NCBI RefSeq assembly: GCF_026627925.1
Contig: NZ_JAPNLE010000007.1
Location: 248,001 to 312,000 of the forward strand
Length of the DNA: 64,000 nucleotides
Direction of reading: 5' to 3'
From: Cupriavidus sp. D39
GTDB lineage: Bacteria; Pseudomonadota; Gammaproteobacteria; Burkholderiales; Burkholderiaceae
Shown: positions 1 through 64,000 of the stretch, piece by piece
Layout: the number at the start of each line of letters is the position of its first letter
How positions within the stretch are numbered: the first letter of the stretch is position 1
Program-made: the position numbers and the translations under genes
Notes under the pieces: model-generated
What the model saw: only the letters and a program-made list of their open reading frames with translations
The model's database searches: none
What the model was told of the DNA's origin: nothing

Positions 1-1
1 G

Positions 2-1060
2 CATATCGAGGTCAAGACGGATGTCGCCGCGCGTCGCGACGATTGGATCGAAATCGTAATCGAAGTTACCGATACGGGGATCGGCATTGCCCCCGACGTC
101 ATCCCACGGCTGTTCCGGCCGTTCTCGCAGGCGGAAACCGGGCATGAAAAGCGCTTTGAAGGAACCGGGCTGGGTCTTGCGATCAGCAAAGGTCTCGCTG
201 AAGCGATGGGCGGTTCGATTTTGGTGCGCAGCGAGATCGGGCACGGTTCGACCTTCGCGGTGCGTTTGCCGTTCGCATTGGCGGGGCGTGAGGAAAGCGC
301 GCCAAAGGGCGCGCTGGTGTCGCGCGTGCTGGTCGTCGACGACGTGGCGCTCAATCGCGACGTCGTGAGTGAATTGCTGCGCACAGAAGGATGCGATGTG
401 ACTTCCGCCGGATCAGGGCAGGAAGCGCTGGATATCCTCAAGACGCAGCATTTCGACCTAGTGTTGATGGATATCCGCATGCCCGTGATGGACGGGCTCG
501 CCACCACTGCCGCGATCCGGTCGAGCCGCGAGCCGCACCGGCATACGGGCCCGATACTCGGGCTAACCGCGAATCCGCTGCCGACCGACAAGCCACTTTA
601 TTTGCTGCGTGGCATCGACGGGATCATCGAAAAGCCAGTCGAGGTGGAAACGCTGCGCTCGGCGTTGAGACAGGTTGCGCTTCCGGCACAACCTGTCGCG
701 ATCGAAGAACCGGAGCGTATCGAACGGCTGCGCCAGACGCTGGGACAGAATCGAACTCTGCGCATTGTCACGGCGTTCGCGCAAACCGCCAGCGACGCCC
801 TTGAAGGAATCGTAAGCGGATGCGCCCGGGCAGGCCTCGAGAAGGTAGCGGAAAATGCACATCGCCTCTCGGGCGCGGCGTCGAATGTCGGGTTTCAGCA
901 GCTGGCGAAGGCCGCCGCGGACCTGGAGCAGATTGCCCGGACAGGGAGCGCGCTGCAGGTCTCCGATGCGGCGTTGACTATCGTCACCATCTACCGGGAT
1001 GTGGAGCCCTACGTGCGCGCCCTGTTGTCGTCTGCGCCGGTCGGGCCCGAGAACAGATAG
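2..1060 (+). CDS. Hybrid sensor histidine kinase, C-terminal part (HATPase-receiver-Hpt)
   Basis: The gene is open from the first bases of the window, so its sensor, HAMP and dimerisation regions lie upstream and are not seen. What remains reads as the end of a histidine-kinase ATPase domain (DTGIGI and GTGLGLAI boxes, nt ~55-200), a receiver domain (VVDD; phospho-acceptor Asp in LVLMDIRMP near nt 466; Lys in EKP), and a C-terminal Hpt domain (His in AHRLSGAASN near nt 856). This TorS-like order implies an internal His-Asp-His relay. The facing gene encodes an OmpR/TorR-type regulator, the likely partner. The two coding 3' ends overlap by 52 bp. The module assignment is firm; the stimulus is unknown. 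Confidence 0.9.
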   Translation, partial: HIEVKTDVAARRDDWIEIVIEVTDTGIGIAPDVIPRLFRPFSQAETGHEKRFEGTGLGLAISKGLAEAMGGSILVRSEIGHGSTFAVRLPFALAGREESAPKGALVSRVLVVDDVALNRDVVSELLRTEGCDVTSAGSGQEALDILKTQHFDLVLMDIRMPVMDGLATTAAIRSSREPHRHTGPILGLTANPLPTDKPLYLLRGIDGIIEKPVEVETLRSALRQVALPAQPVAIEEPERIERLRQTLGQNRTLRIVTAFAQTASDALEGIVSGCARAGLEKVAENAHRLSGAASNVGFQQLAKAAADLEQIARTGSALQVSDAALTIVTIYRDVEPYVRALLSSAPVGPENR

Positions 1061-1746
1061 CCAGTGCCATGAACGGTTTTGATCAGGTGCGGGTTGTCGG
1101 GATCCGCTTCGATCTTGCGACGCAAGCGGCGCACGAGCGTGTCAATCGTTCTGTCCATCGATTCGAAGCGCCGTCGCTTGGTGGCCGAGATCAGCCGCTC
1201 CCGCGACATCACCTGGCCCGGGTTCCTGACGAATACCGAAAGCAGATCAAACTCAGCGGTTGTGAGGGGCACACTATTGCCCGCCGAGTCGGTCAGGCTC
1301 CGGCCGCGCGTGTCGAGCCGAAACTGACCGAACGACAGCATAGAAGGCGCGTTGACCGAACGGCTGTGCTCCACGCGCCGCAGCAGGTTGCGCACGCGCG
1401 GCAGCAGTTCACGTTCGTCGATCGGTTTCGCGATGTAGTCGTCCGCGCCGTATTCGAGGCCGAGAATGCGATCGACCTTGTCGTTTCGACCCGTGATCAG
1501 AATGATGCCCATCTCGGACTTCTCGCGCAGATCGCGCGTCAACGACAGGCCGTCGCGCCCCGGCAGCCGGATATCGAGCAGCACGAGATCCACGGGGCGG
1601 ATGCGCATGATGCGGTCGAGTTCATCGGCATCGGCCGCGCAGCAGATCTCATAGCCTTCCGCTTCCAGAAAGCCTTCGAGTGTTTCGCGAATTGACTGGT
1701 CGTCGTCGACCACGGCAATGCGCTGGCCATTCCGCTTCTGCTGCAT
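1009..1746 (-). CDS. TorR-like OmpR-family response regulator
   Basis: The protein is 245 aa with a receiver domain (VVDDD at the N-terminus, acceptor Asp in LVLLDIRLPG, Lys in YIAKPID) and a C-terminal winged helix (LTTAEFDLLSVF ... TLVRRLRRKIE). I chose the ATG at 1746 because GAGGAA sits just upstream and the receiver begins nine residues later; an upstream extension to 1818 lacks this support. It probably receives phosphate from the hybrid kinase, with which it converges. It is divergent from the amidase-permease operon, and TorR-box-like repeats lie in the gap, so control of that operon is the simplest inference. An anaerobic TMAO role is not implied, since no Tor reductase is present. 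Confidence 0.9.
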   Translation of the reverse strand: MQQKRNGQRIAVVDDDQSIRETLEGFLEAEGYEICCAADADELDRIMRIRPVDLVLLDIRLPGRDGLSLTRDLREKSEMGIILITGRNDKVDRILGLEYGADDYIAKPIDERELLPRVRNLLRRVEHSRSVNAPSMLSFGQFRLDTRGRSLTDSAGNSVPLTTAEFDLLSVFVRNPGQVMSRERLISATKRRRFESMDRTIDTLVRRLRRKIEADPDNPHLIKTVHGTGYLFSGPTGADDNRART

Positions 1747-1798
1747 GGGTTCCTCGCGAATATTCCTGCATCGGCGTGTCCTGTAGCGCTTCCACGCT

Positions 1799-1861
1799 CT
1801 GTTCACAAATTTTAACAAACCGCCACAGCCTGTTCAATCGATGAGGGAGACTCGTTCACAA
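1799..1861. promoter_or_regulatory. Three TorR-box-like direct repeats in the divergent promoter region
   Basis: CTGTTCACAA (1799-1808), CTGTTCAATC (1830-1839) and TCGTTCACAA (1852-1861) are direct repeats with start-to-start distances of 31 and 22 bp, close to three and two helical turns. They resemble the E. coli TorR box CTGTTCATAT (established knowledge). They lie between the TorR-like regulator and the amidase gene, so autoregulation and control of the amidase are both plausible. Confidence 0.5.
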
Positions 1862-1911
1862 GCTCATCCCATAGTTAGCACACCACCAAGGAACCGGATC
1901 AGGAGATGAGC

Positions 1912-3372
1912 ATGGACACCAAGCAACAGATCTGCGGCATGGACGCGGTTGCCCTCGCAAGGGCCATTCGCAGCAAGGAGCTTTCGCCCGTCGAAGTGGT
2001 CGAGGCGCACCTAGCGCGAATGGAAGCGCTCGAGCCGTCGATTCACGCGTTCTGCACCATTGCGTCGCAGGCGGCGCGCGAGCAGGCGCGACAAGTGGAA
2101 GCACGAATTCTGCGCGGCGAGGAGGTTGGGGCGCTGGCAGGCGTGCCGGTCGGCATCAAGGACCTGGTCTGCACGGCGGGCATCAGGACCGCGTCCGGGT
2201 CGCCTGCGTACAGGGATTTTGTGCCCGACGAAGACGACGTCGTCGTCGAGCGCCTGAAGGAAGCCGACGCGATCATCGTCGGAAAGACCAACGTGCCGGA
2301 ATTCGGGTACAGCGGTGTTGGCCACAACCCGGTTTTCGAAACCACGAGGAACCCGTGGAATCTGGACATGACGCCGGGTGGCTCCAGCGCGGGTTCCGGC
2401 GCCGCGGTGGCGAGCGGTGAAGTGCCGTTTGCCATCGGCAGCGACGGCGGGGGATCGATCCGCATTCCGGCAGCGCATTCGGGAATTTACGGCATAAAGC
2501 CGTCGATGGGGCGCGTGCCGCTCTATCCCGGCTGCCGCGATGAACGCTACCCGGGCGTGTCGAGTTGGGAGAGCCTCGAGCATATCGGCCCGATGAGCCG
2601 GACGGTTGCGGACAGCGCACTGATGCTGTCGGTGATCGCGGGGCCGGATTCGCGCGACCGCCATTCGCTGCCGTCCGCCGGTTTCGACTGGTTGAAAGCG
2701 CTTGACGGCGACCTGAAAGGGCTGCGTGTTGCCTACAGCCCGGACTGGGGCTACGCGGCTGTCGACCCGCAGGTGCGCCGCGTCGTCGATGAAGCGGTCC
2801 GTGTCTTCGAGCGCGATCTGGGCTGCAGCGTCGAGATCGCGCATCCCGGGTGGAGCGATCCCTTCGACGCGTTCTGGGCAATCGTCGCGATGGACACCGA
2901 CCTCAAAGGCATGCGCGAGATGGTGGCGCAATGGGGCAAAGAGATGTCGCCGCATCTGGTCGCGTTTCTGAATCATCCATGGACCGCGGAGGACTTCACC
3001 AACGCGATGGTGACCCGCAAGAGCGTGGTCAACAAGATGTGGCGCTTCATGACGAACTATGACCTGCTGCTGACGCCGACGCTGACGGTCCCGCCTTTCC
3101 CCGTTCATTGCCAGGGACCGGAGAAGACCGACGGCCGCATGGTCGCGCCGACGCAGTGGCTCTCGTTCACCTATCCGATCAACCTGACCGGCCAGCCGGC
3201 GGCCTCCGTGCCAGCAGGCTTCACCAGCGACGGGCTGCCGATCGGCCTGCAGATCGTCGGGCGCCATCTCGACGATCCGCTGGTGCTGCGCGCGTCGGCG
3301 GCGTTCGAGCGGGCGCGTCCGTGGCGCAACACATTGCCGCCGCTGCTGAGCGAACTCGGTCTTGTCCAGTAA
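1912..3372 (+). CDS. Amidase signature family amidohydrolase
   Basis: This is a 486-aa cytoplasmic enzyme that hydrolyses a C-N amide bond. The Ser-Ser-Lys triad is visible: Lys83 in GIKDLV, the cis-Ser in PGGSSAGS (about 158-159) and the nucleophile Ser182 in SDGGGSIR. Length and domain layout match GatA-type amidases, but it stands alone without gatB or gatC, so it is not the glutamyl-tRNA amidotransferase. AGGAG at 1901-1905 fits the second ATG (1912) better than the ATG at 1906. The downstream NCS1 permease starts 33 bp after the stop and probably imports the substrate. The exact amide is unknown; a nitrogen-scavenging role is inferred. Confidence 0.88.
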   Translation: MDTKQQICGMDAVALARAIRSKELSPVEVVEAHLARMEALEPSIHAFCTIASQAAREQARQVEARILRGEEVGALAGVPVGIKDLVCTAGIRTASGSPAYRDFVPDEDDVVVERLKEADAIIVGKTNVPEFGYSGVGHNPVFETTRNPWNLDMTPGGSSAGSGAAVASGEVPFAIGSDGGGSIRIPAAHSGIYGIKPSMGRVPLYPGCRDERYPGVSSWESLEHIGPMSRTVADSALMLSVIAGPDSRDRHSLPSAGFDWLKALDGDLKGLRVAYSPDWGYAAVDPQVRRVVDEAVRVFERDLGCSVEIAHPGWSDPFDAFWAIVAMDTDLKGMREMVAQWGKEMSPHLVAFLNHPWTAEDFTNAMVTRKSVVNKMWRFMTNYDLLLTPTLTVPPFPVHCQGPEKTDGRMVAPTQWLSFTYPINLTGQPAASVPAGFTSDGLPIGLQIVGRHLDDPLVLRASAAFERARPWRNTLPPLLSELGLVQ

Positions 3373-3405
3373 GCGGGAAGGTAAATGGGAACTCAGGGGA
3401 ACATC

Positions 3406-4710
3406 ATGACCAGCTCCACCGAACAGCACGGGCTCGACGAAGAGTTCGAGCACAAGCCCGTCCCGCTCTCGCATCGTCACCGGTTGTCTTCCGTGGCGGC
3501 GGTGTGGTTCGGCTTTCCGATGATCATCACAAACGCGGTATTCGGCGGCATCATCGCCTATAACCTCGGCTTTTCGCGGGCACTGCTCGCGATCCTCGTG
3601 GGCAACGCCATTCTGCTTGCATACGTCGGCACGTTGAGTTTCATCGCCGGCAATACCGGCCGAAACTTTGCGCTGCAGGCCGAGCGTACGTTCGGCAAAA
3701 AGGGCTATGCGATCACCTCCGGCTTTCTCGCAAGTGTCGTTGTCGGATGGTATGCGTTTCAGACCGGGCTCACCGGGACGACGGTACATGCGTCGTTCGG
3801 TTGGAACGAAACGGCGACCATTGTCGCGGCCACGCTGCTCTACACCGTTGTGACGTTCATCGGCATCCGCGCGCTCTCGATCGTCGGCATGATTGCCGCG
3901 CCGCTCTATTTGATCCTCGGACTTGCGGCGGTGTATCTGATCGGATCGGAGCATTCGCTGTCGGCTGTGCTCCTTTACGACGGGCTCGGCGCTAACAGCC
4001 TGATGTCCTTCGGCGGCGCAGTCACGCTGGTGGTGGCGACGTTTGCTGATTCCGGCACGATGACCGCGGATTTCACCCGCTGGTCGAAGGACGGAAAGAG
4101 TGCGGTCTACGCGACCCTCACCGCGTTTCCGTTTGCGAACATGATCGCGCAGGTGTTCGGCATCGTGATCGTATGCGCGGGGGCCGCCACAGCGCCGGCG
4201 ACAGCGGGCGGCGATTTCATGCCGATTCTGACTAGCCATGGCGGCGTGCTGTCGGCCATCGCGCTGATTTTCGTTTTCGTGAACCTCGGGTCGGTGTGCA
4301 CGCATTGCCTGTACAACGGTGCGATGGGCTGGGGGCGCATCGCGAACAGGAAGATGAGAACCATGACCGTCGTTCTCGGGTTGCTTGGGGGGATACTGGC
4401 CGTGGCAGGCGTGTGGAGTCTGTTCCTGAACTGGCTGAACCTGCTCGGCGTGCTCGTACCACCGATCGGCGCGGTGATCATCGTCGATCAGATCGTGGTG
4501 CGGCATTACTCGTACAACGAAGACGTGCCGGACTTCCGCGCCAGCGCGTTCGCAGCATGGGCAATCGGCGCGTTGGTCGCGGTGCTCGTGCACGGGACGG
4601 CACCGTGGTTCTCCGATGCGGTCGCGGGGATGCTGGCGGGCGGAATTGCCTATTACGCGCTGTCCCAGGGGGCGAGGCGCGCGGTGCGCCAGGGCGATGG
4701 CTTGCTTTAG
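3406..4710 (+). CDS. NCS1-family nucleobase/amide permease (CodB-like)
   Basis: The protein is 434 aa of alternating hydrophobic segments, consistent with the 12-helix NCS1 fold. The N-terminal cytosolic tail (HKPVPLSHRHRLSS) is followed by a first helix with the CodB-like pattern [22 protein letters not shown] at 3395-3400 supports the ATG at 3406 over the one at 3385. NCS1 proteins are cation symporters for cytosine, allantoin, hydantoins and related compounds; specificity cannot be read here. Being co-directional with and close behind the amidase, it forms an uptake-and-hydrolysis operon, probably under the TorR-like regulator. Confidence 0.88.
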   Translation: MTSSTEQHGLDEEFEHKPVPLSHRHRLSSVAAVWFGFPMIITNAVFGGIIAYNLGFSRALLAILVGNAILLAYVGTLSFIAGNTGRNFALQAERTFGKKGYAITSGFLASVVVGWYAFQTGLTGTTVHASFGWNETATIVAATLLYTVVTFIGIRALSIVGMIAAPLYLILGLAAVYLIGSEHSLSAVLLYDGLGANSLMSFGGAVTLVVATFADSGTMTADFTRWSKDGKSAVYATLTAFPFANMIAQVFGIVIVCAGAATAPATAGGDFMPILTSHGGVLSAIALIFVFVNLGSVCTHCLYNGAMGWGRIANRKMRTMTVVLGLLGGILAVAGVWSLFLNWLNLLGVLVPPIGAVIIVDQIVVRHYSYNEDVPDFRASAFAAWAIGALVAVLVHGTAPWFSDAVAGMLAGGIAYYALSQGARRAVRQGDGLL

Positions 4711-4896
4711 CGGGCGAGTCGCGGTTCCGGGCTTCAACAAACGGCGGGGCATGTCTCGGCGACAGGCCCCGAAAGCCTGGCGGGCAAAGATGACACGGGC
4801 ATTCTCTTTGTGGTGAATGCCCCAAAGTCCAGGGTGACGTCAGGCCGGGTCCAAACCGGAATGCGACATGGGACCGCCCGAACAGCGACTCAAGGA

Positions 4897-5061
4897 TCGC
4901 TTGTCGAACCGTTCGGTAAAGCGCTTCCGTTGCAGAACGGATACTACCTCGTACACCCCGAAATGGCTGAACTTCAACAAGGTGTGACATCGCTGAAAGC
5001 GTGGTTTGTCGACAGGATGCCTGCCGAAAGCATTCCCTCGGATGCGGAGAAACATCGATGA
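4897..5061 (+). pseudogene. LysR-family regulator, 3' remnant
   Basis: About 54 codons read as the C-terminal end of a GcvA-like LysR regulator: LVEPFGKALPLQNGYYLVHP, then a helix ending LKAWFVDRMPAE, and a stop at 5059-5061. This matches the usual last strand and helix of the effector domain. No DNA-binding domain is present; the preceding sequence (4711-4896) shows nothing coding, only short hairpin-like repeats after the permease. The relic suggests a deletion or insertion removed most of the gene when neighbouring mobile DNA arrived. Confidence 0.6.
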
Positions 5062-5091
5062 GCGGCAGCCTTTGGCAACCGCCTTATAGTC

Positions 5092-5337
5092 CTAGCGCTT
5101 CCACCCGATCCGGTGCCGCTCCTGCGTGACTTCGTGCCGCGCATCGTCCTCCGTATGCAGGTAGGCGCTGGTGGTCGAGATGGACGCATGCCCGAAATTG
5201 TCCCTGACAAAGCGCAGGTCCACCTGCTGGTCGGTCATATGCGACTCCGCCGTATGGCGCAGCCAGTGCGCCGAGGCGCTGGCCAGCACCTCGGCCCGGC
5301 TTTCCCAATCCGGTCCGCGCGCGCAGGCCGGAACGTG
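5092..5337 (-). pseudogene. Tyrosine recombinase (integrase), C-terminal remnant
   Basis: The frame carries the catalytic end of a phage-type integrase: HWLRHTAESH (the HxxR box), the second His in FGHASISTTSAYLH and the nucleophile Tyr in that motif, followed by a normal-looking C-terminus. The frame meets a stop exactly where the IS3-family inverted repeat starts (5335), so the N-terminal two-thirds were cut off by that insertion and are not seen on its other side. It is catalytically dead but is evidence for past site-specific integration. Confidence 0.75.
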
Positions 5338-5361
5338 TCAATGACTTTGCGTCACCTGGCT

Positions 5362-6411
5362 TCATGAATTTACTGTGCCGGACTGTGGTGTGTTTGGGGT
5401 AATGGCCTCCGATGGGGGCGGGTTGATCCAGACTGCTGTGGGCAGCCGCGGTGGTTCAGGGCGACGCCCTTTAAATCTGTTTGGGGACGCCCGGAATGCT
5501 GTGTCGAGTGCTGCCTGACGGGTGAGGTGCAACTCCTGGGCGAGCCCATAATGAACGCTGTGCGGCGTCATGAATCCGATGCCCGAGTGCCGATGCACGG
5601 TGTTGTACCAGGCGAAGAATGCCTGGCAGTGGGCGCGCGCATCCTCAATGCAGCCGAAGCGCGCGGGGAAGTCCGGGCGGTACTTCATCGTCTTGAACTG
5701 CGACTCCGAGAAGGGATTATCGTCAGATACGTGAGGCCGGCTGTGGCTTTTGGTGATGTCCAGGTCGACCAGCAACGCGGCCACCGGTTTAGAGCGCATG
5801 CTGGCACCGCGATCGGCATGAAGCGTGAGCACGCCGGGGGCGATATCGTGGCGTGCCACGCTGTCGGCGATGAGCTGTTCAGCGAGCTCCGCGCTCTCGC
5901 GCCCGGCGATCAACCAGCCCACGACATGGCGGCTGAAGATGTCCAGGATGACGTAGAGGTGGAAGCACGTCCACCTGGCTGGCCCTTTGAGTTTGGTGAT
6001 GTCCCACGACCACACCTGGTTAGGCGCGCGCGCCAGCAACTCAGGCTTGACGTAGGCCGGATGGACAAGCTGGTTGCGTCGCTCGCGCGAGCCGCCATTG
6101 GCCGCGAGCAACCGGTACATGGTGCGCACCGAGCCCAGGTAGCGGCCCTCGTCGAGCAACGTGGCGTGTAGCGCCGCCGGCGCGGTGTCGGCGAAGCGCT
6201 CGCTGTTAAGGGTGTCCAGCAGCACCTGGTTTTCCAGGGCATCCAGAGCCAACGGTGGCCGGGGCCGGGCAGTGGACCGTGGCAGTGGACCGATGAAGGC
6301 CATGCGACGCAGGTGGGCCCGCTGCCGGGCAGGCGTGCCGCGCGGCACGCCCAGGGCATGGCAGGCCGCGCTCGCGCCCAGGGCCGGAGTGAGCTCTTGC
6401 ACAGCCGCCAT
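5362..6411 (-). CDS. IS3-family transposase OrfB (DDE integrase core)
   Basis: The 349-residue ORF contains an HTH_21-like region and the rve catalytic core: first Asp in VWSWDITKLKG, second Asp in LTLHADRGASM, and Glu in DNPFSESQFKTMK, the normal IS3 spacing. Upstream of the ATG the same frame stays open back to the slippery site (KKTCSLAGQ... reads through), so the functional protein is expected as an OrfAB fusion made by -1 frameshifting. The C-terminal stop lies within 30 bp of the inverted repeat, so the enzyme looks complete. Confidence 0.88.
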   Translation of the reverse strand: MAAVQELTPALGASAACHALGVPRGTPARQRAHLRRMAFIGPLPRSTARPRPPLALDALENQVLLDTLNSERFADTAPAALHATLLDEGRYLGSVRTMYRLLAANGGSRERRNQLVHPAYVKPELLARAPNQVWSWDITKLKGPARWTCFHLYVILDIFSRHVVGWLIAGRESAELAEQLIADSVARHDIAPGVLTLHADRGASMRSKPVAALLVDLDITKSHSRPHVSDDNPFSESQFKTMKYRPDFPARFGCIEDARAHCQAFFAWYNTVHRHSGIGFMTPHSVHYGLAQELHLTRQAALDTAFRASPNRFKGRRPEPPRLPTAVWINPPPSEAITPNTPQSGTVNS

Positions 6412-6919
6412 TACGGCTTGTCGGTGTCGTCGTCGATCGGATTGCCCAGCAAGGCTGCAAGTTTTTTTGGACGTCGATCACCAGCAGCGCCTTGTCGAGT
6501 CGCCTCCTGAGATTATCGCGCTCGCGCGTGAGCTGCGCGATGTGCCGCGCCTCGGCCCGAGTCTCGTCGAATTTGGGTCCGCGCTTTTGTGGGGCAAGGG
6601 CAGCCAGTTCGGCAGCCTCGCGCTGGCGCCGCCACGTGCTCAAGGATGACGAGTACACGCCTTCATGGCGCATCAGCGCGCCGATCTCTCCGGGCTTGGT
6701 GCAGCGGTCAGCCGCCTCCAGTATGCGGCGCTTGTCGGCGTTGGAAAATTGCCTGCGCCGAGCGCGAGCAACGACCTCTGAATCGGTGCCGGACGCTGAC
6801 GCCAGCGTCGCCGATCCGGGCGCCTCTTCAGTCGCCCTACGGGCTCCTTGCGTTGCGCCCGGATCGGACACATTCTTGACGGCGGCCATCGTTGCCTTGG
6901 ATGAGTTGTTGACGGTCAT
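6206..6919 (-). CDS. IS3-family OrfA (HTH transposase subunit)
   Basis: The conserved part (RRQFSNADKRRILEAADRC ... SSLSTWRRQREAAELAAL) is the HTH_Tnp_1 domain followed by a leucine-zipper-like helix (IAQLTRERDNLRRRLDKAL). The ATG at 6919 has GAGG five bases upstream; a GTG at 6937 is possible. After the slippery site the zero frame runs on for about 85 codons with no family resemblance, so this tail is probably filler inside orfB. The N-terminal extension before the HTH is longer than in most IS3 OrfA proteins. Confidence 0.75.
   Translation of the reverse strand: MTVNNSSKATMAAVKNVSDPGATQGARRATEEAPGSATLASASGTDSEVVARARRRQFSNADKRRILEAADRCTKPGEIGALMRHEGVYSSSLSTWRRQREAAELAALAPQKRGPKFDETRAEARHIAQLTRERDNLRRRLDKALLVIDVQKNLQPCWAIRSTTTPTSRNGGCARAHSGPGRERGLPCPGRAARHACPAAGPPASHGLHRSTATVHCPAPATVGSGCPGKPGAAGHP
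6462..6468 (-). other. Probable programmed -1 frameshift site (A7) in the IS3 element
   Basis: On the minus strand the orfA codons CAA AAA AAC pass through seven consecutive A residues. A -1 slip places ribosomes in the orfB frame, which is open from here to its ATG at 6411. Such A-rich slippery heptamers are standard in IS3-family elements (established knowledge). Confidence 0.7.
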
Positions 6920-6976
6920 ACCTACCTCGTTGCTCACTAATCTATCAGGGATAGGTGACGCACGTCATATTGGCAC

Positions 6977-7245
6977 GGGGGGTCCTCCCAGCAACCGAGC
7001 GTGGCCATCAGTTTGCGCATCCGGCCGCGATGCTGCAGAACTTCCTTCTCCAGCAGCGTTTGCAGCAGTGGTGTGTTGCCCAATGAGCGAAGGCGTGTGC
7101 AACCATCCACGCACTCTGCCGGCTTTCCCTTCCAAAGGCGCTCGCGAATGTCCTGGGGCGCGCTGACGAGCAAGGCTCGCAACTGATTGATAGCCTGCGT
7201 GTTTGCCTTGACGGCGCTACGTCTGGCAACAGAGACTGCCCGCAT
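6977..7245 (-). pseudogene. IS110-family transposase fragment (minus half)
   Basis: The frame reads RRSAVKANTQAINQLRALLV and continues to LMATLG, the linker region that follows the RuvC-like domain of IS110 transposases. There is no start region and no C-terminal domain, and the end runs into the IS3 inverted repeat. The following part of the same protein type is found on the opposite strand at 7389-7595, so the gene appears broken by an inversion. Confidence 0.65.
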
Positions 7246-7388
7246 CGCTTCGGCTGCTCCGGACTGTGCCTTTGGAATGGCTGTCGCACTTCCAGATAGG
7301 ACAGCTCGCGCGGCGTTCTCCGCAACGGTGGGATCAGATTTCCCCGGAGTCTGCGCGTGGCCCGGTCGGGGCGGTTCACTTCGAGCAC

Positions 7389-7595
7389 CTCAATCTGATG
7401 ATCTCGCAGGATGCGACGGCCACATTGCGCCTCCTGGCCAAACGCTGGCAGCCGCTGGCAGAAGAGCTCAAGACACTTGATGCCATGCTTGATCGCCTGA
7501 CCAGCCAGCACGCCAGGCGTCTTCGGGAAAGATTCGGTGTCGGGCCTCAGACTGCCGCGGTGCTGGTTGCCGTCGCCGACATACACGGGTACCGA
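7389..7595 (+). pseudogene. IS110-family transposase fragment (plus half)
   Basis: The residues ATLRLLAKRWQPLAEELKTL and FGVGPQTAAVLVAVAD match the helix and GVGP-type turn at the start of the C-terminal Transposase_20 domain of IS110 proteins. It is oriented opposite to the adjacent minus-strand piece that should precede it, and it is fused in frame to the N-terminus of another IS110 protein at about 7600. Confidence 0.6.
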
Positions 7596-7601
7596 GGAAC
7601 A

Positions 7602-7959
7602 GTGGTGGTGTCGCTCGAACTGGCAGCCGCGAAGTGGAAGGTCGCGTTACACGACGGGCAGCGCGAGCAGCCGGCGATACACACCGTCGCGCAGCCGCAG
7701 GCCGCCGCTCATTTGCAGGCCGTGCTGGACCTGATCGAACACCAGAAGCACAAGTGGTCGCTGCCGGCAGGCGTGCGGCTCGTCGTAGCTACGAAGCCGG
7801 CCAGGACGCATTCTGGATCTATCGCGCGCTGCAGGCAAACGTATTGACCGTTATGTCGTCGATCCAGCCAGCATTCCGGTCGAGCGCCATCAGCGACGAG
7901 CCAAGACCGACCGGCTCGATGCGATCAAGCTGGTGATCAGACCCGGCTACGCTGCTTGA
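7602..7959 (+). pseudogene. IS110/IS1111-type transposase, N-terminal fragment with frameshifts
   Basis: Three successive frames rebuild a DEDD-domain N-terminus: VSLELAAAKWKVALHDGQR, then SYEAGQDAFWIYRALQAN, then DPASIPVERHQRRAKTDR followed by LDAIKLV. Each junction needs one inserted base to restore reading, so two single-base deletions are implied. The catalytic-domain motifs EAGQD and VERHQRRAKTDRLDA are typical of the family. It stops at 7957-7959 after about 120 codons. From here to 8150 nothing coding is apparent. Confidence 0.65.
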
Positions 7960-8152
7960 GCGCGCCGCGGAGAACTGGACGAAGGGCACTGCATCATGAG
8001 AGGACGGCGGCCTGCTGGATCCGCAATCCTCAGGCGCCGGGTCAGGGCCGCGTTTCCTGACCTGACTCGTGGCCACGGGCGAGTGCACCCTGTCCATGCC
8101 ACCGGCGCGGCATGGGTTCGAACTGGCGTAAAGGCACGGAAGCTGGCGCCGG

Positions 8153-10363
8153 CTAGTTCCGCGTGATTATCCGGATCGGCCCCTGCCGGGCCAACACGTC
8201 GACCACCACACGCTCGCCAGAGCGGCGCACCGCCACGTCGGCGCTGCCGCCACCGACGGCCAGGTTGCGGAATACCACTTCGTCGAGGAAGGGCGGCAGC
8301 GAAGGATCCTCGAAGGTGATCGCCGGCTCGCGCGTGTCGAAGTTCAGCCCCAGGCAGGCCTGCAACAGCAGCAGCGGAGCGGCGGCCGCCCAGGCCTGCG
8401 GCGCGCAGGCCACCGGATAGAACGTCGGGCCCTGGCTGCGCTGGCGCGGGAAGCCGCAGAACAGCTCGGGCAGGCGTCGCAGGTCGATATAGTTGGAGGC
8501 AGCGAACAGACCCTCGAAGATGCGGCTGGTTTCCGGATGGTAGCCGTAGCGCGCCATGCCAGCGGCGATCAGTGCGTTGTCGTGCGGCCATACCGAGCCG
8601 TTGTGGTAGCTCATCGGGTTAAAGCGTGCCGCATCGGCGGACACGGTCCGGATGCCCCAGCCGCAGAATGAAGTGCTTTCCATCAGCGTGGCCACCACCG
8701 AGGGCGCGCGCTCGGGGAGCGCGATTCCGGTAAACAGCGTATGGCCCGCATTGGAAGCACGTATGCGACAGGGGCGCTTGTCGCCGTCCAGCGCCAGCAC
8801 GTAGGTGCCCAGCGCCGCGTCGTAGAAGCGCGCGTCGAACGCGTCGCGCAGCAATTCAGCGTTGGCCGCGTAGGCCGCTGCGCCCTCGCTGTCGTCCAGC
8901 GCCGCGCGGATCGACGCAGCGGCTTGCCAGGCGCCATAGGTGTAGGCCTGCACCTCGGCCAGCGCAATCGGGCCGGGGGCGAGCCGCCCGTCCTCATGGA
9001 AGACCGAATCGCGGCTGTCTTTCCAGCCCTGGTTGATGAGGCCTTCCGGCGACTGCCTGCCATATTCGACAAACAGGTCGCCATCGCGGTCGCCATAGTC
9101 GCTAATCCAGCCCAGCGCGGCCTGGATGTTCGGCCACAGCGTGCGAATGGTCTCGACATCGCCGGTGCGCCGCAGGTAGGCGCCGGCCAGCAGCACGAAC
9201 AGCGGCGTGGCATCCACGCTGCCGTAATAGAGCCCGAACGGCACTTCCCCCAGTCGTGCCATCTCGCCATGGCGCATTTCGTGCAGGATCTTGCCCGGCT
9301 CGGCATCGGCCTCGGGATCGACTGTTTCCGCCTGCTTCGCGGCAAGGTATTGCAGCACGCCGCGGGCAATCTCTGGATCCAGCCAAAGCGTTTGCAACGC
9401 CGTAATTAGCGCATCGCGCCCGAATACCGTGCTGAACCACGGAATGCCGGCATACGGGTAGGGCCCGTGCACGGTGTTGGTCAGCAGCATGTAGAGGTCA
9501 GATACGCTGCGCCGCGCCACCTCGTTGAAGAGTTCGTTGGAGGTGGTGATGGATGCCGCGCGGCGTGTCGCGTGTCGCAGCTCCCGCCGCGAATGGAGAA
9601 GTGCGCTAAGGAAGGATTGCGTCTCCTCGGCCTCGCGCTGCACCGACGTGCAGCGGATTTCCATGCGAAGCACTTGGGAGCACGACGGCTCGAGCGTCAG
9701 GGTGAAACTCGCGCCGTTTTGACCTAGCTCGGCCGGCGCCGGGTCAAAGGCGAGCCGGGTTTCGCGCCGCCCCTGGTCCAGGCCGGTATAGCTCAGCGTG
9801 ACCGCGGCGCCCGTGACAACCGGCGCATGCACGGTGCCGCGCCGCAGCCGCCGCGTGCCGCGCACTTCGAACAGGTCGGCGAAGTCGGCATTGAAGGCAA
9901 TATCCACGCGCACGCGCCGTGACACCTCGTCATAGTTGCGCACGCTCAGCCGCTCATAGCAGGCGCCATTCCACAGGAAGCGCGACCTGCGCAGGTGGAT
10001 CAGGTCGTGCTCGAGCCTCAGCTTGCCATCGTCATCAAACAGGTCGGGGTTGGTCAGGTCGCAGGTCAGCGCGGCGTTGTCGTCGCGCAGTGTTGACGAC
10101 AGCAGCATCGGGCGCTCGCCGTCGATGGTTAGCCGCAGATAGGACAGGTGCCTGGTATCGAAGTGAAACAGTCCTTCGGGGCTGCCAGGTGCCCCGATCG
10201 CATCGCCGTTGTGGTCGAACAGCGCGAAGGTGTCGCCGTGCTTTAACGTGCGCGGGCGCCGCTCTTGCAGCGACGCCGCCGCTGGGATGTAGAACTGGGC
10301 GACATGGTTGGCACCGGCGACCAGCCCCGGGCTGACGGGTAGTTCATTGGGGTCCGTAAGCAT
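8153..10363 (-). CDS. Glycogen-debranching-type amylo-alpha-1,6-glucosidase
   Basis: The 736-aa protein has an N-terminal GDE_N_bis beta-domain (about 30-230; HGDTFALFDHNGDA, LFHFDTRHLSYLRLTIDG) and a C-terminal (alpha/alpha)6 glycosidase barrel (about 300-700) with WFSTVFGRDALIT, GWKDSRDSVFHEDG and NPMSYHNGSVWPHDNALIA, which contain the expected acidic catalytic residues. It should trim alpha-1,6-linked glucans or related stress oligosaccharides in the cytoplasm. AACGGAGG upstream fixes the start. The GT4 gene ends 16 bp before it, so the two are one operon. The substrate is inferred from family only. Confidence 0.88.
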   Translation of the reverse strand: MLTDPNELPVSPGLVAGANHVAQFYIPAAASLQERRPRTLKHGDTFALFDHNGDAIGAPGSPEGLFHFDTRHLSYLRLTIDGERPMLLSSTLRDDNAALTCDLTNPDLFDDDGKLRLEHDLIHLRRSRFLWNGACYERLSVRNYDEVSRRVRVDIAFNADFADLFEVRGTRRLRRGTVHAPVVTGAAVTLSYTGLDQGRRETRLAFDPAPAELGQNGASFTLTLEPSCSQVLRMEIRCTSVQREAEETQSFLSALLHSRRELRHATRRAASITTSNELFNEVARRSVSDLYMLLTNTVHGPYPYAGIPWFSTVFGRDALITALQTLWLDPEIARGVLQYLAAKQAETVDPEADAEPGKILHEMRHGEMARLGEVPFGLYYGSVDATPLFVLLAGAYLRRTGDVETIRTLWPNIQAALGWISDYGDRDGDLFVEYGRQSPEGLINQGWKDSRDSVFHEDGRLAPGPIALAEVQAYTYGAWQAAASIRAALDDSEGAAAYAANAELLRDAFDARFYDAALGTYVLALDGDKRPCRIRASNAGHTLFTGIALPERAPSVVATLMESTSFCGWGIRTVSADAARFNPMSYHNGSVWPHDNALIAAGMARYGYHPETSRIFEGLFAASNYIDLRRLPELFCGFPRQRSQGPTFYPVACAPQAWAAAAPLLLLQACLGLNFDTREPAITFEDPSLPPFLDEVVFRNLAVGGGSADVAVRRSGERVVVDVLARQGPIRIITRN

Positions 10364-10379
10364 GGTGAGATTCCTCCGT

Positions 10380-11459
10380 TCACGCGAGCGCCGGTTCGCC
10401 GGACCCGCCTTCCGACGCGTCTGCGTCGCCGGGTTCCGCCAGGCTCTGGTAGATGCGCACGTACTCGAGCCCCATCCGCTCGACGGTGAAACGCGCTTCG
10501 AAGGCTGCACGCACGGCGGCGCGCGGCAGTGTGGCCGCGCGATGCACCGCCGCCACCGCTTCATCAATACTGCGCACGATATAGCCGCTAACGCCAGCCT
10601 CAATCACTTCCGGCACCGAGCCGCACGCAAACGCGACTACGGGTGTACCGCACGCCATCGCCTCGATCATCACCAGCCCGAACGGTTCCGGCCAGTCGAT
10701 GGGAAACAGCAGCGCGCGCGCATTGCCAAGGAAGGCGGCTTTGTGATGTTCGTCGATCTCGCCGATGTAGTCGACTTCCGGGTGCCCCGCCACCAGGGGG
10801 CGGATGGTGCTCTCCCAGTAGTCGCGGTCAACCTTGTCGATCTTGGCGGCGATCTTCAGCGGCATTCCGGCGCGTGCCGCAATCTCGATGGCAAGGTCGG
10901 GGCGTTTCTCCGGCGAAATCCGGCCGAGGAATGCCAGGTAGTCGCCGCGTGGATTGGCGCAGCAGGCCAGGAGGTTCGCCGGCAGGCCGTGGTGCACGGT
11001 GCCGGCCCAGTTCACCGGCGGCATCGGCGCGCGCTGCGCGTTGGAGACCGACACCAGCGGGAAATGCGGGAAGTGCACGTAGAACGGCTGCAGGTCGGGC
11101 AGGTCCAGACGGCCATGTAAGGTGGTCACGGCCCGCACGGGCACGCGCCGCAGCAACGGGAAATGCACCATGTCGATATGGAAATGCAGCACGTCAAAGC
11201 TGCTGGCACTCGCCATGACGCGGTCCAGCATCATCACGTAATACGGCAACCGATCCCGCACGCGCGTATCCAGGCGCAGCGCCATGTCGCAGCACGGTAC
11301 CAACTCGGCACGCGTGGCCGAGTCGCCGCTTGCGAACAGCGTGACTTCGTGGCCCTGCCGCACCAGTTCTTCGGTCAGGTAGGAAACGATGCGCTCCGTG
11401 CCGCCATACAGGCTGGGCGGGCAGGACTCGGCTAGTGGTGCAATCTGCGCAATCCTCAT
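10380..11459 (-). CDS. Family 4 glycosyltransferase (GT-B fold)
   Basis: About 359 aa. The N-terminus (IAQIAPLAESCPPSLYGGTER) carries the glycine-rich acceptor-side loop, and the C-terminal domain has the donor site: FLGRISPEKRPDLAIEIA, then WPEPFGLVMIEAMACGTPVV with the EX7E-type Glu pair and GSVPEVIEAGVSGYIV. No membrane segment is seen. ATG at 11459 is preferred, with GGGG six bases upstream; an in-frame GTG lies two codons earlier. Transcribed ahead of the debranching-type enzyme, it may build or modify a storage or protective glucan. No glycogen synthase or branching gene is present to settle this. Confidence 0.85.
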   Translation of the reverse strand: MRIAQIAPLAESCPPSLYGGTERIVSYLTEELVRQGHEVTLFASGDSATRAELVPCCDMALRLDTRVRDRLPYYVMMLDRVMASASSFDVLHFHIDMVHFPLLRRVPVRAVTTLHGRLDLPDLQPFYVHFPHFPLVSVSNAQRAPMPPVNWAGTVHHGLPANLLACCANPRGDYLAFLGRISPEKRPDLAIEIAARAGMPLKIAAKIDKVDRDYWESTIRPLVAGHPEVDYIGEIDEHHKAAFLGNARALLFPIDWPEPFGLVMIEAMACGTPVVAFACGSVPEVIEAGVSGYIVRSIDEAVAAVHRAATLPRAAVRAAFEARFTVERMGLEYVRIYQSLAEPGDADASEGGSGEPALA

Positions 11460-11687
11460 TGGCACCCCGGGTCGTGTAGCAGTACCGCGGGTTGGATGAC
11501 CGCGACAGGGCCTGGACTGATGAAAGGCAAAATAGTCGGCACTTCTTCACGCCGTCGTGCCCAGCGTGTAGGTGCGCGGCAAGGCGCTGCTCGGGCAGCG
11601 AGCGGAAGTCCTGTTTCCACATTAGTTCAAGGCGGCAGGAAGTTCGCCTTCATTAAACAAGATCTGCGGTTGGGTGACCCGCCAGCC

Positions 11688-11849
11688 GCGTCCGAAGCCG
11701 CTTCCCTCGCTGGCGATCTGTATTTGGGCAAGCTGATCTACCTGTATGACGACAATGGCATCACACTGTCCGCAAGCACGGGTATCACTTTTACCGAGGA
11801 CACTGCGAAGCGCTTCGAGGCCTATGGTTGGCGTACCCTGCGGTCGCAT
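11688..11849 (+). pseudogene. Transketolase internal fragment
   Basis: A 54-codon stretch reads ASEAASLAGDLYLGKLIYLY followed by DDNGITLS and FTEDTAKRFEAYGWRTLRSH. This is the thiamine-diphosphate-binding region of transketolase, where the DDN of YDDN helps bind Mg-ThDP. Neither the earlier GDG motif nor later domains are present, and the flanking in-frame residues are unrelated. It is a stranded gene piece, not a functional enzyme. Confidence 0.7.
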
Positions 11850-11906
11850 CTCGGCTTCGGGGCTCCCAATAAGCAGGACACATTCGAAGCTGATGGCCCG
11901 GCATGA

Positions 11907-12315
11907 ATCCTCCGAGACCTGAAGGCGGCGGGTTGCTTAGCCACATTGAGTCGCCGCCACCGGCGCACGGTTCAATCAGCCACTAGCGCAACGCGGAAAG
12001 TCAGACGTGTGACAGGCAGCGTGGAATGCTGGAGTCGCTGCTGCGGCAAGCAGTCATGCCTGGCAGATAGTGAACCACTTTCGGGTGTCGTGCAGGGAAC
12101 TGAATATGGCCAAAGACGGCTCGATGTCAGGGCCTGCTGAAGCGACACAGCTTACGCGAAGGTTCATGGTCTGGACATGACTTGACTGATCGGACGGTTA
12201 CGGAGGTACTGCAAGCAACAATCGAGCAGCCGATACAATTACCTGCGCTTGCCAGTCCGCGCTTAAGAAGCCGCGCGGACGAGGCAGCAGGATTAGGTTA
12301 TATGCGCGGTTCGTC
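11907..12315. other. Non-coding stretch, nothing recognised
   Basis: No supported gene, repeat or RNA is seen between the transketolase relic and the PRC-barrel gene. Short ORFs exist but have no ribosome-binding site or recognisable content. Confidence 0.4.
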
Positions 12316-12716
12316 TCAATACGGTTGAGTGCCATAAAACGAATGGATTTGCATCGCCCAGGACTGGTCGGCCATATCTGGCCACTGGTCCTTATCGAAT
12401 CCTGGTGCATTTTCGAGACTAGCCTTTTCCACGTTTAGCACGAAGCGCTTGTTCGCCGTGTCGAGCGTCAACGCGTTCCATGGCACGGCGAACAGCTTCT
12501 CCCCCATGCCGAGGAACCCACCGAATGACAACACCGCATAACTCACTTTGCCGGTGCGCATGTCCAACATGATTTCCTTGATGTCGCCCAGATCCTCGCC
12601 TTTGTGGTTGTAGACGTCGTTCCCAACCAACGTGTCGGCACCCATCAGGTGGGGGCCGGGCCCCCACCAAGGCGGCCTCGGTACATGCCATAAGTATCGC
12701 GCTCTTCATAGTTCAT
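12316..12716 (-). pseudogene. PRC-barrel stress protein, frameshifted
   Basis: The start at 12716 has AGGGAGA upstream and reads MNYEERDTYGMYRGRLGGGP before hitting a stop. One frame over, from 12645, follow MGADTLVGNDVYNHKGEDLG, DIKEIMLDMRTGKVSYAVLS and FGGFLGMGEKLFAVPW, a clear PRC-barrel domain ending IHSFYGTQPY. The two halves join if one G is added to the G5 run at 12661-12665. PRC-barrel proteins of this length are common in Burkholderiales stress clusters; their function is not well defined. Either this is an assembly error or the gene is inactive. Confidence 0.75.
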
Positions 12717-12854
12717 GTTCGTCTCCCTAAAAAATGAGCTAATCACATTTCCTGAGGGCACCCTTGAGATCACCATAGCCCGTTTGCAAACGACTCCCTT
12801 GGCAGCCTGTCAGGAGGTCTCCTCCCTTCTTATAACGTTAGTTTCTCGCCCCTC

Positions 12855-13211
12855 GTGTCCCAACAATTGTTACGAGATGCGGCGCTGCTCAGACTTTGTG
12901 GGCAGGTAAAAGTCGCGGAGGACGGCGAGGCCGCACAAAGCTACGTGCGAAGTTTTCGGCCCGACGTGGTACTGCTCGATATTGGGTTGCCTGATATGGA
13001 TGGCTACGAGGTTGCGCATCGAATCCGCTCGATGCCAGAACACAGCCATGTGCTATTGGTTGCCCTCAGCGGATATGGGCAGGCGGAGCATCGGCGTCGG
13101 TCACGCGACGTGGGTTTCGACCACTATCTCGTTAAGCCCGCCGATCTCGGCGAATCGAACACGTTCATCGCTTCGTGGAGCAATAGGCCAAGTCGTTACC
13201 TCGCTACCTGA
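12855..13211 (+). pseudogene. Receiver-domain protein, N-terminally truncated
   Basis: The frame reads VKVAEDGEAAQSYVRSFRPD and VVLLDIGLPDMDGYEVAHRI, with the phospho-acceptor Asp in LLDIG, and HYLVKPAD with the conserved Lys. The N-terminal strand with the acidic DD pair is missing, and the start codon (GTG at 12855) is followed by non-homologous residues. It resembles the C-terminal receiver of hybrid sensor kinases. A good terminator follows directly. Probably a relic. Confidence 0.6.
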
Positions 13212-13220
13212 GTCCCCATA

Positions 13221-13252
13221 AGCCCGCCACCCCTCACTGTGCGGGCTTTCTT
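13221..13252 (+). terminator. Rho-independent terminator
   Basis: AGCCCGC (13221-13227) pairs with GCGGGCT (13241-13247) around a 13-nt loop and is followed by TTCTTTC, ten bases after the receiver-fragment stop. Confidence 0.65.
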
Positions 13253-13611
13253 TCGCTCGTCCGCACAGCATGTCGGATAGCGTCTGATGGCGGAGCCGGA
13301 TGGCCGTCCCACACTGAAAAAAATCACTTTCAGAAGACAGCCATGACCACCAATCCGAATATCCACGTCGTCCGCCATGGCGACGGCTGGGCGGTGTGAC
13401 CGACGTCCTTTTAGCAGCCTTACTCCCTCGGCAGGTCCGAATGATCCTGCCACCGATTCCGCCCCGTGGTTCCGCCTTCTGCGCCGGCGGGGGCCCTGTT
13501 CGTGTGAAGGCTGTGCCACCTACCATTTTCAAGAAGTGCATACCGCCCGTCCGCCGCGATCCAGGAATCTGCCGCCTTCCGGGTCGAACAGGCAGTTCCA
13601 CCCGTTAACCA
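13253..13611. other. Non-coding stretch, nothing recognised
   Basis: No recognisable gene or repeat is seen between the terminator and the ribosome-binding site of the next gene. Overlapping short ORFs on both strands have no supporting signals. Confidence 0.4.
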
Positions 13612-13624
13612 GTAGGAGACTTCG

Positions 13625-13952
13625 ATGGACCGAAATGACGGTGCACTTCAACCTGAGCCGGCCGACAAGAAGAACCGCCTTCTCGAAACCGCATTGGACG
13701 ATTTACTACGGCGTGTCCCCTCGCTATCCGGCGAGACATTGGAACAAGCGAAGCAGGAGTTTCTAAGAACGGTGGCAAGATCAAATTCGGAACCGTCAAG
13801 CGGAACGGCGGAAAAAAGGATGGACCCAGTGCAATGAGCGGTTCACAGCGCTGATTACGGATCAGCCAGCGAGGGCAACTGCCATTGCACTTGGCCTTGG
13901 CGTCATAATCGGAGCGCGGTGCTTCCTTGGCCGTCGCTCGTCTGACAACTAG
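13625..13952 (+). pseudogene. YqjD/ElaB-like small membrane-anchored protein, frameshifted
   Basis: AGGAG precedes the ATG at 13625. The first frame gives about 65 hydrophilic, helical residues (LLETALDDLLRRVPSLSGET) and stops at 13837. In the next frame follow ERFTALITDQPARATAIALG and LGVIIGARCFLGRRSSDN, a short glycine-rich membrane helix with a terminal RR, as in ribosome-associated YqjD/ElaB/DUF883 proteins. Removing one A from the A6 run at 13812-13817 joins both parts into a protein of about 108 aa. The stop coincides with the edge of the IS630 relic, so the original C-terminus may also be lost. Confidence 0.55.
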
Positions 13953-14640
13953 TGGGCCGTAACGTTTGAACTTGAAGTAATTCGCCGAGAAGGATCGAAG
14001 TATTTCCATTTCACGGGCTTGGGCTGCTTGTTGTAGTGGCGAATGTGGACCGAGAGCTCATTTCGGTCGCCTTATTGCACACCTTGATTCGATTCGCTGT
14101 CGGGGCGACGAATCGAGGCGTGCAAGCCTTTCCCTTATAAAGCGCCGGACTGGCTCAGGCACACGCATGCAACGCACGCCCTGGCGCGTGTGCGGAGCTG
14201 ACCACGGCGCGGGACCACTTGCGCCATGCCTCGGTCTCGACGACCTCTCTGTTGCGTAAAACGGCCCCGGCAGCCTCCTCCTGGCTCGACCAGGTGGAGC
14301 TGTGGTTCGCCAAAAACGAACGCGATGCCATTGCTCGAGGCATCTTCACCTCCGGACCGACCTTAAGCGAAAACTCATGCGCTACTCAAGCGGCGTGGAT
14401 TAGGCTTGAGGTGGCGTTAAACCAGAGGCCCAGAGCCACAATTGAGGGGTATGTTGGAGTGAAATGCATATGTACGTTGGTATGTTCGGCCAGAAAGGCA
14501 TCGACCTGCTTGGTCTTATGGGCGGAGAGGTTGTCGGCGATCACATGTATCTCTTGACCGCGAGGCGATTGGCCACGACATCGGTCAAGAAGGCGACGAA
14601 CTCCGCAGCGGTATGCCGTGCCGCCCAACGAAGGTATTGA
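13951..14640. mobile_element. Scrambled IS630-family relic with an integrase scrap
   Basis: The left edge carries an IS630-type end (GTGGGCCGTAACGTTTGAA), nearly the same as the end of the element at 38964. Inside, plus-strand codons near 14275-14350 read SSWLDQVELWFAKNERDAIA, the transposase C-terminus, while minus-strand codons at about 14630-14450 read AARHTAAEFVAFLTDVVAN and EIHVIADNLSAHKTKQVDAF, the middle of the DDE domain with its second Asp. The two parts are in opposite orientation, so an inversion broke the element. LRHASVSTTSL at about 14220 looks like a tyrosine-recombinase scrap fused just before it. Confidence 0.6.
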
Positions 14641-14697
14641 ATTTCAGGTCGGCCTCCTCGAAGGTGCTGCCCGCCGACATGCTGCCGCTCATCAAGC

Positions 14698-14732
14698 AAA
14701 AAGCCGCCTCCACGCATGCACGCGGAGGCGGC
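14698..14732 (-). terminator. Rho-independent terminator for the Q/G-rich gene
   Basis: On the minus strand GCCGCCTCC pairs with GGAGGCGGC around a 12-nt loop and is followed by five T residues. It lies about 58 bp past the stop of the Gln/Gly-rich gene. Confidence 0.75.
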
Positions 14733-14789
14733 GCCTAGCGGCGGCATGGATTGCCGCCGCGAGCTTTTAGCCTCTATGCCAGCAGGTAG

Positions 14790-15032
14790 TCAGCGCTGGC
14801 CTTGCTGGCCACCCTTCTGGCCTTGCTGGTTCTGCCCAGCCTGATCGGCCTTCTGGCCCTGTTGTCCTTGCTTGTCTTGCTGGCCGCCTTGCTGGCCTTG
14901 ACCACGATCCTGTTGCTGTTGCTGGCCGCCCTTCTGGTCTTGGCTGCCGGACTGGCCGCCTTGCTGACCGGATTGCTGCTGTTGCTTGCTTTGGTCTTGC
15001 TGACCTTGGCCGGGTTGCTGTTGCTGTCCCAT
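14790..15032 (-). CDS. Low-complexity Gln/Gly-rich small protein
   Basis: About 80 aa composed almost wholly of Gln, Gly, Ser, Lys and Asp in short repeats (GQQGGQ, QQQQ, KGGQQ), with no hydrophobic core and hence probably disordered. The ATG at 15032 is preceded by GGAGAG at a good distance; a second ATG four codons upstream is possible. It has its own terminator, which supports expression. I do not recognise a characterised family. Hydrophilin- or KGG-like stress proteins have comparable composition, and the surrounding PRC-barrel, phasin and Hsp20 genes fit a desiccation or stress context, but this is inference. Confidence 0.6.
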   Translation of the reverse strand: MGQQQQPGQGQQDQSKQQQQSGQQGGQSGSQDQKGGQQQQQDRGQGQQGGQQDKQGQQGQKADQAGQNQQGQKGGQQGQR

Positions 15033-15475
15033 CGTGCTCTCCATGGCGCGGCGGAATGCCGCGTTTTTGAAAGGGTGCAAGTGCCACGCTTCGGGCCGCA
15101 TGCCACCTCTCGATCACTCGAAATCTAGCTACCCAATAATTCACACTAATTTCTGGCCAGCCAACGCGCTACCGGCAGCCCTCCGTGCAGGCCCCATTGG
15201 AGTACGCCCCGAATCACTTACCCGAGCTCCATCGGAGAACACGGCGCGCCGGTCAGTCACCCGGTCACCGTCCCCATAGCCTGCTAACCATGTGCGCCCA
15301 GCACCATGAGCAATGGGCCTGCGATCAGTACAAGGCTGACTCGTGGGCTTTCTGGGAAAAAAGCGGAGGGGCATTCCACGTGTCGAAGCCGAAAAACGAT
15401 TAGAAATCAGTGGCTTACGAAAGTCGCGTAATAACGAATCCCGGTCGAATCCTCAAATAGACGGAGACGACCGGG
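15033..15475. other. Upstream region of the Q/G-rich gene, nothing else recognised
   Basis: It must contain the promoter for the minus-strand Q/G-rich gene, but I cannot point to clear -35/-10 boxes. A 72-codon GTG ORF (15185-15403, plus) has no ribosome-binding site or recognisable motif. Confidence 0.3.
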
Positions 15476-15622
15476 ATGGCTCGCCCTCGCGGGCTTGCCG
15501 TCACGCCCCGGCATGCATTGGAACACGTGCTGGCCAGATCTGGTCCCAACCCGGATGCGGTCTTTCAGTATAGGATGCGCTGGCGTTTCGTCCAGACCCT
15601 AGTGCAAGAGCAACTGCATTAG
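15476..15622 (+). CDS. Possible 48-aa basic small protein
   Basis: The ORF reads MARPRGLAVTPRHALEHVLA then RSGPNPDAVFQYRMRWRFVQ and ends LVQEQLH. GGAG lies about ten bases upstream. The composition is coherent (amphipathic, Arg-rich, C-terminal aromatic helix), unlike the Pro/Arg-rich shadow frames around it. I do not recognise it; coding status is uncertain. Confidence 0.35.
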   Translation: MARPRGLAVTPRHALEHVLARSGPNPDAVFQYRMRWRFVQTLVQEQLH

Positions 15623-15823
15623 GAGAAGGCCGATTCAAGCAGGAGGCAGGTCAATACATTCTGTCTAGGTGTGAACTTGCCGCACTAATCTACCCATCGT
15701 CATAAGAAATGCGATTGATCACCTTGGTGGTAGCATCCTCGGGCCAGCGGCTGCAGTCACCGACGCTCCCCCGCGTCCCCTGAGAGCAGGTTCCACACCT
15801 CCGCCTGTAGATTTTTCACTGAC

Positions 15824-16021
15824 TTGATCCGGGAAAGCTTGCTATCGGAGTTGGAGGCGGAGTGCGACACTACATCAGCGCCAACATGTGAGGACAAGAA
15901 CACCTTGGTGAGATCGATACTGACTTATATCGACGCCCAACGATTACACAACGAAGACGAGTGCAATACCGCTATTACAGCGCTCGATCGGTTGCGCGCA
16001 TTGCCTCCACAAGACCGCTGA
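15824..16021 (+). CDS. Possible 65-aa acidic small protein
   Basis: It begins with TTG and reads LLSELEAECDTTSAPTCEDK, then LVRSILTYIDAQRLHNEDEC, ending ALPPQDR. The residue composition is globular and acidic, giving two predicted helices, and differs from random GC-rich frames. There is no convincing ribosome-binding site, and the start could be internal to a damaged gene. The family is not recognised. Confidence 0.35.
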   Translation: MIRESLLSELEAECDTTSAPTCEDKNTLVRSILTYIDAQRLHNEDECNTAITALDRLRALPPQDR

Positions 16022-16687
16022 CGCTAGAGGGCTGCCTAACGCTGGCAAGCGTCATGGGCCGGCCTTTAGGATTGAGTTCGTCGACGTCGGCCGGCACGGA
16101 CGCCGACTTGCGGGAGGAAACCGGGATGATTCTTCCGCGAGCCGCTCCAGGTCACACTGGAACAGATAGTGGCGGCTGTGGCACATCGGCTCTCCAACGC
16201 GCTTTTGTGTCCGGGACGCGACTTTGGTCGATCGTCGCCCCACCTGTATCTTTGCGCTCCCTGCCATGCAACCCGCCACTGTCAGCCTTTCCGGCGCTTT
16301 CCGGCGCTGCCTTTGGCTTGCCGCCTAGGCAGGCGGGAGTCCACCATTGGTCTCCGGCACGGCAGGCACGTCGTGCGGATTCCGCGCGAGTCCGCCGGGG
16401 TTAGTGGGGGTGGCCCCCGGCCATGTTCCCAGATGGCGCGCCCGGCCCCGGCATAATGCGGCTCCCTTTAGAGCCTTGGTCCGTACGCACGTCCGACGAC
16501 TGAGCCATTTCCACGCCCGTGCTCACCAGGAAGGGGATCGCAGACAGCACGAGGATCATATTTTGGCACATAGGCTCCATGGACTAACCTGGGCACGCAG
16601 TGCGCCGAAGCGGGTGCCAATTGATCACCGACGCCAGCTCAGCAACGGCGGGTTCTGAGCCCGACCGCGTACTGTTCGCGACGTTAT
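16022..16687. other. Non-coding stretch, nothing recognised
   Basis: Several overlapping frames are open for 70-150 codons on both strands, but all have the Arg/Pro/Ala-rich look of shadow frames and none has family motifs or start signals. Probably degraded sequence. Confidence 0.35.
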
Positions 16688-16830
16688 CGACGGAGTTCTT
16701 GCATCCCGCGATTGTGTGCTTCGTTTTGCGCCATGGCGACCTTGGCGAATTCGGCTCGCGTGGCTGACGCGATTTCGTTCAGTTGAAGGCCATACGACAG
16801 AATGTTCTCAAGTTCTCGCTGATCGGCTGC
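16688..16830 (-). pseudogene. Phasin fragment
   Basis: The minus strand reads ENILSYGLQLNEIASATRAE followed by FAKVAMAQNEAHNRGMQELRR and a stop. The IASATRAEFAKVA segment is the hallmark of PhaP-type granule-associated proteins. Only about 45 codons survive, without the N-terminal half. A second, longer phasin relic lies at 27.6-28.1 kb. Confidence 0.65.
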
Positions 16831-17011
16831 ATCACAAGTTGACTTGAAGCGCGAGCAGTTCTATCAGCGCCCGCGGATGTGGGGCGAATCGGCCCACATG
16901 CCAAGCAGATCAGTGAGAAAAATGAGAACTTGTGGCGATCCCCGACCTAAGGCCAGGCATCTTGCCAAAGATATGGAACAATCGAGGGACCTCGACCACG
17001 AAGCGCTTCGT

Positions 17012-17251
17012 ATGAAACTTACGATTACCTTAGAGTTTACGCCCGCCGCTCAGGCCGCAGCGAGGGACATCGCCTTGGATCTCACGCCTCACACAGGCGC
17101 GATTGCGCCGGTAATTGGGGACCTGATTCAGTTCCCCGGACAGCCAATCATTTTTGTGGTCATCGGTCGCATCTGGCAGCCGCGCGATCCCGACAATGTC
17201 GAGCTTCGCATCATGCTCGATCTGTCGCCTGCGCCGCTGTCTGTCGTCTGA
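17012..17251 (+). CDS. Conserved-looking hypothetical protein, 79 aa
   Basis: From the ATG at 17012 the protein reads MKLTITLEFTPAAQAAARDI and continues GDLIQFPGQPIIFVVIGRIW, ending LSPAPLSVV. It is a compact, mixed alpha/beta composition with no signal peptide. An upstream in-frame ATG (16844) adds 56 residues that look non-coding, so I prefer the shorter form. The family is not recognised by name. The adjacent minus-strand IS3 relic starts at its 3' end. Confidence 0.5.
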   Translation: MKLTITLEFTPAAQAAARDIALDLTPHTGAIAPVIGDLIQFPGQPIIFVVIGRIWQPRDPDNVELRIMLDLSPAPLSVV

Positions 17252-17525
17252 GCCAACCGACGACTTCGCGATTGAACAGGCCAAGCACGATTGCTAGGTA
17301 CAGCCAGCCTTCAGCGGTCCAGACATGTCCGCTGTCCAGACCTGATTCGGTGCAGCCGGCATGAAGTTGCGTTCAAGCCGGTTAGGCGCGATCGGCAGCG
17401 CGTGTTTTGGAGTCCGCCGTCGCCCGATAGCGGCGTTTGTGCCGTGCCCGGATATCGTTCTCACCCATCAGCCGCTCGACCCGCTCCTTGCCTGCTGGAA
17501 AACCACGCGTGCGAATCTCCCTGAG
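17240..17525 (-). pseudogene. IS3-family (IS150-like) OrfB fragment
   Basis: The minus strand reads GFPAGKERVERLMGENDIRA then RHKRRYRATADSKHALPIAP, RNFMPAAPNQVWTADM and, after an internal loss, AEGWLYLAIVLGLFNREVVG. This is the HTH_21-to-DDE junction of an IS3 OrfB, including the first catalytic Asp in WTAD. The rest of the transposase and both inverted repeats are missing. It is unrelated in sequence to the IS3 element at 5.3 kb. Confidence 0.7.
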
Positions 17526-17756
17526 CCTCCTTGGCGAGCCGTACGCCGCCCGCCTTTAAGCTGCGCATGGCTGCGTGGTCTCCACGAAGGAGATCATGGA
17601 GACTCGAGCTTCGAATGGCCGCAAAGGCACCCGACGATCCGCCAGCCTCCGCTTGCAGATCGGCCGTGAGGGGTAGCGGTCGTCCAACTCGAGGTTGGCG
17701 ATCCTCTCTGTCCGGACTGGGACCTATGTCGACGCCGCCAGAGTGAGCTCTCCTTC

Positions 17757-19043
17757 TCAGATGAAAATAAACATCGCGATCACGGCGGCAGCCATCACAC
17801 CGGCAGAAAGCCATCCAAGAGCTCGAAGCCAAATGGGCGTGACGAATGTGCCCATGACCTTGGTATTCGACGCCATTAGCATCATTAGCACCATGATCGG
17901 CACCGATGTGACGCCATTGATGACGGCGCTCCAGAACAACGCCTTGATCGGGTCGAGTGACGTGAAGTCGAGCGCGAGGCCCACGACTGTCGCGAGCACG
18001 ATGATTCCGTAAAATCGTTTCGCCAGTTGCGGTTCGAGCGCGAGGCTGTTTTTCCAGCGGAATGTGCCGGCCATTGCGTAGGCAGCCGAGCCCGCCAGCA
18101 CTGGCAACGCGAGCAGGCCTGTGCCGCTGATGCCGACGCTGAAGAGCAGGTACGCAAACTCGCCCGCGATTGGTTTCAGCGCGGACGCGGCCTGCGTTGA
18201 AGTCTGTATATCGGTGATGTGGTGTGCATGCAGCGTGACCGCAGTGGTGAGAATGATGAAAAACGCAATGAGGTTGGAAAACGCCATCCCGATCGACGTA
18301 TCCATGCGGATGCGGCTCAGGTTTGCCGGACCCTGCGACGGCATCCTCGTGAGCGCCTGTTGTCCTTCTTTTGCGTGCAGTTCCTCGACTTCCTGCGACG
18401 CCTGCCAGAAGAACAGATATGGGCTGATGGTGGTGCCGAACACGGCGACCACTGTCGTGATGTAGCCTGCGCCCCACGATCCGTGCGGAAACACCGCCCG
18501 CAGCGCCACCGTTGCCCACGGGATCTGGACCGCGAAGACGATCCCGACATAGGCGAACAGTGTCAGGGTGAGCCATTTGAGGACATGGACATACCTGTGG
18601 TACGGTACAAACACCTGCAGAACCAGCGAAAACGCACCCAGTCCGACCGTGTAAGCTCGCGTAGGTCCACCGATGAGCAGATTCACGGCCGCGCCCATGG
18701 CCGTCAGGTCGGCGGCGATGTTGATTGTGTTCGCAACAAGCAGCAGGACGACGGTGCCATACAGTAACCACCGCGGGTAATGGTGCCGCAGATTCGTCGC
18801 GAGACCATGACCACTCACCCGTCCAATTCTTGCGCTCACGATCTGAATGGCGACCATCAGCGGATACGTCAACAGGACGGTCCACAGCATGTTGAAGCCG
18901 AATTGCGCGCCCGCCTGCGAATAGGTGGCGATGCCGCTCGGGTCGTCGTCCGCCGCCCCGGTGATGAGGCCTGGTCCAAGCTTCGCAAACCACGAATCAG
19001 CTTCGCTGTCGACCGTTGAGGACGGGATCCTGTCGTGTTCCAT
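17757..19043 (-). CDS. NRAMP-family divalent-metal transporter homologue
   Basis: The protein is 428 aa with about 11 hydrophobic segments. TM1 carries ADDDPSGIATYSQAGAQFGF, i.e. the DPSG metal-site motif, and TM6 carries GTTISPYLFFWQASQEVEE; canonical Mn/Fe transporters have a metal-binding Met in TM6 (MPH-type), here replaced, so this is the DPSG clade whose substrate is not settled. ATG at 19043 has GAGG six bases upstream; a 44-codon upstream extension lacks support. It stands alone, with an IS3 relic downstream. Confidence 0.82.
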   Translation of the reverse strand: MEHDRIPSSTVDSEADSWFAKLGPGLITGAADDDPSGIATYSQAGAQFGFNMLWTVLLTYPLMVAIQIVSARIGRVSGHGLATNLRHHYPRWLLYGTVVLLLVANTINIAADLTAMGAAVNLLIGGPTRAYTVGLGAFSLVLQVFVPYHRYVHVLKWLTLTLFAYVGIVFAVQIPWATVALRAVFPHGSWGAGYITTVVAVFGTTISPYLFFWQASQEVEELHAKEGQQALTRMPSQGPANLSRIRMDTSIGMAFSNLIAFFIILTTAVTLHAHHITDIQTSTQAASALKPIAGEFAYLLFSVGISGTGLLALPVLAGSAAYAMAGTFRWKNSLALEPQLAKRFYGIIVLATVVGLALDFTSLDPIKALFWSAVINGVTSVPIMVLMMLMASNTKVMGTFVTPIWLRALGWLSAGVMAAAVIAMFIFI

Positions 19044-19700
19044 AAACGCCTCGAAGTGGTGCGACAGTGGTTGATTGTAGAAGCGAATAAGCCATTCAAC
19101 TTGCGCATGGGGCGACCGTGGCCATGTCGGCACCACCTTTAAGGCGCCGGCCTGTGAACGCGGACCTGCGCCCACTAGTCGTCATGGTGACTCTCGAAGG
19201 CTGGTTGGCGGGCTTGTGTCTCTGCTCGTGCGCCACAGTGTCCAGTATGTCCTCACGGATGCCGCGACGCTCGCTGAAACTCTTCACTCGCGGGATGGCG
19301 ATTGGGCAACCGGCCGGCGGTCGTGCGCGGCAGAGGCGCCTGTGATCGCACGGATCTATAGCCGCGATGCCTGCTTGCAGTCCGGCGGCGGCTGTCTACA
19401 TCGGCAGCAGGCCAAACAGCCACAAACGGGAACGCGGTGCGCTGCCGATAAAGTTGTCCGAATTGTCCGTCATCGTACCGACAGCGCTGCGGACTAATGT
19501 CAGGGTCTACTGGGCAGGGCGACGCCGAGTCGTGCAGATGCCTGGGAACAACCGAGGTCTTACTGTGACGCCTCGCGAAGGACATGCCGACTCAGGACGA
19601 ATATCGGTGAATGGAGATCCCAATGGTGATCCGTGCCGCCGGGCACTCCATGCTGAAATGAGCGCCCGACGCGTGTTCTTACGCTCTTTAATTCACTATT
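19044..19700. other. Intergenic region, nothing recognised
   Basis: It lies upstream of both the NRAMP gene (minus) and the TolA-like gene (plus), so promoters for both should be here. Open frames of 80-110 codons are present but have no family motif. No clear operator or RNA was found. Confidence 0.3.
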
Positions 19701-19713
19701 AAGGATCAAGATC

Positions 19714-20262
19714 ATGAATAAGGCTACCGCATCGACGACTTCTGCGCTTGCAAAAGCTGCGTCCGAGGGTGTGAAGGCAGACTACGACGCCGCGGTGAAG
19801 CAGGCCGACGCTCAATACAAGATGGCGAGAAAAAATGCGGCGACATGAAGGCCAACGCCAAGGATGTCTGCAAAGCGCAGGCCAAGCGGGATCGCGATGT
19901 TGCGAAGGCCAACGCCAAAGCCACGCGCGCCGGCACAGCAAAGGCGCAAGCAAAGGCACACAAGGTCAAGACCGACCGAGACTACGACGTGGCTAAGGAA
20001 ATGTGCGGCGACAGGAAGGGCAAAGACAAGGATGTTTGCGTGAAGAAAGTCAAGGTGGCTCACAAGAAGGCGCTTAGCGCGGTCAGGGTCGAGAAGGCCG
20101 CCGCCACGGGCACCCGCAAAGATATCGCGGAGGCTAGTCGCGAAGCCAAGAAGGACGCCCTGGACGACTAAGTACAAGGCCGACAGGGAGGAATGCGATG
20201 CCATGTCCGGCGATGCCAAGGAAAAGTGTACGGTTGACGTGAAGGCAAAGCACGGCAAGTAG
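19714..20262 (+). pseudogene. TolA-like Ala/Lys-rich helical protein with two frame breaks
   Basis: AAGGA precedes the ATG at 19714. The frame reads ADYDAAVKQADAQYKMARKN and stops; one frame over it continues MKANAKDVCKAQAKRDRDVA and KTDRDYDVAKEMCGDRKGKD; a further frame ends ADREECDAMSGDAKEKCTVD and VKAKHGK. Paired Cys-containing repeats with DAK/KDVC blocks are typical of Burkholderiales proteins annotated as TolA-like. An extra A in the A6 run at 19830-19835 repairs the first break; the second (about 20150-20168) needs one base less. The usual N-terminal signal peptide is absent. Confidence 0.55.
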
Positions 20263-20369
20263 TCGGGCAGTGCCACCTTCCCGCCGCAAGCCAAACGTTG
20301 AGTGGCAGCGCTGGTAGGCGTTGTGGCGCCTTTTCCTCCATCAGCGCCAAATAGGATGAGCTTCCCGGG

Positions 20370-20415
20370 GTAGCTTTGATTTCGGTGCAATATGCGACGG
20401 TTCGCAAGCCCAGCA
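20370..20415. repeat. Tn3-family left terminal inverted repeat
   Basis: It starts GTAGCTTTGATTTCGGTGCA and ends GCAAGCCCAGCA, matching the right repeat at 45 of 46 positions. Confidence 0.85.
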
Positions 20416-20516
20416 GCGACGCGGGGGCTCATGCCTAAGTTATTGATTTTTTGAGGTTTGCTGTTCGCTTCTGCTTGGCGTATCTTGTTTGGCCCTAGGC
20501 ACGGGAGGCGCACGAG

Positions 20517-23428
20517 ATGCAAGGCTGGCAGAGCACCTTTTGGGCGCGCGCGAGGTGCCGCGTGAACTCAGCAATTTCGAATTGCAGACGTTCTTCACAT
20601 ACAGCCACGCCGAGCACGAACTGATCGGGCGACGGCGCGGCCCAACGATGAAGCTGGGCCTGGCGCTGCACATTGGCTTTTTGCGCATGAGCGGCTGCCT
20701 ATTGGATGCGTTCAGTATCCTGCCACCAGTCCTGCTTCGCCACCTCGGCACGGAACTCGGCATCAATACGCCGGATCTAGCGTCCTTGCGGGCGCTCTAC
20801 GCGCGTGGGCGAACGCTCTCCGACCATCAACTGCTGGCCTGCCAGACGCTCGGGTTTCGTTGGATAACGGTACATCAACGTCGAGCCCTTGTGCGGGCGC
20901 TGCGTGATGAAGTGCTGCATTGCGCCGATCGGGACCGACTGCTGTCATATGCGCACCAGTGGCTGTATCAGCATCGACTGATCATCGTGCATGAGCGCGC
21001 CATCCGAAGCCTTGTCGCAGCGGCATTGACCGAGCTTGAGTCCGGTGCCTGCGCCTCGATCCATTCGGCGGTACCTCCCGCGACATGGCGAAGATGGCTA
21101 GCCGCAATGGAACAAGCACGACCGGATGGTCAGCACGTCCAGAACTGGCTGTGGGCGGTCCCGGCGAAGCACTCGACGCGACAGTTCGCCGAAGTGCTCG
21201 AACGTATCGAGTGGCTAGTCGAGATTGGCGTCGACCGCCATCGTTTCGGTCTCAACGATGTTTTGGTGCGCCGTTTTGCACGTCGCTTGGCGGCGCGGTC
21301 CCCATCGCTCAGCGCACGAATTAAGGAGCCGGCACGCACCGTCGAGCTGGGCTGCTTCCTGCGATATTGCCTGCTCACTGCCACTGACCAGCTGATCCTC
21401 ATGTTTCAGCGCCGGGTGGCAGATCTATGGCGGCAGAGCGCGGAGGGTGTGAAGGCTCCCATCGACTGGGCCGCACAATACCGGCAACTGCTCGACGAGC
21501 TGGCCAGCTTGAGTAGCGATGGGAGTATTCCGGATGCCGAGCTGCGCCCGCATCTGGCCCAATTGGTGGCCGACAAGCGCACTCAGCGCACACCGAGCCG
21601 GTCGTCTGCGATCAGGCTGCGGCTGATCGACGCCATCAGGCCCGTACGCGCGTTACTGGTCGCCGTCGCCAAGCTGCCCTGGCAAGCCACCGGCGAACAC
21701 CCGGTAATTGACGCTCTGGGCAAGCTGCGCCACCTGTATGCGAAGGCCGTTCGAAGCTTACCCGATGACGTGACCGCCCCTTGCCTAGGGCCAGCCTGGC
21801 TCGATGCGATCAGCGGTGCCGATCGCGAGCGCGCCTTCCGGGCACTTGAAGTCGCCACCCTGTTTGCCTTGCGCCGCGCCGTTCGCAACGGCTCAGTCTG
21901 GATCGAGCATTCATTGAGCTTCCGAGGTCGCGAGCGCTTGTTCCTGCCAGCCGAGCGTTGGCAGGCTGAAGCTCGGCGCCACTATACGCGGCTGTCGCTG
22001 CCAGCCCAAGCTGCCGACTTTCTCGGGCCGTTGCTTGAGCGCGTGCGCACAGGCATTGCCGCGGTCGCGGTAGCGACGCGCGCCGGCACGCTACGCGTCG
22101 ATGACGAGTTGCACCTGGCACCGCTAGCGGCACAGGAAGAGGATCCCGAGGTCTCAAGGCTGCGGACCCGCCTTGACCACCACATCGGCGATGTTCAGTT
22201 GCCGGAGGTCATCTTGGCAGTGGACGCCCAGACGCGCTTCAGCTGGATCATGCTCGGCCGCGAGCCCCGGTCTGTGCAGGAACTGTTGATGGTCTACGCT
22301 GGCATCCTCGCGCATGGCACGAGTCTGACGGCGGCCGAGTGTGCCAGGATGATTCCACAATTGTCAGCCACGAGCATCCGCCACGCCATGCGCTGGGCGG
22401 GAGATGAGAGGCGGCTGGTTCAGGCCTGTAAGGCAGTTCTGGAGTTCATGCACCGCCATCCGATCGCGGCGAGTTGGGGCCGGTCGGATCTCGCCTCCTC
22501 GGACATGATGAGCCTGGAGACAAGCCAGCGCGTCTGGCAGGCACGGCAAGACCCACGTCGCCACACCGCCTCGGTAGGTATCTACACTCACGTCCGAGAT
22601 CGGTGGGGGATCTTTCACGCCCAGCCGATTGTGCTCAACGAAAGGCAGGCCGGCGCGGCGATCGAGGGCGTTGTGCGGCAGGAGCGAATCGAGACCACAC
22701 AATTGGCGGTCGACACTCATGGCTATACCGACTTCGCAATGGCGCTGGCCAGGCTTCTTGGGTTCGACCTGTGTCCCCGACTGCGAGAACTCAAGCAGCG
22801 TCGTCTCTTCGTACCTCGCGGCGTTGCTGTTCCCGATGAGATCGCATCCGTGTGTCTCGCCAATGTGGATTTGGCTGCGATCGAGGCGCAGTGGGACCCT
22901 TTGGTGCACCTGACAGCCTCCGTGATGTCGGGACACGCCAGCGCTGTGGCAGCCCTAGCGCGATTCGGCTCGGCCGCACGGGGCGACCCTATCTATGACG
23001 CCGGCGTGCAGTTAGGCAAGCTGCTGCGCACCGCGTTCCTTGCCGACTACTTCGTCAATGCCGGGTTCCGGCGTGAGCTGTTACGCGTGCTTAATCGCGG
23101 CGAGGCGGTCAACTCGCTAAAGCGGGCGATCTATACAGGCCGAGTCGCCCCCACGCAGGCTAGGCGCGCCGACGAGATGCAGGCCGTCGCCGACGCGCTA
23201 AGCTTGCTGGCTAACATCGTGATGGCGTGGAATACCGGTCAGATGCAGACAGTGCTCGATCGGCAAGTGAAACGACGGCAGCCCGTGGCACCCGAGTCGT
23301 TCGGGCGAATCGCCCCAACACGGCTAGAGGGCATCAATCTCCGGGGCGTCTTCCGCTTCCCAGTTGAGCGCTACGTCGGACAACTACTGCCGTCACAAAC
23401 TGCACCCAAAACAAGCGCTGCGGGCTGA
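20517..23428 (+). pseudogene. tnpA: Tn3-family transposase TnpA, early frameshift
   Basis: The body (about 965 codons) has the DUF4158 N-terminal region (REVPRELSNFELQTFFTYSH) and the C-terminal DDE core: Asp in DLASSDMMSLETSQ, Asp in LAVDTHGYTD, Glu in LNRGEAVNSLKRAIYTGR. The start with a proper GGGAGG site is ATG 20517, reading MQGWQSTF, but the T4 run at 20538-20541 needs a fifth T to enter the main frame. Without it, only a TTG at 20489 without homology could begin the long frame. Otherwise full length, so either a sequencing slip or a recent inactivation. Confidence 0.8.
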
Positions 23429-23521
23429 AATCGAACTCGCAATGACGCCGTTTGCGGTTGATCGATGGCCAAACAGAAATCCTCTATTAATCAATAGCTT
23501 ACGAGGACACGTCCGCGCTGA

Positions 23522-23567
23522 TGCTGGGCTTGCGAACCGTCGCAAATTGCACCGAAATCAAAGCTAC
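23522..23567. repeat. Tn3-family right terminal inverted repeat
   Basis: This is the reverse complement of the left repeat; its outer bases ...CAAAGCTAC overlap the AGCTA target duplication of the adjoining IS1202-group element. Confidence 0.85.
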
Positions 23568-23643
23568 TGTCAAGGACGTTCTGAAATGTCGCCCTCTCAG
23601 CTAAATTCAAATGTCCGGTCTTCAGCTAAGCTGAAATGTCCGG
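23567..23643. repeat. Left-end transposase-binding-like repeats (three units)
   Basis: On the minus strand the units begin CCGGACATTTCAGCTTAGCT, CCGGACATTTGAATTTAGCT and GGCGACATTTCAGAACGTCC, spaced exactly 25 bp. They mirror the units at the right end. Confidence 0.7.
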
Positions 23644-23683
23644 GTTGAAGCTTGGCGGCAGCGCTTTCCGCCGGGGCGGGATT

Positions 23684-24121
23684 TTAGGGAAAGACACGGC
23701 GCGCATGGCCAGAGAACGATGCGCATGCGCCACGCCAGAGTGCGCACCCGTAAGACTCCTCTGAGACAATCGCACGGCGCCCCGTCACTTTGATTCTTAG
23801 TCTGCAGACTTGGTCGGAGAAATATTTGTCTGTACTTTGCTCGGCAGCAATATAGGTGTCTTCTCCAATCCGCTTAGCTGTTGTCTCGATGTGGCCACCA
23901 CAACTTATGTGCGTCACGTTCTCGCCGAAGTCGCCGTCTAGAAAGATCCTTGCTGTCCTCGGGTTGTTGGGATAGAGGACGAGCATTCCGCGGTCTTTGT
24001 AAAAACCGACGTAGATCTGTGGGCGTGCATCCGTAGCTGCGGTTGCTGACAAGATCAGAAGCGCTGGCGAGAGTGCTATTAACCAACGAATGAAATCCTG
24101 CTTCCAGAGCGGACGTGGCAT
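23684..24121 (-). CDS. Secreted hypothetical protein carried by the IS element
   Basis: About 145 aa. The N-terminus (KQDFIRWLIALSPALLILSA, then TAATDA) is a typical Sec signal peptide with likely cleavage after ATA or TDA. The mature part has Cys residues in THISCGGHIE, DQVCRLRI and YGCALWRGAC, which could form disulfides in the periplasm. AGGGGGAA upstream supports ATG 24121. It lies inside the IS1202-group element, 85 bp downstream of the transposase and in the same direction, so it may be co-transcribed. No family was recognised. Confidence 0.65.
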   Translation of the reverse strand: MPRPLWKQDFIRWLIALSPALLILSATAATDARPQIYVGFYKDRGMLVLYPNNPRTARIFLDGDFGENVTHISCGGHIETTAKRIGEDTYIAAEQSTDKYFSDQVCRLRIKVTGRRAIVSEESYGCALWRGACASFSGHARRVFP

Positions 24122-24206
24122 GCTTCCCCCTTGCTGTAGATCTAGAAGCATGCCACGAATAGAAGAGCGCTAGAGATGATCCTGTTGGAATGGCACAACT
24201 AGCGAA

Positions 24207-25607
24207 TCAGTTGTCGGTTCCGTTGAGTGGCCATGGCTGCTTCTGCAACCGCTGCAGCGCTTCCAGCATGTCATTCTGATCGAGCGATCGTTGGGCCTTC
24301 TTGCCGGGCGGCCTGCCGCGTTTGCGCGGTGTTCCATCCGTGCTTGGCACAGCCTGAGAGCGCCGGTTGTCACGCTTCTCCTGAACGTATTGCGCCATCT
24401 GCAGGACGTGTCCGATCCGCTTGTTGTCGACGATCGCACCTTGATCAATTTCCGACAACCGGTCGTAGATAGCGTAGGGAAGGGCGGCGCCATTCGCCCG
24501 CGGTTCTATGCGTCCATCCGGGTAGTGATAGACATCGATATAGCGACCGGCCAGCTTGCGATGCTCCGAGGTGTCGGCAAGCAGGTAGAGCATCTTGTCG
24601 TACTGAATCGTCAGGCTCTTGGACACGCAGCGCGGTTCGCGCCAAGTGAAGATCAGATCCAGATTCTCATCTGGTCGCAGCGGCCGATGCGCGTCGTGGC
24701 TGTTGCGCGGCACCTTAGCAAAGCGTGCGTTGTAGTCGGCGATGAATTCCAGCATAAAGGCGTTGGCGGCCTCCATCGTGCTGATACCACGCAGGCGCAG
24801 TTCCTTCACGAGTCGGTCCTGCAGGGTCAGGTGGGTCCGTTCCACGCGGCCCTTGGCCTGGCTGCTGTTGGCACAGATACCCTCGATGTTCAGTTCGAAC
24901 AAGGCCCGGGCAAACTGGGTATGCCCGTCACCACCGGTCGCGCTCGGCTTGTTGACGCGGAATACGCTGGCTTTGTCGCTATAGAACGCCACGGGCTTGC
25001 CATGGCGCTCCAGGTAGGCCCGCGTTGCGGCGAAGTACGTGAAGGTGGCCTCCGAGTGGGTAAAACGCAGCTCCATGATCCGGCTGGTGGCGTCGTCGAC
25101 ATAGACCAGCAGCGTGCACGCCGGCGCCCGGTCTTCGAACCAGCGGTGGTCACAGCCATCGATCTGGATCAGTTCACCGAGACAGGCGCGCCGGTTGCGT
25201 GGCTGGTAGATCTTGGGCGGGCGCTGCTTGCGTGGAACCCAAAGCCCGGCGCCCACCATCATTCGGCGGATCGTTTCCTTGGACAAGGTCAGTCCATGTC
25301 GCTCGCGCAGCTTCTCGCAGGCCAGCGTCGGGCCGAAGTCGGCGTAATGTTCCCGGATCAGCCCAAGGGCCACGGATTCGCGGCCCGCCGGCATGCGGTT
25401 GTTGCTGGGCCGGCCGCGCTTGCGGGACACCAGTCCGGACGGGCCTTCCTGCCTGTACCGTTCCAGCAGCCGCCGGAATTGCCGATCCGTGATCTCCAAC
25501 CGTTCGGCGGCCACGCCGAGCCGCAACTGACCATCCACGACCGCCTGGACGGTCTTGAGCCTGTCTAATTCACGCATGCTTACTGTAATGACCTCGAGTC
25601 TAGCCAT
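24207..25607 (-). CDS. IS1202-group (ISNCY) transposase
   Basis: The N-terminal helix-turn-helix region (LRLGVAAERLEITDRQFRRL) is followed by a DDE integrase core: first Asp in LIQIDGCDHRWFED, second in VAFYSDKASVFR, and Glu in SQAKGRVERTHLTLQDRLVK. The C-terminus has a basic tail (TPRKRGRPPGKKAQR). The total of about 466 aa is normal for the group. ATG 25607 has GGAG ten bases upstream; MRELDRL at 25577 is an alternative. The frame is intact, so the element could be active. Confidence 0.85.
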   Translation of the reverse strand: MARLEVITVSMRELDRLKTVQAVVDGQLRLGVAAERLEITDRQFRRLLERYRQEGPSGLVSRKRGRPSNNRMPAGRESVALGLIREHYADFGPTLACEKLRERHGLTLSKETIRRMMVGAGLWVPRKQRPPKIYQPRNRRACLGELIQIDGCDHRWFEDRAPACTLLVYVDDATSRIMELRFTHSEATFTYFAATRAYLERHGKPVAFYSDKASVFRVNKPSATGGDGHTQFARALFELNIEGICANSSQAKGRVERTHLTLQDRLVKELRLRGISTMEAANAFMLEFIADYNARFAKVPRNSHDAHRPLRPDENLDLIFTWREPRCVSKSLTIQYDKMLYLLADTSEHRKLAGRYIDVYHYPDGRIEPRANGAALPYAIYDRLSEIDQGAIVDNKRIGHVLQMAQYVQEKRDNRRSQAVPSTDGTPRKRGRPPGKKAQRSLDQNDMLEALQRLQKQPWPLNGTDN

Positions 25608-25665
25608 CCTCTGGCGTCTCCATTGCATTCAACCGGGCAGGCTGAATACCATGAAGGGCGCCTCA

Positions 25666-25715
25666 GGCGGACATTTCAACTTTGCTGAAACCGGACATTA
25701 CAACTTTGCCGCTAC
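25666..25715. repeat. Right-end transposase-binding-like repeats (two units)
   Basis: GGCGGACATTTCAACTTTGC (25666) and CCGGACATTACAACTTTGCC (25691) start two 25-bp units that end exactly at the inferred IS boundary. Confidence 0.7.
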
Positions 25716-25722
25716 AGCTATG

Positions 25723-25750
25723 TCCAGGCATAATCGTTATTATGTTAAAT
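25723..25750. other. dif-like XerC/XerD recombination site
   Basis: The right arm TTATGTTAAAT (25740-25750) equals the 11-bp XerD site of E. coli dif. A 6-bp spacer TCGTTA precedes it, and the left arm TCCAGGCATAA (25723-25733) shares GCATAA with the XerC site. The 11+6+11 geometry is exact. It may be a replicon dif or a plasmid-type pdif site. The neighbouring IS1202-group insertion supports the call. Confidence 0.7.
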
Positions 25751-25768
25751 TGTTATGCTATATAACAA
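25750..25768. promoter_or_regulatory. Small perfect inverted repeat next to the dif-like site
   Basis: TTGTTAT and ATAACAA flank GCTAT. It directly follows the XerD arm and is AT-rich in a GC-rich region; a protein-binding or accessory role is possible. From here to 26018 no gene is recognised. Confidence 0.3.
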
Positions 25769-26018
25769 TGAGTGCGGCGATCCCATTGGTTTGAATGGGA
25801 CCCCGACAGCCGCGAAAGCCTGCAGGCAGCGACGCCGCCCACGGCTCGATATCCAGCCGCGGTCTTGGGGTTGGCAGCAACGCGCAAGCCTGCGCAGATT
25901 GCTACTCGGACCCAGGCGGTGATGTCCGAGAGGATGAGCCCCGAGGGTATCTCCCGCGTGGAGTTGGACGTCCCGAACAATCGCTTCGTCGCCAGCGCAT
26001 TGACCCGACCCGAGCGCG

Positions 26019-26591
26019 TTAGACCGCCATGCCGAATTGTGTAAGGATGGAAACCGTCTGCGTAAGGCCTTGGGCGGTCAAAGTGCTCAAATACTCGGGG
26101 ACAGATTTCGGTGGGTTCTTGAGCGATGCACGGTGTTCTGCCACTGCGGCGAGAACTTTGCCTGCGTTCAGGTCAAGGAGATCCACGATGAAATCGTCTG
26201 GGTGGATCGCCTCGATGTTGAACTTGTCGAGCGCCGCCTTCGGGAAGTCCTTCATGTTAAACGTGATGATCGCTTCGGCCCCGCTATGGATGGCGGCAGC
26301 GACCACATGCCGATCATCTGGATCGGGCAAAACGACGGACGCAATCAGATGCTCATACCCGGCGACCAGCGACTCACGCACATTCTGATTCATCAGTGCA
26401 CGTGTCCGTGCCAGCCGTTGCTCTGTGAGGTCTTTTCGCTTCGCTAATAGATTGCTCGTCCACTCATCATGGATTCGGTCCGTCCACTTGGCACGGTACA
26501 AGTCCGTCAGCGCAAGGCGCATCAAGAGGTCTCGCAATGGGGCTGGATAAAGAACGCAGGCATCGTATACAACTGCGAAATTAGACGCCAT
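26019..26591 (-). CDS. PIN-domain toxin-like ribonuclease
   Basis: The 190-aa protein begins ASNFAVVYDACVLYPAPLRD, placing the first PIN acidic residue (Asp in YDAC) at the N-terminus; further acidic residues occur in WTDRIHDEW and in LPDPDDRHVVAAAI. PIN toxins cleave RNA using such an acidic Mg site. ATG 26591 lies 3 bp after the reconstructed antitoxin stop (26594-26596), a translationally coupled arrangement. The partner upstream is an HTH antitoxin. An intact frame suggests an active toxin if the antitoxin is also made. Confidence 0.8.
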   Translation of the reverse strand: MASNFAVVYDACVLYPAPLRDLLMRLALTDLYRAKWTDRIHDEWTSNLLAKRKDLTEQRLARTRALMNQNVRESLVAGYEHLIASVVLPDPDDRHVVAAAIHSGAEAIITFNMKDFPKAALDKFNIEAIHPDDFIVDLLDLNAGKVLAAVAEHRASLKNPPKSVPEYLSTLTAQGLTQTVSILTQFGMAV

Positions 26592-26593
26592 GC

Positions 26594-27054
26594 TCAATAG
26601 CCCATGTCAAGCTCTTGTGCCTGAGCGGAGAGCTCGTCCAACGCCTTGCGTCGCGCTTCATCGATGCGTTGTTTATAACTAACCACGTCCTGATAGAGCA
26701 CGCGTCGATGCGTGTTCACCTTCCGGAACGGGATTTCCCCTTTTCCAGCAGTTGAACCAGATACGGCCGCGAAACGTTGAGCAGGTCTGCGGCTTCCTGT
26801 GTGGTCAACTCGGCATGGATTGGGATGATCGAAACAGCGTTCCCTTGCCCGATTTCGGCCAGCACTTCAACCAGAAGCTTCAGCGCCGAGGTCGGCAGGG
26901 TGACGCTGCGCATCTCTCCCTTGTCGGTCTTGAAGTCAAATTGCTGCGTTTCAGAACGGTTGTCCAGGACCACCGCAAGGCTACGGCTGGACTCACGGGC
27001 AATAGCGCTCTCATCTGCCGAAGGCAGCGCCGTATTGCTGATGGTCACATTCAT
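26594..27054 (-). pseudogene. HTH (excisionase-type) antitoxin, single-base frameshift
   Basis: GGAGAA precedes ATG 27054. The N-terminal region is followed by an HTH of MerR/excisionase type ([20 protein letters not shown]). The frame breaks in the G4 run at 26737-26740; with a fifth G it continues [20 protein letters not shown] then [20 protein letters not shown] and ends at the TGA 3 bp before the toxin. The restored protein is 153 aa. An antitoxin cannot easily be lost while its toxin stays intact, so a sequencing error is more likely than a real mutation. Confidence 0.7.
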
Positions 27055-27327
27055 GAAATTCTCCGGCTCAGTCTGAGTACGGGAGCATTGTAATTCGAAA
27101 TAATCGAAATCGCAATATCCGAAATTGCGACCGGACTGAGACAAGAAAATCCTGGTGTGAAGTCCTTCCTATGATCGGCGTACCTTGACGGTGGGAAATG
27201 TCGTATACGACACCCATCCTCCAGGGTGACGGGGGATGGTGCGACTTCACATATAAGAGTTACGAGTCGACACTCTCGAAAATGCGCCTATTGCGGCATG
27301 TGCGAGAGGTCGAATGGCGCGTAAGTA

Positions 27328-27499
27328 GGGGTATCCGTACTTTTTACGCAAAATCTGGCGGTGATTGCCCAGAGGGCCGGTTGCAGCAAGGCTCCGCAGG
27401 CCCACCTCTTTCGCGAGGCAGGCAATTTAGCAAGTCCTTGATCCGTATGGGTTTTCGGATCAAAACCGCCAGATTTTGCGCAAAAAGTACGACGACCCC
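27328..27499. repeat. MITE-like element with ~35-bp terminal inverted repeats
   Basis: The left end (27328-27362) and right end (27465-27499) both start GGGGT and share GTACTTTTTACGCAAAATCT with a single A/G difference, then GGCGGT. The 102-bp core is non-coding. GGGG starts and the repeat length resemble Tn3-family ends, so a non-autonomous miniature derivative is likely. No target duplication was found. Confidence 0.65.
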
Positions 27500-27599
27500 A
27501 CCAAGCGCGATGTGTTGCGCGGTGAGCTTCGCGTGTGGCGACGACGGAGCGAGACCTGGTGGTGGAACGGCTCAAGGTGTACCAGCGCCAGTTGTTCGC

Positions 27600-28064
27600 T
27601 TGCAAGAGCAAGGCGCGGATCCGATTTCGTATAGGGTGGTCGTCGCGGCCATCGGCGATTGCCAGGCGGACACGGCGACCCCCGAACCAGCCGGAGCGCC
27701 GTTCGCGACGCCGTCGATGACGTCGTGCATCTTGCGCTTGTTCTCTTCGTATTGTGCATCGGCGACCTTCGCGAATTCAGCTTGCGTGGCAGAGGCGATA
27801 TCGTACTGTTGACGTCAATTTGACGGTGCCTGCTCGCCAGTGCGCTGCAACAGATTCGCTTACAACCAGCAGTTGCTGCGGATCGTTGGCGGAGAAGGCC
27901 ATCCGCGTGGGTTCGTCCGTTTCCGTCAAGGCCGATTTCATCGTCTGCAAATTTAGTTCGATCACTTTCTGGAAGGCGGAAAGGATCGTGTTCGTCAGAT
28001 CGAACAGGATGTCGAGATTGGCGGCCGGCACAGCCGCAATCTGTTCGGTGGGCAAGGTAGGCAC
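27600..28064 (-). pseudogene. phaP: Phasin (phaP) relic
   Basis: AGGAG precedes a GTG start at 28064. The frame reads MPTLPTEQIAAVPAANLDIL, FQKVIELNLQTMKSALTETD and SANDPQQLLVVSESVAAHW, the N-terminal half of a PhaP phasin. Then the phase is lost; another frame continues YDIASATQAEFAKVADAQYE and ENKRKMHDVIDGVANGAPAG before degenerating. The linker between them has no phasin similarity, so the break is more than a single homopolymer slip. Phasins coat polyhydroxyalkanoate granules; no other PHA gene is in the window. Confidence 0.72.
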
Positions 28065-28258
28065 GATATGGCTCCTGAGTTGGCCCCTGCACGTCCTTGG
28101 GGCAGCGTGCCGCCGGATTGACGCGATAGGGTGGTTGGATCGGCCAACTGCTGGGAGCGACTCACCTGGCGAGGCGACAGCGCACGCAACCTGCCCTCGG
28201 CGGTCCGCAGGATCGCCGAGGGCAGGAAGGCCGCAATACGTTACGAGCGGACGGTGCC

Positions 28259-28456
28259 TTAGCGGCCCCGCCCGACGGCGTCAAGAATCGAATGTCCGCG
28301 GTGTGTGATGCGAGGGAAGGCTTGGCCAGAGGGACTTTTCTCCAGCATGACGAGCTGGTGACACAGCAGGGAGTCAAGATCCACGGGATCCAGGTCATGC
28401 GGATCCCGTTCCTGCCTGAGTAGGATCAATGTGGCGAATTCATGAGGACTCAGCAT
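28259..28456 (-). CDS. Small hypothetical protein, 65 aa
   Basis: It reads MLSPHEFATLILLRQERDPH then LDPVDLDSLLCHQLVMLEKS and ends SILDAVGRGR. GGAGAC lies about six bases upstream of ATG 28456. The residue pattern (helical, Leu-rich, then basic tail) suggests a real small winged-helix-like or adaptor protein; I recall similar short proteins in Burkholderiales but cannot name a function. Together with the phasin relic it forms part of the stress-gene mosaic. Confidence 0.5.
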   Translation of the reverse strand: MLSPHEFATLILLRQERDPHDLDPVDLDSLLCHQLVMLEKSPSGQAFPRITHRGHSILDAVGRGR

Positions 28457-28601
28457 CCTTGTCTCCGATGCCTTATACGTTCGGTCTGCTGGGGAGCTTC
28501 ACTACCGTCGCCGCGCCGGGCGCTTGGCCTGTGCGGTTGAGACTGCGACCTCTTTGCAAGGTCTTGACCCCCGGGCATCAATCCCGCGCCGGGAGAATTC
28601 A

Positions 28602-29711
28602 TTGGCGGTTTCAAGTCCCAAGTGCAACACCCGCGTCAGTGAATTGAAGTTGGGGGTGAGAAACTTGTTTGAGCATACGAGCGAACACCTCCAGTGGGGA
28701 GTGGAACGCGTGCGTAGCACGAGGTCGCTTGTTCAAGCTGTCGGCAATTGCGTCGAGTTCTTCTTGTGTGTGCACGGACAAGTCGGTGCCCTTGGGCAGG
28801 TACTGGCGCAGCAGCCCGTTGGTGTTCTCACAAGTGCCGCGCTGCCAGGGGCTGTGCGGATCGCAGAAGTACACCTTGACGCCAGTGTTGGCGCTGAGCT
28901 CACTGTGGCGCGTCATCTCCTTTCCCTGGTCGTACGTCAGGCTCTGGCGCAGCGGCTCAGCAATCGAATTGAGCTTGGCAGAAAAGCCGGCCAGCGCCGA
29001 GGCCGCAGTAGCGTCATCCATCTTGGCCAACAGCACCAGACGACTGCTGCGTTCGACCAGCACGCCCACCGAAGACTTGTTGCCCGCGCCCTTGATGAAG
29101 TCACCCTCCCAGTGGCCCGGCATGACGCGGTCCTCGACCTCGGGCGGGCGCACATGGATGCTGACCATCTCAGGAATCTGCCCGCGTCGATCAACCCCGC
29201 GCTTGCGTGGCATGCGTGTGCTGCGGCCATGGCGCAGGCAGGCGATGAGCTGGCGGCGCAACTCGCCCCTGGGCTGCGCGTAAATGGCCGTGTAGATCGT
29301 CTCGTGAGATACATGCATGCTGGGGTCCTCGGGCCACACTCGCTTAAGGATACCGGCGATCTGTTGCGGCGACCACTTCCAATCCAACAAAGTCAGCACC
29401 GCGCCCCACCGAGCGTGTTGCGGATCGAGCTTCGCTACCGGGCGCGCCTGAACCCGCCGCGCCTGCCTCATGGCCTGCGCCGGCAGGCTCGCGTAGCCAC
29501 GCAGCGCACAGCTGTTTCGCCTCAGTTCACGGCTGACGGTGCCCGCCGAGCGCCCGAGTGTGCGGGCCATGGCCCGCACACTCGAATCGCTCTGGCTCAT
29601 GCTCGCAATCGTCATGCGCTCCTCAGGCTGAAGTTGTTGGTACGAAGTTCTGCTTTGCATCGGAGCACCTTACCCGAAGCAAGGTGTTGCACTTCAGATT
29701 TGAGGCCGCCA
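28602..29711 (-). mobile_element. IS30-family insertion sequence
   Basis: The 1.11-kb unit has ~30-bp imperfect inverted repeats: TTGGCGGTTTCAAGTCCCAA at the left and, reversed, ATGGCGGCCTCAAATCTGAA at the right, both continuing GTGCAACACC. It contains one intact transposase gene. Confidence 0.82.
28611..29660 (-). CDS. IS30-family transposase
   Basis: The 349-aa protein has an N-terminal HTH (SSVRAMARTLGRSAGTVSRE) and the DDE core with Asp in MPGHWEGDFIKGAGN, Asp in SLTYDQGKEM and Glu in WQRGTCENTNGLLRQYLPKG, all in the usual IS30 context. The frame is complete from MQSRTSYQQL to the stop just inside the left inverted repeat, so the element is probably active. It sits directly upstream of the LysR gene of the metabolic operon and could influence its expression. 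Confidence 0.92.
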   Translation of the reverse strand: MQSRTSYQQLQPEERMTIASMSQSDSSVRAMARTLGRSAGTVSRELRRNSCALRGYASLPAQAMRQARRVQARPVAKLDPQHARWGAVLTLLDWKWSPQQIAGILKRVWPEDPSMHVSHETIYTAIYAQPRGELRRQLIACLRHGRSTRMPRKRGVDRRGQIPEMVSIHVRPPEVEDRVMPGHWEGDFIKGAGNKSSVGVLVERSSRLVLLAKMDDATAASALAGFSAKLNSIAEPLRQSLTYDQGKEMTRHSELSANTGVKVYFCDPHSPWQRGTCENTNGLLRQYLPKGTDLSVHTQEELDAIADSLNKRPRATHAFHSPLEVFARMLKQVSHPQLQFTDAGVALGT

Positions 29712-29917
29712 TGGGTTAACCAATCAGCGAGCTCTTGATATAAGCCCCGACAACATCGTGGCCGAGCGAGTTTTCGAGATGGCGGTACGCAGCACCGAAG
29801 TGAACTCTACTGCGCGTGCGCTCGAACCCGATGTCCGAGCAGGAATGACGCTTGGTGAGTGCACAGCGTGCTCGGTGCGCCATAATTGACGTATCGCCAC
29901 GGCCGGAGCATCAGGGC

Positions 29918-30835
29918 ATGAATCTCCATCGTCTCGATCTCGTCTCACTCTCACTTTTCGCACTCGTTGTTCGCAGCGGCAGCATCAGCAAAGGCGCTGA
30001 GCTCGCCCATCTCGCGATAGGTGCTGCGAGCAAGAGAATTGCGGACCTCGAGTCCGCAATTGGCACGGAGCTATTCGAGCGACACTCCCGCGGCATTACG
30101 CTCACCGCGGCGGGCGAGGCGCTCAAGCGTCATGCGCAGCGCATCCTGAACGATGTGGACCTGATGACCGCCGATCTGTCGGACTATGCGGCCGGTGTTG
30201 TGGGCGTCGTTCGCCTGTGGGCCAACACCTCAGCGGTCACGCAGTTCCTGCCGTCGGACATTGCCGCGTTCGCCGCCGCGAATCCGGAAATCCGCATCGA
30301 GCTTGAAGAGCAAAACAGCGAGCAGATCGCATTGGCGGTGGTCGACGGACACGCCGATTTCGGCATCATGGCCGACCAGATGCCGACGCTTGGTCTTCAA
30401 ACCACGTTATACCGCCGCGATCGTCTGGTGCTGGTCGTACCAGACGGGCATCCGCTCGGCCGGCGCAAGTCGGTGCGCTTCGACGACGCTCTCGAGTTCG
30501 ACTTTGTCAGCCTGACGCACAACACGTCACTTGCGAAGCGGCTTCAGCTCGCTACCAGCGTGTCGGGCGGACGGTTGAAGCTGCGGATTCAAGTCCGCAG
30601 CTTCGACGCGATGTGCCGGATGGTGGACGCAGGGCTCGGTATCGCCGTGCTGCCGGACGCAGCGGTACGTCCGCACCTGTGCTCGATGGGCTTGCGCAAG
30701 ATCGGTCTGTCGGAAGAATGGGCTGACCGGGACCTGCTCATCTGCGCACGGGATCTCAATGCACTGCCGAAGCCAGCGCGCCTGCTCGTCAATCACCTGA
30801 TCCGTTCAACGCCGGATACCGCTTCCACCAACTGA
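29918..30835 (+). CDS. LysR-family transcriptional regulator of the dicarboxylate operon
   Basis: The 305-aa protein starts MNLHRLDLVSLSLFALVVRS; the winged HTH (SISKGAELAHLAIGAASKRI) is followed by a substrate-binding-fold effector domain ending LRKIGLSEEWADRDLLICAR. ATG 29918 is chosen because the LysR N-terminus starts here; the 22 codons upstream are not family-like. It is transcribed in the same direction as the leuC-like gene 182 bp downstream, rather than divergently. It probably senses the substrate or a CoA intermediate of the pathway. The IS30 element ends about 200 bp upstream. Confidence 0.88.
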   Translation: MNLHRLDLVSLSLFALVVRSGSISKGAELAHLAIGAASKRIADLESAIGTELFERHSRGITLTAAGEALKRHAQRILNDVDLMTADLSDYAAGVVGVVRLWANTSAVTQFLPSDIAAFAAANPEIRIELEEQNSEQIALAVVDGHADFGIMADQMPTLGLQTTLYRRDRLVLVVPDGHPLGRRKSVRFDDALEFDFVSLTHNTSLAKRLQLATSVSGGRLKLRIQVRSFDAMCRMVDAGLGIAVLPDAAVRPHLCSMGLRKIGLSEEWADRDLLICARDLNALPKPARLLVNHLIRSTPDTASTN

Positions 30836-31017
30836 CAACTGACGGGACCTGCCTCGCGGCCGCTTTCGCGGTTCGTGAAAGCTCGCTTCCCCACTATTGC
30901 ATTCCCACCGCGGCACCTCCCGCGGACAATCGTTCTCCATCAAGCACACTCCAGCCAGTCATGGCGGAAGAGCAGATAAAGAATCATTCCTTCATCTGAA
31001 TGCATGGAGACACCGCA

Positions 31018-32450
31018 ATGGAGTTAGCCAGTACGCCCCGCACGTTGTTCGACAAACTGTGGCAAAGCCACGTCGTGGCGGAAACACCTGACGGTCCGAC
31101 GCTGCTCTATGTCGACCGTCACCTTGTCTACGAGGTGACGAGCCCGCAGGCGTTCGAAGCGCTTCGTCTGTCCGGGCGCAAGCCCTGGCGCCCCGAGACG
31201 GTGCTTGCGGTAGCTGACCACAACGTGCCCACGCTGGCATCGGAGCGCACGAGCATCGACGCGATCGCGGACCCGCTATCGCGCATCCAGGTCGCCCAAC
31301 TCGACAAGAACTGCAGCGAGTTCGGCATTACGTCGTACGGTATTCGCAACCCCAGGCAAGGCATCATCCACGTGGTGGGTCCCGAACAGGGCGCGACGCT
31401 GCCGGGCATGACGGTCGTGGCCGGCGACTCCCACACGAGCACCCACGGTGCATTTGCGGCGCTGGCGTTCGGCGTGGGCACGTCGGAAGTCGAGCACGTG
31501 CTGGCGACGCAATGCCTGTCGGTCAAGAAGATGAAGTCGATGCTCGTGCACGTCGAGGGCACGCTGCCCCTCGGCGTCACAGCCAAGGACCTCGTGCTCG
31601 CGATCATCGGCAAGATCGGCACCGGCGGCGGCACCGGCTACGCGATGGAATTCGCGGGCAGCACGATCCGCGCCCTGTCGATGGAAGGCCGCATGACCCT
31701 GTGCAACATGGCGATCGAAGCGGGTGCCCGGGTCGGACTCATCGGCGTCGACGACGTCACGATCGACTATGTCAAGGGCCGCCCTTTGCGCCCCGCGACG
31801 CGCACGGGGATGCCGCGGTGGCCTATTGGCGCACGCTTGTCAGCGATCAGGGCGCCCGCTTCGACAAGATCGTCGACATCGACGCGACGCGCTTGCGGCC
31901 GATGGTCACCTGGGGCACGTCGCCCGAAATGGTGGTATCCATCGACGACACGGTCCCCAACCCGTCAAATGAAGCAGATCCCGTCCGCCGCGCCGGCATG
32001 ACACGTGCGCTGACGTACATGGGTCTCGAGCCCGGCACGCCGCTCACGGACATCGCGCTCGACAAGGTCTTTATCGGCTCATGCACCAATGCGCGCATCG
32101 AGGACCTGCGCGCGGCCGCGGCCATCGTGAAGGGCAAACACGTCGCGCCTACCATCCAGCTCGCGCTGGTGGTGCCTGGCTCGGGGCTCGTCAAGGCGCA
32201 GGCCGAAGCCGAGGGTCTTGACGTCGTCTTCAAATCGGCAGGCTTCGAATGGCGCGAGCCTGGCTGCTCGATGTGTCTCGGCATGAACGACGACCGCCTG
32301 CATCCGGGCGAGCGGTGCGCCTCCACGTCCAACCGCAACTTCGAAGGCCGTCAGGGCCCCGGTGGTCGCAGCCACCTCGTTAGTCCCGCGATGGCCGCCG
32401 CGGCAGCCATCGTCGGTCACTTCGTCGACGTTTCCCGCAGAGGCCTCTGA
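31018..32450 (+). pseudogene. LeuC-type (aconitase-family) dehydratase large subunit, one-base frameshift
   Basis: GGAGA is placed seven bases before ATG 31018. The first frame carries [11 protein letters not shown] and [20 protein letters not shown]; it breaks after DYVKGRP. The next frame continues [40 protein letters not shown] and [11 protein letters not shown], giving all three 4Fe-4S Cys. Adding one C to the CCC at 31782-31784 restores a ~477-aa LeuC-like protein. The stop overlaps the leuD-like start (TGATG). In this cluster it likely hydrates or dehydrates a methyl-branched diacid instead of making leucine, but bona fide isopropylmalate isomerase is not excluded. Confidence 0.82.
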
Positions 32451-33088
32451 TGCAGCCCTTTACCAAACTGGAAGCACTCGTCGTGCCACTCGACCGCGCG
32501 AATGTCGACACCGATGCGATCATCCCGAAGCAGTTCATGAAATCGGTGAAGCGCACCGGCTTCGGCGTTAACCTGTTCGACGAGTGGCGCTATCTCGACC
32601 ACGGTGAGCCGGGCCAGGACGTGTCGACCCGCCGGCCAGATGCCGATTTCGTGCTGAACCAGCCCCGTTTCGCGGGCGCACAGATCCTGCTCACGCGTGA
32701 CAACTTCGGTTGCGGATCCAGCCGGGAGCATGCCGCCTGGGCATTGTCGGATTTCGGCATCCGCGCGCTGATCGCACCGAGCTTTGCCGACATCTTCTAC
32801 GGCAACTGCTTCAAGAACGGCATGCTGCCGATCAAGCTTGACGAACGCATTGTCCAGAATCTGTTCGATCTCATTGCCCGCACCCCAGGCCTGCGCCTGG
32901 CGATCGATCTGGAAGCCCAGTGCATTCGGCCCATCGGCGGTGACCCAATCCCTTTCGACATCGAACCCGAACGCAAGCGCCGCCTGCTCAACGGGCTGGA
33001 CGACGTCGCGCTGACGCTCGAGCAAGCCGAGCGTATCCGCGAGTACGAGCGTACCCGCCGCGCCCACGAGCCTTGGCTCTTCAGCTGA
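32450..33088 (+). CDS. LeuD-type dehydratase small subunit
   Basis: The 212-aa protein has the swivel domain with [20 protein letters not shown] near the N-terminus and [20 protein letters not shown], the substrate-recognition and active-site Ser loop, in the middle. Its ATG overlaps the leuC-like stop by one base, implying coupled synthesis of the heterodimer. Length is normal for proteobacterial LeuD. Function follows that of the large subunit; the neighbouring CoA-transferase and lyase argue for a catabolic diacid substrate. Confidence 0.88.
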
Positions 33089-33134
33089 GGCAAAGCGCCC
33101 TCACGCGCCAACCGCAATTTCAGGAGCCTTCATC

Positions 33135-34352
33135 ATGAGTGGTCAACCTTCGCTTCCAACCTCGCCCGCCGCGCTGAAAGGTGTGCGCGTGATCGAAATG
33201 GGCCAGCTGATCGCCGGTCCGTTTGCCGGCAAGACGCTCGGCGAGTTCGGCGCAGACGTCATCAAGATCGAGCCTCCGGGCGCTGGCGACCCGCTGCGAA
33301 ACTGGCGGCTGATGAAGGATGGCACCTCAGTCTGGTGGCAGGTGCAGTCGCGCAACAAGCGCTCGCTCGCGCTGGACCTGCGCAGTACCGACGGCCAGGA
33401 CATCGCGCGCAAACTGATTGCCGAGGCCGACGTGCTCATCGAGAACTTCCGGCCCGGAACGCTGGAAGGGTGGGGGATGGATTACGGGCAGCTGTCCGAA
33501 CTCAACCCGCGGCTCATCATGCTGCGCATTTCCGGGTACGGCCAGACGGGTCCGTACCGGGATCTGCCCGGATTTGGCTCGATCGGCGAGGCAATGGGCG
33601 GGCTGCGGCATCTGACCGGCGAGCCCGGCCGCGTGCCCGTGCGCTGCGGTATCTCGATCGGCGATACGCTCGCCGCGCTGCATGGCGTGATCGGCGTGCT
33701 CACGGCGCTCTATCACCGGGACGCGAACGGCGGCAAGGGACAGGTCATCGATGTCGCGCTGCACGAAGCTGTCTTCAACGTGATGGAAAGCCTGATTCCC
33801 GAGTACAGCGCGTTCGGCGTTGTCCGAGAAGCCGCCGGCAGTGCGTTGCCCGGCATCGCGCCGTCCAATGCGTATCGGTGTGCTGACGGCTATGTGCTGA
33901 TCGCGGGAAATGGCGACAGCATCTTCAAGCGGCTGATGACGGCGATCGGCCGCGACGACCTCGCCGAGGACCCGGCTCTCGCGAACAACGCAGGGCGTGT
34001 CGCGCGCGTCGACGAACTGGATCATGCGATTGAAGCGTGGAGCGCGCAACATTCGGCCGAAGATGTGCTGGCCACGCTGACCGACGCGCGCGTGCCCGCA
34101 GGAAAGATCTACACGGCACGGGATATTGCCGAAGATCCGCACTACCGTGCACGCGACATGATCTTGCGGCAGTCCACGCGCGACGGCTATGAAGTCGACG
34201 TGCCCGGCATCGTGCCGAAACTGATGGGCACGCCGGGTTCCGTGCGCTCGTCGGCGCCGAAGCTCGGTGACGACACCGATGACGTACTGCGTGAGATCGG
34301 CCTGTCCGACACGCGGATTGCCGAACTGCGTGAAAAAGGAGCAATAGCATGA
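33135..34352 (+). CDS. Class III (CaiB/BaiF) CoA-transferase
   Basis: The 405-aa protein shows the family N-terminus (LKGVRVIEMGQLIAGPFAGK, then TLGEFGADVIKIEPPGAGDP), the catalytic Asp region (LPGFGSIGEAMGGLRHLTGE lies just before the strand VPVRCGISIGDTLAALHGV, whose GD is typical) and the C-terminal VPAGKIYTARDIAEDPHY. Such enzymes move CoA from succinyl- or acetyl-CoA to carboxylic acids. AGGAG precedes the ATG. It follows leuD by 46 bp and overlaps the lyase gene by 4 bp, so it probably activates the hydroxy-diacid for cleavage. Confidence 0.88.
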   Translation: MSGQPSLPTSPAALKGVRVIEMGQLIAGPFAGKTLGEFGADVIKIEPPGAGDPLRNWRLMKDGTSVWWQVQSRNKRSLALDLRSTDGQDIARKLIAEADVLIENFRPGTLEGWGMDYGQLSELNPRLIMLRISGYGQTGPYRDLPGFGSIGEAMGGLRHLTGEPGRVPVRCGISIGDTLAALHGVIGVLTALYHRDANGGKGQVIDVALHEAVFNVMESLIPEYSAFGVVREAAGSALPGIAPSNAYRCADGYVLIAGNGDSIFKRLMTAIGRDDLAEDPALANNAGRVARVDELDHAIEAWSAQHSAEDVLATLTDARVPAGKIYTARDIAEDPHYRARDMILRQSTRDGYEVDVPGIVPKLMGTPGSVRSSAPKLGDDTDDVLREIGLSDTRIAELREKGAIA

Positions 34353-35344
34353 ACATCTGGAACGGTGAACACCAGCGTATTTACATGCAAGAGGTCGGAA
34401 CGCGCGATGGTTTCCAGTCGGAAGGCGCGTTCGTTGAGACGCGCGACAAGATCGCGCTGATCGACGCGCTCTCGAACACCGGCATGGCCAAGATAGAGGT
34501 CACAGCTTTCGTGTCGCCGCAAGCGATCCCCGCATTGTGCGACGCCGAAATCGTGCTGCGCGAGATCGAGCGCAAGCCGGGTGTCGTGTACACCGCGCTG
34601 GTGCCGAACGTACGTGGCGCCGAACGGGCGATCGACGCGCGCGCGAACGAACTGAATCTTGTGATTTCAGCCAGCGAAAGCCACAACCTGTCGAACCTGA
34701 GGATGACGCGCGACCAGTCGTTCAACGGGCTAATGCAGGTTGCCGCCCTCGCACGCGACGCCGGCCTGCCTGTCAATATTTCGCTGTCCTGCGCATTCGG
34801 ATGCCCGATGGAAGGCGATGTTCCCGAGGCCACCGTGCTCGCGTGGTCGCAGCGCTTCATCGATGAGGCCGGCGCGCAGGGCGTCACGTTGTGCGACACG
34901 ACGGGGATGGCCTACCCGCAGCAGGTCGCAAGGCTCACGGCGCAGTTCGTCGAACGGTGGCCACGCATCGAACTCACGCTGCACTTCCATAACACGCGCG
35001 GCATGGGCCTCGCCAATGTGCTGGCTGCCATCGATGCGGGAGCTGACCGGTTCGACGCGTCGCTGGGAGGGATCGGTGGATGTCCTTATGCGCCGGGCGC
35101 CAGCGGCAACGTATGCAGCGAGGAAATCGTGCACGCGCTGGAACTGATGAGCTACGACACAGGCGTCGATCTCGGCGCGCTCATTGCCGCGGCGAGGCGC
35201 CTGCCATCGCTGATCGGGCACGATACCCCGAGCCAGATCGTGAAGGCAGGGCGCCGGCTTGACCTGCATCCGCTGCCGGCCGATTTCGCCGCGATTCGCG
35301 AGCGAGCGTTGCAACGGGACACCGCCGCTCGACCGCGAAGCTGA
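34349..35344 (+). CDS. HMG-CoA-lyase-like (HMGL/DRE-TIM) lyase
   Basis: The 331-aa TIM-barrel protein has EVGTRDGFQSEG at the N-terminus (the DRE-type Arg-Asp pair), metal-site His residues in LTLHFHNTRGMGLANVL, and the active-site loop Cys in GGIGGCPYAPGASGNVCSEE. These are hallmarks of hydroxymethylglutaryl-CoA lyases, which cleave 3-hydroxyacyl-CoA esters by retro-Claisen or aldol chemistry. Coupled ATGA overlap with the CoA-transferase suggests its product is the substrate. Citramalyl-CoA (giving acetyl-CoA + pyruvate) or a methylated analogue is inferred; HMG-CoA itself remains possible. Confidence 0.87.
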   Translation: MNIWNGEHQRIYMQEVGTRDGFQSEGAFVETRDKIALIDALSNTGMAKIEVTAFVSPQAIPALCDAEIVLREIERKPGVVYTALVPNVRGAERAIDARANELNLVISASESHNLSNLRMTRDQSFNGLMQVAALARDAGLPVNISLSCAFGCPMEGDVPEATVLAWSQRFIDEAGAQGVTLCDTTGMAYPQQVARLTAQFVERWPRIELTLHFHNTRGMGLANVLAAIDAGADRFDASLGGIGGCPYAPGASGNVCSEEIVHALELMSYDTGVDLGALIAAARRLPSLIGHDTPSQIVKAGRRLDLHPLPADFAAIRERALQRDTAARPRS

Positions 35345-35431
35345 ACACCACCTACTTTGTACATTTACCGGGGCCTCGCCCGGAGGCCACCAAAGAGATC
35401 GTAGAGACACCATCCTTCAGGAGACACCATC

Positions 35432-36790
35432 ATGCAAGAAACCCACATTGCGCAGCCGCCGAAGGCGCACTGGTACGACGGCCTGACGCCCACGCACTGG
35501 CGCGTGCTGCGCGGAAGCTTCCTCGGCTGGATCTTCGACGGCTTCGAGGCGCTCGCGCTCGTCGTCGTTCTCGCGCCGATGCTCAAATCGGTGTTGACAC
35601 CGGCGCAGGCACAATCGACGCCCGTCTACGCCGGGGTAATCATCGGCATCACATTGCTCGGGTGGGGCGTGGGTGGCATGGTTGGCGGCATCCTGGCGGA
35701 CTACGTCGGGCGCAAACGCATGATGCTCTGGTCAGTGTTCCTGTACGCGCTGTTCTCCGGGCTGACCGCTTTCTCCAACACCTTTGTCGTGCTGTGCTCG
35801 CTGCGCTTTCTGACCGGGCTCGCGATGGGCAGCGAATGGAGCACGGGCGTCGCGCTGGTTTCTGAAACCTGGCCAGAACACGCTCGTGCTAAGGGTGCAG
35901 GCATTCTGCAGTCCGGTTTCGGCTGGGGCACGCTGCTCGCGGCCGTCGTCTGGTACGCGCTTGCATCGACGCAGCCGCTGGGGACAGAGACGTGGCGGCT
36001 GATGTTCATTGTCGGCGCGCTGCCTGCGTTCTTCGTGCTCTATCTGCGTCGTGGGTTGAACGAATCCGCGAAGTGGCAACAGGCGGTGAAGGAAAAGCGC
36101 TGGAACGCGACCTCCGACGATCGCCCCCGTCCCGTCTCCGGAGCGGGCAAGGAAGACAAGCGCCCTTTTACGCTCACGCAGCTGTTCACCGAGCGAGAGG
36201 CGCTTCGCCGCACACTGTTGACGACGCTCCTGTCGATCGTTGCGACGACCGGCTGGTGGGCAATCTCGAGCTGGTTGCCTACATTCACCGTTTCACTGGC
36301 TAAAGGGACGGGGGCGCTCGACGCCGCCGCTTGGGAGTCGCGGATTTCGATCATCTATACCGCGGGCGCGATCGTCGCCTATCTGGCATCTGGCTTCATC
36401 GTCGACGCGATCGGAAGACGGGCGTTCCTGTGCATGACGTTCGTCGGCGCGCTCATCACGACGATCATCACTTATCACTACACGGCGACTCTCAGCGGAA
36501 TGCTGATCATCGCGCCGATCAACGGGTTCTTTACCCTTGGTTGCGCGTATGCGTGGATGGCAATCTATCCATGCGAACTGTTCACGCCGACTGTGCGTTC
36601 GACCGCGATCAGCTTCGTGTTCAACGCCGCACGCCTGATTGCGTGGGTGTTTCCGATCATTTCAGGCTCGATGATCAAGGCGTTCGGCGGCGTTGCGCAT
36701 GCGGCGCTCATCATGAGCTCGTGCTACGTGCTGGGAATCGTCATCCCGTGGTTCTTGCCGGAGACCCGCGGCAAGGGGATGCCGGAATGA
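35432..36790 (+). CDS. MFS carboxylate transporter
   Basis: The 452-aa protein has 12 predicted membrane segments. The N-terminal pattern WRVLRGSFLGWIFDGFEALA and GVGGMVGGILADYVGRKRMM (loop 2-3 motif) belong to the aromatic-acid/sialate:H+ symporter branch; a charged central loop (KEKRWNATSDDRPRP) separates the halves. AGGAGA precedes the ATG. It is the last gene of the operon, 87 bp after the lyase, and presumably imports the acid that the enzymes degrade. The IS6-type element follows 38 bp after its stop. Confidence 0.88.
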   Translation: MQETHIAQPPKAHWYDGLTPTHWRVLRGSFLGWIFDGFEALALVVVLAPMLKSVLTPAQAQSTPVYAGVIIGITLLGWGVGGMVGGILADYVGRKRMMLWSVFLYALFSGLTAFSNTFVVLCSLRFLTGLAMGSEWSTGVALVSETWPEHARAKGAGILQSGFGWGTLLAAVVWYALASTQPLGTETWRLMFIVGALPAFFVLYLRRGLNESAKWQQAVKEKRWNATSDDRPRPVSGAGKEDKRPFTLTQLFTEREALRRTLLTTLLSIVATTGWWAISSWLPTFTVSLAKGTGALDAAAWESRISIIYTAGAIVAYLASGFIVDAIGRRAFLCMTFVGALITTIITYHYTATLSGMLIIAPINGFFTLGCAYAWMAIYPCELFTPTVRSTAISFVFNAARLIAWVFPIISGSMIKAFGGVAHAALIMSSCYVLGIVIPWFLPETRGKGMPE

Positions 36791-36828
36791 TTGATCGGCG
36801 TATATCGGAAAAATCGGTATGACAAACA

Positions 36829-37629
36829 GGCTCTGGTGCAAATAGCGATGTCGAATCGGTTAGAGTGTCGGGCTGAACGAATTGAGAGCCGACGATGAGC
36901 AAGCGGAAGAGCCTGGACAAGTTGTTTGCAGGCCGTCACTTTGATCGGGATGTGATTATTCTCTGCGTTCGCTGGTACCTGCGCTACAAGCTCGGTCTGC
37001 GGGATTTTGTCGAGATGATGGAGGAACGAGGCTTGTCGCTGGCCCACACGACGATCCTGCGCTGGGTGCGGCGCTATGCGTCGGAGTTCGTCAATCGCTG
37101 TTTCGGCACGCCGACGGGACGGTCGTGGGGTGTCGACGAAATCTACCTGAAGCTTCGCGGCAAGTGGGTCTACCTTTATCGGGCGGTTGATCGGGCCGGC
37201 CAAACGGTTGACTTCATGCTCAGTGCAAAGCGCGACGTGGCCGCGGCCAAAGCCTTTTTCGGGAAAGCAATCAAATATCAAGGCCGGCCGCCGAAGACCA
37301 TCACGCTCGATGGCTATGCGGCTTCTCACCGCACGGTGCGCGAAATGAAGGCCGAGGGCCTGCTGCCCGATAACCTGATCGAAAAGGACCATCGCAACGT
37401 CAAGTCCCGGACAAACGTCATGCTCGACTTCAAACGTTTCAGGAACGCCGCGATCACGCTCGCAGGCATCGAGTTGATGCATCGCATTCGCAAGCGGCGA
37501 TTTGGAGTTGCCAGATTGCGACTCAAAGATACTGCTGCGCCCGCTGTCTGGAATACAGTCCTGTCGGCTCAATGAGATATCCTATCTATAGGCAACAGCT
37601 CGTCCATATGGGTTATTTGCACCAGAGCC
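36829..37629 (+). mobile_element. IS6-family insertion sequence (intact)
   Basis: The 801-bp unit has terminal repeats GGCTCTGGTGCAAATA at both ends (36829 and, reversed, 37629). The flanking 8 bp do not match, so it may have arrived by cointegrate or recombination. It holds one complete transposase. Confidence 0.85.
36895..37575 (+). CDS. IS6-family transposase
   Basis: The 226-aa protein has the zinc/HTH-like N-terminus ([20 protein letters not shown], then the [11 protein letters not shown] helix) and the DDE core: Asp in [15 protein letters not shown], Asp in [13 protein letters not shown] and Glu in [12 protein letters not shown]. Length is slightly under IS26-type enzymes but complete. 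A different IS6 subgroup is represented by the damaged copies at 47.2 and 53.1 kb. Confidence 0.9.
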
Positions 37630-37738
37630 GAGCTAAAAGTAAGGCGCTAAGCGGGCGCTAGCGAGCCACACGGAGCGCGCCGGTTTGCTGTACATTGGAT
37701 CGTACGGGAGCCTGATCGCCAGGCATGCACTTTCCAAC

Positions 37739-38974
37739 ATGACTCAGCACAGACTCGCTTTGCCGCAATCGGCGCAGGAGCCGGAGCGGGCCGCCAGCCT
37801 GCCGCATACCCGCTTTGAAGTCGGTGGCGCCGCCGGCCTCCAGTCATCCACCGGACAAATCCTCGCCTGGCGGGATCGGGTAGGCCATGTCATTGACCTC
37901 GACCTGACAAAAGACCAAGTGGCCAGCCCCTTCGCGGCCACTATCGACAGGTACCTGGTCGAGGACATGGTCTTCACCGACTGCCGCTGCGACGGCGTCA
38001 GCCTGCATCGCACCCTGGCACGTATCTCCACCGATGCCATGCGGCACTATGTGTTCCAGGTGTTTATCGGCGGCAATGCGGGCCGGGTCGAAGGCCTGCG
38101 CCGCAATCCGATGCCGCGCCAGGGCGGCATCCTACTGACGGATCTCGGGCAGCCCGCTCGCATGGTGCGCGACACCTCACACGCCCTCACCTTCTTTGTG
38201 CCGCGCGCAGTGATGGAATCCATCTTTCCCGAAGCCGAGTCGGCGCACGGCCGCATGGTGGAAGCCAATACTTCCATGACGATACTGGCGGTCGGGCACG
38301 TGACTGCGCTGGCTCGCGACCTCCCCCGCATGACACCCGAGCGGGCAGCGCGGGAGTTGCGCGAAGCTATACAGTTGCTGGTGGCCGCCTTCCGTAAAGC
38401 GGCGCGGCTCGAAGACGATGCCCGTTCCGCCACCCGCAACGCCATGCTCGCGCATGCCCGCCGGTTGATCGCCGTCGGCGCCAGCCAGCCCCATCTATCG
38501 CCCAACAGCCTGCTTGTCGCGATGAACATTTCTCGGCCCACGCTGTATCGCCTGTTCGAGCAGGAGGGCGGCGTGCATGCGTATATCCGCAAGATCAGGC
38601 TCCGCGCCGCCTCAGCGGAGCTGGTGCAGTTTCCCAATCTTCCGGTGGTCGAGATTGCTTTTGGTCTGGGATTTTCCAGCGCGTCGGACTTCACGCGCGC
38701 GTTTCGGCGTACCTATGGCATGTCACCGAGCGACTTGCGCGTCGAGGCCACCAATCCACAACGCGAGGACCTGATGCGCGCCGCGCTCAAGGTACAGGGC
38801 CTGGAATACGAGCATTGGCTACGCCGGCATCTGACACCGAAGGACTGGAGCGTATCAACGACGGCGCCTACCCGGGCCCACGACCCTGACAATGGCAGCG
38901 CCGCCGCAACCGGCCCCGCAAGATCCTGGGCGTCACCCAGTGGCGGCACTGGCGACAATACTAGTGGATCGTAA
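37739..38974 (+). CDS. AraC-family regulator, C-terminus altered by IS630 insertion
   Basis: The protein of about 411 aa has an N-terminal AraC_binding_2-like sensory domain and a C-terminal double HTH (LLVAMNISRPTLYRLFEQEG ... PVVEIAFGLGFSSASDFTRA, then FRRTYGMSPSDLR). About 75 further residues follow the HTH, rich in Thr, Ala, Ser and Gly, and the last codons and stop (NTSGS) are supplied by the IS630 end that begins at about 38962. The real C-terminus is therefore lost, but the DNA-binding part is complete. The start is uncertain: ATG 37739 lacks a clear Shine-Dalgarno. The target gene is unknown. Confidence 0.75.
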   Translation: MTQHRLALPQSAQEPERAASLPHTRFEVGGAAGLQSSTGQILAWRDRVGHVIDLDLTKDQVASPFAATIDRYLVEDMVFTDCRCDGVSLHRTLARISTDAMRHYVFQVFIGGNAGRVEGLRRNPMPRQGGILLTDLGQPARMVRDTSHALTFFVPRAVMESIFPEAESAHGRMVEANTSMTILAVGHVTALARDLPRMTPERAARELREAIQLLVAAFRKAARLEDDARSATRNAMLAHARRLIAVGASQPHLSPNSLLVAMNISRPTLYRLFEQEGGVHAYIRKIRLRAASAELVQFPNLPVVEIAFGLGFSSASDFTRAFRRTYGMSPSDLRVEATNPQREDLMRAALKVQGLEYEHWLRRHLTPKDWSVSTTAPTRAHDPDNGSAAATGPARSWASPSGGTGDNTSGS

Positions 38975-39690
38975 CGTTTAAATAGGAAGTGTCATTGTGC
39001 CCATGGAGGGCGTGATGAAACTGACCGATAGCGAACGCGCGGAACTTGAGAGACAGGCCAGAGCAAGGACGGGTCGTGCGGATTCTTCGCGCCGAGCACG
39101 ACTGATCTTGCTGCTGGCAGATGGTGTCACCTGGGCCGAGATTCGGGCTAAGCTCGACTGCAGTGACAGCTACGTTGATCGTTGGAGCAAACGCTTTAAC
39201 GCGGAGCGGTTGGCTGGCTTGTTCACTCGCCATGCCGGGCGTGAGCGCTATAAGGTGACCGACCGCGTCGAGGCCCATGTGCTGACACGGACAATCAAAC
39301 ACCAGCCCGCCGACGGTTCGACACACTGGTCTTCGCGAAAACTGGCCGCCGAACTAGGCGACATCTCGCATATGACGGTTGCGCGCATTTGGGCCAAGCA
39401 CGGCATCAAACCGCATCGACTTGAGGGTTATCTGGCTTCCAACGATCCGAACTTCGAGGCCAAGGCGGCTGACGTGATTGGGTTGTACTTGAATCCGCCG
39501 GCGCACGCTGCCGTTTTCTGCGTCGACGAGAAGACCGCGATTCAGGCGTTGGATCGCAAAGACCCGGTGTTGCCGCTGTCGCCGGGACGGGCAGAGCGTC
39601 ATGCTTTCGAATACTTCCGGCACGGCACGTTGTCGCTGTATGCGGCGTTCAACACGAGGACGGGCGAAGTGCTTGGCAAGACGGCAGTGC
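38962..39690 (+). mobile_element. IS630-family element, truncated on the right
   Basis: The left end starts at a TA dinucleotide followed by GTGGATCGTAACGTTTAAAT, as expected for a family that targets TA. The right third, including the rest of the DDE domain and the right end, is replaced at about 39690 by a KfrA-like gene fragment. Confidence 0.7.
39015..39690 (+). pseudogene. IS630-family transposase, C-terminally truncated
   Basis: About 225 codons remain: the N-terminal HTH part (VTWAEIRAKLDCSDSYVDRW), the linker (THWSSRKLAAELGDISHMTV) and the first catalytic Asp in AVFCVDEKTAIQALDR, ending HGTLSLYAAFNTRTGEVLGK before unrelated sequence. The second Asp and Glu are missing, so it is inactive. 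The missing middle segment is represented by the unlinked piece at 14.45-14.63 kb. Confidence 0.8.
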
Positions 39691-39957
39691 GCCCGGCGCC
39701 TGGCGGGCACCAGGCGACGCGTTGCGGTGGCCTCCGCCTGCGCGCGCTCGGCGCGGCGCAGCGCCGCTGCCAGTTCGGCCCGCAGGCTGCCCTGCACGGC
39801 CTCCCCTGCACGCGTGCCTGCTCCGCTGCCAGCCACTGCCGGCTGAGCGTGTCGCGCTCGGCCGGCAGTCGCGCCCGTTCCTTGGCGCCGGCCACGGCGG
39901 CGTCTTGTGCCCTCCTCTGCGCAGCCGCCAGTGCGGTGCGTAATTGAGGGATGGCCA
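39691..39957 (-). pseudogene. KfrA-like coiled-coil protein, C-terminal fragment
   Basis: The minus strand reads AIPQLRTALAAAQRRAQDAA and KERARLPAERDTLSRQWLAA before losing phase. It parallels the sequence at 49.9-50.2 kb at an estimated four in five bases, in the same orientation. KfrA proteins are plasmid DNA-binding proteins with long Ala-rich coiled coils. Only the tail is present, joined directly to the broken IS630. Confidence 0.55.
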
Positions 39958-40057
39958 AGTCCATGCTCACCAAGTCTTCGCCGAGTACGTCTCCAGCAAC
40001 TACCAGAACCGATTGATGCTTTGGCTAACTTGACACAGCCTATTCGTAGCCGTGACG

Positions 40058-41220
40058 CTACAGACTCTCCTGGTCGACAAATCGGCCCAGCCTGCGTAGT
40101 GCTGGCAGCAGCACTTCATCCGCATAACGGCAGCCGGTAAGGCCCGGATCGGTCTGGCCCGACTTCCTTGCTTCATCCGGCGCGTGGGACTCCTCCGCGA
40201 GCAGGCGTGCAAGCAGCGCCTCGTAGCCAGCCTTCCACGCTTGCGCGCCTGGGAATACCACGCGCAACTCCTTGAGAATATCCATCCCGGCAAAATCCAG
40301 GTCGCCCCAGAAATGAACCGGGAGCGTGACGTCGGTGCCATGCAGCCATGCAAGAAAGCTACGCCCCAATGCCGCATTCCGCTCAAACACGCCCGGGGCA
40401 AAATAAACTGAGCTGCCACCCGGCTGGCGCAGCCGCCTCGCGCTCGCCTTGTATCCTGATGCGTATATCAGGACAAAACCTTCGGCGGCGCTAAGCCTCC
40501 CCGCCGCCATCGATTCGAACGTTGCGGCATTTTCCACAAACAGGATCGGGGCGGTAGGATCGGCTGTACGGGCGGCTACCAGCAGTTGCACCGGTTTGTC
40601 CGGAAAGGGGCAGACATCCGTGTCAAGCAACAGGGCAATGGTCTCCTGCTGGCCGTTGAGAATTTTTGACAAGCCCCAGAACTGCCGGCTTGCCACCTCA
40701 TGGAGCATGAGGTTCTCGCCGGCAAGCGCCCGGATGCCCGCGAGGCGTTCCAGCACCTGCTCCGGTGAACGTGGCAGGATGAGGATCGGACGGGACAGCA
40801 GCCGCTCGCACAGCGCCACGTTGCCAAAGCGCGCCGGCACAGCCTGCCGCCACTGCGCCATCCAGGCGACCACGGCACTGGGCTGGCGCCCCGTCTCGTC
40901 TCGAAGAAACGCTTCCGCCTGCGCGGCAATGACGAGCTTCGGTGCGCGCTCCCAGATATCAAGATCCCGCTGGCCGCGACGCTGGTCGAGCATCAGCGCC
41001 AACCCGGGCTGCGCCTGCAGCGCTTCCAGAGCGCGCCACACGAACATGCGCTCGCCGTGGAGGGCGATCGCGAAAACTCCGGCCACGTCCCGGCACTCAA
41101 CGGGAAGCTGATATCGCGGCGCCTCTCGGCAAACGGCTTCGCCTCGATGCGGTCCACGAGCGCATTCAGCAAAGCGGTGAGGGCGGCCGGCCGGCGCCCT
41201 AGAATACCGTCGGCGCTCAT
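40058..41220 (-). CDS. jetD: Wadjet nuclease subunit JetD (one-base frameshift near the N-terminus)
   Basis: ATG 41220 overlaps the jetC stop (ATGA). The first frame reads MSADGILGRRPAALTALLNA and AKPFAERRRDI, then one missing base near 41109 shifts it; the next frame continues LPVECRDVAGVFAIALHGER, the DUF3322-like part, and a Toprim domain with Glu in LFVENAATFESM and the acidic pair in VHFWGDLDFAGMDILKEL. JetD is the topoisomerase VI-like subunit that cleaves plasmid DNA after loop extrusion. The restored length is 387 aa, normal for the family. It is the last gene of the operon. Confidence 0.87.
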
Positions 41221-44200
41221 GTCCCCATGTCCGAGACCAACTGTTTGCGCGCCTCCTGCAAGTCGAACTGCCATGCCGCTTCACGCCGCACCGCCTCCCG
41301 GCGCTCAGTCCAGAGGGCATGCAGCCGGTCGGCCTTCAACAGGGAGCTGTCCACCTCGGTAATCTTATCGAGTTCCCCTGCCAGGCCCTCCACCTTCATC
41401 AGGGAAAAGCGATGCTCGAAGCTGAACAGCTCAAGCAGCGGGCCAGACGCGCGGGACGGCATGGCAACCACCAGTTGCAGGCCAAGGTTCTCATTGAGAT
41501 AGCGCATCACCGCGGCGGTGCGGCCCTCATCCATCTTGTCGAAGGCCTCATCGATCATCATGAGCTTCAGGCTCGGCGTCTTCTCGAACTGGCGAAATGA
41601 TTGGGCCAGCACGGCGGCCCGTACGAGATAGGCCGGCGTCATCAACTCGCCTCCCGAGAACGTCGCCATTCTCGCCAGGGACGCCTCGCGTCCATCTTCC
41701 GAATACTTGCGGATGTCGTACTGGCGATAGTTGCGGTAGTCCGCTATGTCCTTCAGCCTCCGTAACGCGTGGTCGCGGTTGGTGTCGAGCAATAGCAGCT
41801 TGATATCGTCCAGCGCCACGACGCTGTCGGCAGACAGCACGCCTTCGGCTGCCGAGAACAGATCTATCGGCGTTTGCCTCTCGGCCAGCCGGTTCAGGTC
41901 CTGGAACAGGTCGTAGTACTTCTTGTATTCCTTAACCATCTGGCCGTATTCGATCTCGAAACGGTCTTCGCCGAATGCCAGCCGCTTGAGCTTCTCATTG
42001 AGCCGCTTGAGCGGATCGATGCCCTGCTCCACCGCGGTGCGGACGGCCAGCGCAAAATGCGTGCTGAAGGTATTGTTGAAATTCTTCTCGGCTCCCCGCA
42101 ACTCGCTGGTGTTGTTGAGAATGCGCACTTGGTCGAGCCGTTCGAGCATGGCCGAGATCTGACGCCGGGCGGCAGGTACTCCACCATAGGCTTGCCACTC
42201 GTACTCCCCTGCGTCGACTGGCAAGGCTGGAAGTCGACCCGCTCATCGAACGAGGAAGACAGGAGATTGTGTGCCTCCAGTTTCCGCTCGAACGCTTCGC
42301 GCTCCTGGCGGTACAGGCCGGCTTGCTGCCGTCGCCGCCCGTCGAAAGACGCGGTGGCCTGCTCCTTGGCGGCCTCCCGGGCGCGCCTGTCAAGCTGGAC
42401 CGGATCGAAGTGCGAATTGAGCCGGATCAGTTCAGCCACGCGGGCGTTGACCCGCCTCACGCCGTCCTGGCAATCAGCGAGGCTCGCCTGAGCGGCAGCG
42501 ATGTTGTCTTGCAAACCGCGCGCCCGGCCCGCCGCTTCACCCGCCGCGCGTGACGCGGCATTGGATAGGTGCTGGTGGCCGTCCAATAGCTGCTCCGCAC
42601 GCACCACGCGGCGCTCCAGCACGATGAGGTCGGAGTCATCCAGACTGGCGAGCTGCGCCACGAGACTGCTCAGTCCGCGCTGCGTCTCACCCAACTTGTC
42701 CAGCATCGGCGCGACAGGCGTGAGCTTCAGGCCGAGCAGACGCGCACCCCATGCGGCCAACTCTGCGGCGCTTGCGCGATGCTCGTCCCTTTCCCGCGTC
42801 TTTTCGTCGATCTGCCGAGCAAGCCTCACCACGCGCTTGCGCCGCGCCTCGGCACCGAAGGCAAGCTCGCCGTCCTCCACCCATGACGAAAACATCTTGA
42901 ACCCGCCGCTGGCCATGCCGTCTACCGTCAGTGCCTGTGGCGCGCCGCGCAGCGCCTGTGCATCCGCTACCTTGACATAACGGCCGTAGCTTGCAACCAG
43001 ATAGGCGCGCGCGGTCTCATCGGCAATCACCAGTTCCTGCAGCACGGAGTCAGGCGACAGCGCCTGGTTCTCCGCCCGCCGCTTGGCCAGTTCACCCTGC
43101 ACCACGGAAGCCTCTCGTGCTTGTCTAGTCGCAGGCAGTTCGTGCCGCAGCGCCCGGATGGCGCCCGCCTCGTACTGCGCGTCCACCAGGATCACGAAGC
43201 GGTTACCGCCCAGAAGCCCTTCGATAGCGTTCTGCCAGCGTGAGCCCTCCCGCGGCTGGACAAGGTTGCAAAGGACTCTGGGACGAGCGCCCGGCATCTG
43301 GGCTTGGAGATATCGGACCGCGGCCTCAACATGCGCCGGCAAGTCAAAGTGGCCATCTTCCAGCCCTTGCCGGCGCCGCTTCAGGTCATCGATTTCCCCT
43401 TGCAGGGCGGCAGCGCGATCCGATTCCCGCGCCTGCTCCTGTACCACCGCGCCATACAGGCCATCGGCGCCGTGTAAGCGCTGCGCAATGGGGGCCAGGA
43501 CGGCATCCAGGCTGGCGAACCGGTCGCGCCGCAGGCTCGGCGGGTCGATCTGCGCACCAGTCAGCATCGCCGCTAGCTCGCGCGCGGCGGCCCGGCCGTC
43601 GGCGGCATCGATCGCCGCGGCATCCACAACCAGCCGCTCCACGTGGGGTGCGTAAGCGGCGGCCGGTCCTGCAGGCCGTTTGGCCAGGACGGCCAGTTCG
43701 TCCAGCACGCCGCGCAAGCCCCTCAGGGCGGCCAAGATGTCCAGCGCGATACGGGATCGACCTTCGGTGGCATCGGCTATCTCGCGGCTGAGCCGCTCAC
43801 GATCCTGTGCCACCGGGTTGCCATTGAGCCGCCCCTTGGCAGCGCCGTGCAATTCCGTGGCGCGCTTCAGCGCTTGTGTATGCCGGTCGGCGAGCGCCTG
43901 CTGCTTTTCGACATCGGCCAAGGCAAGGTGCCGGGACGCCTCCAGCCTTTGGATCTCCTCCTCGACATCCTGCTGCCGGCGCAGGGCTTCGCCCAGTTCG
44001 GCCTCCATGGCCTCTTCGAACGCGGCAAGGAACGCATCCGCGTGTGCCTTCAGCGCTCCCAGCCTCTCACGGCACGCCAGCAACTCGGTGGCGATCTTCC
44101 GCAGCTGCTGCACGTTCTGCATGAGCGACGCGATATGCCCAATCTGGTCGGAGAAGTCAGGCTCGGCCAGCACTTGCTCACGGATCAGCTCGTCCACCGA

Positions 44201-44886
44201 GCCGACGGTCTTGCGGGCAATGGACTGGACGAAAGCCCGCGCCGCAGCTTCGGCCTCGCGCGGCCCGACCAGCGTCTTGCCGCCACCGCGAAACTCGGCA
44301 TAGAGCTTGCACAGATAGTCTTCGATGCTGTTCTCGAACGGCAGGACGCGCGGATAGCGCTGGCGCAGCCGATGGTAGATATCCTCGACCTTCGCCGCTG
44401 TAATCGAATTCCCCCTGCGCGACTCGATGAAATCCGCCTCCATCGCACGGCTGCCCGGCAGCACAAAGTAAAGCTTGCGCGCCACTTCGACGCTGCGGCC
44501 TTGCTCGCGCGTACCGGACACGGCGGCCTCCACAGCCACCACGGCGGTGAATGGCTCGGAGGACTCCCCGGCATCGGGTGCGAAAACAGCGACGACATAG
44601 GTGTGCGACCCATACGGCCGGACGCAGAGGTTGTCGCGCATGCCTACCGCGTAGGACGCCAGCGTCCGCCTCACTTTGCCACCCGCGCGCAAGGCGCCGC
44701 TCTCGTCCTGCGCGGAGTTAAACACATTGATGTGCTGCTTGCCGCCGGTCATGACCAGTTGGATCGCGTCCTGGAAAGAGGACTTTCCAACTCCGGTCGA
44801 ACCCGACAGCAAGGTGGTGTCGCCAAAGGGTATTCCCGGGACACCACGAAACCCCAGTTGACCAGGATGAGCTTCTCAAGCTTCAT
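41217..44886 (-). CDS. jetC: Wadjet SMC-like ATPase JetC (two one-base frameshifts)
   Basis: ATG 44886 overlaps jetB by 11 bp and starts MKLEKLILVNWGFVVSREYP. Adding a C at the CCC of 44828-44830 leads into FGDTTLLSGSTGVGKSSFQD, the Walker A loop. A long coiled coil follows, with a hinge-like middle. A second break at 42223-42226 is repaired by one base and leads to LPVDAGEYEWQAYGG, the ABC signature ATFSGGELMTPAYL and Walker B LKLMMIDEAFDKMD. The restored 1223 aa match a MukB-like motor. It extrudes DNA loops to sense small circular DNA. The breaks look like sequencing slips, since both halves are well conserved. Confidence 0.88.
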
Positions 44887-45562
44887 CTTCAGGCTCCGGC
44901 GACTTGACCGCCGGCGCGGGCGTCTGTGTTTCAGCCAGCAGGGCATCGATGGCGGAGTCCGCCACGAACTGCAGGATCGTTCCGCGAATGGCGACCAGGG
45001 CGTCAGCGTCTTCCACCTCGGAGTCCGCCCGGTAATCGATCAAGCGGGCACGCTTCAGGTCTGCAAAGAGCTTCTCCCGCGCAGTCTTGGCCGGCAGTGA
45101 GCGGCGCGCCTGCGCGGTCAGCGTGGCATTCAGGTATTCCACGGTAACAAGCGCCTCGTTGCGCTCGTTGATCGAGCCTTGCCGCAGGCTCTCGTTGTAC
45201 AGCAGGCGCAGCACCAGGCAGCACGCGACGAAATCGGCGGAGAGCTTCGCCCGCACGGCGTCCACCACGGCAGCATCGTCCTCTGCGGGCAGTCCCGGCA
45301 CGCGCGCGCCCGGCGGGTAAAGCCGAAAATAACTCTGATGCCGCTCGTGCAGCAGCCGGAACCCGCCCACATCGAAGTACGCATTGAGCAGGCCCTCAAT
45401 ACGCACGGCGTCGTCGTAAAGCTGACGCTCGATGGCGCTGTCCTCCCGGTGCAAAATGGACAGCCCGAGCAGGCGGCCGAGAATCTGCCGGAACGCCTCC
45501 GGCCTGACGCCCTTCGCCTTCAGTTCGGCTTCCACCAGTTGCGCGATCGTAATTTCATCCAT
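44876..45562 (-). CDS. jetB: Wadjet KITE subunit JetB (DUF4194)
   Basis: The 228-aa protein reads MDEITIAQLVEAELKAKGVR and contains GLSILHREDSAIERQLYDDA and GFRLLHERHQSYFRLYPPG, a tandem winged-helix MukE-like organisation, and ends in an acidic tail SPEPEDEA. It bridges the kleisin and the SMC heads. Its ATG overlaps the jetA stop by 8 bp, and its stop overlaps jetC. The frame is intact. Confidence 0.87.
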   Translation of the reverse strand: MDEITIAQLVEAELKAKGVRPEAFRQILGRLLGLSILHREDSAIERQLYDDAVRIEGLLNAYFDVGGFRLLHERHQSYFRLYPPGARVPGLPAEDDAAVVDAVRAKLSADFVACCLVLRLLYNESLRQGSINERNEALVTVEYLNATLTAQARRSLPAKTAREKLFADLKRARLIDYRADSEVEDADALVAIRGTILQFVADSAIDALLAETQTPAPAVKSPEPEDEA

Positions 45563-46985
45563 GGCCGATGTGACGCCTCCTGATTGCATAGTCGGTGCCC
45601 GACATGATGGCATTGTCCAACTGCTCGGCGTCCAGCCGCTCCACCTCCAGTCCATCGTGGTCCCGCGCCGCCTCGACGGCCCGCAACAACGATAGCGCCT
45701 GGATGGCATCGTCGACCGGCAACTCGGACAGGCGCAGCGCGCCCGTGCCACGCATGGAACCGAGCAGGTAATCCACGACATCGTGATGCGACAGGGAGAA
45801 GGCCCGCTCCTCCGCTTGCCGCACGAATTGACGCAAACGCTCTTCTCGCGTGATCTCCGGAACAATGCTCACGGCTTGCGCCCGGTTACGTTCGGCGGCC
45901 TTTCTCGGCTGTACCGCCGCAGGATCGTACAGCGCCACGCTTACCGGTGCGAGCGCCGCTCCCTGCCGCTCCAGCCACGCGCCCTGCTCCCGCTCCGGCA
46001 TTTCGCCCAGGCGGCGGATCAGGGTGGACAATGCCGCCCCGCTGCCCGATGCCCCCATGAACAGACTCTGCGACAACAAGACCACGTGGCGGCGGACATA
46101 GCTTTCCATGGCCCGGAACAATTCCGGCTGCTTCGTCCGGCAGGCCGCGGTCACCATCTCGTCGATCCGATCGAGCATCCATCTCAAGATAGCCCCGTCC
46201 GGCGCGGCCTGCACGGCCCATGCCGCGTGGTTGGCCAGGTCATTGTCAATGGCCTGTATCTCGGCCGCGCTCAACTCATTGAGACGTTCGATCAGCGCCC
46301 CGATGTCCAGCCGGTGGCGCTCGGCATTGTCATAGACTAGCCGGGGCGAGAACTCATCACGAAAACGTCGCTCTACGAACTCGATGAACCCATCCCAATT
46401 GCGCTGCACATGCGCATCGAGCAATATCTTGCGGGCCAGGTCGTAGAAGAGTTCGATGTCCTCGGAGAGGTCGGCAATGACCCGATCGGCATACTCGTAG
46501 GCGTCGAGCAGGTCCTCCACGTCGCGGCGCTCGATGAAGGCACCCAGAGCATTCTTGCAGGAACGCATATTGCGCTGGCGGGTCCGTTCGCGTGGGCGGT
46601 CGGCCAGCGTCAGCGCCTGAGCGAAGATCTTGCCGGCGCGGGTGAAGCGATAGGCGGTGACCAGTCGAACGCGATCCTCGGCGGTTTCGAGCCAGCCGTC
46701 CGCAACGAGGACGCGCACGATGGCGCTTGCCAGCTTCTGGTCGTCGGCAAGGTCACCGGCGGCGAATCCGTCTTCGCCATCTTCCCCGGCCGGGTCGGCC
46801 GGCAGCGTGGCGGACTGCATGGTCTGAACGAACAGGTCACGCAAGTCCTCGCGCCCGAGGATGGAACGGTAGTCGGCATGCGAGCCATAAAGCCGCGCAT
46901 AGAATGCGCGGATGCAGGCAGCGATCAGCCGGCGCCTCTTCAGCGTCAGCGGACGAAAGAACTGCGGGTAACCCGAATCCACCAT
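45555..46985 (-). CDS. jetA: Wadjet kleisin-like subunit JetA
   Basis: The 476-aa protein begins YPQFFRPLTLKRRRLIAACI with an N-terminal winged-helix part (RVLVADGWLETAEDRVRLVT), a helical middle (VEDLLDAYEYADRVIADLSE) and a C-terminal winged-helix part (FSLSHHDVVDYLLGSMRGTG), in line with MukF-like JetA. It recruits JetB and closes the SMC ring. ATG 46985 is inferred from the family start; AGGAG lies further upstream than usual. It is the first gene of the tightly overlapping jetABCD operon, and its promoter must lie in 46986-47193. Confidence 0.87.
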   Translation of the reverse strand: MVDSGYPQFFRPLTLKRRRLIAACIRAFYARLYGSHADYRSILGREDLRDLFVQTMQSATLPADPAGEDGEDGFAAGDLADDQKLASAIVRVLVADGWLETAEDRVRLVTAYRFTRAGKIFAQALTLADRPRERTRQRNMRSCKNALGAFIERRDVEDLLDAYEYADRVIADLSEDIELFYDLARKILLDAHVQRNWDGFIEFVERRFRDEFSPRLVYDNAERHRLDIGALIERLNELSAAEIQAIDNDLANHAAWAVQAAPDGAILRWMLDRIDEMVTAACRTKQPELFRAMESYVRRHVVLLSQSLFMGASGSGAALSTLIRRLGEMPEREQGAWLERQGAALAPVSVALYDPAAVQPRKAAERNRAQAVSIVPEITREERLRQFVRQAEERAFSLSHHDVVDYLLGSMRGTGALRLSELPVDDAIQALSLLRAVEAARDHDGLEVERLDAEQLDNAIMSGTDYAIRRRHIGHG

Positions 46986-47193
46986 GGCGGCTGATGTCCC
47001 ATCTCCTTGATACTCTGGCGTTGCACCTGCGTATCATCGACGCAGCGACCAAAAAGCGTACGATACCACCCCTGGCCGCACTGCCCGGGAGCGTTCGCGC
47101 CAGCTTATTCTTACGGAAGAGCGGAGATTGTGACAGAAACCCGCGCCATAACTCCAGCTTCTGCTCGAAACTCCAGGGTAGCTTTGATTTTGG

Positions 47194-47959
47194 GGCTCTG
47201 TCGCGACAAGGGTGTGGAGACGAGCGAAGTGGGCGAGTCGAAAGCCGCTCAGGCGGCCAAGGAATAGAATTGCTCTGCAGCGGACGGATTGCCCCTGTCG
47301 GGGGTACTTCATCTGGCCCTTGGCAATCATGTGCATGAGTTCAATGCCGCCCAAAAGGATGCGCGCGCAGCGAAAGGCTTTGAAGCTAAGCATCGGTCGG
47401 ACGACGCGCTTGATCGCCCGATGGGCCTGCTCGACGATGTTGTTCAGGGTTTTGGCCTGGCGGATGACGATGGGTATCTCACGGTCGGCGTTGAGGTCGT
47501 GCAGCGCTGCCAGGTTGGCCGCGCTGCCGTCGATGGCCACCGAATTGGGCTCGCCGTTATGGTCGACGGCGTTCTCGAAAAAGCGCCGTGCCACCGCCTG
47601 TCTCGCTGGGCGCGCAGCAGAAAGTCGATGGTATTGCCCGCCTTATCGACCGCCCGGTACAGGTACTTCCACTAACCGCGCACCAGTATGTAGGTCTCGT
47701 CCATGCGCCAGCTTGTGCCCACCGGGCGCTTGCGACGACGAAACACCTTGTGCAGCGCTGGCAGCAACTGAGCGCCCAGCGGTGCACAGTCGAGTGATCG
47801 ACTGAGGTGCCGCGCTCGGCCATCATTTCTTCGAGATGGCGCGTCCAGTGGCTAGTGCAGACGCTTCAACACTTTTGCAACTTCCGGATTCATGACCGCT
47901 GCCCACACATGCTGAATTCGACACCGGCCCATTCTACCGGGGCTTACTGCGACACAGCC
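47194..47959 (-). mobile_element. IS6-family element, degenerate copy
   Basis: The ends are GGCTCTGTCGCGACAAG (47194) and, reversed, GGCTGTGTCGCAGTAAG (47959). The transposase on the minus strand runs from about 47893 and is broken by several frame changes, though NLAALHDLNADREIPIV and RPMLSFKAFRCARILLGGIE are still readable. It is a relative of the copy at 53.1 kb. Just outside its left end the 13 bp GTAGCTTTGATTT equal the tip of the Tn3-family repeat at 20370. Confidence 0.75.
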
Positions 47960-47978
47960 ACGCGGCGCTCTCACATCC

Positions 47979-48416
47979 TCACGCGGGAACCGGTGCATCG
48001 GTCGGAAAGAAGACAGATGTAGCGACATCAAAGCGGGCGGCGAGGGCCCGAATTTGGCGGACGTTGAGTTCGCGGCGCCCTTTCAGGATTTCCGAAACCA
48101 CGCCCTGGCTACCGATTTCAGGGACTTGTGCTTGCGTAAGGTGGTGCTGCTCCATCAGGAATCGCAGGGCATCCACGCCGGTGACATCGGGGAAAGCGTA
48201 GTGTGCCTGGTCATAGTCTGCAATCAACTCACCGAGCGTAGCCACCAGATCCGCAAGAGGATGCGTTTCGTCCGCCGCGCCCGCATCGAGCAGAGCGTTC
48301 ATAGCGTTGACGGCCTCATCGTAATCGTGTTCGGTCCGGATGGGGTGCAGAGGTACGACTTCGGACAAAGCGCGGAAGTGATCGATCAGCTCAGCCACGT
48401 TCAAGAGGGCTTCCAT
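47979..48416 (-). CDS. higA: HigA-type antitoxin
   Basis: The 145-aa protein has a C-terminal Xre-type HTH (MEQHHLTQAQVPEIGSQGVV, SEILKGRRELNVRQIRALAA) that follows an N-terminal helical part with HPIRTEHDYDEAVNAMNALL, the pattern of long HigA antitoxins. AAGGAG precedes ATG 48416. The start overlaps the end of higB by 16 bp, the usual toxin-first order of hig operons. It should bind HigB and repress the promoter through the palindrome upstream of higB. Confidence 0.88.
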   Translation of the reverse strand: MEALLNVAELIDHFRALSEVVPLHPIRTEHDYDEAVNAMNALLDAGAADETHPLADLVATLGELIADYDQAHYAFPDVTGVDALRFLMEQHHLTQAQVPEIGSQGVVSEILKGRRELNVRQIRALAARFDVATSVFFPTDAPVPA

Positions 48417-48685
48417 TTGTCGTACTCCTTGTGAGTTAAGACTTCGCGCACGTAGAGCATCTGGCGATCGAAGTGAATCGCGGTGATGAGGCGGTATTTG
48501 TTGCCACCGATGTCGAAGACATAAAAATTTCCCACACGATCCGTCGCATTGAAGGTCGCCTTCAAGTGGGCATAGCTGCCAAAGCTGGTAGCCTCGACCA
48601 ATTTGCGCCAAGCCTGTAAGGGGACGTTGGCATCCGGATATCGGGTCGCAAAATCCACCAGGGTCTTGTTAGAAATCACGCGCAT
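48401..48685 (-). CDS. higB: HigB-type mRNA interferase toxin
   Basis: The 94-aa protein reads MRVISNKTLVDFATRYPDAN and ends MLYVREVLTHKEYDKWKPS. The core NATDRVGNFYVFDIGGNKYR and LITAIHFDRQ matches the RelE-like fold of HigB toxins that cut mRNA on the ribosome; conserved basic residues (Arg, Lys) and the C-terminal HKEYDKW are present. ATG 48685 is right downstream of the operator. The frame is intact, as is the antitoxin, so the system is probably functional and may stabilise this defence region. Confidence 0.9.
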   Translation of the reverse strand: MRVISNKTLVDFATRYPDANVPLQAWRKLVEATSFGSYAHLKATFNATDRVGNFYVFDIGGNKYRLITAIHFDRQMLYVREVLTHKEYDKWKPS

Positions 48686-48696
48686 GGCGCCAGTAT

Positions 48697-48711
48697 ATCT
48701 CAAATTGAGAT
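48697..48711. promoter_or_regulatory. hig operator palindrome
   Basis: ATCTCAA and TTGAGAT are perfect arms separated by one base, 11 bp upstream of the higB start. Position and symmetry suit autoregulation by HigA or the HigBA complex. Confidence 0.6.
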
Positions 48712-48999
48712 TTGAGGTGCATCGCAGGCTAGCGTCGTCAGCAGGAAGGCTGTGGCTGGCTGAGCCGCGCATTCTGGTCCCAGACAGCGCGGCCGTCGCA
48801 CTCCGCCCGGCATTAACCCATCCGCCGCAGCCAATTCTGCAACATGCCCTACTCGTCACAGGTTTGTCCGCCCCGCGGCGGTTACGAATCGTCACCTATC
48901 CCTACTCCCTTCGGTGGCGCAAAAGAGCCGCCGCCCCTCCCATTCGCACAGTTCGTTGGACTTTAATTTGTCCAGCAGCAGCGTGCAAAGGTGGAACCA

Positions 49000-49034
49000 G
49001 CGCAATTGTGCAGCAGTCTGCTGCACAATTGCGC
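49000..49034. repeat. Perfect 35-bp palindrome
   Basis: GCGCAATTGTGCAGCAG (49000-49016) and its exact reverse complement CTGCTGCACAATTGCGC (49018-49034) flank a single T. There is no T-tract, so a terminator is unlikely. Long perfect operators are known for plasmid regulators such as KfrA, and a KfrA-like gene lies 0.9 kb away. Confidence 0.7.
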
Positions 49035-49100
49035 CGCTAAGCCAAGCCTCGGCCAGCGTGTGCATGTATGTATTTGAGGGCGCGCGGCGAGTATCCCTTC

Positions 49101-49427
49101 ATGTCCGAAAACGTCGCCTGCAAATCACGTGCGAGCCAGGACATCTTCTGGCCCCCATCCCTGCTGCCGCTCAAGGATGGCATATCCGATCTGCCAAAAG
49201 AGCGTTACCAAGTCACGGTTGACCGAGAGAACTGCACGCTGGCGTGCCTACTCGACCCGAGTAATCAAATCATCGAGCCAAGCGGTGTAACTTGGGAAGG
49301 GAGCGTTGCGTCCGGCATTCGGTTTCATATCGGGATTGCGGGCCGGCGGCGCCAGTCCCCCTCATTATCCGGGTCGGTCAGCAATGCAAGGTCCAGGCCA
49401 GTTTCATGGGACGGCGTCGCCGCATGA
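49101..49427 (+). CDS. Hypothetical protein, 108 aa, low confidence
   Basis: It reads MSENVACKSRASQDIFWPPS then LLPLKDGISDLPKERYQVTV and TLACLLDPSNQIIEPSGVTW; the last 25 residues are Ser/Arg-rich. The first 80 residues look like a folded mixed domain. No clear ribosome-binding site is present and the family is unknown. It begins 67 bp after the large palindrome, which could be its operator. Confidence 0.4.
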   Translation: MSENVACKSRASQDIFWPPSLLPLKDGISDLPKERYQVTVDRENCTLACLLDPSNQIIEPSGVTWEGSVASGIRFHIGIAGRRRQSPSLSGSVSNARSRPVSWDGVAA

Positions 49428-49430
49428 GTG

Positions 49431-49679
49431 CTACCCGATGCGGAAATGTTCCACGGTCTGCCCGGCATTGACCGCTCGCTGCAGCCAGTCCGGCATGGCC
49501 CCACGGCCGTCCCAGCCCTGCCCGTGCGCGTTGCGATAGCGCACCGCCCCGGGCAATGGCGCCGGCGCCGGCTCGGTAAAGCAGCCGGCGGCCTGCAGGC
49601 GGGCCAGGGTCAGGCCGTGCTGGGCCATCTGGATGCGGATCCAGGTGATTGCTTCCGCGCGTTCGATCTCTATCGACAT
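49431..49679 (-). CDS. Short H-NS-type nucleoid-associated protein
   Basis: The 82-aa protein ends RYRNAHGQGWDGRGAMPDWL followed by QRAVNAGQTVEHFRIG. The pattern YRN...W.GRG..P.WL is the C-terminal DNA-binding motif of H-NS proteins. Instead of the usual long coiled-coil oligomerisation domain it has only a short N-terminal segment (AITWIRIQMAQHGLTLARLQ), so it may bind DNA without forming filaments or act with a partner. The Shine-Dalgarno is weak. H-NS-like proteins are common on plasmids and islands. Confidence 0.6.
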   Translation of the reverse strand: MSIEIERAEAITWIRIQMAQHGLTLARLQAAGCFTEPAPAPLPGAVRYRNAHGQGWDGRGAMPDWLQRAVNAGQTVEHFRIG

Positions 49680-49911
49680 GGGTTAGGTGAACAAGTTTGG
49701 GGGGCGGACGTCCCGCGTGATTGTGCTCCGCCCTAGTGACGCCAGGCAGCCGGCGGTTGCCAGCGCTACCCGCCGGTAACCCACCTCCCACTCAAACAGG
49801 AATCGAGGCGGGCAAGACTGGAGGCGCGGTCAATGCCGCGGCGCGTGGCCACCGGCTGATCCCGCCCCAGTGTGAACGACGTCCTCCCTGCCTCACTGGT
49901 GGACACCGCCC

Positions 49912-50457
49912 TTACGGTGCTCCGGGCTTAAACTTGGTTTTCGTCGCCGGCGTCCGCTGCCTAGGCGATACCAGGCGGGGCGCCGCGGTGGCCTCGGCTT
50001 GCGCGCGCCGCAGCGCGGCCTCCAGGTCGGCCCGCAGGCTGCCCTGCACCGCCTGACCATCCGCCAGGTCCTGCTGCGCCTCCGCCCATTGCCGGCTGAG
50101 CGTGTCGCGCTCGGCCTGCAGCCGCGCCCGTTCCTCGGCGCTGGCCACGGCGGCTTCCTGCGCGCGCGTCTGCGCCACCGGCAGTTCGGTGCGCAGGTCC
50201 GCCACCGCCTGCTCGCCCTTCTGGCGCAGCGTGCGCTCCTGGTCGATCTCGCGCAGCGCGCAGCGCTCGGTGGCCTTCGCGAGTTCCTGCGACACCGCTA
50301 CCTGCTCGCGGGTCTGCTCCAGGTCCGTCGAGAATTGGGTACGCAACTCCTGCAACCGCCGCTCGTGCGCCCCGACCTGGCGTGTGCCCTCCTCGTGACG
50401 CGCCTGCGCGGCCGCATGGGCCTGGCGCTTGGCCTCCGGTTCCCACTGGTATTAGTT
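49912..50457 (-). pseudogene. KfrA-like coiled-coil protein, 5' end removed by the IS110 element
   Basis: The frame is open from a stop generated at the IS110 boundary (about 50457) and reads HAAAQARHEEGTRQVGAHER, ERARLQAERDTLSRQWAEAQ, with a basic end TPATKTKFKPGAP. It is an almost continuous Ala/Gln/Glu/Arg coiled coil, like KfrA, which regulates and organises plasmid DNA. The N-terminal HTH domain is missing. ATG 50355 could yield a coiled-coil-only protein, but no ribosome-binding site supports that. Confidence 0.65.
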
Positions 50458-50737
50458 TCATGGGTTCTGATAATCATATAGCCGGCCTCCCCTCCGTTCG
50501 GGTCGAACGGCTGGCGTAGAGTCGAGGTGCGAACACCGACGTGACGCACAGGAGGCCCGGCATGAACAAGTTTAGTGGAATCGACCTGCACTCGAACAAC
50601 AGTGTGGTTGTGGTCAGCGATGAAGCTGACCGGGTTATTTACCAACGGCGGTTACCAAACGATCCGGTCCAGATCCGGGCGGCCCTGGCGCCACATCGTG
50701 ACGAGCTGGTGGGGGTGGTAATCGAAGCCACGTTTAA

Positions 50738-51932
50738 GGCTACGCTGAACAAGCTGGGCAAATTGAGTTACGCAGGTTGATCAGGAGCCCGTTCGGCCGG
50801 AAAAATATCTGTGGCGACGAGAATTTGCCCTCGCGCGCCCCAATTGGGGTGTGTTGGCGGGGCGCCCGCCCCGCATTCGCCCTTTACGGGCGGACTGCTC
50901 CCATCAGATGCCCTCGACTCAAATAGAGATTGGCCAGCGCCAGCGCCGTGAAGGCTCGGCCGGCATTCTTCTTCAGGCCGCGGTAGCGGACTTTCGTGAA
51001 GCCCCACAGGCGCTTAACCACGGCGAAGACATGCTCAACCCGGGCCCGGATCTTCGATTTGTTACGGTTCTTCCCGCGTTGCACTTCGTCAATCTCCCCG
51101 TTTCTGCGGGTCCGCTGATTGGTGAAGTCCTTGGCGTGCGGCGCCTTCGATGCGATCAGCTCCTGCTGACTGGCGTATGCGCTGTCACCGTACACACGCC
51201 GCTCCTCCCCATGCAGAAGCTGGGGCAGCGCATGCTTGTCGTGAACGTTGGCCGGCGTCACCACCGCGGAATGGGCCAACCCGCTCTGACTATCCACGCC
51301 AATGTGCAACTTCATGCCAAAGTACCACTGCTGGCCTTTGCGGGTCTGATGCATCTCGGGGTCGCGCGACTTCTCTTCATTTTTCGTCGAGCTGGGCGCA
51401 CCAATAATTGTGGCATCGACAATTGTGCCGGTCTTCAGCTTCACGCCATTGGCTTGCAGGAGTCGGCCAACCTCCGCGAACAGCCGTTCGGCAAGCTGAT
51501 GTTTCTCCAGCAGCCGCCGAAACTTCAATACCGTGGTGGCGTCCGGCACCGGCTCACGACCCAGGTCAATTCCTACGAAGCGGCGCAGGCTGGCGCTGTC
51601 ATATAGCGCTTCCTCGCAAGCCAGATCTGCCAGGTTGAACCAGTGCTGCAGAAAGTGGATGCGCAGCATCCGCTCCAGACCAATGGGCCGCCGGCCATTG
51701 CCTGCCTTCGGATAGTAGGGCTCAATCACGGCGCACAATGCCGCCCACGGCACGATCTGATCCATCGTCGCCAGAAACTCTTCACGTCGCGTTGGCTTGC
51801 GGTGTTGCTCGAAACCTGCACATTGATCTGCACCCGCTGCCAACGTCATCTGCTTCATGTTCATCTCTTTGCGCTCGTGATTCTTCAAATAACGCGCCTT
51901 CTCACGAATCGGAGGACTTGATCAGCATTGCC
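50738..51932 (-). mobile_element. IS5-family insertion sequence
   Basis: The 1195-bp unit has ends GGCTACGCTGAACAAG and, reversed, GGCAATGCTGATCAAG, and a TTAA target duplication (50734-50737 and 51933-51936). The uninterrupted target is preserved in IS110 copy 2 (59.4 kb), which proves the insertion. Confidence 0.9.
50884..51864 (-). CDS. IS5-family transposase
   Basis: About 326 aa with the DDE_Tnp_1 core: Asp in TGTIVDATIIGAPSS, Asp in RRVYGDSAYASQQEL and Glu in IRARVEHVFAVVKRLWGFTK. The N-terminal DUF772-like region (PRPIGLERMLRIHFLQHWFN-type: RRPIGLERMLRIHFLQHWFN) is complete. ATG 51864 follows GCAAAGAG; a TTG eight codons upstream is also possible. The frame is intact and the target duplication is perfect, so the insertion looks recent. 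Confidence 0.9.
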   Translation of the reverse strand: MNMKQMTLAAGADQCAGFEQHRKPTRREEFLATMDQIVPWAALCAVIEPYYPKAGNGRRPIGLERMLRIHFLQHWFNLADLACEEALYDSASLRRFVGIDLGREPVPDATTVLKFRRLLEKHQLAERLFAEVGRLLQANGVKLKTGTIVDATIIGAPSSTKNEEKSRDPEMHQTRKGQQWYFGMKLHIGVDSQSGLAHSAVVTPANVHDKHALPQLLHGEERRVYGDSAYASQQELIASKAPHAKDFTNQRTRRNGEIDEVQRGKNRNKSKIRARVEHVFAVVKRLWGFTKVRYRGLKKNAGRAFTALALANLYLSRGHLMGAVRP

Positions 51933-52684
51933 TTAATTGGTACTGGCTGGTTGATGGCCTGATGAAAGATGGCTACCAAGTGCATCTGGCGAACCCCGCA
52001 GCGATCAAGCAGTACGAGGGGCTGAAATACAGTGGGGACTTCGCGGATGCAGCCCATCTCGCACAACTGCTGCGTCTGGGGCTATTGCCAGAAGGCTATA
52101 TTTATCCAGCAGAAGAACGTCCGGTGCGCGATCTCGCGCAAGCGCATGCAACTGGTGCAGTGTCGAACGGCCCAGATCCTCGCGATCGAGAACCTGTTCT
52201 CACGCCACACTGGTGGGCAAATGCGAGGTGAACGGGTCAAGCGTCTGGATCAGACACAGGTCAGCGAATTCGGCTTTGCACCGGATGTAGCGCTCGCGAT
52301 GCAGGCCAATCTGGCGGTGATTCAAACCTTGCAGGAGCAGATCGGAATCCTCGAGAAGCGACTCATGGATCGGGTGAAACTGCAACCCGACTACGTGTTG
52401 CTAAACTCGGTGCCCGGCATTGGTCCGGTTCTCGCAACCACGATCATGCTGGAAACCGGAACCATCTCGCGTTTCACCGAGGTTGGTGATTTCAGTTCGT
52501 ACTGCCGCTGTGTGGACAGCCGGCGCGAAAGCAACAGCAGGAAGAAAGGCGAAGGCAACACAAAGAACGGCAACAAGTATCTGGCGTGGGCATTTGTCGA
52601 GGCGGCCAACTTCGCCATGCGCTCGTGCCCGGAAGCCAGGCGCTTTTACGAGCGCAAGAAACGCGCCGACTGGTGAAACGCCAT

Positions 52685-53074
52685 GGTTCTGATTGGGTCT
52701 TCCCTTTGCCCCGCCTCCTGTTTGCAGATAACCGGGTCGCCTAGACAATGAGCCACGCTCGACTGGCGTTGCGCAGGCAACAGCCACGGTTCTGAAACCC
52801 ATTGGACCTTGTCTGGCACCAACGTTTCTCTGGGGCGGCACCGCCGCCAGGGCGATCGACAATTCATCGCCAATCGCTTGATCCCGATGGGTGTCTGGTG
52901 CGATCCGGTTCGCAACCAGCCGCGAGAAAACGGATGCGATACCGCTCCCTGCAGGCAGCAGCGACAGGATAATGGAAGGAATTTCGCCGGATTGCCATGA
53001 TGATGAAAATGACCATCGTCATGGCAATCCGGCGACGGGGAGGATTTGTACCTTGACTTTGGCCGACTAATGGG
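52685..53074. repeat. 390-bp repeat R, left copy
   Basis: This segment is the near-identical inverted copy of 58154-58543; both have exactly 390 bp. The outer edge is the IS110 junction at GGTTCTGAT; the inner edge is GACTAATGGG. It includes a hairpin with 21-nt arms starting CGCCGGATTGCCATGATGAT (52985-53005 with 53014-53034, one mismatch). An open frame of about 90 codons exists on the inverted strand but was not recognised. Confidence 0.8.
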
Positions 53075-53862
53075 TGTCGCGGTAAGCATCCGGTAGAATT
53101 TGGCGATATTGAATTCGGTGCAGTGATACGGGCATGAATCCGGAAGTCGCGAAGGTCTTGAAGCGCCTGCACTATCCGCTGGACGTGATGCTGACCTGCG
53201 TGCGCTGGTATGTGGCCTACCCGCTCAGCCTGCGTCACCTTGAGCAGATGATGGCCGAGCGCGGCATCGCAGTAGATCATTCAACCGTGCACCGCTGGGC
53301 GATCAAACTACTGCCGGCACTGCACAAGGTGTTCCGCCGACGAAAGCGGCCAGTGGGCAAGAGTTGGCGCATGGACGAGACCTATCTCAAGGTCCGAGGC
53401 GAGTGGAAATATCTCTATCGCGCGGTGGACAAGCGTGGCGATACCGTTGATTTTCTGACCACGCCGCCGCACGGCGCTTCTTCGACAAGGCGATTGACCA
53501 GAACGGCACCCCCGATACGGTGACCATCGATGGCAGCACCGCCAACCTGGCCGCGCTGCATGACATCAACCCCAAACGGGAGGCACCCATCGTCAATCGG
53601 CAGTTCAAATATCTGAACAACATCGTCGAGCAGGATCATCGGGCGATCAAGCGCGTCACTCGGCCGATGCTGGGATTCAAGGATTTCCGCTGCGCCAGCA
53701 TCCTTCTCGGCGGCATCGAACTGATGCACATGATCGCCAAGGGTCAGCTGCGGCGTTCCGAGAGGAGCAATGCGTCCGCCGCTCAGCAATTCTACGCGCT
53801 GGCCGCATAAGCAAAACCACTCCCGCCGAGTTCGGCCGCCTACGCACCCTTATCGCGACAAT
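53073..53862 (+). mobile_element. IS6-family element, damaged copy
   Basis: The ends are degenerate (GTGTCGCGGTAAGCATCCGG at the left; reversed ATTGTCGCGATAAGGGTGCG at the right). It starts exactly where repeat R ends, so it may have helped assemble the cassette. One transposase gene is present. Confidence 0.65.
53134..53810 (+). pseudogene. IS6-family transposase, frameshifted
   Basis: From ATG 53134 the protein reads MNPEVAKVLKRLHYPLDVML and SWRMDETYLKVRGEWKYLYR with the first catalytic Asp; the phase is lost near 53465. Downstream codons continue FFDKAIDQNGTPDTVTIDGS (second Asp) and LNNIVEQDHRAIKRVTRPML (Glu), ending FYALAA. The lesion seems to be a small deletion in the segment that follows TVDFL. 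Inactive as read. Confidence 0.8.
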
Positions 53863-54056
53863 TCCGCCCTTCGCCATGAGGGAGCGCGTTAGCTATACTC
53901 ACCTAAGGAACTTGCGGACGATGGAGATAGCAGCACCAAGTCCCCCTGTGGCGCCACTAAGGTGGCAATGGCATTCTCCAGTTCGAGAAAACAGGCGTCA
54001 CCGAACCCGCAGACCCAAAGATAGAGTGCTCATCCGCAACAGAGGCGAGCCTACCC

Positions 54057-54359
54057 ATGACTGCAAAAGAATCCTTTCAGTCCCTTCGGTCGCACATCCT
54101 GTCTCTTGAAGACGAATTCACTGAGTGCCGTATCGTTGCCGTAGCCATCGCCAACGAGAACAATTGCTTCGCTCTGCGTCGCGTTGTTCTTGACAAGCAT
54201 GGCACCATTTGGCTCGTCGGTTCGCCTACTTCGAGTAGTCACACCATCTCTGCTGCATGGAGTCATACCACCTACCAGTTTTGCGTCCAACCATCGACCG
54301 ATGAAGTCCAGAAGGTCCAGTTTCTTGATCAGTCGGGTGCTCTCAAAAGTATCCTATAA
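54057..54359 (+). CDS. Hypothetical protein, 100 aa
   Basis: It reads MTAKESFQSLRSHILSLEDE and AVAIANENNCFALRRVVLDK, ending LDQSGALKSIL. The composition is that of a soluble alpha/beta protein. GAGGCGAG lies about ten bases upstream. There are no motifs that I recognise. It lies between the IS6 copy and the heat-shock genes in the cassette flanked by repeat R. Confidence 0.5.
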   Translation: MTAKESFQSLRSHILSLEDEFTECRIVAVAIANENNCFALRRVVLDKHGTIWLVGSPTSSSHTISAAWSHTTYQFCVQPSTDEVQKVQFLDQSGALKSIL

Positions 54360-54661
54360 GCATAAGGATTCGCGGGTTGCGGTCTGGCCCCTGGCTGTAT
54401 GAGTGGTACCCGGTCCCGGAACGAGAAAGGCTGGGGAGCCGTGTCGAGCGGGATTTCCGTTAGCATCCCGACCACACGACGTGCCCAAGCAACGCCTCCT
54501 GGATGGCTCGTAGTGCCACTAGAATGTCTTTCCCGTCAAGGCTAACGTATGCAAAACGTCGAAGCGCTTCGCGGTATGGCGTATCAAACTTGTGGCTTGT
54601 CCGCCACTCACCAGCAGGATGCAAGCCGCCACGTCTGCGTTGGACGGACGAGGAGCCAACA

Positions 54662-54922
54662 ATGAAACTGATTGAGCCGGACGAATATCGGACATTCCTT
54701 GCTGCCCTGCAGCATAACGGTCCGACAGAAGATGATTTCGAGCTTGCTGAAACCGATACGACGGACCCAAGGGGCGACGAAAACTTTGGTCTGCAGGGCT
54801 ATGTCGCAGTAACCAGACGATCAACTCGAGTTACGCGGGAATACCCCATCGGCTACGAGACAGATTGGGTGCAGCGCTTCAGCAACGATCTGGGAGCCTG
54901 CGCATTCGATAAGCTGGAATGA
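54662..54922 (+). CDS. Hypothetical protein, 86 aa, acidic
   Basis: GAGGAG precedes ATG 54662. The protein reads MKLIEPDEYRTFLAALQHNG and DDFELAETDTTDPRGDENFG, with a beta-rich second half (LQGYVAVTRRSTRVTREYPI). It is acidic, without signal peptide or membrane segment. Similar short proteins occur in Burkholderiales to my recollection, but no function is known to me. Confidence 0.6.
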   Translation: MKLIEPDEYRTFLAALQHNGPTEDDFELAETDTTDPRGDENFGLQGYVAVTRRSTRVTREYPIGYETDWVQRFSNDLGACAFDKLE

Positions 54923-55071
54923 GATACCCCAGGCCATGAGGCGCGGGGGTAGGAAAGCCCGCCACCTGGCAGATAGGGATATTAGCCGGGAAGGCAGCCA
55001 AACTCGAAGGTGGTTGGAGCGTGCCCGAAGCCGGCGGAAGCATACTGCACATTGTCAGTGGAGATAGAACC

Positions 55072-55509
55072 ATGAGGGCGCAGATTGATGAAGGCACCCT
55101 GGAAATCTGGGGAGAGAACCCGACGGAAACCTGGGCGTTGGGCAGGTGGCATAAAGAACACCGAATCAGTGCTGGCACGGTCAGTATCTACCCGGTCTCG
55201 CCAGAGATAGAACATAAGCCGCTACTCGGGAGCATGGAAGGGCTGGTAGTGGACGCCCACGACCAAGAGACGGATATGCTCACGGTTAGCCACCGTCCCA
55301 ATGGTCTTTTAGTGGATGCGATTGACTTGGCGCCGTTTCAGATTGCGCGCATTGCACTATCGATGCTCCTGGGAAGAAATCCGCTCTCTATCAAAGTGGG
55401 AGACGTTCTCGACTTTTATATCCATCCGCAGTTTGGTGAGTGGGTTGATGACTACAAGAAAGAGATGGAAACGCAAGCGACGAAGCGTTCGCTGACTTAC
55501 CCGGGGTAA
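55072..55509 (+). CDS. Hypothetical protein, 145 aa
   Basis: GGAGAT lies about seven bases before ATG 55072; an in-frame GTG at 55021 would add 17 residues. The protein reads MRAQIDEGTLEIWGENPTET and LVVDAHDQETDMLTVSHRPN, and ends in a helix VDDYKKEMETQATKRS. It is soluble and beta-rich, and the family is not recognised. It is the last plus-strand gene before the Hsp20 block; no operon link is evident. Confidence 0.55.
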   Translation: MRAQIDEGTLEIWGENPTETWALGRWHKEHRISAGTVSIYPVSPEIEHKPLLGSMEGLVVDAHDQETDMLTVSHRPNGLLVDAIDLAPFQIARIALSMLLGRNPLSIKVGDVLDFYIHPQFGEWVDDYKKEMETQATKRSLTYPG

Positions 55510-55678
55510 TCGCGAGCGGAAGACTCCGCAGTCATCCTTGACCTTGCCCCGTTTCCATTCACGGCAAGCCATGCAGAATTTCTTATCCTTGAATTGACAA
55601 ATAGGATATTGCAATCATTGCCGAGCAGTTTTGAAGCGGGCGAGTGAATCCAATCCCCTACGTGATGCGATATGAACC

Positions 55679-55979
55679 GTGCGGCCCGCACCGCCGAAAA
55701 GGAGGAGATAAAAACCAGCTTAAAAGGGACATCCGCAGGCACCTCCCGGAGCACTACCACGCGTTTTTCGTCTTCGAATACGTCGCCACCCGGCATGGCC
55801 CAGCCCGGGGTCGGCAGATAAAAGCTGTTTTCGATTTCGCTCTTGCCGGGCAGATTGGCATCTTCACTTGGGTTGAACCGGGTTGGCGCGCCAGCAGCAG
55901 TCTGCGTCGGATGGTGCCAGCCTTCGACCAAGTTGTCTCACAAGGAACCGAAACCCTCTTTCAAGGATTCCGGTTTCAT
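55679..55979 (-). pseudogene. Third Hsp20 gene, decayed
   Basis: From ATG 55979 the frame reads MKPESLKEGFGSL, then a TGA where relatives have Trp, then DNLVEGWHHPTQTAAGAPTR and PGWAMPGGDVFEDEKRVVVL before similarity ends. This is the N-terminal part and first alpha-crystallin strands of a larger Hsp20 type. The rest of the domain is lost. It lies just downstream of the two intact Hsp20 genes, on the same strand. Confidence 0.55.
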
Positions 55980-56037
55980 GTCAGCCCGCCTACGTGTGGG
56001 CAGCCGTGGGCGATGCCCAAGGCCCGCTCGGCTTACA

Positions 56038-56418
56038 TCACGCGACCTTGACCTCAATGCGGCTCGGTTGCGCGTATTCGGCTTTGGGGATGCGCAGCTT
56101 GAGCACGCCGTGGTTGAACTCGGCCACCACCTTCTCGGCATCTAGTTCCTTGGAGAGCGTGAACACGCGCCGGTAACGCGGCAGGGAAACCTCCACGTAA
56201 CTGGCTTCCATGCCCTCCGGCTGATCCAGGACGACTTCGCCCTTGATGGTCAGGATATCGCCTTCCACCTGCACGACCAGCTTGTCCTTGGGCACACCCG
56301 GCAGATCGGCGTACAGGGTGATGCCTGCGGCGTCCTCGTACACATTCACTGGCGGGATCAGGGCCGCTTCAGCGCTGCCAGTGTCGGCTTGTTTGGTGAC
56401 AGCAGTATTTTCGCTCAT
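56038..56418 (-). CDS. Hsp20 small heat-shock protein (second gene)
   Basis: The 126-aa protein carries the alpha-crystallin domain (VNVYEDAAGITLYADLPGVP; KDKLVVQVEGDILTIKGEVV; the A-x-x-x-n-G-v-L motif as AEFNHGVLKLRIPKAE). It has a short N-terminal arm and no IXI tail motif beyond RIEVKVA. It holds unfolding proteins for refolding by DnaK. It begins 18 bp after the upstream Hsp20 gene, so both form one operon. Confidence 0.9.
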   Translation of the reverse strand: MSENTAVTKQADTGSAEAALIPPVNVYEDAAGITLYADLPGVPKDKLVVQVEGDILTIKGEVVLDQPEGMEASYVEVSLPRYRRVFTLSKELDAEKVVAEFNHGVLKLRIPKAEYAQPSRIEVKVA

Positions 56419-56436
56419 GGCCAGATCCTCCTCGCA

Positions 56437-56871
56437 TCACTGGATGCTGATTTGGCGCCGCTGCGCTGCTTCGAGGCGTTGGATGCTGATGTGCAGCACG
56501 CCATCGCGGTACTTGGCTTCCACCGCATTGGGATTCACGTCGTCCGGTAGGCTCACCACACGACGGAAGCGGCCGGCGAAGCGTTCATCGATATGCAGGG
56601 AGGTTTGCTCGTCCTTGTCAGAGAGATCGGGCTTGCGCTCGCCGACAATGGTCAGTACGCCCTTCACCAGTTGGACGTCGATGCTGGCCGGATCGGTGCC
56701 GGGGGCAAAGGCGTAGATTTCCACCGAGTGGGGTGTGCCGCCTACATTCATGGCCGGAAAACTGACCCGACCACGAATACTGGGAGACTGCTCGAATGGC
56801 TGGTGCAGCTCGCGCTGCAGGCGTTCCAGTTCTGAGAATACGTCACGGGGAAACAGGGATCGATACATCAT
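56437..56871 (-). CDS. Hsp20 small heat-shock protein (first gene)
   Basis: GGAGG precedes ATG 56871. The 144-aa protein starts MMYRSLFPRDVFSELERLQR, the usual N-terminal amphipathic helix, followed by the alpha-crystallin domain (FPAMNVGGTPHSVEIYAFAP; VQLVKGVLTIVGERK; AKYRDGVLHISIQR) and a C-terminal ISIQ. It is divergent from the cbpA gene, with 160 bp between the starts; a heat-shock promoter is expected there, but I could not define sigma-32 boxes with certainty. Confidence 0.9.
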   Translation of the reverse strand: MMYRSLFPRDVFSELERLQRELHQPFEQSPSIRGRVSFPAMNVGGTPHSVEIYAFAPGTDPASIDVQLVKGVLTIVGERKPDLSDKDEQTSLHIDERFAGRFRRVVSLPDDVNPNAVEAKYRDGVLHISIQRLEAAQRRQISIQ

Positions 56872-57031
56872 GTTTGCCTCCATTCGCTTTGGCGCGGGCG
56901 CCATATTCTGACGTCTCCGGTTGGAATGGTAAGGCTTCTCCCGAGGATATCAAGCTCTTGATTTGACTGATGTTCGCCGTCATTCTTTCGAGCGGAAGGG
57001 CAGCATTAGAGACGTGGAAAGGGGAACACGC

Positions 57032-57985
57032 ATGGAATTCCAGGACTACTACAAGACGCTGGGAGTGACACGTGATGCCACCGCTGAGGACATCAAGAAG
57101 GCGTTCCGCAAGCTCGCGCGCAAGTTCCATCCCGACGTTTCCAAGCAGTCAGATGCCGAAGTGCGCATGAAGGAGCTCAACGAGGCCTATGCTGTACTCT
57201 CCGACCCGGAAAAGCGCGCCGCGTACGAGCAATTGGGACGAGGCCATCAGCCCGGCCAGAAGTTCCGTCCGCCGCCGGACTGGGACACCGGCTTCGAGTT
57301 CTCCGGTCGGGGCTTCTCGTCCCAGCAAGAGGCCAATTTCAGCGACTTCTTCGCCGAGCTGTTTGGCCACATGGGGCGCAGACACCGCGGTTTCCATACA
57401 CACGGTGGCAAGTCCCCGTCGCGCGGTGGGGATCACCACGCCAAGGTGCTGCTGGACCTCGGAGACACCTTCACCGGCGCAACCCGTCAGCTTTCGCTGC
57501 AGGTGCCAAGCGTGGACGCCCAGGGCGGGGTGCAGCTCAGGAGCCGGACCCTCAGCGTAAAAATTCCCAAAGGCGTTCGCGAAGGTCAGCTCATCCGCCT
57601 GGGCGGGCTGGGTGCACCGGGGATCGGCGGTGCGCCGGCGGGGGATCTTTTTCTGGAGGTGCATTTCAAGCTGCACGACCAACTGAAGGTGAAGGGATGC
57701 GATCTACACCTTATCCTGCCGGTGGCGCCATGGGAGGCGGCGCTGGGGGCGGTGGTGCCCATTGATTTACCTGGGGGCGAGCTGAAGGTGCGCATTCCCG
57801 CCGGCGCCCAGAGCAGCAGCGAGCTACGCGTGCGCGGCAAAGGCATCCCCGCTAATCCACCAGGCGATCTGCTGCTGCACATCCAGGTTGTGTTGCCGCC
57901 GGCAAACACCCCTAAGGCGCGAGAGCTTTATGAAACCATGGCGCGGGAATTGGCCTTTAAACCGCGCCCGGATAGGAGCGCCTGA
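57032..57985 (+). CDS. cbpA: CbpA-like DnaJ co-chaperone
   Basis: The 317-aa protein has a J-domain (residues 5-70, HPD at 33-35), a Gly/Phe-containing linker ([20 protein letters not shown]), and two C-terminal substrate-binding domains ([40 protein letters not shown]), without the zinc-finger of DnaJ, as in CbpA. AGGGGA precedes ATG 57032. It stimulates DnaK and would act on clients held by the two divergent Hsp20 proteins. Intact and full length. Confidence 0.92.
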
Positions 57986-57990
57986 TCCAG

Positions 57991-58153
57991 GCTGGATGAC
58001 GACATTCTGATCGGCAGCTTGATGCAAGAGGCTTGGCCGACTCTGGAGCAAGTGGCCGCAGAAAGATACCACTGGGCCCGCTGTCTGGAAGGCGGTGCTT
58101 TCAGTTTTCCGAGGTCCCCGCAAGCGAGCCGTTCCTCGCTGGCCTTCGGCTTA
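57991..58153 (+). pseudogene. Possible CbpM-like chaperone modulator, truncated
   Basis: Directly after cbpA the frame reads LDDDILIGSLMQEAWPTLEQ and VAAERYHWARCLEGGAFSF, resembling the start of the MerR-like modulators that follow cbpA in many genomes. The similarity ends where repeat R begins (58154), suggesting that the cassette boundary cut the gene. Weak call, based on position and a short match. Confidence 0.35.
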
Positions 58154-58543
58154 CCCATTAGTCGGCCAAAGTCAAGGTACAAATCCTCCCCGTCGCCGGA
58201 TTGCCATGACGATGGTCATTTTCATCGTCATGGCAATCCGGCGAAATTCCTTCCATTATCCTGTCGCTGCTGCCTGCAGGGAGCGGTATCGCATCCGTTT
58301 TCTCGCGGCTGGTTGCGAACCGGATCGCACCAGACACCCATCGGGATCAAGCGATCGGCGATGAATTGTCGATCGCCCTGGCGGCGGTGCCGCCCCAGAG
58401 AAACGTTGGTGCCAGACAAGGTCCAATGGGTTTCAGAACCGTGGCTGTTGCCTGCGCAACACCAGTCGAGCGTGGCTCATTGTCTAGGCGACCCGGTTAT
58501 CTGCAAACAGGAGGCGGGGCAAAGGGATGACCCAATCAGAACC
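58154..58543. repeat. 390-bp repeat R, right copy (inverted)
   Basis: The reverse complement of 52685-53074 with few differences. The hairpin arms here are perfect: CGCCGGATTGCCATGACGAT G and its complement around a 7-nt loop at about 58193-58243. Together the two copies bracket the 5.1-kb stress cassette. Confidence 0.8.
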
Positions 58544-59698
58544 ATGGCTTTTCACCAGTCGCAGTACTGGGCTCGTTCCCCTTGCACCGCCTTTTAGCCA
58601 AAGCAGCGGGTTACGTCAAATGGCTTGTGCTCCCGAAGCATGTGATAGCAGGCGCGCGCCTGCTTGTGCGCCAGCGCCTTGATCGCGACAATCCCGTTAC
58701 GTGCGCGTTTCTTGCGCTCGTAAAAGCGCCTGGCTTCCGGGCACGAGCGCATGGCGAAGTTGGCCGCCTCGACAAATGCCCACGCCAGATACTTGTTGCC
58801 GTTCTTTGTGTTGCCTTCGCCTTTCTTCCTGCTGTTGCTTTCGCGCCGGCTGTCCACACAGCGGCAGTACGAACTGAAATCACCAACCTCGGTGAAACGC
58901 GAGATGGTTCCGGTTTCCAGCATGATCGTGGTTGCGAGAACCGGACCAATGCCGGGCACCGAGTTTAGCAACACGTAGTCGGGTTGCAGTTTCACCCGAT
59001 CCATGAGTCGCTTCTCGAGGATTCCGATCTGCTCCTGCAAGGTTTGAATCACCGCCAGATTGGCCTGCATCGCGAGCGCTACATCCGGTGCAAAGCCGAA
59101 TTCGCTGACCTGTGTCTGATCCAGACGCTTGACCCGTTCACCTCGCATTTGCCCACCAGTGTGGCGTGAGAACAGGTTCTCGATCGCGAGGATCTGGGCC
59201 GTTCGACACTGCACCAGTTGCATGCGCTTGCGCGAGATCGCGCACCGGACGTTCTTCTGCTGGATAAATATAGCCTTCTGGCAATAGCCCCAGACGCAGC
59301 AGTTGTGCGAGATGGGCTGCATCCGCGAAGTCCCCACTGTATTTCAGCCCCTCGTACTGCTTGATCGCTGCGGGGTTCGCCAGATGCACTTGGTAGCCAT
59401 CTTTCATCAGGCCATCAACCAGCCAGTACCAATTAAACGTGGCTTCGATTACCACCCCCACCAGCTCGTCACGATGTGGCGCCAGGGCCGCCCGGATCTG
59501 GACCGGATCGTTTGGTAACCGCCGTTGGTAAATAACCCGGTCAGCTTCATCGCTGACCACAACCACACTGTTGTTCGAGTGCAGGTCGATTCCACTAAAC
59601 TTGTTCATGCCGGGCCTCCTGTGCGTCACGTCGGTGTTCGCACCTCGACTCTACGCCAGCCGTTCGACCCGAACGGAGGGGAGGCCGGCTATATGATT
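58544..59698 (-). mobile_element. IS110-family element, copy 2
   Basis: The 1155-bp element is bounded by direct GGTTCTGAT copies (read on the minus strand: 59699-59707 and 58535-58543). It is the same IS as copy 1, without the IS5 insertion and the 3' deletion, and lies in mirror-image position outside repeat R. Confidence 0.82.
58594..59608 (-). pseudogene. IS110-family transposase, one-base frameshift
   Basis: AGGAGG precedes ATG 59608. The N-terminal DEDD half reads MNKFSGIDLHSNNSVVVVSD to YPAEERPVRDLA; near 59233 one base is missing and the frame changes to SRKRMQLVQCRTAQILAIEN. The C-terminal half has LLNSVPGIGPVLATTIMLET and ends REHKPFDVTRCFG. The same break occurs in copy 1, so it is either ancestral or a context-dependent sequencing error. 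With it repaired the protein is about 338 aa. Confidence 0.82.
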
Positions 59699-59756
59699 AT
59701 CAGAACCCGCGTGCGCGCGTTGCATTCAGCAGCCCTCCAAGACAGGGCCGCGCGCC

Positions 59757-59879
59757 TCAATCGGCGGGAGACCAGCCCGGACGGACCTTTCCTGCCTGGC
59801 TCGCTGAGCAGCCGTCAGAATTGCCAATCGGTGATCTCCAGCCGCTCGCTAGAATCGGACATTACCGCTTAGCCGCTAC
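59757..59879 (-). mobile_element. Relic of a second IS1202-group element
   Basis: The sequence parallels 25430-25500 (transposase codons around FRRLLERYRQEGP) and then jumps to the right-end unit CGGACATTACCGCTTAGCCG ending GCTAC, as at 25691-25715. The intervening ~150 bp and the rest of the element are deleted. Confidence 0.6.
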
Positions 59880-60142
59880 AAGCAAGTTTCGTCGCATAAA
59901 AGTTTATTTTGAAAGAATGATGGGATGGCGCGCTGCCGCCTCCCGCCCCAGCCAGTGCAAGTAATGTGCGTTGGAAACGTCGCGTACCTTACTTAGACCG
60001 GCTGCACCCATAGGCTGCTGGGACTTCGCGCGGATCGACCGAAGCGCGGACATCCCCCTGCGCCTGGACGTCCCCGCCGGCGGCGCTTTTTGGCATTGAG
60101 CAGGGAGCCGGCCTCCAGTAGGTATGCGGGGCTCACCGCGAC

Positions 60143-60592
60143 TCATCGGTTGTTCGCCGGGTCCCATCGATCGAGCTGCAGCTTCGATTTCGACGGATTG
60201 CCGCCCATTGGCAGCCGTCGCCAGTGTCCCGTGGTTGCTTGGTCGAAGTGATCGCCTGGATCACAGGCATAGGTAAAGCCCGGGAATGCCACCTCGCCCT
60301 GTTGGTCAATGAGATTGAAGTGGTACATCTCCTCATTGGGAAGGTCGGTCACCACAACCCGAAAACTCTGCGCCCGGATTTGGCGGTGATTCCGGTCATC
60401 AAGCCGGTCGGACGGGTCGATCGAGGCGTAGACCCGCATAAAGGCCCAGTCGCCATTCACAAACAGATGTTCCTGAGTGCTCCCTACAAAGCGAGCGAAG
60501 TGCCCCTCGATCGTGCATTTCTGGGGCCCTACCGCAAGCGCAGCAGGCATGGGAATCAGGCCCACAACGGTGATCAGTGTTCGTATGTTCAT
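60143..60592 (-). CDS. Secreted hypothetical protein, 149 aa
   Basis: The N-terminus MNIRTLITVVGLIPMPAALA, then VGPQ, is a Sec signal peptide. The mature part includes KCTIEGHFARFVGSTQEHLF and VVVTDLPNEEMYHFNLIDQQ, with two Cys (KCTI, YACDPG) that may pair. ATG 60592 fits the signal peptide; an upstream extension to 60691 does not. No family recognised. It stands between the IS1202 relic and a truncated gene. Confidence 0.6.
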   Translation of the reverse strand: MNIRTLITVVGLIPMPAALAVGPQKCTIEGHFARFVGSTQEHLFVNGDWAFMRVYASIDPSDRLDDRNHRQIRAQSFRVVVTDLPNEEMYHFNLIDQQGEVAFPGFTYACDPGDHFDQATTGHWRRLPMGGNPSKSKLQLDRWDPANNR

Positions 60593-60929
60593 TGTTCGCC
60601 ACTCATCGTCGGGGAGATTCCTGGGTAACACCCCGCCATTCAACCGTTCCCGTATTACAACCAGCGAGTGAATTGCGTTGCGGCGGACCAACTAGGCGCG
60701 ATATCACTTTGCCTAGCCACCGCGCCAATCGGATAGGTCGCGCACAGTCCCGCAATCAGGTGAGACAGCGTCTTGTGTCGTGCGTTGCGACAGTTCACAA
60801 CTCTGCCCGCTGGGTTCGAGGCGGCACTCATCCCGCCTTCTTGACCTTAATCGCGGAATCATCGCAGTAACGCTCTTCGCATCGAGATCCGTGCCATGCG
60901 AGAGCAGTGCGGCGGGCAGCGAAACGAGT
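60593..60929. other. Non-coding stretch, nothing recognised
   Basis: No gene, repeat or RNA could be supported upstream of the secreted-protein gene. Its promoter should be here. Confidence 0.35.
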
Positions 60930-61052
60930 TCACGCGCGTCTCGCGCGCGGGTCGGCCTTGGCGTGTTCGATCGCCTTAAGCGTTTCTGAGTCGAGCACTG
61001 CCTGGGCGTCGGACGGAATGGCAAACAGTTTGCCGTCGATGTCATGGACGTG
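60930..61052 (-). pseudogene. Unknown gene, 3' end cut by IS66
   Basis: The minus strand reads HVHDIDGKLFAIPSDAQAVL and DSETLKAIEHAKADPRARRA to a stop at 60930. The frame enters directly from the IS66 end at 61053, so the upstream part of the gene should be on the far side of the element, outside this window. The composition looks coding; the family is unknown. Confidence 0.45.
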
Positions 61053-61133
61053 GTAACCGTCAGCGGAACCCGGCTGGCGAGTCGTGGGCGCTGATGAGAA
61101 GGTTACGGCTTCACGGTAGGCGGGAGTGGAGTG

Positions 61134-61541
61134 ATGGCCGATCAGCGCGAGGGTATGAGCGGACGAGCAGGGGCAAGGTATGACCGGCACGACGAAGCCT
61201 TCTGGCGCGAGATGCTCGCACAATGGGGTCACAGCGGCGGGAGCATTCGAGCCTTCTGCCGACAGCACGGCTTGGCCGCTAGCACCTTCGGTCTGTGGCG
61301 CAAGCGATTGAACCACGAGCCACCGGTGACGCCGCCCATGGCAGTGACCCCGGATACGGCATTCATCGCCGCGGCAACGACAGCGCTACCGAATGTCCTG
61401 CCGGCGAGCGACCCGGCACCATCGAAGTCACGCGACCAAGTGGTCGTCACGCTGGGCGGCGCACGTATCGAGATGGCCGGGGTGCATGCCGAACGCATCG
61501 TGCGCTTCGTGTTGGGGCAGTTGGGAGGCGGCCGGTGCTGA
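61134..61541 (+). CDS. tnpA: IS66-family TnpA (HTH protein)
   Basis: The 135-aa protein starts ADQREGMSGRAGARYDRHDE and has the HTH region SGGSIRAFCRQHGLAASTFG followed by LWRKRL; the C-terminal part (VTLGGARIEMAGVHAERIVR) is the usual strand of IS66 Orf1. GGAG lies upstream of ATG 61134. It is required with TnpB for IS66 transposition. The stop overlaps the tnpB start. Confidence 0.85.
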   Translation: MADQREGMSGRAGARYDRHDEAFWREMLAQWGHSGGSIRAFCRQHGLAASTFGLWRKRLNHEPPVTPPMAVTPDTAFIAAATTALPNVLPASDPAPSKSRDQVVVTLGGARIEMAGVHAERIVRFVLGQLGGGRC

Positions 61542-61882
61542 TCAGCGGCGATGTGCAGGCTTTCATCTGCCGTGACGCGGTCGACATGCGCAAGTCCATC
61601 GACGGCCTGTCGTATCTGGTGGAGCCGTTGCTGGCCAAGAATCCCCTGTCGGGCCACCTGTTTGTCTTCGTCGGCCGCGATCGATCGAAGGTCAAGATTC
61701 TGTATTGGGACCGCACCGGCTTCGCGTTGTGGTACAAGCGGCTTTCGCGCGGCCGGTTTCCTTCGCCGGCGACGCTAGCCCAGCGTGGCTTCACGCTGGC
61801 CGAATTGAACGCCTGGCTCGAAGGCATCGAGATCCCTGCGGTTCGGCCCCACTGCACCGTCGCGGCCACGCGCATCTTGTGA
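61535..61882 (+). CDS. tnpB: IS66-family TnpB (Orf2)
   Basis: The 115-aa protein starts at a GTG that overlaps the tnpA end and reads LISGDVQAFICRDAVDMRKS, then LSGHLFVFVGRDRSKVKILY and WDRTGFALWYKRLSRGRFPS, the conserved IS66 Orf2 core. The frame is complete. Start choice follows the family N-terminus; the GTG overlaps tnpA by 7 bp. Confidence 0.88.
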   Translation: MLISGDVQAFICRDAVDMRKSIDGLSYLVEPLLAKNPLSGHLFVFVGRDRSKVKILYWDRTGFALWYKRLSRGRFPSPATLAQRGFTLAELNAWLEGIEIPAVRPHCTVAATRIL

Positions 61883-61918
61883 CTTGTAAACCTGCCGGCG
61901 CTGGCGCATCATGGCGCC

Positions 61919-63430
61919 ATGCTTCCGGTACTGACACCCTCCGCCCTGCCAGCCGATCTCGAGGCGGTACGTACCCTCGCGCTGGAGCAGAACCGGGTCG
62001 CCCGCGCGCTGTGGGAGCAACTGGAGATATTGAAGCACCAGATCGCGCAGCTTAACCGCGCGCACTTCGGCGCCAGCTCCGAACGTCTGCCGGGTCAGGC
62101 CGAACTCTTTGCCGCGCCGCTCGATCTGCCGTCACCGCCAACCGCCTCAGAGGTCAAAGTGGCGGGCCACATCCGCAAGGGGCGCCCGGCACTGCCCAAG
62201 GACCTACCGCGCACGCGGATCGAATACGATCTGTCCGCGGCGGAGAAGGCCGCCTTCGATTCACTGCAGCGCATCGGCGAGGAGCGCAGCGAGACGCTGC
62301 ATTACGAGCCAGCCAAGCTTACCGTCATCGAGCACATCCGCTTCAAGTATGCGGCCATGAAGAACGGTGAGTCCACCATCGTGACCGCCACCGCGCAGCC
62401 CTCGCCGTTACCCAAGAGCAACGCCAGCGCGGGCCTGCTCGCCAACATCCAGGTCAATACCTTTGTGGACCACTTGCCGATCCACCGGCAAGAGATGGGC
62501 TACGCCCGTCTGGGCATTCACCTGCCGCGTGCCACGCTGTGTGAATGGAAGCTGGGGGCCGCCGAGCTGCTGGAGACGCTCCTGCCATCCTTGCGCACCC
62601 ACATCCTGCAGGCACCGCGCCTGCACCTGGACGACACCACGCTGCCGTTGCTCGAACGCGGGCGCGCCACCACCAAGCAGGCGCACCTGTGGGGCTACCT
62701 CGGAGCCGGTCAGCGGCAGGAGAATGGGCTGTGGGTCGATCACCCGCCGGCGGTCATGTTCGAGTTCGCCCAATCCCGTGCCGCCACCCATCCGCTCACA
62801 TTCCTGCGCGAGTATCGGGGGTACCTGCAGGCCGACGCCTACAGTGGCCACGATGCCCTCTATCGCTCCGGCCGCATCATCGAAGTCGGTTGCTGGGCGC
62901 ATTGCAGGAGACGGTTCTTTGAGATCGCCAAGGTGCAGAAGACGCCGGGGTTGGCGGCACAGGCGCTGGCGTGGATCGCTCGGCTGTATGCCATTGAGGC
63001 CGGCATCAAGGACAAGCCACCGGATCACAAACTGGCAGAGCGACAGGCCCAATCCGTGCCGCTGCTCGCGCAGTTCCACCAGTGGCTGCTAGGCAATGCA
63101 CATGGTCTGCTGGCCAGGCAGCCGTTGGCGCAGGCCTTCGGCTATGCACTGCGGCATTGGCAGGCCCTCGTGCGTTATACGGAAAGCGGTATCCTGGAGC
63201 CGGACAACAATCGCCTCGAGCGCGCCATCCGCCCGATTGCCGTTGGCAGAGCGAATTTTATGTTCGTGGGCTCGCCTCGCGGCGGGCGTGCCGCCGCGAC
63301 GATGTACTCGCTGCTGGGTACCTGTCGCCTGAATGGCATCGAGCCCTATGCCTGGCTCAAGCATACGCTGGAGCGCCTGCCAGCCCACCCCATCAGCCGG
63401 GTCCACGAATTGCTACCGCTGGCACGCTAA
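61919..63430 (+). CDS. tnpC: IS66-family transposase TnpC
   Basis: The 503-aa protein has the N-terminal coiled-coil/zinc-finger-like region (LEQNRVARALWEQLEILKHQ; RAHFGASSERLPGQAELF) and the DDE_Tnp_IS66 core: Asp in RLHLDDTTLPLLERG, Asp in YLQADAYSGHDALYRSG and Glu in LEPDNNRLERAIRPIAVGRA. The C-terminal IS66_C segment (YSLLGTCRLNGIEPYAWLKH) is present. The frame is intact. Confidence 0.93.
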   Translation: MLPVLTPSALPADLEAVRTLALEQNRVARALWEQLEILKHQIAQLNRAHFGASSERLPGQAELFAAPLDLPSPPTASEVKVAGHIRKGRPALPKDLPRTRIEYDLSAAEKAAFDSLQRIGEERSETLHYEPAKLTVIEHIRFKYAAMKNGESTIVTATAQPSPLPKSNASAGLLANIQVNTFVDHLPIHRQEMGYARLGIHLPRATLCEWKLGAAELLETLLPSLRTHILQAPRLHLDDTTLPLLERGRATTKQAHLWGYLGAGQRQENGLWVDHPPAVMFEFAQSRAATHPLTFLREYRGYLQADAYSGHDALYRSGRIIEVGCWAHCRRRFFEIAKVQKTPGLAAQALAWIARLYAIEAGIKDKPPDHKLAERQAQSVPLLAQFHQWLLGNAHGLLARQPLAQAFGYALRHWQALVRYTESGILEPDNNRLERAIRPIAVGRANFMFVGSPRGGRAAATMYSLLGTCRLNGIEPYAWLKHTLERLPAHPISRVHELLPLAR

Positions 63431-63447
63431 CCGGTAAACTATGCGTC

Positions 63448-63945
63448 ATGGACATTCTTGACGCACTGCGCCTCGCCCCGAGCGCCGACCTGTACCGCTT
63501 GTATCTGACCATCGGGCGGATGCTCGACGATCCGAAGCGGATCCTGGAGAGCCGCCGGCACCTGCATATCGGCATGACCGTCAGCTACGTCGCCGACGAT
63601 CTCATCCAGCCGCTGCGGCAGGGTCGTATCCTCGAGCTGCGGCAGACGCAGGCCGTGGTCGAGGACACCGCCACGCGCCGGCGCTGGGCCTTGCCCTATG
63701 CCGCGGTCATCGCCGATGCCACCGCTGCGGCCCAACCGTCACCGCAGGCCTCTCCACCCCCGCCCCGTGCGCAACGTGCTGACTTCATGGTCGGTGACAC
63801 GGTGGCCTTTACGGACCAGCACCTGCATGAGCGCATCGGCACCGTCGTGCGCGTCAACCAGAAGACCGTGTCCGTGCAGTGCAATCCCGACGAGGGCCAC
63901 TGGCGGGTCTCCTTCGCGTTTCTGCGTAAAGTGGTCGATCTGTAG
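63448..63945 (+). CDS. IS66-associated accessory protein
   Basis: The 165-aa protein, 17 bp after tnpC, reads MDILDALRLAPSADLYRLYL, then SRRHLHIGMTVSYVADDLIQ and, after a Pro-rich linker (SPQASPPPPRAQR), FMVGDTVAFTDQHLHERIGT with a KOW/SH3-like repeat of the same VGxxVxF pattern as in the first half. It may bind nucleic acid. It lies inside the IS66 ends, so it moves with the element. The role is unknown. Confidence 0.7.
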   Translation: MDILDALRLAPSADLYRLYLTIGRMLDDPKRILESRRHLHIGMTVSYVADDLIQPLRQGRILELRQTQAVVEDTATRRRWALPYAAVIADATAAAQPSPQASPPPPRAQRADFMVGDTVAFTDQHLHERIGTVVRVNQKTVSVQCNPDEGHWRVSFAFLRKVVDL

Positions 63946-64000
63946 CCGTCACCCACGGTCAGAGGAAGGCGTCAAGTCCATTACAGATGGGTTCCGCTGA

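Follow-up and report, generated by a model that had tools for sequence, protein, structure and literature searches.

Within the 64,000-nucleotide window (the whole stretch of DNA that was analysed), the soil bacterium Cupriavidus sp. D39 carries an operon of six genes, all on the plus strand and spanning 29918-36790 (Table 1). The genes for the LysR-family regulator, LeuD, the class III CoA-transferase, the HMG-CoA-lyase-fold lyase (HMGL) and the MFS transporter are open frames, with best Pfam E-values ranging from 2.6e-36 to 5e-127, and the HMGL gene overlaps the CaiB gene by 4 bases. The preliminary description had placed a six-gene set here with an intact leuC; place and gene content stand for these five open frames, yet leuC is not one open frame: a frameshift near 31,795 divides its aconitase domain, and the halves are read in separate frames. 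The LeuC and LeuD products belong to the LeuC and LeuD protein families, although each leuC piece scores below the whole-protein cut-off. Insertion sequences of the IS30 and IS6 families border the operon, which was probably acquired horizontally.

Table 1. Features of the operon and its borders (positions in the window)
Feature	Positions	Strand	Details
IS30-family element, left border of operon	28603..29711	-	NF033563 above cut-off; 29-nt terminal inverted repeats, 83% complementary
LysR-family regulator	29918..30835	+	305 aa; PF03466 E 2.6e-36, PF00126 E 3.8e-16
leuC first piece (aconitase-family large subunit, N-terminal part)	31018..31794	+	PF00330 profile positions 1-251
leuC second piece, other frame	31797..32450	+	PF00330 profile positions 260-463
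leuD (aconitase-family small subunit)	32450..33088	+	PF00694 E 8.7e-39; NF002458 288 bits, cut-off 167
CaiB/BaiF class III CoA-transferase	33135..34352	+	405 aa; PF02515 E 5e-127
HMG-CoA-lyase-fold acyl-CoA lyase (HMGL)	34349..35344	+	331 aa; PF00682 E 3.6e-48; NF004283 318 bits, cut-off 246
MFS transporter, presumed importer	35432..36790	+	452 aa; PF00083 and PF07690
IS6-family element, right border of operon	36829..37629	+	NF033587 above cut-off; 16-nt perfect inverted ends, read off overlapping 14-mers

The region from about 29872 to 36790 aligns with three Paraburkholderia genomes (L008-L010) at 83.7-84.4% DNA identity. In these three closest named relatives leuC is intact, its product being 89.6-90.3% identical to the first piece of the operon LeuC; the LysR ortholog at the same place is 86% identical and the MFS protein 88-89%, the latter falling to 69-70% beside LeuCD in L146-L148. 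Soil strains with an intact operon include Cupriavidus necator N-1 (with pBB2), Paraburkholderia elongata, P. solitsugae and P. polaris. Since leuC reads broken, the operon may be inactive in Cupriavidus sp. D39. Along this line, leuC would be a true pseudogene left after an IS-mediated transfer and the remaining genes would serve only to attach CoA to a 2-hydroxy diacid brought in from outside and to cleave the product, a reading that draws on the frameshift itself, on the IS elements flanking both sides and on the fact that CaiB-HMGL modules without LeuCD are common. Against it, ileS is also split in the same assembly (valS is whole), CaiB-family genes are split at 3 of 26 places in Cupriavidus sp. 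D39 versus 1 of 145 in three congeners, and the other five genes of the operon are open. Because of the split ileS and the excess of CaiB-family splits over the congeners, the frameshift is probably an assembly error; a real but dead operon is quite unlikely, and the comparison with ileS and the CaiB-family genes made breakage less likely as the whole story.

CaiB lies no more than 300 bases from HMGL in all of the 80 nearest HMGL loci. LeuC and LeuD accompany the pair in nine of them, a tenth showing the start of LeuC at a contig end; in the examined stretches of the other 70, some of which are incomplete, neither was found, and LeuCD is therefore accessory to CaiB-HMGL. Conversely, no CaiB-HMGL was found near 6 of 12 LeuD loci lacking LeuB (one of the loci being viewed without extension). 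LeuCD, the class III CoA-transferase and the HMG-CoA-lyase-fold lyase nonetheless recur as a set in at least five different gene orders, which makes it very likely that they form one pathway; this recurrence in several gene orders also rules out a chance neighbourhood. A Shinella HMGL relative is without an adjoining CoA-transferase (one of eight annotated plasmid loci). As for transport, TctC lies within about 1.5 kb of the CaiB-HMGL pair in 52 of the 80 loci, and DctA (L151), dicarboxylate symporters and a citrate:H+ symporter occur near other pairs, the transporters being often of carboxylate types. A class I fumarase or an MmgE/PrpD protein was expected to replace LeuCD in relatives; the one scanned family among those recurring between LysR and CaiB (cluster 15, represented by L077) is an MFS transporter.

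Leucine-biosynthesis LeuCD shares its protein families and a near-identical LeuD loop with the operon LeuCD, but it is linked to LeuB. In the LeuC tree, a branch with 100/99 support separates 14 CaiB/HMGL-linked rows from 7 LeuB-linked ones, and both operon leuC pieces join the CaiB/HMGL-linked group (SH-aLRT 96 and 95), on the side where five further LeuC rows lie that have no CaiB/HMGL linkage. Identity of the operon pieces to the seven LeuB-linked LeuCs is 64-73%. No LeuB match was found beside the operon LeuCD in the examined stretch (L109), whereas elsewhere the genome possesses its own leuC-leuD-leuB operon (L103), in which LeuB and LeuC were confirmed. The preliminary description had named, as grounds for rejecting its proposal, a LeuCD that groups with the leucine-biosynthesis enzymes in a genome without another leuCD; the check returned a separate clade and a second set. 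Judged by sequence, the operon LeuCD is not the leucine-biosynthesis enzyme, which is ruled out by the placement in the tree, by the CaiB/HMGL linkage and by the separate leuC-leuD-leuB.

Turning to the acyl-CoA steps, Asp177 of the CoA-transferase aligns with an Asp of 4ed9 and is presumably the catalytic residue of class III CoA-transferases. Its best model is that of succinate-glutarate CoA-transferase, with a score below the cut-off. Among the relatives with a solved structure are 4ed9 and 9br7, succinate-hydroxymethylglutarate CoA-transferase. The lyase, for which 6nds is the nearest solved chain, shares with canonical HMG-CoA lyase of leucine degradation the fold family and the residues R41, D42, E72, H233, H235, C266 and N275 (human HMG-CoA lyase numbering), presumed to be metal/catalytic, but at eight conserved positions it departs from the human enzyme and equally from the canonical one encoded in its own genome (N140R, C141M, S142T, R165N, I206T, V208M, D236N, Y238R). 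It is 38% identical to the latter, and in the HMG-CoA lyase model it reaches 318 bits against the 506 of the canonical enzyme, both exceeding the cut-off of 246.

These features bear on a pathway for 3-hydroxy-3-methylglutarate, a candidate named in the preliminary description, in which the CoA-transferase would make HMG-CoA and a true HMG-CoA lyase would release acetoacetate and acetyl-CoA. Aconitase-family enzymes bind a vicinal dicarboxylate, which 3-hydroxy-3-methylglutarate lacks; the compound is hence a poor fit and LeuCD is left without a role. The identity, bit scores and eight substitutions just given likewise speak against it, although the lyase does pass the HMG-CoA lyase model and a succinate-hydroxymethylglutarate CoA-transferase is among the solved relatives of the CaiB protein. 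Moreover, a passage of PMC5789663 assigns to isoprenoid/mevalonate catabolism a CaiB-HMGL operon that root exudate of Mimosa induces. On balance, this pathway is very improbable.

The operon is best read from its sequence as a putative set of genes for the breakdown of a branched dicarboxylic acid, with citraconate/(R)-citramalate as the likeliest substrate, a reading held with slightly better than even confidence. The MFS protein would import the acid; LeuCD, going by its family, would interconvert a cis-enoic diacid (alkylmaleate) or a 3-alkylmalate with a 2-hydroxy-2-alkylsuccinate; the CaiB-type enzyme would place CoA, probably from succinyl-CoA, on the latter; and the HMGL-fold lyase would split the thioester into acetyl-CoA and a 2-oxo acid. 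Overall, branched-chain biosynthesis would be reversed over its LeuA/CimA-LeuCD segment, the CoA-transferase providing the thioester. From citraconate/(R)-citramalate the products would be acetyl-CoA and pyruvate. LeuCD is expected to give the (R)-series and to act on citraconate; mesaconate, also put forward at the outset, is the trans-diacid and not an expected substrate. By contrast, the earlier proposal of a dedicated pathway of hydration/dehydration, CoA transfer and retro-Claisen cleavage, with its own regulator and transporter, gains support from the recurrence of the set and from the non-biosynthetic character of LeuCD. Conversion of citramalate to citraconate by isopropylmalate dehydratase is mentioned in a passage of PMC5882075. 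The best reading further draws on the departures of the lyase from the canonical enzyme, on the carboxylate-type transporters near CaiB-HMGL pairs and on a citryl-CoA-lyase-family protein that lies near LeuCD in other relatives.

The main alternative is 2-isopropylmalate: the same chemistry acting on 2-/3-isopropylmalate or another bulky 2-alkylmalate (2-benzylmalate, methylthioalkylmalates) would yield acetyl-CoA and a branched 2-oxo acid. Bacterial LeuC models match each of the LeuC pieces far better than homoaconitase models do, and the operon LeuD loop differs from that of leucine-biosynthesis LeuD mainly by Leu to Met in PKQF[LM]K, presumably the substrate loop; being nearly the same, the loop cannot separate citraconate from isopropylmalate by sequence. 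Yet small polar acids are suggested by the C4-C6 acid transporters in the vicinity of CaiB-HMGL pairs, and isopropylmalate catabolism was not found reported in the literature search. This alternative is unlikely.

The preference for citraconate/(R)-citramalate invites comparison with Chloroflexus aurantiacus, whose (R)-citramalyl-CoA lyase belongs to the HMGL family. There, as here, a class III CoA-transferase (Sct) goes with an HMGL-type lyase, and the CoA transfer followed by acyl-CoA cleavage to acetyl-CoA and a 2-oxo acid described there is also what the operon pair is predicted to carry out; by analogy, the operon pair resembles this known (R)-citramalate pair. The operon differs in adding LeuCD, LysR and an MFS transporter, and in belonging to another phylum. 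Chloroflexus Sct is described in a passage of PMC4676930, and one of PMC8307300 lists succinyl-CoA:(R)-citramalate CoA-transferase (EC 2.8.3.20) and (R)-citramalyl-CoA lyase (EC 4.1.3.46) as a pair, so that the lyase, initially put forward as a possible non-orthologous version, would have a function already listed.

Among the operon genes, profile matches revealed no itaconyl-CoA hydratase, no CitE-type lyase and no class I fumarase. Two other routes are rejected on this account, the operon being without the hydratase and CitE lyase of the itaconate route and without the hydratase of the fumarase-type mesaconate route. The former (Ict-Ich-Ccl of Pseudomonas and Yersinia) likewise takes a C5 branched diacid to acetyl-CoA and pyruvate by CoA transfer, hydration and cleavage, but its hydration follows CoA transfer and its lyase is an (S)-citramalyl-CoA lyase, whereas the (R)-series is expected for the LeuCD operon. 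As for mesaconate use in Burkholderia xenovorans, a passage of PMC4682846 has the free acid hydrated first, followed by succinyl-CoA:citramalate CoA transfer and then the lyase, the same step order as proposed for the LeuCD operon; the hydration, however, is the work of a class I fumarase and yields (S)-citramalate, LeuCD being the operon counterpart of that fumarase. The literature search (titles and abstract openings) returned no report of the LeuCD-CaiB-HMGL set.

Automatic labels assign the operon genes to leucine biosynthesis and to HMG-CoA lyase; if the proposed function is true, a family that recurs in Burkholderiales is misleadingly annotated in this way. Its genes would then be candidates for enabling growth on citraconate/(R)-citramalate. 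The itaconate cluster that has been characterised did not do so: according to a passage of PMC9875883, PA0878-0883 gave no growth of P. putida on either acid. The set would also offer enzymes to upcycle branched diacids, and a way to probe the purpose of the root-exudate-induced CaiB-HMGL operon of PMC5789663.

A broader reading, possible but rather unlikely, would regard the set as a mobile catabolic mirror image of LeuA/CimA-LeuCD chain elongation, turning 2-/3-alkylmalates (including isopropylmalate and plant or microbial alkylmalates) into acetyl-CoA and a shorter 2-oxo acid, with a lyase step of the HMGL fold or, in other bacteria, of the citrate-synthase fold.

As judged from their linkage across genomes, the LeuCD, CaiB (class III CoA-transferase) and HMGL (HMG-CoA-lyase-fold lyase) genes of the operon appear to belong together. 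CaiB lies less than 300 bases from HMGL in all 80 nearest HMGL loci, nine of which also hold LeuC and LeuD, a tenth (L012) having a LeuC start at its contig end. Several gene orders occur (second table), and in L024 and L071 about 1 kb of sequence separates LeuD from CaiB. Seen from the side of LeuD (matches in 189 of 200 family genomes, best 30 loci examined), LeuB adjoins LeuD at 18 loci, whose 1.5-kb flanks show neither CaiB nor HMGL; the other 12, the window counted, divide into six where both CaiB and HMGL lie no more than about 8 kb away, five where they do not, and one (L137) seen as an unextended stretch only. In the lyase tree, LeuCD-linked rows sit, by eye and amid many weak forks, at several separate places among LeuCD-less rows. 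Among farther relatives, the lyase relative at one of eight annotated plasmid loci, from Shinella, has no adjoining CoA-transferase.

Features of the window and of related loci, with coordinates
Feature	Position	Strand	Remark
LysR-family regulator	29918-30835	+	Pfam match, open frame
leuC piece 1 (aconitase domain)	31018-31794	+	PF00330 profile positions 1-251
leuC piece 2, other frame	31797-32450	+	PF00330 profile positions 260-463
leuD	32450-33088	+	Pfam match, open frame
CaiB	33135-34352	+	Pfam match, open frame
HMGL	34349-35344	+	Pfam match, open frame
MFS transporter	35432-36790	+	Pfam match, open frame
IS30 element bordering operon	28603-29711		
IS6 element bordering operon	36829-37629		
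JetD-like	40061-41320	-	Wadjet type I
JetC-like	41897-44812	-	match to profile positions 26-891 of 1215
JetA-like	45558-46985	-	Wadjet type I
Tn3-family transposase	20489-23425	+	
PIN-domain protein and small protein	26022-27144	-	
Host ileS, two pieces	L152:804-2069 and 1987-3621	+	TIGR00392 positions 4-401 and 408-859
Host LysR-CaiB-HMGL paralogues	L101:6527-10967	-	
Host LeuCD group	L099:5825-10811	-	
Caballeronia sp. SBC2 LeuCD group	L157:5248-11930	+	
LeuCD group of L141	L141:2229-8565		

Gene orders combining LeuCD, CaiB and HMGL
Order	Loci	Remark
LysR-LeuC-LeuD-CaiB-HMGL-MFS	window, L008-L010	
LysR-LeuC-LeuD-CaiB-HMGL	L031, L067	no such MFS in fetched stretch
LysR-LeuC-LeuD-TctC-CaiB-HMGL	L019, L025	TctC by cluster membership
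LysR-CaiB-HMGL-LeuC-LeuD-TctC	L098, L140	
LysR-HMGL divergent from CaiB-LeuC-LeuD-MFS	L146-L148	MFS 69-70% identical to window MFS
LeuC-LeuD, then LysR-CaiB-HMGL	L145	

Within the operon, leuC shares one base with leuD, leuD and CaiB are 46 bases apart, CaiB and HMGL overlap by 4 bases and 87 bases separate HMGL from MFS; the five open genes (all but leuC) have best Pfam E-values of 2.6e-36 to 5e-127. The preliminary description had leuC as a single frame, which does not stand, the aconitase domain being split over two pieces in different frames. The gene is intact in L008-L010, the closest named relatives, all three from Paraburkholderia. The host ileS, which encodes the essential IleRS, is also split between frames, and valS (L166), the other strong match of the same search, is whole, the remaining matches being weaker; this points to indel errors in the host assembly. 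CaiB-family genes are split over two frames at 3 of 26 places in the host vs 1 of 145 in three congeners (Fisher p = 0.011), a count tallied by hand from match tables, with congeners picked by the analyst for their few contigs, partial matches lacking a partner piece scored as unsplit and in-frame-stop matches (one in the host, two in the congeners) not separated out. Both controls are suggestive, short of proof, of an assembly indel in leuC.

Judged by sequence, the window LeuCD is not the leucine-biosynthesis enzyme. The host has its own leuC-leuD-leuB (place C9, L103), whose LeuC and LeuB pass NCBIfam cut-offs; a Pfam aconitase search of the host genome gives seven matches, two being the pieces in the window and five lying elsewhere, among them the LeuC-like L001/L103, L002/L099 and L004/L100. 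In a LeuC tree of 29 rows, chosen by the analyst from the fetched loci, a 100/99 branch lies between 14 CaiB/HMGL-linked rows and seven rows of LeuB-linked loci, with eight further rows assigned to neither group; the midpoint root serves for drawing only and shows separation, no direction. Each window piece, placed separately, joins the 14 rows (SH-aLRT 96 and 95; L100 omitted). With the pieces outside the LeuB-linked group and a second leuC-leuD in the genome, the catabolic assignment of the preliminary description holds up on this point. L099, L139, L141, L142 and L143, with no CaiB-HMGL linkage in the stretch seen, fall on the CaiB/HMGL-linked side, so that this side is not exclusively linked; L137 falls with the LeuB-linked rows, and L144 and the long row L100 are outside. 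The host LeuCD of L099 is accompanied by a LysR-like gene, an arylmalonate-decarboxylase/EutA-like protein and an NMT1-like binding protein, and L143 holds a similar group.

The window lyase passes the HMG-CoA lyase model (318 bits vs a cut-off of 246), on which L102, the host's own canonical HMG-CoA lyase, scores 506; the two are 38% identical, and the nearest solved chain to the window lyase is 6nds. It retains R41, D42, E72, H233, H235, C266 and N275 (human numbering), the metal-site and catalytic residues of HMG-CoA lyase, and differs from both the human enzyme and L102 by N140R, C141M, S142T, R165N, I206T, V208M, D236N and Y238R. Across the aligned CaiB-linked relatives, 140, 236 and 238 are constant in every row and 141, 206 and 208 in all except L091, 142 and 165 being variable. 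Human position 167, which is frequently cited, has no diagnostic value, since L102 too is without the human Tyr.

The (R)-citramalyl-CoA lyase of Chloroflexus is presumably HMGL-like, its gene adjoining that of the transferase. Succinyl-CoA:(R)-citramalate CoA-transferase is known from Chloroflexus (PMC4676930, in part), and both it and (R)-citramalyl-CoA lyase are already listed enzymes (PMC8307300, in part); the operon is therefore best read as a variant of the known pair with LeuCD joined on, the joining being what would be new. In the available text of PMC9875883, a characterised itaconate cluster gave no growth on (R)-citramalate or citraconate. In two beta-rhizobia, a CaiB-HMGL operon responds to Mimosa root exudate (PMC5789663, in part), with induction of 7.9- and 9.0-fold in one and of about 2-fold in the second.

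As to the substrate, LeuCD would supply a 2-hydroxy-2-alkylsuccinate. That product should follow from the aconitase family, whose substrates are vicinal dicarboxylates, and it fits citraconate/(R)-citramalate as well as isopropylmalate. The same need for vicinal carboxylates argues against 3-hydroxy-3-methylglutarate, a substrate the preliminary description had entertained. Isopropylmalate dehydratase reportedly turns citramalate into citraconate (PMC5882075, in part). The LeuD loop differs little from the one in leucine-biosynthesis LeuD, which counts against a firm choice. Carboxylate-type transporters are frequent near CaiB-HMGL pairs: TctC lies no more than about 1.5 kb away in 52 of 80 loci (by cluster membership), DctA occurs in L151, dicarboxylate symporters on two plasmids and a citrate:proton symporter near one pair; MFS, TRAP and ABC systems are found as well. 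SMP-30/gluconolactonase genes near LeuCD-less pairs on three plasmids (L158, L159, L160) hint that the substrate may take a lactone form.

Neighbourhoods of other LeuCD genes suggest that the lyase step can come from an unrelated fold. Caballeronia sp. SBC2 (L157) has MFS-LeuC-LeuD, a LysR-like gene, then a citryl-CoA-lyase-family protein and CaiB. Among Cupriavidus-type genomes, where the genes scanned differ between loci, LeuCD lies near a citryl-CoA-lyase-family protein, a CoA ligase and an intradiol dioxygenase (L141), with a citrate-synthase-fold protein and TctC (L142), and with a CoA ligase, a dioxygenase and TctC in C. metallidurans CH34 (L154), where CaiB is a stub of 236 aa and the stretch gave no HMGL match.

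Over 4.7 kb, the left end of the window has 85% identity to Cupriavidus sp. KK10, which makes Cupriavidus the probable genus of the host. Lyase matches at E 1e-130 or better occur in 6 of the 60 genomes of the genus searched, the host (7.74 Mb, 11 contigs) counted. Outside the host, the best of these lyases shares 66% identity with the window lyase vs 87-89% for the named Paraburkholderia copies, which makes horizontal acquisition of the operon likely, though short of proof; one Cupriavidus pinatubonensis protein is likewise 88% identical. The DNA alignment to the three Paraburkholderia relatives (83.7-84.4% identity) begins near 29872 and runs to 36790, i.e. between the IS30 and IS6 elements. 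The host also carries a paralogous LysR-CaiB-HMGL set (L101; 59/64/57% identical to the window's), adjoining ABC-type genes that include one for an NMT1-like binding protein. Elsewhere in the window are a Tn3-family transposase, a possible toxin-antitoxin pair made up of a PIN-domain protein and an adjoining small protein that matches a helix-turn-helix model weakly, and Wadjet type I defence genes (40061-46985, minus strand).
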